Assembly (NCBI GenBank): GCA_023251675.1
Contig: JAHEYJ010000017.1
Span: 1 to 34,663 of the forward strand
From: Bacteroidota bacterium
GTDB taxonomy: Bacteria; Bacteroidota; Bacteroidia; Palsa-948
DNA: 34,663 nt
Reading direction: 5' to 3'
The notes under the pieces were generated by a model. It was not told where the DNA came from and did not search any database. It saw only the letters and a list, made by a program, of their open reading frames with translations. The number at the start of each line of letters is the position of its first letter. Within the stretch, counting starts at the first letter, position 1. The translations under genes were made by a program, and so were the position numbers. Below are positions 1 to 34,663 of this stretch, in pieces.

Positions 1-462
1 TTTTTCATACTGGCCGATACGTTGTCAATTGTAGGAAAGCTCTCGTTGCTCCTTTCGGCGCTAACCTGTTTGATTTACTTTATTAAGAGAAGAATAGCCG
101 TTCGGCAGCTCTCGGTTATCTTCCCGACCTGGGCCTGCGGTTTTACATCGGTCAACACCCGGATGCAGTATACGGGAAAATCCTTTTCTAAATCACTTGC
201 GAAACTATTCAGCTTTATAACGACGGAAGAAAAAAAATACCGTGAGCTTGACACCAACGTCATTTTTCCTGAACCACGGGCGTATCGTTCTCATTACCTG
301 GAGTTTTTTGAGAAAACATTTTTTGACCGTATCAATAACAGGGTCATTGGGTTTTTTAATTATTTTACCTTTATTCATAACGGAAAAATACAGATGTATG
401 TTTTGTACGGATTTTTTTTTATTGTTGCATTGATTGTAGCCACATTTTTTAACCTCTTGTAA
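1..462 (+). CDS. hyfB: HyfB/NuoL-like antiporter subunit, C-terminal fragment (5' end outside window)
   Basis: The reading frame is open from base 1 and ends at TAA 460-462, so about 153 C-terminal residues of a larger membrane protein are visible. They hold one membrane segment, a cytoplasmic stretch with the motif PTWACGF and MQYTGKSF, and a final membrane segment after NGKIQMYVLYG. The same order of motifs (PTWGCGY, FQYTANSF, NGNPQFYILYG) closes the next gene, so the two are paralogues in tandem. HyfB/HycC proteins carry this kind of TWxCGY...MQYT tail after the proton-pumping helices. The next gene begins one base after the stop, which indicates cotranscription and coupled translation. 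The pumping core itself lies outside the window. The assignment rests on the tail similarity and gene context. Confidence 0.8.
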   Translation, partial: FFILADTLSIVGKLSLLLSALTCLIYFIKRRIAVRQLSVIFPTWACGFTSVNTRMQYTGKSFSKSLAKLFSFITTEEKKYRELDTNVIFPEPRAYRSHYLEFFEKTFFDRINNRVIGFFNYFTFIHNGKIQMYVLYGFFFIVALIVATFFNLL

Positions 463-463
463 A

Positions 464-2500
464 TTGAGTTTGAGCCTGGACATCATCGTCATTACAATTA
501 TCTTCATCCTCCTGACCGTGGCGGTAAAAGAAGGATGGAAAGGAAGTAGTGCCCTTTTAGCCGTACTGATCAATGCAGGGATCAGCTCCTATGTGGCAAT
601 TAAGGTCATTACGGGCCAGCCTTATCAGGAACTATTTCACGGCAGTTCTGTGTTCGGCGAGGTGCCGGTCCGGATCGATGCTTTATCCGCCTGGTTTATC
701 CTGGTAATGAATTTTACAATGCTTACCGGGATATTGTATGGAAGGCAATACATGAAGCAGTATGAAAAACAATCCGACGGGTCTCAACGGAGCAATCTTA
801 CGCTTCATTTTGTAAGTTATATCGGCATTCACTTTGCCATGATCGGAATCTACTGTGTGCAGAATTCCCTGGCTTTCCTTTGTGTCTGGGAAATGATGGC
901 CATCTGTTCCTTCCTGCTTGTCATTTTTGAACATCAGAAGATGGAAACCCTCAAAGCAGGCATTTACTATTTGGTGCAGTCTCACATCGGAATTGTTTTT
1001 TTTATGCTAGGATTTATCTGGGTGAGTTCCCAAACCGGATCGTATGATTTTAATGCCATCGGCCAATACAGCGCATCCGTTACACCGGCGGTCAGCTTTA
1101 TTCTCTTTCTGTGTTTCTTTATCTCATTTGCCATTAAAGCCGGGTTTGTTCCTTTTCATACATGGCTTCCGTATGCACATCCGGCAGCGCCCTCGCATGT
1201 ATCCGGCGTGATGTCGGGTGTTATCATCAAGCTTGGAATTTTTGGAATCCTCAGAATGTTGCTGCTGATAAAAGGAAATTATATCCTGATGGGCTATACC
1301 ATTCTTATTATATCCGTAATTTCCGGAGTATACGGTGTGATGCTGGCAATCGTTCAGCACAACGTAAAAAGACTATTGGCCTATCACAGCATAGAAAATA
1401 TCGGGATCATTGGTATGGGCATCGGGCTCGGTACCATTGGGCTCGGATCAAGTAATTCTTATCTGGCTTTTGCCGGTTTTGCCGGCGCCTTACTGCATAC
1501 GCTCAATCATTCTCTTTTCAAATCTCTTTTATTTTACTGTGCCGGAACAATTTATCAAGCCACCCACACGATGGATATAGAGCGGCTCGGAGGGTTGATA
1601 AAAAAAATGCCCCAGACAGCAATTTTGTTTTTGATCGCCGCGTTGGCCATCTGCGGCCTGCCTCCGTTCAATGGTTTCATCTCTGAATTTCTTATTTATT
1701 CAGGTTTGTTCAATGGGATCGATTCAAATCATCTGACGGTATCCCTGATCATGATTTTTTCCGTTTTTGGTTTGGTTCTCATTGGCGGACTGGCAATGCT
1801 TTGTTTTACGAAAGCATTCGGGATAATTTTTTTGGGAAAGGAACGCCTGCCGTATCATCTGCCTATACACGATGCAGGGGTATTCCAGCTCTTTCCAAAA
1901 TATTTAATTGCATTAATCATTATGGCCATTGGAGTGATGCCGCAATTATTCATTCGTGTGATCGCAAAACCTGTCGGGCTTTTCACGGGTCAAACAATAA
2001 TTAATTCTCAGGGTATGGAATTCACATCCCTGCTTCAAACGGTCAGCATGGCTGTGTGTGGATTTATTCTTCTTGCGCTCATTGTTTTATGGATACGTAA
2101 AACAGCCGTTGCTTCAAAAAACAAAGTAGTGGCTCCCACATGGGGTTGCGGCTATGGCGTTCCTTCATCTGCATTTCAATATACAGCCAACTCGTTTGTC
2201 CGTTCCTACCGGAAATTAGTGAAACCCATCTTGATGATGAATAAAAAAGAAAATGGGATGGAAGGTGTATTCCCCAATCCTGTTTTGTCCGCAACCCATC
2301 CGTACGACAAACTGGAAGCTGTTTTTATTGATATCCCGATAAAACACCTGAGAGCATTTATGGGAAGATTTAAATTTCTGCAAAACGGAAATCCGCAATT
2401 TTACATTTTGTATGGGGTTATTTTTATTTTTGCTGTCATTACTTTTCCGTTGGTGATAGATGCTGTAACGTATGTAATTGAACTTTTTAAACAGCTGTGA
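464..2500 (+). CDS. hyfB: HyfB-like proton-translocating antiporter subunit
   Basis: This 678-residue polytopic membrane protein is related to HyfB of hydrogenase-4 and NuoL/NuoM of complex I, and should form an ion-pumping arm. Pump residues are in place: a glutamate in CVWEMMAICSF (near residue 143), a lysine in AIKAGFVPFHTWLP (near 224), a lysine in NVKRLLAYHSIENIG (near 300), the histidines of LLHTLNHSLFKSLLF, and a glutamate in FISEFLIY. The C-terminal 150 residues repeat the tail of the preceding gene. No ATG lies near the start. The first in-frame start is TTG 464 (a second TTG is at 470), one base after the upstream stop, and the first internal Met is 80 residues in, so a TTG start is the reasonable choice. 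It is separated by one base from hyfC downstream. Confidence 0.92.
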   Translation: MSLSLDIIVITIIFILLTVAVKEGWKGSSALLAVLINAGISSYVAIKVITGQPYQELFHGSSVFGEVPVRIDALSAWFILVMNFTMLTGILYGRQYMKQYEKQSDGSQRSNLTLHFVSYIGIHFAMIGIYCVQNSLAFLCVWEMMAICSFLLVIFEHQKMETLKAGIYYLVQSHIGIVFFMLGFIWVSSQTGSYDFNAIGQYSASVTPAVSFILFLCFFISFAIKAGFVPFHTWLPYAHPAAPSHVSGVMSGVIIKLGIFGILRMLLLIKGNYILMGYTILIISVISGVYGVMLAIVQHNVKRLLAYHSIENIGIIGMGIGLGTIGLGSSNSYLAFAGFAGALLHTLNHSLFKSLLFYCAGTIYQATHTMDIERLGGLIKKMPQTAILFLIAALAICGLPPFNGFISEFLIYSGLFNGIDSNHLTVSLIMIFSVFGLVLIGGLAMLCFTKAFGIIFLGKERLPYHLPIHDAGVFQLFPKYLIALIIMAIGVMPQLFIRVIAKPVGLFTGQTIINSQGMEFTSLLQTVSMAVCGFILLALIVLWIRKTAVASKNKVVAPTWGCGYGVPSSAFQYTANSFVRSYRKLVKPILMMNKKENGMEGVFPNPVLSATHPYDKLEAVFIDIPIKHLRAFMGRFKFLQNGNPQFYILYGVIFIFAVITFPLVIDAVTYVIELFKQL

Positions 2501-2501
2501 A

Positions 2502-3416
2502 ATGAGGATACTGAGTTTACTTCTGATAATCGCTTCCAGTTTGTTTTTTACGGGGATCGTGATCCGTACCAAAAGTATTTTTTCCGGAAGAAAGGGGCCG
2601 GGTATTTTTCAGCCCCTGAAGGATGTGTGGAGGTTATTCAGAAAAGGAGCTGTATACAGCGAAACTAGCAGTTTTATTTTTCAGATCGCTCCCAGTATTT
2701 ATTTCGCTTCCGTGCTGATGGCGATCCTGTTTATTCCTTTCGGCGAGTTCCCGGGCGTGATTTCTTTTAATGGTGATTTTGTCTTTTTTGCCTACGTGCT
2801 TGCACTTGGAAAGTTCTTCAGCATCCTTTCCGCCCTGGATACGGGCAGCAGCTTTGGAGGAATGGGAGCGAGCCGGGAAGCGCTTTATTCGTTATTGGTG
2901 GAGCCCGCGTTTTTTATTTTGATGGGTTCATTCGCACTGCTCACCGGGCATACATCCTTCCATGAAATATTTAATGCGCTCCATTTCGGCTCCTACATAT
3001 CCTACGCAATCGGCACACTGGCCGCCTTCCTGCTGGTGATTATTGCCATGATTGAGAACAGCCGGATGCCGGTTGATGATCCGAAAACGCATCTTGAATT
3101 GACCATGATACATGAAGTGATGATCCTTGACAACAGCGGGTTTGATCTCGGATTGATCCTGTATGCGACCAACCTCAAGTTTGCCATGTACGGCGCCATC
3201 ATTGCCAATCTGTTTTTTACCCCCGGGCATGAATTGTATTATTCCATTCCTATTTTTATGGGGATCCAGGTTTTGTTCGCCGGGGTGGTCGGAGGAATTG
3301 AATCGTTTATGGCAAGGTTCAGAATGAATCATAATCCCCAGTTTATTTTCACGCTGACTTCTATTTCACTGCTGATATTTTTAGGTGTGTTGCTGATGCT
3401 GGGAAAAATCATTTAA
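2502..3416 (+). CDS. hyfC: HyfC/NuoH-like membrane anchor subunit
   Basis: A 304-residue membrane protein of the NuoH/HyfC/EchB family, the subunit that joins the peripheral electron-transfer arm to the pumping subunits. Visible family signatures are GRKGPGIFQPLKDVWRLFRK (residues about 30-50), the loop GMGASREALYSLLVEPAF, and the acidic cytoplasmic loop MIENSRMPVDDPKTHLELTM followed by IHE, which carries the conserved glutamates thought to lie on the quinone/ion path. The frame extends upstream to TTG 2478, but ATG 2502 one base after the hyfB stop gives the normal N-terminus and is preferred. It is followed by hyfE after 19 bases. Length is normal for the family. Confidence 0.93.
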   Translation: MRILSLLLIIASSLFFTGIVIRTKSIFSGRKGPGIFQPLKDVWRLFRKGAVYSETSSFIFQIAPSIYFASVLMAILFIPFGEFPGVISFNGDFVFFAYVLALGKFFSILSALDTGSSFGGMGASREALYSLLVEPAFFILMGSFALLTGHTSFHEIFNALHFGSYISYAIGTLAAFLLVIIAMIENSRMPVDDPKTHLELTMIHEVMILDNSGFDLGLILYATNLKFAMYGAIIANLFFTPGHELYYSIPIFMGIQVLFAGVVGGIESFMARFRMNHNPQFIFTLTSISLLIFLGVLLMLGKII

Positions 3417-3435
3417 TTATTATAAGGTAACAACT

Positions 3436-4065
3436 ATGGCCAATATTCTTCTGATCACTTTCCTGATAAGCCTCATTTATATCGGTGTGGCAAAGCGGCT
3501 TTATACGTACATAACGCTGCTTGCCTTCCAGGGAATTGTACTGTTTGGAGTAGCCTTCATTGAGTTGATAGAAATAAATACGATCAACCTGATTTTTATT
3601 TTATTTGAAACCATCGTGTTTAAAACCATCGCCATTCCATTGTTTCTGAATTACACCATTAATAAGAACAACATTACACGTGAAGCGGAGCCTTTCCTTC
3701 CTAATTTCATTTCGGTGGTGATTATCACCATTATCATTCTGGGATCATTCCTGCTGTCGAATACCATACACGATCAGCACCTTCAGAAAATATTTTTCAT
3801 TGTTGCCGTATCTGCCTTGTTTACCGGGCTTTTCATCATCGCAACCCGCAGAAAGATCATCACGCATGTAATGGGGTTCCTGGTAATTGAAAACGGCGTA
3901 TTTATCCTGTCGCTCGCGGTAGGAAATGAAATGCCAATGCTGGTCAATATTGGAATCCTGCTTGATATTTTTGTCGGGGTCCTTCTGCTCGGCATTTTTG
4001 TAAACAAGATCGGGGATGTTTTAAAAGAGCAGGATGTTGAACAATTGAGAAAATTAAGGGATTGA
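3436..4065 (+). CDS. hyfE: HyfE-like small membrane subunit (NuoK-related)
   Basis: A 209-residue hydrophobic protein with about six or seven membrane helices, matching HyfE of hydrogenase-4, whose core resembles NuoK/MrpC. The stretch VMGFLVIENGVFILSLAVG (around residues 145-165) is the NuoK-like segment with the membrane-buried glutamate, and MLVNIGILLDIFVGVLLLGI is the next helix. An earlier glutamate pair, FIELIEINTINLIF, is also typical. Position between hyfC and hyfF is the standard order in HyfB-C-E-F-G-I clusters. ATG 3436 is the only sensible start. The C-terminus is charged and cytoplasmic (DVLKEQDVEQLRKLRD). Confidence 0.88.
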   Translation: MANILLITFLISLIYIGVAKRLYTYITLLAFQGIVLFGVAFIELIEINTINLIFILFETIVFKTIAIPLFLNYTINKNNITREAEPFLPNFISVVIITIIILGSFLLSNTIHDQHLQKIFFIVAVSALFTGLFIIATRRKIITHVMGFLVIENGVFILSLAVGNEMPMLVNIGILLDIFVGVLLLGIFVNKIGDVLKEQDVEQLRKLRD

Positions 4066-4100
4066 TAAAAAGATTTTGAGAATTTGAAAATGAAAAAGTT

Positions 4101-5528
4101 ATGATCGGAGCCTATTTACTCGGTGCATTTGTTTTTAGTTTGTTATTATTTCTAAATAGAAATAAGTTATTGAATTACCTGCTGGTGGCCGGATTCCTTG
4201 TACTGCAATGGGTGTTCACCGTCTATGAATACAATCATTTAAATACCGAAGAGCTTGGGTATTTTATTCCCGATTCTCTTGCCGTCATCTTTCTGATCGT
4301 ATTAAGCATTGTTGCCGTTCCGGCGTTTTATCACAGTTATATTTATTTCAAGCACAATCGTGATATTCCCCGTGAACGCGCCATTTATCATGCCGCCATG
4401 GTTGTATTGATCGCGGCACTGAGTGCGGCCTATTTGTCAAGCCATATCGGCATCACCTGGATCTTTGTTGAACTGACCACCCTGAGCGCCACCGCGCTCA
4501 TCTATCACCGGAGAAATTTGCGCACGCTGGAAGGAACCTGGAAATATATTTTTGTCTGCTCCATCAGCATTACGCTGGTGTTCATTGGAATCCTTTTCCT
4601 CACTCTTGCATTGCAGGAGGAAGGACTGAAAAATCTTTCTTACCAGGCATTGATGAATAAAGCTTCGGTGCTGAACGTATTTTGGCTCAAACTGGCATTC
4701 CTGTTCATCTTCACAGGTTACACTTCTAAAGCCGGATTGGTCCCGATGTACACTGCCGGCATTGATGCAAAAGATAAAGCGCCTTCTCCGGCCGGAGCGC
4801 TCATTGGCAGTGTGCTGATGAACGTAGGCTTCTTCGGCATCTTTCGTTTTTATGAGATCATCAGCCACACTTCCATCTTCAATTGGGCCAACAAGATCAT
4901 GCTTATCTCCGGGGCGCTTTCTGTTTTTGTGGCTACCGTGTATATGCTTCGCGTGAAAAATATTAAACGCATGCTGGCCTATTCGGGTGTAGAGCATATG
5001 GGATTGGTTGTACTCGGACTTGCCTGCGGAGGCATTGGCCGGTATGCGGCGATCCTGCACCTGGTACTTCATTCATTCGCAAAGCCAACCTTATTTTTTC
5101 AAATCGGCCAGGTGTACCGGGTGTATCAAAGTAAAAACATTTATAATATCGGGAATTATTTCAAGTACAATATTACCGGGGCATTGGTACTGCTGTTTGC
5201 CTATTTCATTGTCACCGCCATGCCTCCGTCCGGGATGTTTATCAGTGAGTTCCTGATCTTCCGCGCTATGTTCGAATCCGGAAATACCTGGCTGTTAGTT
5301 GTTATTTTACTGCTGCTGACTCTCATTATCTGGTCGTTCGGGAAAACTATTTTTAAAATGCTGTTTACCAGGCCGATTGGTTTTAATGAAGAGAATGTTG
5401 AAAAGATCCCTGTGGTTGAATCGCTCAGCCAGTTTATTCTTTTGGCGATGGTGATTTACCTTGGACTTAATCCTCCTTCCGAATTTATTAACCTGATCAA
5501 CACAGCGATCAGTAATTTACCTCTTTGA
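4101..5528 (+). CDS. hyfF: HyfF-like proton-translocating antiporter subunit (NuoM/N-like)
   Basis: A 475-residue polytopic protein of the NuoL/M/N-Mrp antiporter family and the third antiporter-like subunit of this cluster. Pump residues are kept: Glu in WIFVELTTLSATALI, Lys in YTSKAGLVPMYTAG, the motif DAKDKAPSPAGALIGSVLMN, Lys in KNIKRMLAYSGVEHMG, His in LHLVLHSFAKPTLFF and Glu in FISEFLIFRAMF. Unlike the HyfB-type genes it has no long C-terminal tail. The stop (5526-5528) lies two bases before the hyfG ATG at 5531, so translation is probably coupled. A 35-base gap separates it from hyfE. Confidence 0.92.
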   Translation: MIGAYLLGAFVFSLLLFLNRNKLLNYLLVAGFLVLQWVFTVYEYNHLNTEELGYFIPDSLAVIFLIVLSIVAVPAFYHSYIYFKHNRDIPRERAIYHAAMVVLIAALSAAYLSSHIGITWIFVELTTLSATALIYHRRNLRTLEGTWKYIFVCSISITLVFIGILFLTLALQEEGLKNLSYQALMNKASVLNVFWLKLAFLFIFTGYTSKAGLVPMYTAGIDAKDKAPSPAGALIGSVLMNVGFFGIFRFYEIISHTSIFNWANKIMLISGALSVFVATVYMLRVKNIKRMLAYSGVEHMGLVVLGLACGGIGRYAAILHLVLHSFAKPTLFFQIGQVYRVYQSKNIYNIGNYFKYNITGALVLLFAYFIVTAMPPSGMFISEFLIFRAMFESGNTWLLVVILLLLTLIIWSFGKTIFKMLFTRPIGFNEENVEKIPVVESLSQFILLAMVIYLGLNPPSEFINLINTAISNLPL

Positions 5529-5530
5529 GC

Positions 5531-7051
5531 ATGGAAAACTACATTCGTATAAAAAATAACCAATCCGTTCCGCTTCAGGCCATTCCTGTATTGACGTACG
5601 AAGATTTCCTGGAGCAAAATACGGGGTTCATGCTGAATGAGGCGAATCATTGTGTTAATTATTATGGAGTTCCTCAGGGAGATAAACTGCAACTCATTTG
5701 TTGTATGGCAAATGACGTTGAACATGTCATTTATGTTTCCTCTTCTCTTATAGAAAAGCAGGCGGATCTGCCTTCTTTCACTGCGCGCCATCTTGCCTTT
5801 CACATTTTCGAAAGAGAGATTCATGAGAACTTCGGAGTGGGATACATCGACCATCCGTGGCTGAAACCGGTGCGCTATCCCTTTGATCGTACGGAGAAGG
5901 GATCTCAAATAAAGAATTATCCATTTTATAAGATAGAAAGTGAAGAACTGCACGAAGTCGGTGTTGGGCCGATTCATGCCGGGATCATTGAACCCGGTCA
6001 TTTTCGTTTCATTTGCAACGGCGAACAGATCCTGCATCTTGAAATTCAACTGGGCTACCAGCACAGGGGAATAGAAAAATTATTTTTAGATAATAAAAAA
6101 AACCTCCAGCGCGCTTCCCTTGCAGAATCCATAGCCGGAGATTCGGTGGCCGGCCATGCTGTCGCTTTTACAAACCTGTGGGAAAGCCTGTGCGGCTATA
6201 ATGCGGGAGCAGCGCTGCAATTTACCCGGACACTTGCACTGGAGTTAGAACGCATTGCCGTGCATACCGGGGATTTAAGCGCTATCTGCACCGACATCGC
6301 CTACCAATTGGGCAGTTCTGTATTCGGAAGATTAAGGACGCCTCTCATTAATTATTTCCAGATATGGTGCGGGAACCGACTGGCAAAGGGATTGATCAGG
6401 GCCGGAAAAAATAATTTTCATTTTACAAACGAATTGCGTGAACAGTTGCTGCAATTATTTGATGCGTATGAACCTGATTTCATTGAAATGTATAACGAGC
6501 TGAAAAGGCTGCCAAGCGCGTTGTCTCGACTGGAAAAAACAGGCATCATATCAAAAGAATTATCCGAAGAGATCGGGACGGTTGGGATGTCCGCCCGGGC
6601 GTCCGGTATCAACAGGGATGTGCGCTTTTCTCATCCGCACGATTTGTATTCCCGGCTGGATCATGAACCGGCTATCAAACATCATGGAGATGTTTATTCG
6701 CGCACCCAGATCCGCAAGGAAGAAATCCTGCAATCCATAGGATACATCAGGGAATTAATTCAGGCCATTCCTCACTCCGATTCCCAGATTCTGAAACGGG
6801 GAAACGAAGAGCGGGAGATAGGGGAGGTGGGGAGGGGACTTTTTGCAATTTCCTTAGTGGAAGGATGGAGGGGAGAGATTTGCCATTGTGCCATCACGAA
6901 TGAAAAAGGGGATCTGCAGCATTATAAAATAAAAGATCCCTCATTGCACAACTGGATGGCGCTGGCCTTGGCTGTACGCAATAATGAGATCTCTGATTTT
7001 CCAATATGTAATAAAAGTTTCAACTTATCTTATTGCGGCCATGATTTATAA
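5531..7051 (+). CDS. hyfG: HyfG-like large subunit (NuoC-NuoD fusion), NiFe ligands lost
   Basis: A 506-residue fusion of an N-terminal NuoC/30-kDa-like domain (about residues 1-130, with FHIFEREIHENFGVGYIDHP) and a NuoD/[NiFe]-hydrogenase large-subunit domain (about 140-506). It has the family landmark GYQHRGIEK (His178). The first NiFe motif, normally RxCGxC, reads ESIAGDSVAGH with Ala202 and Ser205 replacing both cysteines. The second, normally DPCxxC, reads SFNLSYCGHDL at the very C-terminus, with Asn498 and Tyr501 at the ligand positions and a single displaced Cys502. No NiFe centre can be bound, so it is a catalytically different subunit, as in Ehr complexes and complex I. The start could be TTG 5525, but ATG 5531 is preferred. 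Confidence 0.92.
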   Translation: MENYIRIKNNQSVPLQAIPVLTYEDFLEQNTGFMLNEANHCVNYYGVPQGDKLQLICCMANDVEHVIYVSSSLIEKQADLPSFTARHLAFHIFEREIHENFGVGYIDHPWLKPVRYPFDRTEKGSQIKNYPFYKIESEELHEVGVGPIHAGIIEPGHFRFICNGEQILHLEIQLGYQHRGIEKLFLDNKKNLQRASLAESIAGDSVAGHAVAFTNLWESLCGYNAGAALQFTRTLALELERIAVHTGDLSAICTDIAYQLGSSVFGRLRTPLINYFQIWCGNRLAKGLIRAGKNNFHFTNELREQLLQLFDAYEPDFIEMYNELKRLPSALSRLEKTGIISKELSEEIGTVGMSARASGINRDVRFSHPHDLYSRLDHEPAIKHHGDVYSRTQIRKEEILQSIGYIRELIQAIPHSDSQILKRGNEEREIGEVGRGLFAISLVEGWRGEICHCAITNEKGDLQHYKIKDPSLHNWMALALAVRNNEISDFPICNKSFNLSYCGHDL

Positions 7052-7062
7052 AAGAAATTACT

Positions 7063-7815
7063 ATGCTTGACAATGTGAAGATCCTGATTCATCAGGGAAA
7101 GCAATACATTCCTGATGTTAAGAACGCTGAGTTGCCCGGCGTTTTCAGAGGGAGGCCGGTTATCTCTAAGGAACAGGTGGATGAAAAGAGGTTATCTGAA
7201 CTTTGTCCGACTGGAGCCATTGCCTTCCATCCGATCCGCCTTGATCTGGGGAAATGTACTTTCTGTGGCGAGTGTGCTTTTGCTTTTCCCGGAAAAATAA
7301 AATTTACCAAAGATTACAAAATAGCGACAAACTATCGTGAAGGGTTAATTATTTCAGAAGGCGAAGAACAACTTATCGCGCTGAATCCTGAACTGATCCG
7401 AAAAGAGATCTCGAACTATTTCAGCGGATCATTAAAGTTAAGACAGGTTTCAGCGGGAGGCGACAATAGCTGCGAACTAGAGCTCAATGCCTGCGGGAAT
7501 GTGAATTTTGATATGGGAAGGTTCGGAATTGAATTTGTTGCATCGCCCCGTCATGCCGATGGGATTGTAATCACCGGCCCAATCACTGAAAATATGGCTG
7601 AACCGCTGCAGATCTGTTACGATGCCATCCCTGAACCGAAGATCATCATCCTCACCGGCACGGATGCGATCAGCGGAGGGATTTTTCAAAAAAGTAATGC
7701 CCTCAAACGGGGTTTTCTGGAAAAATATAAAATTGATCTGTATGTTCCAGGCAATCCTGTTCATCCACTCACCTTTATCAATGGCGTTTTGGACCTGATA
7801 CGGATCAGAAAATAA
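7063..7815 (+). CDS. hyfI: HyfI-like small subunit: ferredoxin-NuoB fusion with most cluster ligands lost
   Basis: A 250-residue fusion. Residues about 40-85 form a ferredoxin-like domain, and about 120-250 a NuoB/HyfI-like domain with FGIEFVASPRHADGIVITGP and GGIF. The ferredoxin part keeps four cysteines (Cys48 in LCPTGAI, then Cys65, Cys68 and Cys71 in CTFCGECAFAFP). That is exactly one [4Fe-4S] ligand set, while the set for the other cluster is gone (Phe75 replaces the last Cys). In the NuoB part, three of the four N2-type ligands are replaced: Asp134 and Cys137 stand for CxxC, Asp201 for the third and Asn231 (VPGNP) for the fourth. The proximal cluster is therefore probably absent. It is the last gene of the complex, 11 bases after hyfG. 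Confidence 0.88.
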   Translation: MLDNVKILIHQGKQYIPDVKNAELPGVFRGRPVISKEQVDEKRLSELCPTGAIAFHPIRLDLGKCTFCGECAFAFPGKIKFTKDYKIATNYREGLIISEGEEQLIALNPELIRKEISNYFSGSLKLRQVSAGGDNSCELELNACGNVNFDMGRFGIEFVASPRHADGIVITGPITENMAEPLQICYDAIPEPKIIILTGTDAISGGIFQKSNALKRGFLEKYKIDLYVPGNPVHPLTFINGVLDLIRIRK

Positions 7816-7826
7816 AATTTTATTTT
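7809..7826 (+). terminator. possible AT-only palindrome at the end of the Hyf/Ehr-like cluster
   Basis: AAAATAAAATTTTATTTT is a perfect 18-base palindrome overlapping the hyfI stop codon and followed by more T-rich sequence. It contains no GC pairs, so it would be a weak hairpin. It may mark the transcript end before the reductase gene, or be ordinary AT-rich spacer. Confidence 0.25.
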
Positions 7827-7857
7827 ATTTTACGGTGAAAGATTATATCGAATAGAT

Positions 7858-7865
7858 TATTTTTG
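7858..7865 (+). promoter_or_regulatory. Bacteroidota -7 promoter element upstream of the reductase
   Basis: TATTTTTG matches the Bacteroidota housekeeping -7 consensus TAnnTTTG exactly, 12 bases before ATG 7878. No clear TTTG-type -33 box is seen at the right distance. The leader would be only a few bases long. The match suggests that the reductase can be transcribed independently of the Hyf/Ehr-like cluster. Confidence 0.4.
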
Positions 7866-7877
7866 CGAACTAATTCT

Positions 7878-8942
7878 ATGGTACAATTTCATAAACTAAA
7901 AGTATCCAATGTTCGTAAAGAAACGGCAGACTGTGTTTCTATTGCTTTTGAAGTACCGGATTCTTTGAAATCGGAATATGTTTTCATCCAGGGGCAGTAC
8001 CTTACTTTAAAGCTCTTCGTTAAGGGTGAAGAGATCCGGAGAAGCTATTCTATCTGCAGTTCGCCTTTTGAGAATGAATTGCGGATCGCTATCAAGCGGG
8101 TAAAAGAGGGAAAGGGTTCACGATACATTAATGATGTTCTCAATCCCGGTGATGTGCTGGAGGTGATGACCCCGATGGGGAATTTTCACTCGCCGCTGAA
8201 GTCGTCGCATAAAAAGAACTATGTATTTTTCGCCGGGGGAAGCGGGATCACACCCGTTTTCTCGATCATTAAATCGGTTCTTCAGGCAGAGCCGGATTCT
8301 AGCATGATCCTGTTCTTTGGAAACTTCAGCGAAGAGAACACGATTTTCAAGACAAAGCTGGATGAACTGGCCCAAAGCAACTCTTCCCGGTTGAAATTGC
8401 ATTACGTATTTGAAAAACCTGCTTCTCCGATCGATGAACTTTACAAAGGAATTATTTCCAAAGAAAAAACTGAAGCGCTTTTTGAAAAGCATATTTCTTC
8501 TGCAGCGGACAACGAATTTTTTATCTGCGGGCCAAAACCCATGATGGATAACGTTCGGGAGACCCTGGAAAAAAAGAATACCGGCAGTGCTCGGATTCAT
8601 GTGGAGTATTTTACTTCAGCAGTGGATGCTCCGGAAAAAACCATTTCACCTTCCCAGAAGGTAAATGCAATGGTAACGGTGGTTCAGTACGGAATTGAAA
8701 CCAAATTTGAACTATCTTCAGATGGGAAACCCATATTGGACGCAGCCATTGAAGCCGGAGTAGATGCTCCGTTCGCCTGCAAGGGCGCCGTTTGCGCCAC
8801 CTGCCGCGGCAAAGTACTGGAAGGAAAAGTACATATGAACAAGAACTTTGCACTTACCGATGCGGAAGTGGCTGAAGGATTCATTCTCACCTGCCAGAGC
8901 CATCCGCTTTCACTTACGGTGAAAGTTGACTACGATGTATAA
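7878..8942 (+). CDS. paaE: PaaE-type NAD(P)H oxidoreductase: FAD / NAD / [2Fe-2S] ferredoxin
   Basis: A 354-residue three-domain electron-transfer flavoprotein, family of PaaE (phenylacetyl-CoA epoxygenase reductase) and class IA reductases. Order: FAD-binding barrel with RSYSICSSP (about residues 60-70), NAD(P)-binding domain with AGGSGITPVFS and FICGPKPMM, then a C-terminal plant-type [2Fe-2S] ferredoxin with Cys301-x4-Cys306-x2-Cys309 and Cys339. All cofactor motifs are intact. The frame reaches TTG 7863, but ATG 7878 is chosen. No phenylacetate pathway genes are present, so the partner is not PaaA-D here. It lies 62 bases downstream of the hyfI-like gene on the same strand, and could supply electrons to that complex or to a lipid or aromatic oxygenase elsewhere. 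The name is by family, not by pathway. Confidence 0.85.
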   Translation: MVQFHKLKVSNVRKETADCVSIAFEVPDSLKSEYVFIQGQYLTLKLFVKGEEIRRSYSICSSPFENELRIAIKRVKEGKGSRYINDVLNPGDVLEVMTPMGNFHSPLKSSHKKNYVFFAGGSGITPVFSIIKSVLQAEPDSSMILFFGNFSEENTIFKTKLDELAQSNSSRLKLHYVFEKPASPIDELYKGIISKEKTEALFEKHISSAADNEFFICGPKPMMDNVRETLEKKNTGSARIHVEYFTSAVDAPEKTISPSQKVNAMVTVVQYGIETKFELSSDGKPILDAAIEAGVDAPFACKGAVCATCRGKVLEGKVHMNKNFALTDAEVAEGFILTCQSHPLSLTVKVDYDV

Positions 8943-8961
8943 TCATTGAAAAGCGAAACAT

Positions 8962-8977
8962 TACGAAAAATACGAAT
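8962..8977. repeat. short dispersed repeat, TACGAAA(A)ATACGAAT type
   Basis: TACGAAAAATACGAAT lies in the 44-base gap between the convergent reductase and ctaA ends. A near-identical copy (one A shorter) occurs at 32978-32992, also in a short intergenic gap. Similar ACGAA-rich strings are common between genes in Bacteroidota, as far as I recall. Confidence 0.45.
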
Positions 8978-8986
8978 CGGAGGAAT

Positions 8987-10000
8987 TCATTGTTTATTCC
9001 GATGGATCAACAGCAGAGTAGTAGCAAAAAGCAAGAACGCCCCGGTCTGGTGCAGAACTGCAATGGTGATCGGTACGGTATAAAGCAGCGTGATCACTCC
9101 CAATGTGAATTGAGCTGAAATAATTATTGCCAATACATCTATAATTTTTCTTTGACCGTTTGCGACGGGAAATTTCCGCGACCGGTAGAAAAGAAATCCT
9201 ACAAGTGCAACAAGTACATAAGCAATGTACCGGTGAACGAACTGAACGCCGGCGTGCCCTTCCAGAAAATTTCTCCAAATAGGTTCAAGCGAAGTGATGT
9301 CGGATGGAAACCATTCGCTGCCCATTTTCGGCCAGGTAGGGTAGGCGTAGCCGGCCTTAAGCCCCGCAACAAAAGCTCCGTAAATGATTTGCAGAATGAT
9401 GACCGAGAAAAGGAGTATGGAAAGTTTTTTTACTCCCCTCTCCTTTGGGAGAGGGGTAGGGGGTGAGGCGACATCCAGCGCATACCAGAAAGTAAATCCG
9501 AAAACGGTAAACGCACTGATCAGATGTATGGCAAGCCGGTAATGACTTACATACACATTTTCAGATAATCCACTGCTGACCATGAACCAGCCAATGAATC
9601 CCTGTAAACCCCCGAGTGCAAAAAGGACCAGCGCTTTTTTCATAAATCCTTCCGGGAATTTTTTCTTCCACCAAAACCAAAAGAAAGGAATGAGAAAAAC
9701 GAATCCGATGATTCTTCCGATCAGGCGGTGAAGGTATTCCCAGAAAAATATTTTCTTGAAATCGGAAAGTTGAAAATCGGAGTTGAGAAGTTTGTATTGC
9801 GGGATTTGCTTGTACGCATCAAATTCTTTTTCCCATGCTTCTTGTGAAAGGGGAGGAATGGTGCCGGTGACGATCTTCCATTCGGTAATTGATAATCCGG
9901 AACCGGTAAGCCGGGTGATCCCGCCAATGACAACCATCGCATAAATAAGAAAACAGCCTGAAAGAAGCCATATTATCACCGGCCGGAACGGGTTTTTCAT
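8987..10000 (-). CDS. ctaA: heme A synthase (CtaA/Cox15)
   Basis: A 337-residue membrane protein with eight predicted helices that oxidises the C8 methyl of heme O to make heme A for aa3-type cytochrome oxidases. Conserved features are GGITRLTGSGLSITEWK near the N-terminus, the heme-ligand histidine motifs EYLHRLIGR, SHYRLAIHL, FVHRYIAY and VLHQTGAF, and GLKAGYAYPTWPKM in the middle loop. The protein carries an unusual insert, ASPPTPLPKERG, in the cytoplasmic loop between the two four-helix halves. It is encoded by a palindromic repeat (9431-9468). The insert keeps the frame and avoids membrane helices, so the enzyme is probably functional. No other oxidase assembly genes are adjacent. Confidence 0.93.
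   Translation of the reverse strand: MKNPFRPVIIWLLSGCFLIYAMVVIGGITRLTGSGLSITEWKIVTGTIPPLSQEAWEKEFDAYKQIPQYKLLNSDFQLSDFKKIFFWEYLHRLIGRIIGFVFLIPFFWFWWKKKFPEGFMKKALVLFALGGLQGFIGWFMVSSGLSENVYVSHYRLAIHLISAFTVFGFTFWYALDVASPPTPLPKERGVKKLSILLFSVIILQIIYGAFVAGLKAGYAYPTWPKMGSEWFPSDITSLEPIWRNFLEGHAGVQFVHRYIAYVLVALVGFLFYRSRKFPVANGQRKIIDVLAIIISAQFTLGVITLLYTVPITIAVLHQTGAFLLFATTLLLIHRNKQ
9431..9468. repeat. palindromic repeat inserted in frame within ctaA
   Basis: The core is CCCCTCTCC (9435-9443), loop TTTG, then GGAGAGGGG (9448-9456), a perfect 9-bp hairpin flanked by a further G-rich arm (GTAGGGGGTGAGG). On the ctaA strand it encodes PPTPLPKERG, a peptide with no place in heme A synthases. The GC-rich composition differs from its surroundings. 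This matches a kind of short, non-autonomous palindromic element seen in Bacteroidota genomes both between and inside genes. Confidence 0.75.
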
Positions 10001-10002
10001 TT

Positions 10003-10036
10003 TTTGTTTTCTGTTTCGCTCTTATTTCTACATTTG
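10003..10036 (+). promoter_or_regulatory. promoter of tRNA-Arg (TTTG ... TACATTTG)
   Basis: TACATTTG at 10029-10036 matches the TAnnTTTG -7 consensus exactly, and TTTG at 10003-10006 can serve as the -33 element with 22 bases between. The start of transcription would fall near 10043, a few bases before the tRNA. This is the clearest promoter in the window. Confidence 0.65.
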
Positions 10037-10050
10037 CGTCCACAAAAAAA

Positions 10051-10124
10051 GGCCCCGTAGCTCAATTGGATAGAGTATCTGACTACGGATCAGAAGGTTG
10101 AAGGTTCGACTCCTTCCGGGGTCA
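10051..10124 (+). tRNA. tRNA-Arg (anticodon ACG)
   Basis: A full cloverleaf can be drawn. The acceptor stem is GGCCCCG / CGGGGTC with one G-T pair and discriminator A. The D arm contains the AGCTCAATTGGATAGAG sequence. The anticodon stem is TCTGA / TCAGA around the loop CTACGGA (anticodon ACG, read as ICG for CGU/CGC/CGA arginine codons). The T arm is GAAGG-TTCGACT-CCTTC. The CCA end is not encoded. It has its own promoter upstream and a hairpin terminator 12 bases downstream, so it is a single-gene transcript. Confidence 0.96.
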
Positions 10125-10135
10125 CAAAAGTAGAA

Positions 10136-10166
10136 ATAAACCCCTTTAAAACAGGGGTTTATCCTT
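10136..10166 (+). terminator. hairpin terminator after tRNA-Arg
   Basis: ATAAACCCC (10136-10144), a nine-base loop, and GGGGTTTAT (10154-10162) form a perfect 9-bp stem followed by CCTTTT. The position just after the tRNA supports intrinsic termination. The T tract is short. Confidence 0.7.
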
Positions 10167-10265
10167 TTATCCCGCTGGCGTATTTCCACAATACCTTCTC
10201 CGATTTATTTTTAGGATGATACAGGAAGCTTCTGCAACATGCACTGATCAAGAAAGGCCGGGCAG

Positions 10266-11828
10266 CTATTTTTTTAGCACAACTTTTTTAGAAATGATCT
10301 TTGAGTTTACATTGAAATCCACAAGATAAAAACCATCAGGCTGGGTTGATAGGTCAATGGTTTGTTGGTAACCGTCAGCGTGATAAATTTTCGTTCCGGA
10401 AGCAGTAAAAACATTAATTGAACAAACTTGATTGATATCGCCTTTGCACAATATGTAAATGACTCCGTTCGTAGGATTCGGACAAATTGAGATCTCATCT
10501 TGGGTTTTAAAGTTCACGGTGACCGTACTGCTATAGCTGAAATTACAGTTGTAATCCACTTGTTTGAGACGGTAATATGAAATGCCGCTGTAGGGTTCGC
10601 AATCTATCGCAGCATAATTTGTCATTGTCGTACTGTTTCCTGCTCCGGTTACTTGTATTACATCGGTAAAAATGCTCCCGTCCGTTGAGTGTTGTACAAC
10701 AAAATAATCGTTGTTCGACTCGGAGGCAGTTGTCCATTTTATATCCACAATATTTTCATTCGGATACGCATCAAAGCACAGCAGTTTTATAGGGAGAGGC
10801 ATTATGCTTTTTCCGATCGCGTATTGAGAAAAGGATGTGTACCCTTTTCGTTCCGCATACCCGTTCCCTGCATTGTAAATCCTGCCTGCATCACCGGAAG
10901 GAGGAATGGAGGTGCTTGGATCGATTGTTAAAAAATCTGCATATGACGCTGCGCCATTTCTTTTTATCGGGCAAAACATATTATCATCTGATGCTGCCAG
11001 ATTGGTATTCTCTGCAAATAATTGAACTCCATAATCTCCTCCTGAAGGAACTGCATCAGGAGTCAAGGTCCAGAGCACGGTCTTTCCTGCCGCTTCACCG
11101 GCTGTTTCCGTTATGGGTGCTCCGCCTTGCATTGTGTTCAGAGCGGCATCGTTATTTGGCGCAGCCTGAACAAACGAAGCAACGGACGCATCTAAATAGG
11201 TAACTCCTGCAATAGCGTTATTTATAAATGAAAGCCGGTGGCGGTTAGCGGAAGAAGTTCCATCGCCCAGAGGAAATAAATAGGTGTCGGTGTTGGATGC
11301 GAGATATCTTCGGAAGGTTCCATAGAGGAATCCGTTGGTGTACGATAAATTACCAGCCGCTGTATTAGACAATATGAAAATATTTGATCCGGTTGTTACG
11401 ACTCCATCGGTAAGTGTGAGGGAATTATCTGCAGTTGAGTTGACAGCGCCGCTGAGTGAAACACCCGCTGCTGCTCCGCCTGTATTATTAATAACGAGAT
11501 CGTGAAAAATGGTAGCATTGGCTCCACGCAGGTTTTGCAGAGCCGTGCCATTAAAAATTACAATGCCCGCACTGGTTGAAAATGGATTAGGTAAAGCGGC
11601 CGTATTACTGTTGTTCCAATCGCCTGTTAATTGCAAAGTGCCCTGGTTATCCATTATTCCATTTATTCCTGTCAAAGTTTGACTCGTATAGCCGCCATTA
11701 ATACTTACTGTAAAACCCGGTACGATGCTGACAGTTGTCAAACCATTATTGCAAACGGTAAACTGGGCATTTGCCCGACACACAATCAGGAAACCTAAAC
11801 TGATCAGAAGTATTTTTATTCTCAACAT
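10266..11828 (-). CDS. secreted surface protein with T9SS type A sorting domain
   Basis: A 520-residue exported protein starting at ATG 11828 (a GTG nine bases earlier is possible). A signal peptide ends near CRANAQ. Residues about 25-340 are beta-rich and Asn/Gly/Thr-rich with internal similarity (LQLTGDWNNSN, VNSTADNSLTLTDGVVTTGSN), like Bacteroidota surface repeats. Residues about 345-445 look like a fibronectin-III-like or Ig-like module (IVDIKWTTASESNNDYFVVQ ... YYRLKQVDYN). The last 75 residues (ICPNPTNGVIYI ... GFYLVDF ... KKVVLKK) are a type A T9SS C-terminal domain, so the protein should cross the outer membrane by T9SS and be anchored or released. It is two bases after the upstream gene, probably in the same transcript. 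The ligand is unknown. Confidence 0.88.
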   Translation of the reverse strand: MLRIKILLISLGFLIVCRANAQFTVCNNGLTTVSIVPGFTVSINGGYTSQTLTGINGIMDNQGTLQLTGDWNNSNTAALPNPFSTSAGIVIFNGTALQNLRGANATIFHDLVINNTGGAAAGVSLSGAVNSTADNSLTLTDGVVTTGSNIFILSNTAAGNLSYTNGFLYGTFRRYLASNTDTYLFPLGDGTSSANRHRLSFINNAIAGVTYLDASVASFVQAAPNNDAALNTMQGGAPITETAGEAAGKTVLWTLTPDAVPSGGDYGVQLFAENTNLAASDDNMFCPIKRNGAASYADFLTIDPSTSIPPSGDAGRIYNAGNGYAERKGYTSFSQYAIGKSIMPLPIKLLCFDAYPNENIVDIKWTTASESNNDYFVVQHSTDGSIFTDVIQVTGAGNSTTMTNYAAIDCEPYSGISYYRLKQVDYNCNFSYSSTVTVNFKTQDEISICPNPTNGVIYILCKGDINQVCSINVFTASGTKIYHADGYQQTIDLSTQPDGFYLVDFNVNSKIISKKVVLKK

Positions 11829-11839
11829 TTGACGCACGG

Positions 11840-12937
11840 TTATTTATCAATCTCAATGGCCCAGGACCACATTCTGGCGCTGCCGCAATTTCCTACATTA
11901 ATCTGTATTCCTATCTCATCACCTGCAACTACAGTAAAAGAGTGTGTTACATCACTGCCGCTGCCGGAATTATTTAATGTGACCGTAAGCGCTGTAGCAA
12001 CACCATTTTTCATAACCGTCACTACGTTCGGACAAGCACCCACGTTTGCATTTGTGATCACATGCAGCGCGTGAATACTGCCTGCACGCCACATCAGATT
12101 TCTGTCTCCTGCCTTCGTATCAGATGTGTTGGGAGTCACGCCGCCGTTCACGGGGGCATAATAAATTGCATTTGTCGCTAACGTGCTGCTACGCGAATTT
12201 CCTGTTATTCCCGCTTCAACACCAACAATTTCGATGGAACCCGGAGCATTATTAATGTAAATACCCTCTCCAGCCGTAAGCGTTCCTAACGTATAATTTG
12301 TGCCATTGCCAATAAGCAACTGGCCGTTAGCGGGTGTCGTTGAAAGGGCTGTTCCTCCATTGCCAATAGGCAGCACGCCTGTAACTTTTGTTGTGAGATC
12401 AATGGTGCCGTTGGTTATATCTGAATTTCCAATTAATCCTGTGCTTAAAAGACCGGCTGCGCTGTTGTGCACGATGCCCGGTGTGCTTAGTCCCGAAAAT
12501 GTTATTGTCCCGGAAGACGTCATGCCCGTGGCTGCGACTATCGCTCCGCTGGAATTAACCTGGAATGGCGAAGTTGAACCGACGGAAAAAAGTGATGCCG
12601 GAGAATTTGTTCCGATACCTACTTCTCCCGTTGTTTTGATCGTAAGCCAAGTGTTAGTTCCTAAAGCGGTGGTGTTTCCGGCAATTTTAAATTTATTGGC
12701 ATCGCCTTTATCTATTCCAGTCACCCATCGTGTACTGCCAGTTAATAAATATTGCAATATGGGATTGCCGGTCCCATTTTGTTCAATCGTAAGCCCGGCA
12801 GTCGTGCCTGTGTTTGCAGTGTTTTCATATACATGCAAGGTGGAGACAGGCGGATTGATGCCGACTCCCATTCCCTGCGCCATGGCAGAAATGGTGGTTG
12901 CTGCAAACGCACATAAACCGAGAAGTGGTTTTTTCAT
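11840..12937 (-). CDS. secreted tail-fibre-like / collagen-like surface protein
   Basis: A 365-residue exported protein with a signal peptide ending at AMAQ (residue 21). The N-terminal half has GVGINPPVSTLHVYEN and GEVGIGTNSPASLFSVGS, the two IGTxxP-type motifs common in Bacteroidota and phage tail-fibre-like proteins. The middle has LPIGNGGTALSTTPANGQLL, another fibre shaft motif. The C-terminal 130 residues (from about YAPVNGG to WAIEIDK) look like a compact jelly-roll-type head with two cysteines. The architecture suggests a trimeric fibre with a receptor-like tip. There is no T9SS domain on it, but the next gene has one. It is the first gene of a two-gene unit. Function is unproven; adhesion is an inference. 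Confidence 0.78.
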   Translation of the reverse strand: MKKPLLGLCAFAATTISAMAQGMGVGINPPVSTLHVYENTANTGTTAGLTIEQNGTGNPILQYLLTGSTRWVTGIDKGDANKFKIAGNTTALGTNTWLTIKTTGEVGIGTNSPASLFSVGSTSPFQVNSSGAIVAATGMTSSGTITFSGLSTPGIVHNSAAGLLSTGLIGNSDITNGTIDLTTKVTGVLPIGNGGTALSTTPANGQLLIGNGTNYTLGTLTAGEGIYINNAPGSIEIVGVEAGITGNSRSSTLATNAIYYAPVNGGVTPNTSDTKAGDRNLMWRAGSIHALHVITNANVGACPNVVTVMKNGVATALTVTLNNSGSGSDVTHSFTVVAGDEIGIQINVGNCGSARMWSWAIEIDK

Positions 12938-13096
12938 AGTATTATTTTATTACAGATGATAGTTGATTGTCAATATAAGCGCAGGCTTGGTTTTATATCT
13001 CCTTTGCGGCGGGTGCAAATCCCGGCATGAAGACAGATCGTTTAAGAAAAGTTGTAAAGAACAACAAAAGCATATTTCTGAAATCTCAAAACCTGT

Positions 13097-13138
13097 GCTG
13101 AATTTGTTTCAGCAACGGCATCCTGATAACTATCAGGA
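13097..13138. repeat. double palindromic repeat
   Basis: Two hairpins are placed side by side: GCTGAA-TTTGT-TTCAGC (13097-13113), then the perfect palindrome TCCTGATA-AC-TATCAGGA (13121-13138). The pairing of a GCTGAA...TTCAGC hairpin with a CCTGATA...TATCAGG hairpin resembles a dispersed intergenic repeat of Bacteroidota genomes. The copy number in this genome cannot be known from the window. Confidence 0.6.
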
Positions 13139-13195
13139 GATAAATGAATTTCACACGCAACCATTAAAATTTCAAACAAATACAATTTTGCCTCA

Positions 13196-13220
13196 TCCTT
13201 CGCAAGGCTTCGGAGAAGGA
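13196..13220. repeat. imperfect palindromic repeat (TCCTTC...GAAGGA)
   Basis: TCCTTC (13196-13201) and GAAGGA (13215-13220) flank a loop containing AAGGCTTCG. Similar CCTTCGC...GCTTCGG strings are frequent intergenic repeats in Bacteroidota. It is the third palindrome in the same spacer. Confidence 0.5.
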
Positions 13221-13310
13221 CTTTGTTTGGGTTATTACAGTTTTAGAAATTTATTTTATTTGAGATTTGTTTCTTTTGTTGTTATAGTTTTTGGGGGTTT
13301 CCCGAAGAGA

Positions 13311-14300
13311 TTATTCTTTCGGTTTATCTTTCGACTGTGGCTTGCTGATGGATTCGCGCATTTGCGTGTCAGCTTGTATGTTTTGCATTTTGTAATAATC
13401 CATGATGCCGAGGTTTCCGCTTCGGAACGATTCTGCCATGGCAAGCGGGATCTGCGCTTCGGCTTCAATAACTTTTGCGCGTGCTTCCTGTGCTTTTGCT
13501 TTCATCTCTTGTTCGCTGGCAACAGCCATCGCCCGGCGCTCTTCCGCTTTTGCCTGCGCTACTTTAAGGTCGGCGCTTGCCTGTTCCGTCTGAAGTTTCG
13601 CACCGATGTTTTCTCCTACGTCAATATCAGCAATGTCAATGGAAAGAATTTCAAATGCAGTTCCTGCATCCAGGCCTTTTGCAAGAACGGTTTTAGAGAT
13701 CGTATCCGGATTTTCCAGAACCGATTTATGATCGTGCGCCGAACCGATGCTGGTAACGATACCTTCACCGACACGGGCGAGAATGGTTTCTTCACCGGCG
13801 CCGCCAACGAGTTGATTGATATTGGTTCTAACCGTAACTCTCGCCTTTACCAATAACTGGATCCCGTTCTTTGCTACTGCAGAAACCGGGGGAGTATCAA
13901 TAACGCGCGGATTAACTGAAAGCTGAACGGCATCAAATACATCGCGCCCTGCAAGGTCGATCGCAGTAGCCAGTTTGAAGTTGAGTGGAATGTTGGCCTT
14001 CTCCGCAGAGATGAGTGCGTTCACCACCGATTGCACGTGGCCGCCTGCCATGAAGTGCGCTTCCAGCTGGTCGCGGGAAAGAATAAGCCCTGCTTTGTGC
14101 CCGTTGATGAGTGCATTCACAATTACGCCCGGAGGAACTTTTCTGAAACGCATCAGTGCCAGCTGAATGAGCGACATTCTTACTCCTGAAAGCTGTGCGG
14201 TTACCCACAGGCCGACGGGCAGAATTCTGAAGAATATCCAAAGAAAGATCAATCCTCCTAATCCGAGGAGAGCGTAAACGAGAACTTGTTCGGGTTGCAT
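13311..14300 (-). CDS. floA: flotillin-like protein FloA
   Basis: A 329-residue FloA (YqfA family) membrane scaffold protein of functional membrane microdomains. An N-terminal hydrophobic hairpin ([20 protein letters not shown], residues about 7-27) anchors it to the membrane. It is followed by a PHB/SPFH-like domain ([58 protein letters not shown]) and a C-terminal Ala/Glu-rich coiled coil (residues about 230-300, [20 protein letters not shown]) for oligomerisation. Length equals the family norm. It lies 84 bases after nfeD, its usual partner, in the order nfeD-floA. FloA assemblies gather membrane proteins and influence proteolysis and secretion. Confidence 0.96.
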
Positions 14301-14384
14301 GGTATTTTATTTAAAGTTTATTGTATAAAATTCAGAATGCGAATATACAAATGTCTGCTTACGAAGGGAATGAGGAAAAAAAGG

Positions 14385-14849
14385 TTATTCCGACAGTACA
14401 ACAAAGATCTTGTTGTGCTGGATCTTTTCTACTTTTATTTCTTTGTCCTGGTCAATAAATCCATTCGTTGCCTGAACTTCAACCTGGATATTATTTATAA
14501 AAGCTTTCCCCATCGGATTGAGCCGTGAAATAGACTTGCCCGAATCGCCAATTTTTACTACATCTTCTGCATGGATGTTTGCTTTTCCGTCCATGGAGGA
14601 TTGTACCTGCATTTTTTTCCATATAGCGGAATTAAAAGCCCAGTATACGGCCGCAGCCGTGGCGGCTCCCGTAGCGACAAGGACAATAAACCCGGTACCG
14701 GTTCCATAATTCCGGAATGAAAAAATAATTCCGATGATCATCAGTATGACGGAAATAAAGCCGAGCACCATTCCAGGGACAAATAATATCTCAAGCATCA
14801 GGAGAAAAATTCCTATTAATAGGAGAAGGATGATCGAAATGATACTCAT
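14385..14849 (-). CDS. short NfeD-family membrane protein
   Basis: A 154-residue NfeD-like protein. Three membrane helices occupy about residues 4-80 (IILLLLIGIFLLMLEILFVPG, then two more). An OB-fold-like C-terminal domain follows, with GKSISRLNPMGKAFINN and a VEVQATNGFIDQDKEIKVEK strand pair typical of NfeD (G-x-A...G-x-I-x-x-G pattern). The long protease-containing form is not seen; this is the short partner form that accompanies flotillins. Its ATG overlaps the stop of the peptidase gene by four bases (ATGA), and floA follows. Confidence 0.88.
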   Translation of the reverse strand: MSIISIILLLLIGIFLLMLEILFVPGMVLGFISVILMIIGIIFSFRNYGTGTGFIVLVATGAATAAAVYWAFNSAIWKKMQVQSSMDGKANIHAEDVVKIGDSGKSISRLNPMGKAFINNIQVEVQATNGFIDQDKEIKVEKIQHNKIFVVLSE

Positions 14850-15652
14850 GGTTGTGAGGGATGATAATATTTCATGGCTTTGGGAAGGAACGCTTTTATT
14901 TCTTCAATCCGTTTGTCATCGCTTGGATGCGTGCTGAGAATGGCCATGTTACTTCCTTTAGATGCTTTTGCCATGCGTTCCCAAAAGGCAACTGCTTCGG
15001 TTGGATTATATCCTGCCATTGCCATAAATACCAAACCCAGTTTATCTGCTTCCAATTCATGCTTGCGTGAATAGGCGAGAACACCCAATCCTGAAACGGC
15101 GCCATACGACTGGTTAAATAAATCCTTAGAGACAGATGATTGTGAGGAAACGGCAACAGATAAAATGGCGCCTCCGGTTTGAACTGCCATTGCCTGGCTC
15201 ATGCGTTCATTGCCATGGCGGGCAATGGCATGGGCGATCTCATGTCCCATCACTACGGCCAGCGCCGTTTCATTTTGAGTAACGGGAAGCAACCCTGAAT
15301 AAACGACCACTTTTCCTCCCGGCATACACCAGGCATTTACGGTTTTATCATCATTCACTAAATTAAACTGCCAGTTATAACCTTCGATCCTCTTTTTATA
15401 TTTTTTGTTTGCGCTCATGAATTTTTCTACTGCAGTTTTAATGTTGCCGCCTACTTTTTTTACCAGAACCGTATTGGGGTCAGAATCGGGCATGGGATGA
15501 TTTTCTCCCAGGAATTTATTGTATTCTGCCAGGCTCATTTTCATCAGGTCGCTTTCCGGTAAAAGGTTCATCTGCCTGCGGCCGGTAATGGGCACGCGTG
15601 TACAGGAGAGAAAGAAAACAACCAGAAAAAAGTATAAAAGGATTTTTTTCAT
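14846..15652 (-). CDS. M48-family metallopeptidase lipoprotein
   Basis: A 268-residue zinc peptidase related to LoiP/BepA and Oma1-type M48 proteases, which degrade or refold damaged envelope proteins. A lipoprotein signal ends at Cys17 (VVFFLSC), so it is membrane-attached in the periplasm. The zinc site is HEIAH (His137, Glu138, His141), with Glu199 in HELEAD as third ligand. MPGGKVVVYSGLL before the helix is the standard M48 strand. No membrane domain of HtpX type is present. The frame starts at TTG 15661, but ATG 15652 gives a clean signal peptide. It overlaps nfeD by four bases and follows clpS by 17. Confidence 0.93.
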   Translation of the reverse strand: MKKILLYFFLVVFFLSCTRVPITGRRQMNLLPESDLMKMSLAEYNKFLGENHPMPDSDPNTVLVKKVGGNIKTAVEKFMSANKKYKKRIEGYNWQFNLVNDDKTVNAWCMPGGKVVVYSGLLPVTQNETALAVVMGHEIAHAIARHGNERMSQAMAVQTGGAILSVAVSSQSSVSKDLFNQSYGAVSGLGVLAYSRKHELEADKLGLVFMAMAGYNPTEAVAFWERMAKASKGSNMAILSTHPSDDKRIEEIKAFLPKAMKYYHPSQP

Positions 15653-15669
15653 ATAAATCAAATGTTCAT

Positions 15670-15945
15670 TTAATCAATTGTTGCGGATAAACCTCTTTCA
15701 ACCAGGGCGTCTTTCTTTGGCTTAAGTTCTTTAAAAGTACCCCGTTTAACGCAGCATTTGCCGGTATTATGAACCAAGTGTGCACACTGAATCGCCTGGA
15801 TATATTCATGATTGCAGATTTCAATGAGCGTTTCAATTACAAAATCAAACGTGTTAAAGTCATCATTATATACGATAAGATCACGAATATCTATAGTTAA
15901 TGTACTGTCGTTTTCTTCTGGAAGAAGTTTTGTTTTTTCACTCAT
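15670..15945 (-). CDS. clpS: ClpS, ClpA/ClpC adaptor for N-degron substrates
   Basis: A 91-residue ClpS. The core LIVYNDDFNTFDFVIETL (residues about 23-40) corresponds to the conserved NDDxTPMxFV strand-helix, and AHLVHNTGKCCV contains the histidine of the N-end residue pocket. The C-terminal part KKDALVERGLSATID ends the fold. The short N-terminal extension is the part that usually enters the Clp ATPase. It is the first gene of the clpS - M48 peptidase - nfeD - floA unit. No clp ATPase is in the window. Confidence 0.93.
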   Translation of the reverse strand: MSEKTKLLPEENDSTLTIDIRDLIVYNDDFNTFDFVIETLIEICNHEYIQAIQCAHLVHNTGKCCVKRGTFKELKPKKDALVERGLSATID

Positions 15946-16023
15946 TGGAAGAAATAATATTAGGAACGAACAAGGTAAGCATTTTAAAATTTGTAAAACG
16001 AATTTAGTGAATTCCTGAAAATA

Positions 16024-19000
16024 TCATCTGTTTTTGATCAGGTCAAGCGCTTCGGATGCGCTCATCTTTTTTCCATCTTTGAAGGCGATAACAAAGGCGC
16101 CGGTTATTCCTTCATTAATAACTTGTGTCTTCAGGACATTTGCTGATTCATATTCAAGGAATTCGCCAACCGTATAAACGATCAATCCGTTCGCGTCAGT
16201 AAAGGTTTTGATCCCTTTGCCGGATAATTTAAGGAGCCTGTTCGCTTCACTTATAGGAACTTGCTCCCGGTAAGCGCCAACCTGAACTTTGAAAACAATC
16301 CCCTTATTTGAAGATGCAGTGAGATGAACAGCAGAGGACTCAGATGAGGTCGTATCGGAAGGAATAAAAGAATATTCCTGTTTGTCTTTGGAGATCACAT
16401 CCTGTCCCTGGCTGTCGATCATTGATTTAGCCTGGGAGAGACTGACCCTTTTTCCATTGTAATAAGCAATTACAAATGCATCGGTGATGCCTTTGCCTGC
16501 GATAGAATTTTTTGCTTTTGAGGCAGTCGTTTCACTCGTAAACCTTCCCGTCGTATAGCGGATCAATCCATTGTCCGTTCGCTCGGAATTAAGAGGAGAA
16601 ATGTTATATAGCTGCGTTGAAGTGGTGGGTTTGGAGAATACACCGATCTGAACAGAATAAAATAAACCTGCAACATTTTTTACATCGGTTGCATTGGCAG
16701 CCGTTGTTGCGGCTTGTACCGTTGCGGTGGCGGATGGCGGTACGCTTGAAGTGCTGGTGGTATTTATATCATCCGGGGTGATGATTTCTCCGGAAGCTTT
16801 AGCTTTTTCAAGTGCGTCGTTTATTGAAATTCTTTTTCCGTTATAGAATGCAACCACAAAAGCGTCTTTATAGCCAAGTCCGTTCACTTGTTTTTTTGCT
16901 TCAGCAGCAGTTGTGAATTTCATGAAAAGGCCGGCGGAATAACGTTTAAAACCCTGTGCTGTATTTTCAGCAGTAATGGGTTTTAACCCTTTGAAAAGAT
17001 TCTGAGGTATTGCATTTCGGAAAGCGCCGATCTGAACTTTGAAAACCAAACCATCAGGCATAGGCGGATCTACCGGGATGGGTTTTGAGGATGAATAATA
17101 GGCGCCGGCTAATTCAAGTCTGTCAAATAACGCGTCATAATATTTCAGCATGTTTGACGTCGAATTAGCTGAATTGCTGGCAGGTTGCGACGAAGTTTCC
17201 GATTTTACAGCAGTTGAAGTTGAATTTGTTTTTGCAGAAGCCGAAGTCGTGTTTACAGGCTGTGTTGAAGTTTCTGTTTTAGTCGCAACCGTTGTTGTTT
17301 TATCGGGCGGTGTATTTGATTCTGTGGAAGTAGAAGGGGTTATGGTTTTTTCTGATGATGTTGTAGATTCGGTGGTGGTCGGAAATACAGTGTATTTGTT
17401 TGCAGGGTTATTGGCAACTACCAGAGTGGAATCGCGTTTTGTCAAAACGGAAGGAGTGGTTGTCTTTATTGGCTGAGAGGCAGACTCTGTTTTTGTTTCC
17501 GATGTTTTATCCGGAACTGTAGTAGATGCAATCGTGGATGTGGTCGTGTTATCGGGTTTGATACCTGTTGCGGCAGCTATTTCCTCGTATACTGATTTGT
17601 CGAGCGACTGTAAGTAAAGATCGGATTCAGTACGTTTTGAATTTGCTTCAGCTTCAGAATTCGTAGCCAGTATTTTTAGAGAATCAACCTTTGCCTGGTT
17701 TTTGACTGAGCGTTTCTCAAGTGATGATGCTTTTTCAAGGAGTTGTTGTTTTTCTTCGGTGTTGGTTGTTTTGGAAGCCTGTTCATTTAATTTCTGCGAT
17801 TCGCTGTATTGCTGATCGGCGATTTTCAGCAGATCACTTGCCTGCTGGGTTTGACGTTCTGCATTTTTCTTCGTCCAGTCAGCTTCATTCTTTAAAGCAA
17901 CATAGTGGCTATACTCATCCTTGTTTTTTACAGATTCAGGGGGCGTTGTAGAAAGAATGGGTGGCGCTGAAGTAACCGTTGTTTCGGTTTTAACGGGCAC
18001 CGAACTGTTTTCAGGAGTTACAGAAATGGATTGAGTTGCGACCGGCTCTGATGTGCTCAGTGTTGAAGTTGAAACCGCTGTTGTTTCCGGATTGGTTTCA
18101 ATGATTTCAGCTTTGGGCTGTTTTGTTTCTGTTGAGGCAATCGTTGCTGTTTGTTTATTCTTGTATTCTTCCACCAGTTCCGGATGTTCCGCTGTTATTT
18201 CGGTTACTTTATCGGCCGTCTGCATGGCAATTACTTGTTTCTCCTTCGAAAGATTTTCAGCAGCATCGGCTTTGCCTCCTTTGCCTTTCTCTTTTAACCG
18301 CTTGGATTCATCGTAAAGCGCCGCCGACCAGTCCTGGTAGGCTTCCTGCTCTTTAAGTTTTTTCTCGTACTCGTTGGTCGACTGAGCGGCTTCTTTCAGT
18401 TTATTTTCATAGTACGTATTGATGTTATCTGTGCCTTGCAGGTTTTCAGGTGCAGTTTCAGAGGAAGCGGTTTCGGTCTTTGGTTGACCGGTTTTTTCTG
18501 AGGATTCGGTTGTGGTGGATGAAACCGTATTTGTAGCAACCGCTGTTGTTTCAGGAGAAATAGTGGAGGCAGCAGCAAGCGCCTCTTGCAGTTTTAAATT
18601 GTCAACTTTTGTTCTGCTGTCAGATGCCTTTTCCCTTTTATCATCAACAGAAGAAGTTAGTTCTGCGATTTTGTCTTTGATCCGGGATTTGTTTGCTTCG
18701 GATGATGTGGATGAAAGTTGCTTATTTAAAGCAGCGATCTGGCTGTCTAATGAATCGGTCCATTGCTGGTAGATGGATGCCAGCGCTTCTTCTCGTTCAA
18801 GGTCTTTTGAATTTTTTTCTGCCTCATGCATCTGGCTGACAAAAACATCCACATAGGGAGATTTAATTTCAATAGAGGCCGCATTGGCCGAAGTTGTAGT
18901 TGTTGTGTCTGTTGCAGAAGTGATATTTTTATTTTCAGGAGTCGTAGTTGAAGCAGCAGTGGTTTCTGCTGCCGATGATTGTATCTGGCTGATCACGGAA

Positions 19001-21291
19001 GAAGTAAGCGTTGCATTGCTTTTCAGCGAGTCGACTTGTGCCTGTATCTGCTTTGCCTGTGCATTATAATTGTCTGCTTCTTTTCTTTTTGCTTCAATGT
19101 CTTTATCTATTTCATCAGCTTGTTGAAGCATGTTCTTTTTTGCTTCTGCGTTTTTTGTTTTTTCTGCTTCAGCATGCAGGCGATTTGATTCACTTTGCAT
19201 GTCTTCTACATCCTGCTGAATGTCTAAATATTTGGCAAGCGCTTTGCTGGCATCGGTTTGTTTTTCTTCCACCTGTTTGTTCAGTGCAGTTGAAACCATA
19301 GAAAGTGTTTTCAAACTATCACTGTGCCTGTCAAGTTTCTCCTTTTGAGCCAGCAGATCGTTCATTTTTTTTTCACTTGCTCCATTCTTGATAGAGTTAT
19401 CAAGGTCTTTGGCATATTTCAGTTCCTCATTCGCCTGTTGTTGCTTTGCTTTTGCCTGCTCATCCAGTTGGTTGGACATGGTAAGCGAAACGGCGGCCTC
19501 TTTCGTCAGCGCATCCGCTTCTTTTCGAAGTTGTGAGGCTTTGTCCAGCTGCGCCATTTTTTCAGCCTGGTTGGTCATTGTTTCGGCACTATTTGTCAGC
19601 TCGGTCGCTTCTTTATTCTTCTGAAGTGATAATTCATTCTTCTGGTTTGCCAGTTGTTGCGCAGCATCCGAGTTCTTACGGGCTTCGTTTGCATCTTTCT
19701 GGGTTTCTTTTGCATCGTCATACGCCATGCCTATGATGTCAGAATTTGAAACCGGAGTTGTGTTATTTGCCTTGGTTTTAGTTTCGGTGGAAACAGTTGT
19801 GGTTTCATCTACAGCAACCGATTTGATTTCTTCTTCTGCAGGACTTACCTCCAATGAAGCTTTTGCTTTAATGAACTGCACTGCAAGCGCGAGATCAGCG
19901 CTGTCAACCTGTGCATCAAATTCATTCTTGATGATAATTTTATCCTGGCCATCTTCATTTACAAGAGCGATTTCCTGTTTAAGGGGTTTTATTTCCTGTT
20001 GGTTGGGTACAATAACTAATTCAGAAGATTTTTTAAATCCATCGGATTCAACCGTGAACATAAATTTACCACCGTTGGGGAGATTAAGTGTGTAGGATCC
20101 ATCCGCTGCGTTGGTATTGAATACACCGACCACTTCATCTTTCATGATTTTAGTAATGGTGATCTTTGCTTTTGGCATCTTGTCGCCGATATCTTTTTTA
20201 AGCGTTCCGGTGATAATGGCCAGGTCAAGCGGTTTGCGGTCAAGTTTTATTTTGTAAACGGTGATGGAACCAAGCGGACTTTCTCTCCTTGAAGAAAAGT
20301 AGGCGCTCTTATCGTCCTCGTCGGAGACAAAAAGTATATCGTCATCGGGTGTGTTGATGGCAAAATCCATGTTCACCGGCTGTCCCCATGATTGTGTAGA
20401 AGCATTCCATTCACTTTTGAAGATATCATACCCGCCCATTGAATTATGTCCCATCGAACAGAAATAAAGTGTTTTCCCGTTTGGATGAAGGAAAGGAAAA
20501 TCCTCGTCGTATTTTGTGTTGACCACATCGCTGAGGCGAACGGGTTTGCTTAAGTCGCCGCTGGGCGAACGCTTCACCATGTAAATATCTCTTCCGGTCT
20601 TTCCATCTTCTCCGTAGCTTGAATAATAAATCTCATTCCGGTTGGGAGCGAGATACATCACATTATCTTCTTTCTTTTTTTTATCAAACGAGGTTTTCAG
20701 GTCATCGGGGCGAAGAATGAGTTTAGCATTGAATTCCGTCAGATTGTAGGAGCGGAAGAAATCGCTTTCAGGGACTTCTTTTTTTTCAAGAACAGAAAGG
20801 TCGGTTATGTTTTTCAGTAATCGCTTTCCGTTTTCACACATGTCGATCTGCCTGTCAACGTTGTATTTCTCCTGCATCTTGGCCGATGCGGTGCTTTTAT
20901 AGATGGAGTACTGGCGCTCGGCATCTCCAAACCGGTAATTTAAATGATAGGCCTTGCCCAAATAAAAGAAAACTTCTTTGTCAACGCCTGACTTCTGGCG
21001 TTTCGCTGCGTATTCAATGTACGGAATTGCTTTCTCTTTGTCATTGCTTGAGAAAAGCAGGCAGGTTCCAAACTTGTAATTGTATTGGGCGTCCTTCGGA
21101 TATAGACTGAGGAGCTGAGAAAATAAGGGATACGCTTTTGTGAAATCTTCCGCTTCAAAAAGCTTGTTTGCTTCTTTCTTTAAATCATCTTCTGATGAAA
21201 AAATGTTTTGTGAAAATACATTTGCATTAATTAACACGAAGCAGGCTGCAAGCCAAAGCCAAATAGTTTTATGGAATATCCTGCTATTCAT
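16024..21291 (-). CDS. giant exported TPR / PD40 / coiled-coil protein with three SPOR-like domains
   Basis: This protein has 1755 residues. Translation probably starts at ATG 21291 (MNSRIFHKTIW...), since upstream codons would spoil the signal peptide (ends near NVFSQ, residue 28). Order: TPR-like helices about 35-170 (FEAEDFTKAYPLFSQLLSLY); three PD40 propeller strands about 205-350 (NRNEIYYSSYGEDG, HPNGKTLYFCSMG, DKSAYFSSRRES); a carboxypeptidase-regulatory-like domain about 355-430; a charged coiled coil about 520-1215 with linkers rich in Ser/Thr; then three SPOR-like modules about 1414-1497, 1543-1623 and 1665-1753 (VFKVQIGAFRN, FYSVQIGVFSK, VFKVQVGAYRE). The front half resembles the T9SS protein PorE, but the usual OmpA-like end is replaced. 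SPOR modules bind denuded peptidoglycan strands, so a periplasmic envelope role is likely. Confidence 0.85.
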   Translation of the reverse strand: MNSRIFHKTIWLWLAACFVLINANVFSQNIFSSEDDLKKEANKLFEAEDFTKAYPLFSQLLSLYPKDAQYNYKFGTCLLFSSNDKEKAIPYIEYAAKRQKSGVDKEVFFYLGKAYHLNYRFGDAERQYSIYKSTASAKMQEKYNVDRQIDMCENGKRLLKNITDLSVLEKKEVPESDFFRSYNLTEFNAKLILRPDDLKTSFDKKKKEDNVMYLAPNRNEIYYSSYGEDGKTGRDIYMVKRSPSGDLSKPVRLSDVVNTKYDEDFPFLHPNGKTLYFCSMGHNSMGGYDIFKSEWNASTQSWGQPVNMDFAINTPDDDILFVSDEDDKSAYFSSRRESPLGSITVYKIKLDRKPLDLAIITGTLKKDIGDKMPKAKITITKIMKDEVVGVFNTNAADGSYTLNLPNGGKFMFTVESDGFKKSSELVIVPNQQEIKPLKQEIALVNEDGQDKIIIKNEFDAQVDSADLALAVQFIKAKASLEVSPAEEEIKSVAVDETTTVSTETKTKANNTTPVSNSDIIGMAYDDAKETQKDANEARKNSDAAQQLANQKNELSLQKNKEATELTNSAETMTNQAEKMAQLDKASQLRKEADALTKEAAVSLTMSNQLDEQAKAKQQQANEELKYAKDLDNSIKNGASEKKMNDLLAQKEKLDRHSDSLKTLSMVSTALNKQVEEKQTDASKALAKYLDIQQDVEDMQSESNRLHAEAEKTKNAEAKKNMLQQADEIDKDIEAKRKEADNYNAQAKQIQAQVDSLKSNATLTSSVISQIQSSAAETTAASTTTPENKNITSATDTTTTTSANAASIEIKSPYVDVFVSQMHEAEKNSKDLEREEALASIYQQWTDSLDSQIAALNKQLSSTSSEANKSRIKDKIAELTSSVDDKREKASDSRTKVDNLKLQEALAAASTISPETTAVATNTVSSTTTESSEKTGQPKTETASSETAPENLQGTDNINTYYENKLKEAAQSTNEYEKKLKEQEAYQDWSAALYDESKRLKEKGKGGKADAAENLSKEKQVIAMQTADKVTEITAEHPELVEEYKNKQTATIASTETKQPKAEIIETNPETTAVSTSTLSTSEPVATQSISVTPENSSVPVKTETTVTSAPPILSTTPPESVKNKDEYSHYVALKNEADWTKKNAERQTQQASDLLKIADQQYSESQKLNEQASKTTNTEEKQQLLEKASSLEKRSVKNQAKVDSLKILATNSEAEANSKRTESDLYLQSLDKSVYEEIAAATGIKPDNTTTSTIASTTVPDKTSETKTESASQPIKTTTPSVLTKRDSTLVVANNPANKYTVFPTTTESTTSSEKTITPSTSTESNTPPDKTTTVATKTETSTQPVNTTSASAKTNSTSTAVKSETSSQPASNSANSTSNMLKYYDALFDRLELAGAYYSSSKPIPVDPPMPDGLVFKVQIGAFRNAIPQNLFKGLKPITAENTAQGFKRYSAGLFMKFTTAAEAKKQVNGLGYKDAFVVAFYNGKRISINDALEKAKASGEIITPDDINTTSTSSVPPSATATVQAATTAANATDVKNVAGLFYSVQIGVFSKPTTSTQLYNISPLNSERTDNGLIRYTTGRFTSETTASKAKNSIAGKGITDAFVIAYYNGKRVSLSQAKSMIDSQGQDVISKDKQEYSFIPSDTTSSESSAVHLTASSNKGIVFKVQVGAYREQVPISEANRLLKLSGKGIKTFTDANGLIVYTVGEFLEYESANVLKTQVINEGITGAFVIAFKDGKKMSASEALDLIKNR

Positions 21292-21413
21292 TGTTATACA
21301 GATGCTAAAAATAAGGTAATTACACATCAAGAAACTCTCCAAAAAGGCGGGTTTTTAAAAGGAATATGTTGATAACGGAGAGGTCAGAGAAGCGGGTTTT
21401 TTCATGAAAGCAA

Positions 21414-22088
21414 TTACTCTTTTACAATTTCAGGTTCCGCTTTCTTTTTACTGCCTAAAATACCTTTGTTGAACAGATAGATTTTCTTCTCTTCCTTCTT
21501 AAGAAGGCGTTCAATGTTTTTCTGATGAGTAACGAGAAGTATGGCAGGCGTAAGAAGCGAAAACAAAACCAAAGTAGGAGAGGAGGCGGGGAAAAGGATC
21601 AGGATGGAAATCGGGAAACTCAATCCGCCAAGGATAGAACTCAGCGAAACATAATGAGTCACAATTAAAATGAAAACGAATGCAAGGATCCCTACCGCTG
21701 CGGATAAAGGATGAATAGCCAAGGTAACACCCAGAAGCGTTGCAACCCCTTTTCCTCCTTTGAAACTTGCAAAAACAGGAAAAATATGCCCAATAATGGC
21801 GGCAGCTCCAAGGGTGAGTTGTAAAGAGATGAATTCTTCTTTGCCCAGCATTTCTGCCACAAACAAGCTAAGTTTGACGGCGATCCAGCCTTTTAGAATA
21901 TCACAAATGAGGACAGGAATCGCCGCGCGCTTCCCGATGACACGGAAAACGTTTGTCGCTCCTGCATTGCCGCTTCCATGATAGCGTACATCAATGCCGT
22001 AAAAGATCTTTCCTATCCAAACCGCTGATGGGAGTGAGCCAAACAGATAAGCAGTCAGTATGATGAAAAGGTGTAAGGGTACCTGCAT
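21414..22088 (-). CDS. plsY: acyl-phosphate glycerol-3-phosphate acyltransferase PlsY
   Basis: A 224-residue inner-membrane acyltransferase that moves an acyl group from acyl-phosphate to glycerol-3-phosphate, the first step of phospholipid synthesis. Motifs are YLFGSLPSAVWIGK (about 14-27), HGSGNAGATNVFRVIGK (motif 2), GHIFPVFASFKGGKGVAT (motif 3, about 100-117) and THQKNIERLLKKEEKKI near the end. Seven hydrophobic segments are seen. It lies 45 bases after the giant unknown gene, as the last gene of a probable operon with it and the phosphohexomutase. No PlsX is nearby. Confidence 0.96.
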   Translation of the reverse strand: MQVPLHLFIILTAYLFGSLPSAVWIGKIFYGIDVRYHGSGNAGATNVFRVIGKRAAIPVLICDILKGWIAVKLSLFVAEMLGKEEFISLQLTLGAAAIIGHIFPVFASFKGGKGVATLLGVTLAIHPLSAAVGILAFVFILIVTHYVSLSSILGGLSFPISILILFPASSPTLVLFSLLTPAILLVTHQKNIERLLKKEEKKIYLFNKGILGSKKKAEPEIVKE

Positions 22089-22133
22089 ATGCTAAAACAA
22101 AGTTAAGAAATATATGAGAAACACAAATTTGGG

Positions 22134-25100
22134 CTATTCTTCACTTCCCTTAAACTTGCGCTGGAATAGATTTTTCTGTTGTTCCGATCCAATGGAAAAT
22201 TGGTAAGGGGTCTGTCCTCTTTCTGTTTTGAGTTCCTTTTTATCGTTCTTCAGATCCTGTATGGCTTTATTGAAATTCTGGTCAGAGGAAACCGCTGTAA
22301 GCAAGCCTTTTGTATAACGGAAATAATACCAGTTGTTTTTATCTACTTCAATATAAATATCAAGTATATCTCCTGTACGTTTTTTCCAAAGGGCGATCTT
22401 TCCATCTACCATCTTATTTACCTGTGTTTTGCGGATGGTTCCTATTCCGATTCCGCCGGAAGAAACATAAGCATTGTTCTTATCATCCCATTGCATATTA
22501 ACTTGTGTCAGGAACAAGGTATGTTCCAGTTCATCGGGAAATTTTTTGAATTTGCCGTAGAGGTTTACTTCGGCAATCAGTTTGTCCGCTTTTTCTTTCC
22601 CCATCAGTTCACGCAACCCTCTTTCGTAATTGGAACCTACGACAACGCCTGAAAGGGCTTCGGTGGAAGAAATGAGGTCGGCCATTTTATCAATTGCTGA
22701 ATTGTCAAAGAAGAAATCAAGCGCCATCATCAGTTCAAATCGTGCAGAATCAGTAAGTAAATTATGGAAGACGCTTCCAACTGCATCCACTTTTACCTGG
22801 CCCAGGTCCATCCCAAGTGATCCCATCCTTCCGTTGCCTGAAATGGTGCATGCATCCGATTTGAGGGACAGGTAATTCCCGGTAAGTGCTGGCTCGTTGA
22901 GCTTTTCTTTGGATGAAATCCGGTATTCTTTTGTTGGCTTGTCATAGTAAATGAATCCCGTTGCCCGTAAAACCTCTTTATCTGTTTTTCGGATCTGTTT
23001 GGTCAGAAAGGCAGTATAAATTCCACTTGTATCCGAAGCGACCATAATTCCTGAATTGAGGTCTTTGTCTTTTTCGTCTTCCAGTTTTTCAGTTACAGGG
23101 ATAAGAATTTTTTCCGGGTTGATCTGGGAAGTGAATTTAAACCAGGTCTTTCCTTCTCCCAACGCCGCGCACGTATGCGTGATCTTTGAAGTGCCGCTGA
23201 AAGTCAGAAACTGATCGTTGGAAGCAAGAAAAACTTTTCCTTTAAATGCATAATTGGGACTCAGCATAAAATTAGTAGTGTCTTTTATATCCGCATCAGC
23301 AATGGTTTGGAAAGTTGTATCCACTTTTATGTTCGTGAAATAGATCGGTTGTTTGTTTTTCATCTCATCGGTGTAATCATAATAACCTGAAGCGGCATAG
23401 CTTTTTTTGCCGAAAATGTTTGTGTTGGCTTTATAGATTGTATGATAAGCGGTAATACTGTTGGCCACTATTTTCGAATTGCTTAATGTTCTCATTTCAG
23501 CGTCTTTCAGGATGGTTACTTTTCCGCTGTCGGGATATACTTTTGCATCCGCCACATTTATCCAGGCAACATCCTGGGCGCTGATAATATATTTTTTGAA
23601 ATCAAATTTAGCTTTCGGTGCATTGAACCGCAATGAATCCTGCTTGGGATTGGTAGAGATGAATTCAGGGCCTGAGAGTTCAAGCAATCTGTCATCCTTT
23701 GGTTTTCCGGCATCACGGGAGGAAAGTTCAATATCGCCTTTGTCCATATACCATTTGAAATTATCCATATAGCAGATATACTGGTTGACAGGAAATTCCA
23801 CAACCGATCCTTTACCGTTGGCTGCAAAATCTCCGGTTCTTTTTTCGAAATCTACAATTGCATTTACATTTTTTGTAGAAAAAGCAAATTTTGAATTTTC
23901 CAATGCCTTTAAGCTGAATGATGCCGTATCGGATAACACTTTTTTATTATGAAACTTCATGAGATCGGCCGACATGGAGGCCCCGGAAAAATCCAGTTTT
24001 CCGTTTCCGGTCATTGCTTTTGAAGAGTAATCAACCCGGCCTTTCATCGTTGCCTGCCCGCCATACATTTCAAGCGGTTTTATCAATGAAAATACCTGCA
24101 TGATATCTTTCTTCGGAGACCAATGAACATAAATGGTATCTCCTTTAACAGGCGGGTATTCTACTTTTCCGCCCTTTTGTTCTTTGACTTCAAATGTTTG
24201 TGCAGTTCCATTTACAGAATCCGGAAAAAATATCAAGTCTTTTGAAGAAAGTGTTGATGTGATGTAATTAATGGTTCCGTCACCTCGCAAACCTTCATTG
24301 CTCAACCGGACTTTATTATTGAATTTGCCGGAATTGCCGTAAGATGCAAAACCTCCGGTGGGAGTAGGCCGGATGAATCCAAGTGAATAATCAGGCTGCA
24401 CCGAAAGGGTGTCTTTGAAGTCCGGAAAAATTCCGGCTGAAGTGAGTTGCCCTTTAAATCGTACACTTTCAGTACTGAAATTATCCAGGCTGTCTAAAAT
24501 ATAGGGATCAATCTTAAAATAGAATTTATCTCTTCTGTAAACCCCTTTTTGAATTGCCCGTTTATCATAATAAACGAATGATTCTTTTGCAGAGGAGAAT
24601 ATGGGATATTGTGTCAGCCGCTTTCTTCCTGATTTGTTTCCGGGTTGATCGATCTGGATTTCACCCTGTATCTGTTCAATAACGGATTTGACTTTAATAT
24701 CGGGATAATTTCCAAGCGCATCGGCTGTAAATCTTCTCACCGTAAACATTAAGGAATCTGCATTGTTGATGTCAATCTTGAATTTATCATAATTGAAAAA
24801 ATAATCTTTTCCGAAATAAACAAAACGTCCTGCCTGTACAACTCCTCCAAAAAAGAAATCCCTGTTTTTCTTGAGAACCACTTGATGCCGGGTCTGGTAG
24901 ATAGTCACATTTTGTGAATCGCTGATCGCAATTTGAGATACCCCATTAATTCGTAAGTCATAATTCAACAGATTAAGCACTGCATTCACTTCACCTCCCT
25001 TTACATTAGAATTAATGACAATAACATCATAATCGGTTGTACCCATTTTGGCTTTAAGATAGGTGAACAGTCTTTCCTGCAGTATGATCTTATCGTCTTT

Positions 25101-26624
25101 AGGATTATAAATAATGAATCCGCCTGTTGCTATCGGAATAAGGTAGGGCCGTAAGGCCGCGGCTTCAGCATGCCGGAACCGGGCATACTCTTCCCCGGTA
25201 AACGTATTTCTTCCAAGTTTCTCTCCGCATTGCTTGAGTGCAACCAGCGGGTTGATCTGATCCATGCCCTGGAGTTCATAATAGACATTATCCCGGTAAT
25301 AATTCATAGAGATGAAATCTGCAGTTCCCTGGGAGCTCCCGATCAGTGTTTTGAAATCCATTTTTGCTGAATCCAGTTTCCAGTCGATCTCTTCAACGTA
25401 CATGTCTACTTTGTGAAACGTATTGAAGTAAGGTGTTTTGGAAATTCCTTCGGGTGTTCGAACGAGCGTAAGCAGTTTATTGTTAATATCAAATTTCATT
25501 TTAATGGAAGGATGATAAACGGAATCTTTATCGAAGAACATAGTGATGGCTGCTTCATCGCAGGTGATGCGGTCTTGCCGAAACACAAAGGTTTTACTGG
25601 CTGCACGCACAAGCGGTTTGTTGTTGCGTTTGAAATATAAATAGGCATCCGCGGTTTTGCTTCCGGATCCAATGAACTTGCTTCCCCGGAGAGAAAAACC
25701 TCCGGCAAAATCTACTTTACCTTCTGCCAGATTAGAGATTTCAAAACGGGTGCTGTAAGATTCAAAACGGGGGTAAGTAGCATTCTCAGGAGTCGCATCA
25801 GGAACTGCTTTCTCTTCCAGCGTACCCAGCAGAGGGGTTTGAAAATAGATCTTATTTGTAAAAGTGACAGAGTCGGCAGAAAATCCTTGCCTGGAGGTAA
25901 TGATCGTATATTTTTTTAAGTCTGCATAAACTAAGTTGTCATCAATGCCGTCCCGTTTCCATGTAACCTTACCGTCTTTGCCGACCCATTTCTTTTCAGT
26001 AGGGTAGTAGACGCCTGTTGTTCCGTAAATGACCGCCGTATCTGCTTTTACAGCGCAATAGAGATTGGTGTTAAAAAAAATGATCTTTGGCAATGAATCA
26101 AATTCAAATTCATAATTATTACTGCCGGTATACCATTCTACCGCCGGGGATTGGTATAATTTATTGGTCCCGAAAATATCATTGGAAGCTTCAAGAAAGT
26201 CAGATAGCTTTTTAGCGCTTGATTTGGCAATAAGTTTTTCGAGGCTCGTTTGCCAGGACCTGAAACTGTTTTCCTGCAATTTTGCTTTTGTATAAAAGTT
26301 AATCATGGCGCTGAAAAAATTATAATAGTCAGGAAAAGGTCTTAATTTTTTCTGAAGCATGGCGATGCTCGTGTTGTAAACAAACATTCTTTTTTCGTCA
26401 GATAAATAGCCTCCGAACCAGAACGGTTTAAATTGTTCTTTGATGAAATCGTGTCCTTCTTTTTCTTTTCCTTTCACAGAACTGAAATAGTCATCAATCT
26501 CTGAAAGAAATTTGGAAGAATCGGCAGAAAATGATTTAGGCGCCTGGGCGAAACAATGGACAGTCGGCAATAGGCAGAAGGCAGTCACTAAAAAACAAAA
26601 AGTAAAAAAACATCTGTTAATCAT
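22134..26624 (-). CDS. giant exported protein of unknown function (1496 aa)
   Basis: I do not recognise a named family. A signal peptide ends near HCFAQA (residue 27). Residues about 30-180 are helical (DYFSSVKGKEKEGHDFIKEQ). The remainder, to about 1480, is almost entirely alternating beta strands with recurring units of the type colour-blind to sequence but alike in rhythm: 'GKVDFAGGFSLRGSKFIGSG', 'MTGNGKLDFSGASMSADLM', 'AKFDFKKYIISAQDVAWINV'. Such short strands with buried aliphatics and Gly/Asn turns recall jelly-roll proteins of lipopolysaccharide transport (OstA/LptA), but this is only an impression. There is no T9SS domain, no membrane anchor and no enzyme motif. Its neighbours (phosphohexomutase 12 bases upstream, plsY 45 bases downstream) point to envelope building. 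Confidence 0.75.
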   Translation of the reverse strand: MINRCFFTFCFLVTAFCLLPTVHCFAQAPKSFSADSSKFLSEIDDYFSSVKGKEKEGHDFIKEQFKPFWFGGYLSDEKRMFVYNTSIAMLQKKLRPFPDYYNFFSAMINFYTKAKLQENSFRSWQTSLEKLIAKSSAKKLSDFLEASNDIFGTNKLYQSPAVEWYTGSNNYEFEFDSLPKIIFFNTNLYCAVKADTAVIYGTTGVYYPTEKKWVGKDGKVTWKRDGIDDNLVYADLKKYTIITSRQGFSADSVTFTNKIYFQTPLLGTLEEKAVPDATPENATYPRFESYSTRFEISNLAEGKVDFAGGFSLRGSKFIGSGSKTADAYLYFKRNNKPLVRAASKTFVFRQDRITCDEAAITMFFDKDSVYHPSIKMKFDINNKLLTLVRTPEGISKTPYFNTFHKVDMYVEEIDWKLDSAKMDFKTLIGSSQGTADFISMNYYRDNVYYELQGMDQINPLVALKQCGEKLGRNTFTGEEYARFRHAEAAALRPYLIPIATGGFIIYNPKDDKIILQERLFTYLKAKMGTTDYDVIVINSNVKGGEVNAVLNLLNYDLRINGVSQIAISDSQNVTIYQTRHQVVLKKNRDFFFGGVVQAGRFVYFGKDYFFNYDKFKIDINNADSLMFTVRRFTADALGNYPDIKVKSVIEQIQGEIQIDQPGNKSGRKRLTQYPIFSSAKESFVYYDKRAIQKGVYRRDKFYFKIDPYILDSLDNFSTESVRFKGQLTSAGIFPDFKDTLSVQPDYSLGFIRPTPTGGFASYGNSGKFNNKVRLSNEGLRGDGTINYITSTLSSKDLIFFPDSVNGTAQTFEVKEQKGGKVEYPPVKGDTIYVHWSPKKDIMQVFSLIKPLEMYGGQATMKGRVDYSSKAMTGNGKLDFSGASMSADLMKFHNKKVLSDTASFSLKALENSKFAFSTKNVNAIVDFEKRTGDFAANGKGSVVEFPVNQYICYMDNFKWYMDKGDIELSSRDAGKPKDDRLLELSGPEFISTNPKQDSLRFNAPKAKFDFKKYIISAQDVAWINVADAKVYPDSGKVTILKDAEMRTLSNSKIVANSITAYHTIYKANTNIFGKKSYAASGYYDYTDEMKNKQPIYFTNIKVDTTFQTIADADIKDTTNFMLSPNYAFKGKVFLASNDQFLTFSGTSKITHTCAALGEGKTWFKFTSQINPEKILIPVTEKLEDEKDKDLNSGIMVASDTSGIYTAFLTKQIRKTDKEVLRATGFIYYDKPTKEYRISSKEKLNEPALTGNYLSLKSDACTISGNGRMGSLGMDLGQVKVDAVGSVFHNLLTDSARFELMMALDFFFDNSAIDKMADLISSTEALSGVVVGSNYERGLRELMGKEKADKLIAEVNLYGKFKKFPDELEHTLFLTQVNMQWDDKNNAYVSSGGIGIGTIRKTQVNKMVDGKIALWKKRTGDILDIYIEVDKNNWYYFRYTKGLLTAVSSDQNFNKAIQDLKNDKKELKTERGQTPYQFSIGSEQQKNLFQRKFKGSEE

Positions 26625-26636
26625 TGTGCCTTTAAA

Positions 26637-28073
26637 TCAAGCATCGTTTCTAAGTAATGTTTTCTTGGCGGCATTGAGTATGCCAAATGCTTTTTTCTGT
26701 GAAGAGGATTCTGCATAGGTTCTAAGAACGGGTTCTGTGCCGGAAGCACGTATCATCAGCCATTCATCATGCCCAAAGAAATATTTCCAGCCGTCAAGAT
26801 CTTCCATTCTTTCAATTTGATATTTCCCAAATGAATCATATTTCCCTTTTTTGCAATTTTCGACAGCCCTGTTCTTTACTTCTTCCGTTAAATGCAGATC
26901 ATTACGTTCAAAAGCGAAACTTCCGGTGATTTCGTAAACTTCCTGAATTAATTCTTCAAGTGTTTTCGCGGATTTAGCCATAAATTCCCAAAGCGTTAAG
27001 CCCATCCAGATCCCATCCCGTTCAGGAATGTGTCCTTGAATGGCTATCCCTCCCGATTCTTCTCCTCCCAGCAAAATATCTTCAGCAATCATGATCCCGC
27101 AAATGTGTTTGAAGCCTATTTTCACTACCTGCAGCTCAAGCCCGTAATGATCGCATATTTTTTTTATTCGGGGAGTAACAGAGAAAGCGGCCACGACTTT
27201 GCCTTTCATCTTCTTGTACTTGCACAAATAGTGAATAAGGAGAAGAATGATGTGGTGCGAGTCAACGAAATTTCCGGAGCTGTCGAATAATCCTAAGCGG
27301 TCCGCGTCGCCATCTGTTGCCAGTGCAGAACTGATATGATATTTCTTCTGTTTTTTCTTCAGATTCTTAATCAGCGAAGATAACTCTGTAAGATTTTTCG
27401 CTATTGGTTCAGGAGAGGTTCCATGAAATGAAGGATTGTATTCGCAGTGAAGGGCGAGTACTTCAGGTAAAATCTTTTTTATAACATTTTGCCCGGCGCC
27501 ATACATTGCATCGTAAGCAAGATTCATTTTTGACCGGCGGATCGCTTTCAGGTCAAAATGTTTTTCAATGTGTTTGATATACATTTTCTCCAGATCAACA
27601 AACTCGACACTCGCCTGATTGCCTTCCGGTGAATCCATACGCACAGCCTCATCCGGGATCAGGTTTTCAATTGCCGCTACATGTTCGGGTATAAGCGGTC
27701 CTCCATAAGGGCCTTTTAACTTAAATCCATTGTAGGATGCAGGGTTATGGCTGGCTGTAATAATTATACCTAAGCTTGCATTGTATTTTTTGGTTGCCAA
27801 TGAGATCATTGGTGTGGAGACAAAGCCTTTTGCGAGGAAAACCTTGATCCCTCTTTCTGAAAGCACCTGGGCAACCGTTTCAGCGAAGAGTTCGCCACCA
27901 AAACGGCAATCGTGGCCGACCACAACGGATAACCGACTGGTTTTTGGGTTGTTTGTTTGATCGGATAGAAGCCATTTTGAAACTCCTTCCGTTACCCGCG
28001 CAACGTTCGCAACGGTAAATTCCTTACCGATAATGGCGCGCCAGCCATCCGTTCCGAATTTTATTTTGTCCAT
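26637..28073 (-). CDS. phosphoglucomutase/phosphomannomutase family enzyme
   Basis: A 478-residue alpha-D-phosphohexomutase that interconverts hexose 1- and 6-phosphates for sugar-nucleotide synthesis. All four family landmarks are intact: the catalytic serine loop TASHNP (Ser108), the Mg loop DGDADR (254-259), the sugar-binding loop GGEESGG and the phosphate-binding loop RASGTEPVLRTY. The N-terminus IKFGTDGWRAIIG is typical. Start ATG 28073 is preferred over an 18-residue extension. Substrate (glucose, mannose or glucosamine phosphate) cannot be fixed from sequence alone. It is the first gene of the minus-strand unit leading into the unknown giant gene and plsY, and is divergent from the DUF4197 gene. 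Confidence 0.93.
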   Translation of the reverse strand: MDKIKFGTDGWRAIIGKEFTVANVARVTEGVSKWLLSDQTNNPKTSRLSVVVGHDCRFGGELFAETVAQVLSERGIKVFLAKGFVSTPMISLATKKYNASLGIIITASHNPASYNGFKLKGPYGGPLIPEHVAAIENLIPDEAVRMDSPEGNQASVEFVDLEKMYIKHIEKHFDLKAIRRSKMNLAYDAMYGAGQNVIKKILPEVLALHCEYNPSFHGTSPEPIAKNLTELSSLIKNLKKKQKKYHISSALATDGDADRLGLFDSSGNFVDSHHIILLLIHYLCKYKKMKGKVVAAFSVTPRIKKICDHYGLELQVVKIGFKHICGIMIAEDILLGGEESGGIAIQGHIPERDGIWMGLTLWEFMAKSAKTLEELIQEVYEITGSFAFERNDLHLTEEVKNRAVENCKKGKYDSFGKYQIERMEDLDGWKYFFGHDEWLMIRASGTEPVLRTYAESSSQKKAFGILNAAKKTLLRNDA

Positions 28074-28186
28074 AGGCACTAATGTACTAATACTTTTATT
28101 AGCATGATTTGATAACATTCTTAACATAAGTTAAAAAGTTTTGGCAGAATCTTTGTAATATTGGTATCTAAAATCTAAAACCAATC

Positions 28187-28936
28187 ATGAAAAAGATTAT
28201 TTCCCTTTTCTCCCTGATTTCCTTTATTGCTTTTCATGCACCTGCCCAGGACATTAATAAGGTAGTAAATGATGCACAAAAAAATGCTCAAAAAGAAATT
28301 GATAAGTACACAAAGAAAAAGAAAAAACCACTTACCAATGATGAGGTTATTCGCGGGCTACGGGAAGCCCTCAATGTCGGGACAAATAATTCATCACAGG
28401 CTGCTTCTAAAACAGATGGTTTTTATAAAAATCCGCTTATTACTATTCCCTTTCCTCCGGAAGCGGAAAAAGTAAAAAATACAGTTGTAAATCTTGGCAT
28501 GCAAAAACAAGTGGATGATTTTGTTATGACGATGAATCGGGCTGCAGAAGAAGCAAGCAAAGAAGCCGCGCCGGTATTTCTTGATGCTATTAAAGGAATG
28601 AGTATTTCTGATGGGTTTTCGATTTTGAAAGGCAATGATAATGCAGCTACAAAGTATCTCCAGGACAAAACAACATCAGATCTTACTGTGAAATTCACCC
28701 CCATCATTAAACGAGCTATTGAAAAAGTAGAAGTAACAAAATATTGGAATCCACTCGTTACGACCTATAATAAAATTCCGGGTGTAGAAAAACAGAACCC
28801 CAACCTTGAACAATATATTACTCTTCGTGCCCTTGAAGGGTTGTTCAAGCTGGTTGCCGGTGAAGAAAAGAAAATCCGTACCGATCCGGTGGCACGGATC
28901 AATGATATCCTGAAGAGGGTTTTCGGAGGGAAATAA
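28187..28936 (+). CDS. exported DUF4197 protein
   Basis: A 249-residue protein with a signal peptide (cleaved near HAPAQ, residue 21). A lysine-rich linker (KYTKKKKKP) is followed by an all-helical domain with LTNDEVIRGLREALNVGTN, FPPEAEKV, FVMTMNRAAEEA, GMSISDGFSILKG and the C-terminal ALEGLFKLVAGEEKKIR, which together match DUF4197. The function of this family is unknown. It is a lone gene between two minus-strand units. Weak -7-like boxes (AAGTTTTG, AATCTTTG) lie 30-50 bases upstream of the ATG. It ends 9 bases from the convergent stress-protein gene. Confidence 0.9.
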   Translation: MKKIISLFSLISFIAFHAPAQDINKVVNDAQKNAQKEIDKYTKKKKKPLTNDEVIRGLREALNVGTNNSSQAASKTDGFYKNPLITIPFPPEAEKVKNTVVNLGMQKQVDDFVMTMNRAAEEASKEAAPVFLDAIKGMSISDGFSILKGNDNAATKYLQDKTTSDLTVKFTPIIKRAIEKVEVTKYWNPLVTTYNKIPGVEKQNPNLEQYITLRALEGLFKLVAGEEKKIRTDPVARINDILKRVFGGK

Positions 28937-28945
28937 GTTCTACTC

Positions 28946-29836
28946 CTAGCGGTTGTCGTGAGATGCTTTATACTTCCTCATCTGTGGAATAATACTCAGA
29001 ACAGGAATGTCGGATCTATTTACGATCTCCTGCGCAGTTGACCCGATGAACATTCGGGTAAAGTTCGCTTCCTGCTGGGTCATAATAATCAGAAGGTCAC
29101 CATCCACTTTATTGGCATAATCAATAATGCAATGAGCGAGCGTTTCGTCTCCCTTCTGTAGTTTGACAATTTCGGCGGTACATTCAACATCCTGATTCTG
29201 AATATAGGTTTTCACCTGGTCTAATTGCCGTGTTAACTTATTAACGAGAAATTCATCGGTGTTTTGTAAAACAGAGACTACCCGGATAGCGGCTTTGAAA
29301 GTTCCAAGTTTTGCGAATTCAATGGCTTGTCTTACTTTATCCCTGGTTTCTTTGGTTAAATCAAGGGGTAGAACAATGTTCTTGCATCCCTCTCTATGAT
29401 GTTTTCCTTTAATCGTGATCACAGGACAAGTGGCTTCACGTACTACACGTAAGGCATTTGAGCCGATAAACCTGGCCTGAATTTTTTTGCGGCTGTTGTG
29501 GCCCATGATAATCATCAGGGCATCCGTCATTTCAGCCACTTCTATTATTTTCTCATAGGTCTTTCCTCTGGCGATCATCGTATCCACTTTGACCTTGCTT
29601 TCTTTTGAAGTTTCAGCAGCCAATTTATCGAGCTTTTTCAGAATCTCCTTCTTCATGTTGCTTAAATGTTTTCCAGCACTTAGCTTAGGAAGTAATCCGC
29701 CATCATCAATAATGTGCAGTAAGAGTATTTCAGCATCGTATTCTCTTGCAAGATTATAAGATTGTCCCAGAGCGATTAATGATTGTTCTGAAAAATCAAT
29801 TGGAACAAGAATTTCATTTTTAATGTTTTTTGCCAT
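28946..29836 (-). CDS. tandem-domain universal stress protein (UspA family)
   Basis: A 296-residue cytoplasmic protein with two UspA domains: residues about 8-145 (ILVPIDFSEQSLIALGQSYN ... CPVITIKG) and about 150-285 (NIVLPLDLTKETRDKVRQAI ... DIPVLSIIP). The usual ATP loop G-x2-G-x9-G-S/T is only partly kept. The first domain has GHNS followed by IGSNA, and the second begins with T rather than G before MFIGSTAQ, so nucleotide binding may be weakened. Tandem Usp proteins commonly respond to stress or hypoxia. A -7-like box, TACTTTCG, lies about 45 bases upstream. Partner or target unknown. Confidence 0.92.
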   Translation of the reverse strand: MAKNIKNEILVPIDFSEQSLIALGQSYNLAREYDAEILLLHIIDDGGLLPKLSAGKHLSNMKKEILKKLDKLAAETSKESKVKVDTMIARGKTYEKIIEVAEMTDALMIIMGHNSRKKIQARFIGSNALRVVREATCPVITIKGKHHREGCKNIVLPLDLTKETRDKVRQAIEFAKLGTFKAAIRVVSVLQNTDEFLVNKLTRQLDQVKTYIQNQDVECTAEIVKLQKGDETLAHCIIDYANKVDGDLLIIMTQQEANFTRMFIGSTAQEIVNRSDIPVLSIIPQMRKYKASHDNR

Positions 29837-30261
29837 GGTGATATAAATAGGTTGAGTTTGTATTTTTAGGATTAATGATGCGAAAGTAATAAAAATTTGT
29901 GTATTGAAAAAAAGGCAGCTGATGCATTAATTTTAAGCCGGAATGGCTGCAGTATTGCATTGCCACGTTCTTGTTTTTGATGTTAGATCCGGTAATAATT
30001 GATTCAAGATCTAAAAGCACAAGATAGTGTTGAGCATACGCAAATTCTGAATAAACCTTATAATTAATAATTCTAAAGCATTTAAGTGTGTCAAGACTGC
30101 ATTCATACGGCTATGATAAATGATTCCAACGGCAGTTGATTTGAATGGCGAGCAATCAGGGAAGTGTTTTTTGGGGATTAACTTATTGGTGTTAACATCT
30201 TTCCTTCCCCGCTTTACCGGCATTTATTTTTTGAGCAGAACTTTGCATCAAACAAAGTGAT
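29837..30261. other. 425-base divergent intergenic region
   Basis: No convincing gene is seen. It lies between the divergent stress-protein and SirB1-like genes and must carry both promoters. A 7-bp inverted repeat TTAGATC...GATCTAA (29983-29989 and 30008-30014) lies near its middle. The short open frames inside show no recognisable protein and are AT-biased noise. A small RNA cannot be excluded. Confidence 0.6.
29881..29888 (-). promoter_or_regulatory. possible -7 promoter element for the stress-protein gene
   Basis: On the minus strand TACTTTCG differs from TAnnTTTG at one position and is followed by CATC, as in other Bacteroidota start regions. It lies about 45 bases before the ATG. No clear -33 box was identified. 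Confidence 0.35.
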
Positions 30262-31143
30262 ATGGATAATAAGGAATTGAATGCGCTGCTCAGCCTGCTT
30301 GACGACCCGGATAAAAATGTGTTTCAGCAGGTCAGGGAAAAACTTTTATCCATCGGGGACCAGGTGATCCCTGCGCTTGAAAATGTATGGGAGCAGTCAT
30401 TTGATGCCACGATGCAGACAAAGATCGAGAACATTATTCATGATATACAGTTTAATACGACCGCCATTGCATTAAAAGAATGGGCTTCTTCTCCCGATCA
30501 GAATTTGCTAACCGGATCGTTACTGATCGCCAAATACCAGTATCCCGACCTGGATGAGCAAAGGGTAAAGAAAAAAATTCAGCAGATCCGGCAGGATGTA
30601 TGGCTTGAGTTAAATGAGAAACTGACGGCGCTGGAACAAGTCAAGATCCTGAACCATATTTTATTTGAAGTGCACAACTTCAGCGGCAATACGCAAAACT
30701 ATCATGCGCCGCAGAACTCCTACATCAACAATGTGCTTGAAACCAAAAAAGGGAACCCGCTTTCCCTTTCCCTTATTTACCTGATTGTGGCACAGGACCT
30801 CAAGATTCCGGTCTATGGTGTAAACTTGCCGGAACATTTTGTTCTCTGTTATAAAGATGTGCACCAGTTGATGACCGTGAAAACAAAACGCGATGCCGAA
30901 ATGATCGAACAGGGAATCCTTTTTTATATCAACCCGTTCAGCCGCGGCTCTGTTTTTGGGAAAAAACAGTTAGAGATATACCTGAAGAAAATGAACCTGG
31001 ATCCACAGCCTGAACATTATCAGCCTTGCAGCAATCTGGAGATGATGAAACGTCTGCTGCGGAACCTGGTCTTTTCCTATAAAAAACTGGGGTATGCTGA
31101 CAAGCAGAATGAAATTCAGAAACTGCTGGAGGCGCTTAGCTGA
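30262..31143 (+). CDS. SirB1/Transglut_core2-like protein
   Basis: A 293-residue soluble protein. Residues about 1-90 are helical with HEAT-like rhythm (DPDKNVFQQVREKLLSIGDQVIPALE). The central domain has NYHAPQNSYINNVLETKKG, NPLSLSLIYLIVAQDLKIPV and YGVNLPEHFVLCYKD, the conserved blocks of the SirB1 family (transglutaminase-like fold). The C-terminus ends in a TPR-like helix pair (MKRLLRNLVFSYKKLGYADK). No clear Cys-His-Asp triad is visible, so catalysis is doubtful. A GAACTTTG box 17 bases before the ATG could be its -7 element. It ends inside the convergent sugar-transferase gene (8-base overlap). Confidence 0.85.
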   Translation: MDNKELNALLSLLDDPDKNVFQQVREKLLSIGDQVIPALENVWEQSFDATMQTKIENIIHDIQFNTTAIALKEWASSPDQNLLTGSLLIAKYQYPDLDEQRVKKKIQQIRQDVWLELNEKLTALEQVKILNHILFEVHNFSGNTQNYHAPQNSYINNVLETKKGNPLSLSLIYLIVAQDLKIPVYGVNLPEHFVLCYKDVHQLMTVKTKRDAEMIEQGILFYINPFSRGSVFGKKQLEIYLKKMNLDPQPEHYQPCSNLEMMKRLLRNLVFSYKKLGYADKQNEIQKLLEALS

Positions 31144-31723
31144 AGATCCTCCCTATTGTTTTGAGAATTATTTTCAGATCGGTGATAAAACCTTGTTCCG
31201 AAATATATTTCAGGTTCTGCCTGAGTTTCGCCGGCATCACTTCTTTAATATAGAACTGTTCGGGATCTTCTGCCTTGGCGATCAATTCATTTTCATTCGA
31301 ATATTCAATAGATGCATAATCTGTAATGCCCGGTAATACAGATAAGACTTTTTTCTGTTCTTCTGAGTAAAGATCAACGTATTTTCTTACCTCAGGCCTT
31401 GGGCCTACAAGACTCATATCGCCAGCCAGAACATTAAACAGCTGTGGCAGTTCATCAATTTTGTATTTACGCAGAAAGTAGCCGATGGCGGTGATACGGG
31501 AATCTTTATTGCTGATTGTGAGCAGCCCTTTTTTATCAGCATCTTTCTTCATGGTGCGGAATTTCAGGAGGGAGAAATCGATGCCGTTCTTTCCAACTCG
31601 TTTCTGAGAGAAAAAAACCGGCAATCCTGAATCAGCAATAATCAGTATTGCAAACAGGATGAAGAAAGGGAAAAGGATGAGGCTCCCAAACAGGGAAAAG
31701 AGTATGTCGAACGCTCTTTTCAT
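31136..31723 (-). CDS. initiating sugar-phosphate transferase (PglC/WcaJ-like, short form)
   Basis: A 195-residue monotopic phosphoglycosyl transferase that loads a sugar phosphate from a nucleotide sugar onto undecaprenyl phosphate, the first step of a surface glycan. Family blocks are an N-terminal reentrant helix ([20 protein letters not shown]), [20 protein letters not shown], the catalytic Asp-Glu pair in [14 protein letters not shown] and [11 protein letters not shown]. It is the short PglC-like form, lacking the extra N-terminal helices of WbaP/WcaJ. The start overlaps the aminotransferase stop by four bases. It is the last gene of the minus-strand glycan operon. Confidence 0.94.
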
Positions 31724-32955
31724 CCGATCACTTTTTCGACCGAAGCAATAACGGCATTTATTACTGTCTGCACCTGTTGGCCAGACAGATCATAAAAAAC
31801 CGGCAGCGAAATTTCCCTAGAGTAATTATCATATGCCGTAGGATAATTTTTGATCTTGTATCCCAACTTTTTATAAAAGCTCATCATCGGCACGGGAATA
31901 AAATGCACATTAACGGAAACATCATGATCAAATATTGCTTTGATGATCGCATCACGATGAGATTCATTAATTCCTTTGATGCGCAATGGGTAAAGGTGAT
32001 AAGAGGATTCACGGTCGTTGTCCTTATGAATCGGGATCTCCGCCCAGCTGTATTTTGAAAATGCGTTGGAATATGTTTTGCAGATTTTTTTTCGTTTTAC
32101 AAGCGTATCTGAATCGTAAGTGTTGAGTTCAGTCAAACCCATCACTGCAGCCATATCGGTCATGTTGCATTTGTAGCCTGCTTCTACAATATCATAACGC
32201 CATGCGCCCTTTTGCGTTTTTGCAAGTGCATCTTTGTTTTGTCCGTGCAGAGATTTAATGCAGAGCTCACGATAAACTTTTTCATTGTCAAACCTGCCCG
32301 CTGGCAGGCTGGAGGCATCCGGCAGGTTCAGGCAAACGGCTCCGCCTTCTGCTGTGATCAGATTTTTTACGGCGTGAAATGAAAACACAGAAACATCGGT
32401 AAGCGACCCTGTTTTTTTTCCTTTATAAGTTGCGCCAATGGAATGTGCAGCATCGCTGAGAACGAGAACTCTTTTTAGTTGTTTCTGCTCTTTGGTGGCA
32501 GGCTTAAATTTTTTTCGAATGTCTTTTCTGTTTACGAGATTATTTATCGCATCATAATCACAAGGCAATCCTCCAAAATCAACCGGCATAATAACTTTTG
32601 TTCGGGAAGTAATTGCTTTTTCAATCTGCCTAAGGCAGATATTGAAGTCGTGTGGATTTGTATCAACAAATATAACTTTGGCTCCGCAGTGAATTACAAC
32701 ATTGGCGGTGGCAGAATAGGTATAAGCAGGAACGATCACTTCATCGCCTTTTCCAACCCCATACCACCTGAGCATTAGTTCAAGTCCGGCTGTAGCGGAA
32801 TTCAGGCAAAGAGTTGACTTGCATCCGCAATATTCTGTGATTCTTTTTTCAAACTCTTTGGTCTTCGGTCCGGTAGTGATCCATCCGGAACGAAGCACTT
32901 CTTCTACTGCTTTGACAATAGCGTCGGTGATCTTGGGCGGGGAAAAGGGAATCAT
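31720..32955 (-). CDS. DegT/DnrJ/EryC1/StrS-type sugar aminotransferase
   Basis: A 411-residue PLP enzyme that aminates a keto-sugar nucleotide. The N-terminus is MIPFSPPKITDAIVKAVEEV with the SGWITTGPKTKEFE loop. NSATAGLEL is the phosphate-binding loop, SDAAHSIGATYKG holds the PLP-nitrogen Asp, and SFHAVKNLITAEGG contains the Schiff-base Lys. Two features are odd: a segment NRKDIRKKFKPATKEQKQLK of about 20 residues before the Asp block, and DASSLPAGR after CLNLP, encoded by a palindromic repeat (32291-32328). Both lie in surface loops and the frame is intact. It is linked by ATGA overlap to the sugar transferase. Confidence 0.93.
   Translation of the reverse strand: MIPFSPPKITDAIVKAVEEVLRSGWITTGPKTKEFEKRITEYCGCKSTLCLNSATAGLELMLRWYGVGKGDEVIVPAYTYSATANVVIHCGAKVIFVDTNPHDFNICLRQIEKAITSRTKVIMPVDFGGLPCDYDAINNLVNRKDIRKKFKPATKEQKQLKRVLVLSDAAHSIGATYKGKKTGSLTDVSVFSFHAVKNLITAEGGAVCLNLPDASSLPAGRFDNEKVYRELCIKSLHGQNKDALAKTQKGAWRYDIVEAGYKCNMTDMAAVMGLTELNTYDSDTLVKRKKICKTYSNAFSKYSWAEIPIHKDNDRESSYHLYPLRIKGINESHRDAIIKAIFDHDVSVNVHFIPVPMMSFYKKLGYKIKNYPTAYDNYSREISLPVFYDLSGQQVQTVINAVIASVEKVIG
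32291..32328. repeat. palindromic repeat inserted in frame within the aminotransferase gene
   Basis: AACCTGCC (32291-32298) and GGCAGGTT (32321-32328) form an 8-bp inverted repeat around a second copy of the arm (GGCAGG, 32303-32308). The element is GC-rich and encodes DASSLPAGR on the minus strand, where related aminotransferases seem to pass directly from NLP to FDNE. The comparison is from memory of the family. Confidence 0.65.
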
Positions 32956-32977
32956 GAATCAGCGAAAAACGAATTTG

Positions 32978-32992
32978 TACGAAAATACGAAT
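32978..32992. repeat. second copy of the TACGAAAATACGAAT repeat
   Basis: TACGAAAATACGAAT occurs in the 43-base gap between the aminotransferase start and the ligase end. It is one base shorter than the copy at 8962-8977. Confidence 0.45.
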
Positions 32993-32998
32993 AATGAA

Positions 32999-34198
32999 TT
33001 ACTGTTCTTTTTGTGAAAACAAAAGTAAAGAATTAAAGAAAGCATAAAACATCACACCGGCTTGAACTTCGAGCATGGATTCAACAAGAAAGTTAAGAAG
33101 CAGGATGATTAGGAAAGCGAGAAATATCTTCTTTTTTCCTTTTATCGCATTGTAAATGCCGGAGATAAATAAAGAAACCAGAACGAGGCCTCCAACAACA
33201 CCCAGCCCGATGGTAGTCTGGAAGAATTGATTATGTGCATTCAGCTTTCGTTCTAAAATCTCTTTGTAATCAGAAGCGATATATTTTTTAATTAATTCAT
33301 CTTTAATATCTCCGGTTCCTACGCCGTATAAATAGTTTTCTTTAATTAATGAAATATCTGACTGCCATACCAGGATTCTTGCCGCGTCACTTTCCGTGTG
33401 CTCTATGTCGATCTCATTGATATGTTGGATCCAATAGACGGAATTGATGATCCTGTTTTTGGTATAAGGAAGAAAATGAAAAATTGAGAAGATGAGAACG
33501 AGTATCCCTGTAAAAAATAACAGCCCGGAGACCCATGCTTTGTGAATAATAATGTGATGAATTACAAATGACAACAGAAGAAGGATGAGTGAGATGGTTC
33601 CGATCTTGGATGAAAGCAGGATGGTAAATCCGGAAAGCAATAATATCAAAAAAAGGAATCCTGTTTTTTTGAGAGTGGAAAACTGAGTATTGAATGAGAA
33701 AAGAATAATGGCAATAGAAAAAACTATATACATAGCTAAATAGGCAGGGTGAAGCCAGATGGAAAGTAATGTATATTCAAAATGGTTTTCGCCGGTTTTT
33801 AAATAATGAGCAGATGCAACAATGAGGCAAATGAGTGAAGCAGTTAAGCATCCCCACACAAGGCTCCAGAGTATTTTCTTTATGTCGCTTTTGCCGGTTG
33901 AAAGTATAATGGGAAAGAGAAGCAAAGAAAGTTTTACTTCCAGGTCGAAATAGCCGCTGGGTTTATTTTCGGTCCATAGCATTCCGATGAGGTGAAGGAA
34001 GTAGAACAAAATAAATAACAAGGCAATCCTGCTTTGAGTGAGAAGTTTAAATTTTTCAGCAAAACCTCCTTCTGCGATCCAGTTAAGAAGAAGGAATATG
34101 ATCAGGGCGGGGACAACGAAAATATAAACGGGAAGAAAAAATGCAATGAGAATGCAGAGGTAGTTATTTGCTTTTGTATGAAATTCTGTTCGGTTCAT
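32999..34198 (-). CDS. O-antigen ligase / polymerase family membrane protein (Wzy/WaaL-like)
   Basis: A 399-residue protein with about ten to twelve membrane helices and one large periplasmic loop (about residues 225-300). It carries the family signature AHNQFFQTTIGLGVVGGL near residue 310 and a preceding GVGTGDIKDELIKKY, matching PF04932-type O-antigen ligase/Wzy proteins. These either polymerise repeat units or attach the finished glycan to lipid A or a protein; the sequence does not tell which. Its ATG overlaps the upstream glycosyltransferase stop by one base (TAATG). It belongs to the surface polysaccharide operon. Confidence 0.9.
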   Translation of the reverse strand: MNRTEFHTKANNYLCILIAFFLPVYIFVVPALIIFLLLNWIAEGGFAEKFKLLTQSRIALLFILFYFLHLIGMLWTENKPSGYFDLEVKLSLLLFPIILSTGKSDIKKILWSLVWGCLTASLICLIVASAHYLKTGENHFEYTLLSIWLHPAYLAMYIVFSIAIILFSFNTQFSTLKKTGFLFLILLLSGFTILLSSKIGTISLILLLLSFVIHHIIIHKAWVSGLLFFTGILVLIFSIFHFLPYTKNRIINSVYWIQHINEIDIEHTESDAARILVWQSDISLIKENYLYGVGTGDIKDELIKKYIASDYKEILERKLNAHNQFFQTTIGLGVVGGLVLVSLFISGIYNAIKGKKKIFLAFLIILLLNFLVESMLEVQAGVMFYAFFNSLLLFSQKEQ

Positions 34199-34663
34199 TA
34201 TTGCTGTAATAGATAATCCCAGAATTTTTCGGCAATCAAATCCCTATTGAATTTTTCTGAAACATATTTTCTTCCGTTCTCTCCCAGCAGATTCAGCATG
34301 ACCCTGTCGTTAAATAACTGAAGTATATTGCTGGAAAGATCATTTGCATTTTCAGGTTCAAAGAATAATCCGCATTTCCCATCCTTAATAAATAACTCTT
34401 TTGCTTCGCCATCGACGCCAAGAAGTATTGGTTTTTTCATGGCCAGGGATTCAAATATTTTTGAAGGGATTGCTCCCTTGAATAGTTCCAGTTTTTTAAG
34501 AGGAATGATGGACGTATTTATTGAATGGAGAATAGATGGCATTTTATCTTTTGCAACAGTGTCGAAGAAGAATATATTAGCAAGGTTCGACTTTTTCTTT
34601 AGATCAACAAGATTTTCTTTTTCGGGCCCATTGCCAAGAAGGACGAATTTAATTCTGGTATTT
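34198..34663 (-). CDS. group 1 (GT4) glycosyltransferase, C-terminal part (5' end outside window)
   Basis: The frame is open from the right edge through 34198, giving 154 residues of the nucleotide-sugar-binding half of a GT4 glycosyltransferase. KFVLLGNGPEKENLVDL is the strand-turn before the donor site. IPSKIFESLAMKKPILLGVD is the conserved K-x-x-E-x-x-A-x-x-x-P block, with Glu binding the donor ribose or phosphate, and GLFFEPENANDLSSNIL and the terminal FNRDLIAEKFWDYLL complete the fold. The internal ATG at 34542 is not the start. The acceptor-binding N-terminal half lies outside the window. It ends one base into the ligase start codon. Confidence 0.9.
   Translation of the reverse strand, partial: NTRIKFVLLGNGPEKENLVDLKKKSNLANIFFFDTVAKDKMPSILHSINTSIIPLKKLELFKGAIPSKIFESLAMKKPILLGVDGEAKELFIKDGKCGLFFEPENANDLSSNILQLFNDRVMLNLLGENGRKYVSEKFNRDLIAEKFWDYLLQQ

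Follow-up and report, generated by a model that had tools for sequence, protein, structure and literature searches.

The complex described in this study has its closest described counterparts in the Ehr complexes, which are defined by a large subunit without NiFe-coordinating residues (PMC6349859, PMC10284858). A related case is MBS, the sulfane reductase of Pyrococcus furiosus, in which two cysteines of the NiFe site are kept and a three-cysteine proximal cluster is the proposed catalytic center; an evolutionary link to Mrp has been discussed in the same context (PMC7684303). In DAB2 (DabA/DabB), a NuoL-like subunit is coupled to the hydration of CO2, which is not a redox reaction (PMC13144422). 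For complex I, it is a long-standing question how electron transfer near the N2 cluster powers ion pumping at a distance in the membrane. A natural relative that has the cavity, the acidic path of HyfC, and the antiporter subunits but carboxylates in place of N2 would separate coupling from electron transfer, and the N2-less complex described below is open to expression and testing.

A seven-gene Hyf-like cluster

The window (the whole stretch of DNA that we analyzed, 34,663 nucleotides) is one whole contig (C190) whose start cuts the gene of the first antiporter-like subunit, HyfB1. A preliminary description had read the gene order HyfB (partial)-HyfB-HyfC-HyfE-HyfF-HyfG-HyfI from the + strand of positions 1-7815, and this row proved to be real (Table 1). 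Full-length counterparts of HyfB1 in relatives have about 665 amino acids (e.g., loci L106 and L078), and a search of the rest of the assembly did not recover the missing 5' part. The gene cluster contains no HyfA, HyfD, or HyfJ, and canonical Nuo genes are present separately, elsewhere in the same genome. The charged membrane residues that HyfB2, HyfC, HyfE, and HyfF have in common with E. coli HyfBCEF are kept in 69 to 110 family members, so that the earlier statement that the pumping residues are intact holds for these four subunits.

Table 1. Genes of the Hyf-like cluster and cofactor-ligand positions of HyfI in the window.
Feature	Positions	Strand	Evidence
HyfB1, C-terminal 153 aa of first antiporter-like subunit	1..462	+	NF006418, E 3.8e-14; remainder lost at contig edge
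HyfB2, predicted antiporter-like ion-translocating subunit	464..2500	+	E143, K225, K256, H345/H349, K353 kept in 110/110 copies
HyfC (NuoH-like), connects arm and membrane	2478..3416	+	E134, E142, E193, D200, E207, E213 invariant (n = 69 copies)
HyfE (NuoK-like)	3436..4065	+	E152 invariant (n = 69 copies)
HyfF, antiporter-like subunit	4101..5528	+	E124, K210, K289, K328 kept in 70/70
HyfG, large subunit without NiFe ligands or maturation extension	5525..7051	+	A204, S207, S502, G505 at ligand positions
HyfI, ferredoxin domain fused to NuoB-like domain	7063..7815	+	One [4Fe-4S] set; proximal ligands D134, C137, D201, N231
Ferredoxin motif II of HyfI, C65-TFCGECAFA-F75	7255..7287	+	Canonical fourth Cys is F75; outer cluster absent
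D134-N-S-C137 of HyfI, once CxxC of proximal cluster	7462..7473	+	Alignment
D201 codon of HyfI, once third Cys of proximal cluster	7663..7665	+	Alignment
N231 codon of HyfI, once fourth Cys of proximal cluster	7753..7755	+	Alignment

The large subunit has lost the NiFe site

Alignment of HyfG to E. coli HyfG and HycE puts Ala204, Ser207, Ser502, and Gly505 at the positions of the NiFe cysteines, with residues counted from a TTG start that is followed two codons later by an ATG. Numbered from this ATG, the N-terminal pair is the Ala202/Ser205 of the preliminary description, which had placed Asn498/Tyr501 at the C-terminal pair, two alignment columns off the correct Ser500/Gly503. The loss of NiFe ligands that it reported stands despite this misalignment, and no CxxC for NiFe binding was found in the large subunit of any family member. 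HyfG ends in ...SYCGHDL and E. coli HyfG runs about 32 residues further, which means that the maturation extension is absent. Hyp maturation genes, which had been named beforehand as a finding that would speak for a hydrogenase, were sought in the genome (96% complete), and neither HypA (PF01155) nor HypD (PF01924) was found.

A HyfG phylogeny, taken without sequences published under the name Ehr, groups the protein with other NiFe-less Hyf-like proteins and apart from E. coli HyfG/HycE (100/100), so that a placement among hydrogenases fails. With all four NiFe cysteines and the HyfG extension absent and HypA and HypD not found, the predicted complex is not a hydrogenase; gene row, ligand loss, and tree together support its initial classification as an Ehr-like complex with the architecture of hydrogenase-4 but no NiFe site. 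The residues E201, D206, H211, N496-K497-S498, S502, Y503, and D507 of the HyfG cavity are invariant. An AlphaFold model of HyfG reached a pLDDT of 78, and fold searches confirmed the families and gave nothing further, with FHL and MBH as the best solved-structure matches.

The small subunit retains a single cluster

In HyfI, three of the four cysteine ligands of the proximal (N2-type) [4Fe-4S] cluster are replaced, by Asp134, Asp201, and Asn231, and only C137 is kept. Across 86 Bacteroidota copies (84 of them distinct, as L036/L083 and L037/L098 are each the same contig), the ligand set reads DCDN in 83, DNDN in 2, and DSDD in 1; D134 and D201 are thus invariant (86/86) and C137 is nearly so (83/86). 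Isolates are among these copies, including Niastella vici, Flavihumibacter profundi, Chryseolinea serpens, and Arcticibacter. By homology, D134 and D201 would form a spatial pair where N2 used to sit; for HyfI, AlphaFold reached a modest pLDDT of 69. The N-terminal ferredoxin domain has one complete [4Fe-4S] set (C48, C65, C68, and C71) that is invariant in every copy, and this medial-type cluster is by prediction the only one left in HyfI. Neither the fused ferredoxin domain nor the loss of three proximal-cluster cysteines had been mentioned in the preliminary description.

N2 was lost repeatedly, and the rest was conserved

In the large-subunit tree, the N2-less complexes of Bacteroidota form a single clade within a set of N2-intact Ehr-like complexes (99/96), and the nearest relatives are NiFe-less Hyf-like clusters of Bacteroidota, Variovorax, Rhizobium, and Azospirillum. 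Two further N2 losses were found, in Allomeiothermus and Mycobacterium plasmids, where the former ligands read T,D,E,S (Allomeiothermus silvanus) and N,D,D,A (Mycobacterium branderi). Because AU tests reject one origin of N2 loss (p 2e-52), as well as a joint origin for Bacteroidota and A. silvanus (p 2e-10), these losses are separate from that in Bacteroidota. All three have an acidic residue at ligand 1 or 2 and another at ligand 3, and the outer ferredoxin cluster is absent in all three lineages.

This pattern bears on whether the complex could be a redox pump still, with another metal (e.g., mononuclear iron or an Asp-ligated cluster) at D134/C137/D201/N231 relaying electrons between the remaining [4Fe-4S] cluster and the cavity, where a substrate would be reduced or oxidized. 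We regard this as rather unlikely: the two separate losses lack any cysteine and have another arrangement, which is easier to reconcile with charge replacement than with a single metal site; none of the three lineages has the outer cluster through which electrons would enter; and no donor gene recurs. Its appeal is that residues at all four old ligand positions can bind metal, with C137 in 83/86 copies, that the neighboring [4Fe-4S] set is invariant, and that the three-cysteine proximal cluster of Pyrococcus MBS is a proposed catalytic site (PMC7684303).

Estimates of dN/dS for HyfG, HyfI, HyfC, and HyfF lie between 0.02 and 0.17, and the complex is kept by strong purifying selection across Bacteroidota. 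Ligand loss alone resembles decay, so one might think of a relic or of a sequencing or assembly artifact of a hydrogenase; this has next to no plausibility and is refuted by the conservation data, as the replacements are invariant in 84 distinct copies, isolates among them, the reading frames are intact, dN/dS lies in the range just given, and neither HypA nor HypD turned up in the genome. Set against N2-intact relatives, the N2-less complexes differ systematically at just four residues of HyfI (D134, S136, D201, and N231) and one of HyfG (S139); both groups share the residues of the HyfG cavity and the acidic ones of HyfC. The N2 ligand positions are thus almost the sole consistent difference.

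Genomic neighborhoods

Comparison of the loci revealed no redox partner or donor gene that recurs beside N2-less clusters. A PaaE-like FNR (7863-8942) was rejected as such a partner since it adjoins the cluster only in this genus (the window, L034, and L035); with paaABCD on its other side in L034 and L035, we assign it to phenylacetate degradation. The preliminary description had also pointed to heme A: a heme A synthase gene is indeed present (8987-10000, on the strand opposite to the cluster), but it is not a conserved neighbor and is therefore uninformative as to what the complex does.

Ehr-like clusters of Burkholderia, Caballeronia, and Mycobacterium adjoin a fluoride riboswitch (RF01734), and such loci of relatives carry crcB, eno, or pyrophosphatase genes. 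A fluoride regulon was dismissed for the N2-less Bacteroidota clade because RF01734 is absent from the Bacteroidota loci searched and from the genome itself. EIIA regulators and SulP anion transporters, the latter a family with bicarbonate carriers among its members, adjoin clusters of N2-intact Bacteroidota (SulP in L057, L058, and L065, and a SulP-EIIA fusion in L064); being confined to these relatives, with no SulP in the neighborhoods of the N2-less clade, they were discarded as partners. The contexts of the relatives (fluoride loci, EIIA, and SulP) fit ion or pH stress and in this way favor the interpretation advanced below; the counterweight is that they are features of relatives and not of the N2-less clade.

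SulP also matters for the idea that the old NiFe cavity hydrates CO2 or handles bicarbonate while the membrane arm couples proton flow, much as the NuoL-like subunit of DAB2 is coupled to CO2 hydration (PMC13144422). We give this idea little credence, as SulP is found only beside N2-intact Bacteroidota, the genome has no DabA (PF10070), and no carbonic-anhydrase-like ligand set was recognized in the cavity.

A model of coupling without an electron relay

Our leading interpretation, which we advance tentatively and at somewhat less than even confidence, is an Ehr-branch membrane complex of seven subunits (hydrogenase-4/complex I superfamily) that has been stripped of its electron relay and that moves or gates ions, with a cavity that is not driven by electrons. 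The sequences show that the NiFe site and the proximal and outer clusters are absent, that the ion-path residues of the membrane arm are intact, and that purifying selection is strong. With the remaining cluster one whole relay step too distant, electron delivery to the former active-site cavity would be too slow to be of use. The carboxylates of Asp134 and Asp201 may replace the charge of approximately -2 of an oxidized (Cys)4[4Fe-4S] cluster and, by this mimicry, keep the electrostatics and possibly conduct protons in place of electrons. Coupling could then start from the HyfG cavity (E201/D206/H211/N496-K497-S498/S502-Y503/D507), through binding, protonation, or some reaction other than redox, and H+ (or Na+) would be moved across the membrane or have its flow gated; the remaining [4Fe-4S] cluster may be a redox sensor or a structural element. 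Ion or pH homeostasis is likelier than respiration as the physiological role. The preliminary description had proposed a pump driven by a redox or conformational reaction, and the redox half of this proposal is weakened by the loss of proximal and outer clusters and the lack of a recurring partner.

Two observations sit uneasily with a relay-less complex: an invariant four-cysteine [4Fe-4S] set is odd if redox chemistry is gone, and a metal at the D/C/D/N site, with C137 kept in 83/86 copies, could restore the relay. In a redox-gated channel or antiporter, the lone cluster could sense redox state or oxygen and gate H+ or Na+ through HyfB and HyfF with no turnover in the cavity; Mrp antiporters, for comparison, have no hydrophilic arm and yet function. 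The [4Fe-4S] set as the only invariant cofactor set remaining, the intact antiporter-like subunits, and the acidic path of HyfC would suit such a device, but we judge it improbable in view of the highly conserved large-subunit cavity, for which a pure gate would have no use.

For the relay-less complex, a wider consequence is conceivable, which we put forward with caution. The complex I superfamily may include machines that translocate ions without electron transfer to the coupling cavity: N2 appears to have been exchanged for carboxylates at least three times with the rest of the coupling apparatus unchanged, so that coupling between cavity and membrane could be run by a non-redox event. This suggests that Ehr complexes may not be redox enzymes in every branch.

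Comparison with known systems

With Ehr complexes, the complex in the window shares Hyf/Ech-like subunits, an antiporter-like membrane arm, and a large subunit without NiFe ligands; it differs in also lacking the proximal and outer ferredoxin clusters, a form of Ehr of which we found no mention in the literature searched. Hydrogenase-4 and formate hydrogenlyase (HyfA-J, HycB-G) have homologs of its B, C, E, F, G, and I subunits, arranged in matching order, but the window complex is without the NiFe cysteines, the C-terminal extension, HypA/HypD, HyfA/HyfD/HyfJ, and the proximal cluster. MBS is similar in that the NiFe site was lost, the membrane arm retained, and the hydrophilic arm repurposed (PMC7684303), whereas the window complex has none of the NiFe cysteines and one of the four proximal ones. 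Compared with complex I (NuoB/NuoD), the subunits are homologous and the HRGxE motif near N2 is kept as QHRGIE with R181 invariant, but both N2 and the NADH module are missing; the quinone ligands His38 and Tyr87 of Thermus Nqo4 align with I155 and G205, so that the quinone His/Tyr pair is absent. DAB2, finally, serves as a working analogy, with a NuoL-family subunit whose complex is coupled to a reaction other than redox (PMC13144422), from which the window complex differs in its seven-subunit, complex I-like build and in a genome without DabA.

Loss of the NiFe site in the large subunit

The first 7.8 kb of the window, an entire contig from a 3.4 Mb genome that is 96% complete, hold seven genes on one strand: HyfB1 (C-terminal part), HyfB2, HyfC, HyfE, HyfF, HyfG, and HyfI; relatives indicate that the full gene set includes either two HyfB proteins of around 665 aa, as in many genomes, or a single one. 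Solved-structure matches of the cluster were formate hydrogenlyase (HycE, HycG, HycC, HycD) and the membrane-bound hydrogenase MBH, and membrane-arm charged residues common to E. coli Hyf are retained in nearly all copies. Alignment of HyfG, numbered from the TTG at position 5525, to E. coli HyfG and HycE places the NiFe cysteine positions at A204, S207, S502, and G505. The preliminary description had recognized both gene row and lost NiFe ligands, with one residue-register error: Its N-terminal residues are right (numbered from an ATG two codons later), while its C-terminal pair is off by two alignment columns. HyfG ends in ...NKSFNLSYCGHDL and lacks the E. coli extension past this point; of the maturation genes that the preliminary description had set against its own reading, HypA and HypD were looked for in the genome and not found. 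The surroundings of the old metal site are highly conserved among relatives (E201, G205, D206, H211, N496-K497-S498, S502, Y503, G505, D507). There is no indication of a complex I-type quinone site, since the Thermus Nqo4 quinone ligands His38 and Tyr87 align with I155 and G205. Hyf-like architecture without NiFe ligands defines the energy-converting-hydrogenase-related (Ehr) complexes (PMC6349859, PMC10284858), and by this definition the complex counts as Ehr.

A maintained loss of the proximal cluster

HyfI fuses a ferredoxin domain to a NuoB-like domain, in which the ligand positions of the proximal [4Fe-4S] cluster (N2) are D134, C137, D201, and N231, a loss that the preliminary description overlooked. 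The 86 Bacteroidota sequences without N2, 84 of them distinct, have the ligand sets D-C-D-N (83), D-N-D-N (2), and D-S-D-D (1), with both aspartates invariant (86/86); the list of relatives comprises the best 80 of 321 and is hence biased toward close ones. This conservation was not produced by the search because the patterns that retrieved the loci sit elsewhere in HyfI. The ferredoxin domain has lost its outer cluster and keeps one full ligand set, C48 of the first motif with C65, C68, and C71 of the second, which corresponds to the inner, N6b-like cluster by comparison with complex I Nqo9.

Direct comparison with N2-intact relatives revealed systematic differences only at D134, S136, D201, and N231 of HyfI and solely at S139 of HyfG. 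With dN/dS of 0.02-0.17 for HyfG, HyfI, HyfC, and HyfF in close pairs, the N2-less state is maintained and not decaying; as far as sequence can tell, the N2 cluster is removed from an otherwise unaltered machine.

Separate losses and horizontal spread

In a tree of the large subunit, which does not carry the N2 trait, N2-less Bacteroidota form one clade (support 99/96) within N2-intact, NiFe-less relatives, with locus L056 as nearest N2-intact sister. Flavobacteriales, Chitinophagales, Bacteroidales, and Cytophagales are mixed in this clade, and in the genus of the window only 2 of 6 congeners searched have the genes, a patchy distribution that points to horizontal spread or repeated loss. Two further N2-less versions were found among plasmid records (see table). 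A single grouping of all N2-less rows was rejected (p-AU 2e-52), as was one of the Bacteroidota and Allomeiothermus rows (p-AU 2e-10), both to be read with caution given the long branches; the loss in Allomeiothermus silvanus is separate from that in Bacteroidota. All three cases share an acidic residue at ligand 1 or 2, another at ligand 3, and loss of the outer ferredoxin cluster. Since three N2-intact Bacteroidota loci (L059, L061, L062) already lack that outer cluster, the electron relay seems to have eroded from outside inwards.

Genomic neighborhoods

Over 85 loci, no gene beyond the core set recurs widely beside the cluster. A PaaE-like reductase adjoins it in three loci of one genus, where it belongs with paaABCD and was rejected as a partner; in two congeners paaABCD flanks the Hyf genes on the opposite side, an arrangement that points to insertion of the cluster into a phenylacetyl-CoA epoxidase locus. 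N2-intact Bacteroidota relatives often have an HTH-EIIA (PTS_EIIA_2) regulator in front (L057, L058, L059, L061, L062, L065, L066), and some a neighboring SulP transporter. The window has FloA flotillin and NfeD-like genes elsewhere (see table), and a slipin/NfeD pair borders the Rhizobium Ehr cluster of L156; this recurrence is probably coincidence.

On plasmids of Mycobacterium branderi (L160), Burkholderia multivorans (L161), and Caballeronia sp. (L159), Ehr-like clusters lie amid RF01734 fluoride riboswitches, accompanied by crcB and by genes for enolase, pyrophosphatase, and DUF190 proteins. Formate hydrogenlyase is listed among the commonest fluoride-riboswitch genes (2024 review, PMC11139923); because the large subunits of these three clusters lack NiFe CxxC motifs, at least some of it may be Ehr. 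No fluoride riboswitch was found in any Bacteroidota locus searched.

Features of the window and of related loci
Locus	Coordinates	Feature	Remark
Window	7863-8942	PaaE-like flavin/2Fe-2S reductase	downstream of Hyf cluster
Window	13311-15661	FloA flotillin, NfeD-like, M48 peptidase genes	in series
Window	22134-26624	1496-aa ORF	no Pfam match at E 1e-5
L064	6939-9137	SulP-STAS-EIIA fusion	between large and small subunit
L153 (Variovorax sp. PBL-E5 plasmid 3)	18562-25746	second, different Ehr-like cluster	few kb from copy closest to window
L155, L158 (Allomeiothermus silvanus pMESIL01)	12001-14150 (L155), 8658-10807 (L158)	Ehr-like cluster, two copies	ligands T,D,E,S; all four proximal cysteines lost
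Mycobacterium branderi plasmid		N2-less version	ligands N,D,D,A

Proposed mechanism and known systems

Ion-path residues are retained and the electron relay is lost at the sequence level, and the complex may move or gate H+ or Na+. The Ehr-like interpretation of the preliminary description is supported; the redox drive that it considered is doubtful with the relay gone. An oxidised [4Fe-4S] cluster with four cysteine ligands has a charge of -2, which two carboxylates match; the aspartate pair may in this way preserve the electrostatic environment expected by the interface, and it could also take up protons. R181 in the HRGxE motif is kept and may now pair with the aspartates; in complex I, the equivalent residue stabilises N2 (PMC8042128). 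The main rival reading is that D134, C137, D201, and N231 bind a new metal. Under the electrostatic reading, the cavity, which N2-intact and N2-less members conserve equally, would run a process not needing electrons from N2, and the lone [4Fe-4S] cluster may be structural or a sensor.

Compared with [NiFe] hydrogenases, the complex fails every catalytic hallmark tested, and it differs from MBS, which keeps a three-cysteine proximal cluster that it is proposed to use (PMC7684303). The literature searched, a partial coverage in which an earlier description may have been missed, yielded no complex I-superfamily member without N2. DAB2, a non-redox coupled NuoL-like machine (PMC13144422), serves as a working analogy, its likeness limited in that DabA was not found in the genome. 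An N2-less complex makes the question of complex I coupling directly testable.
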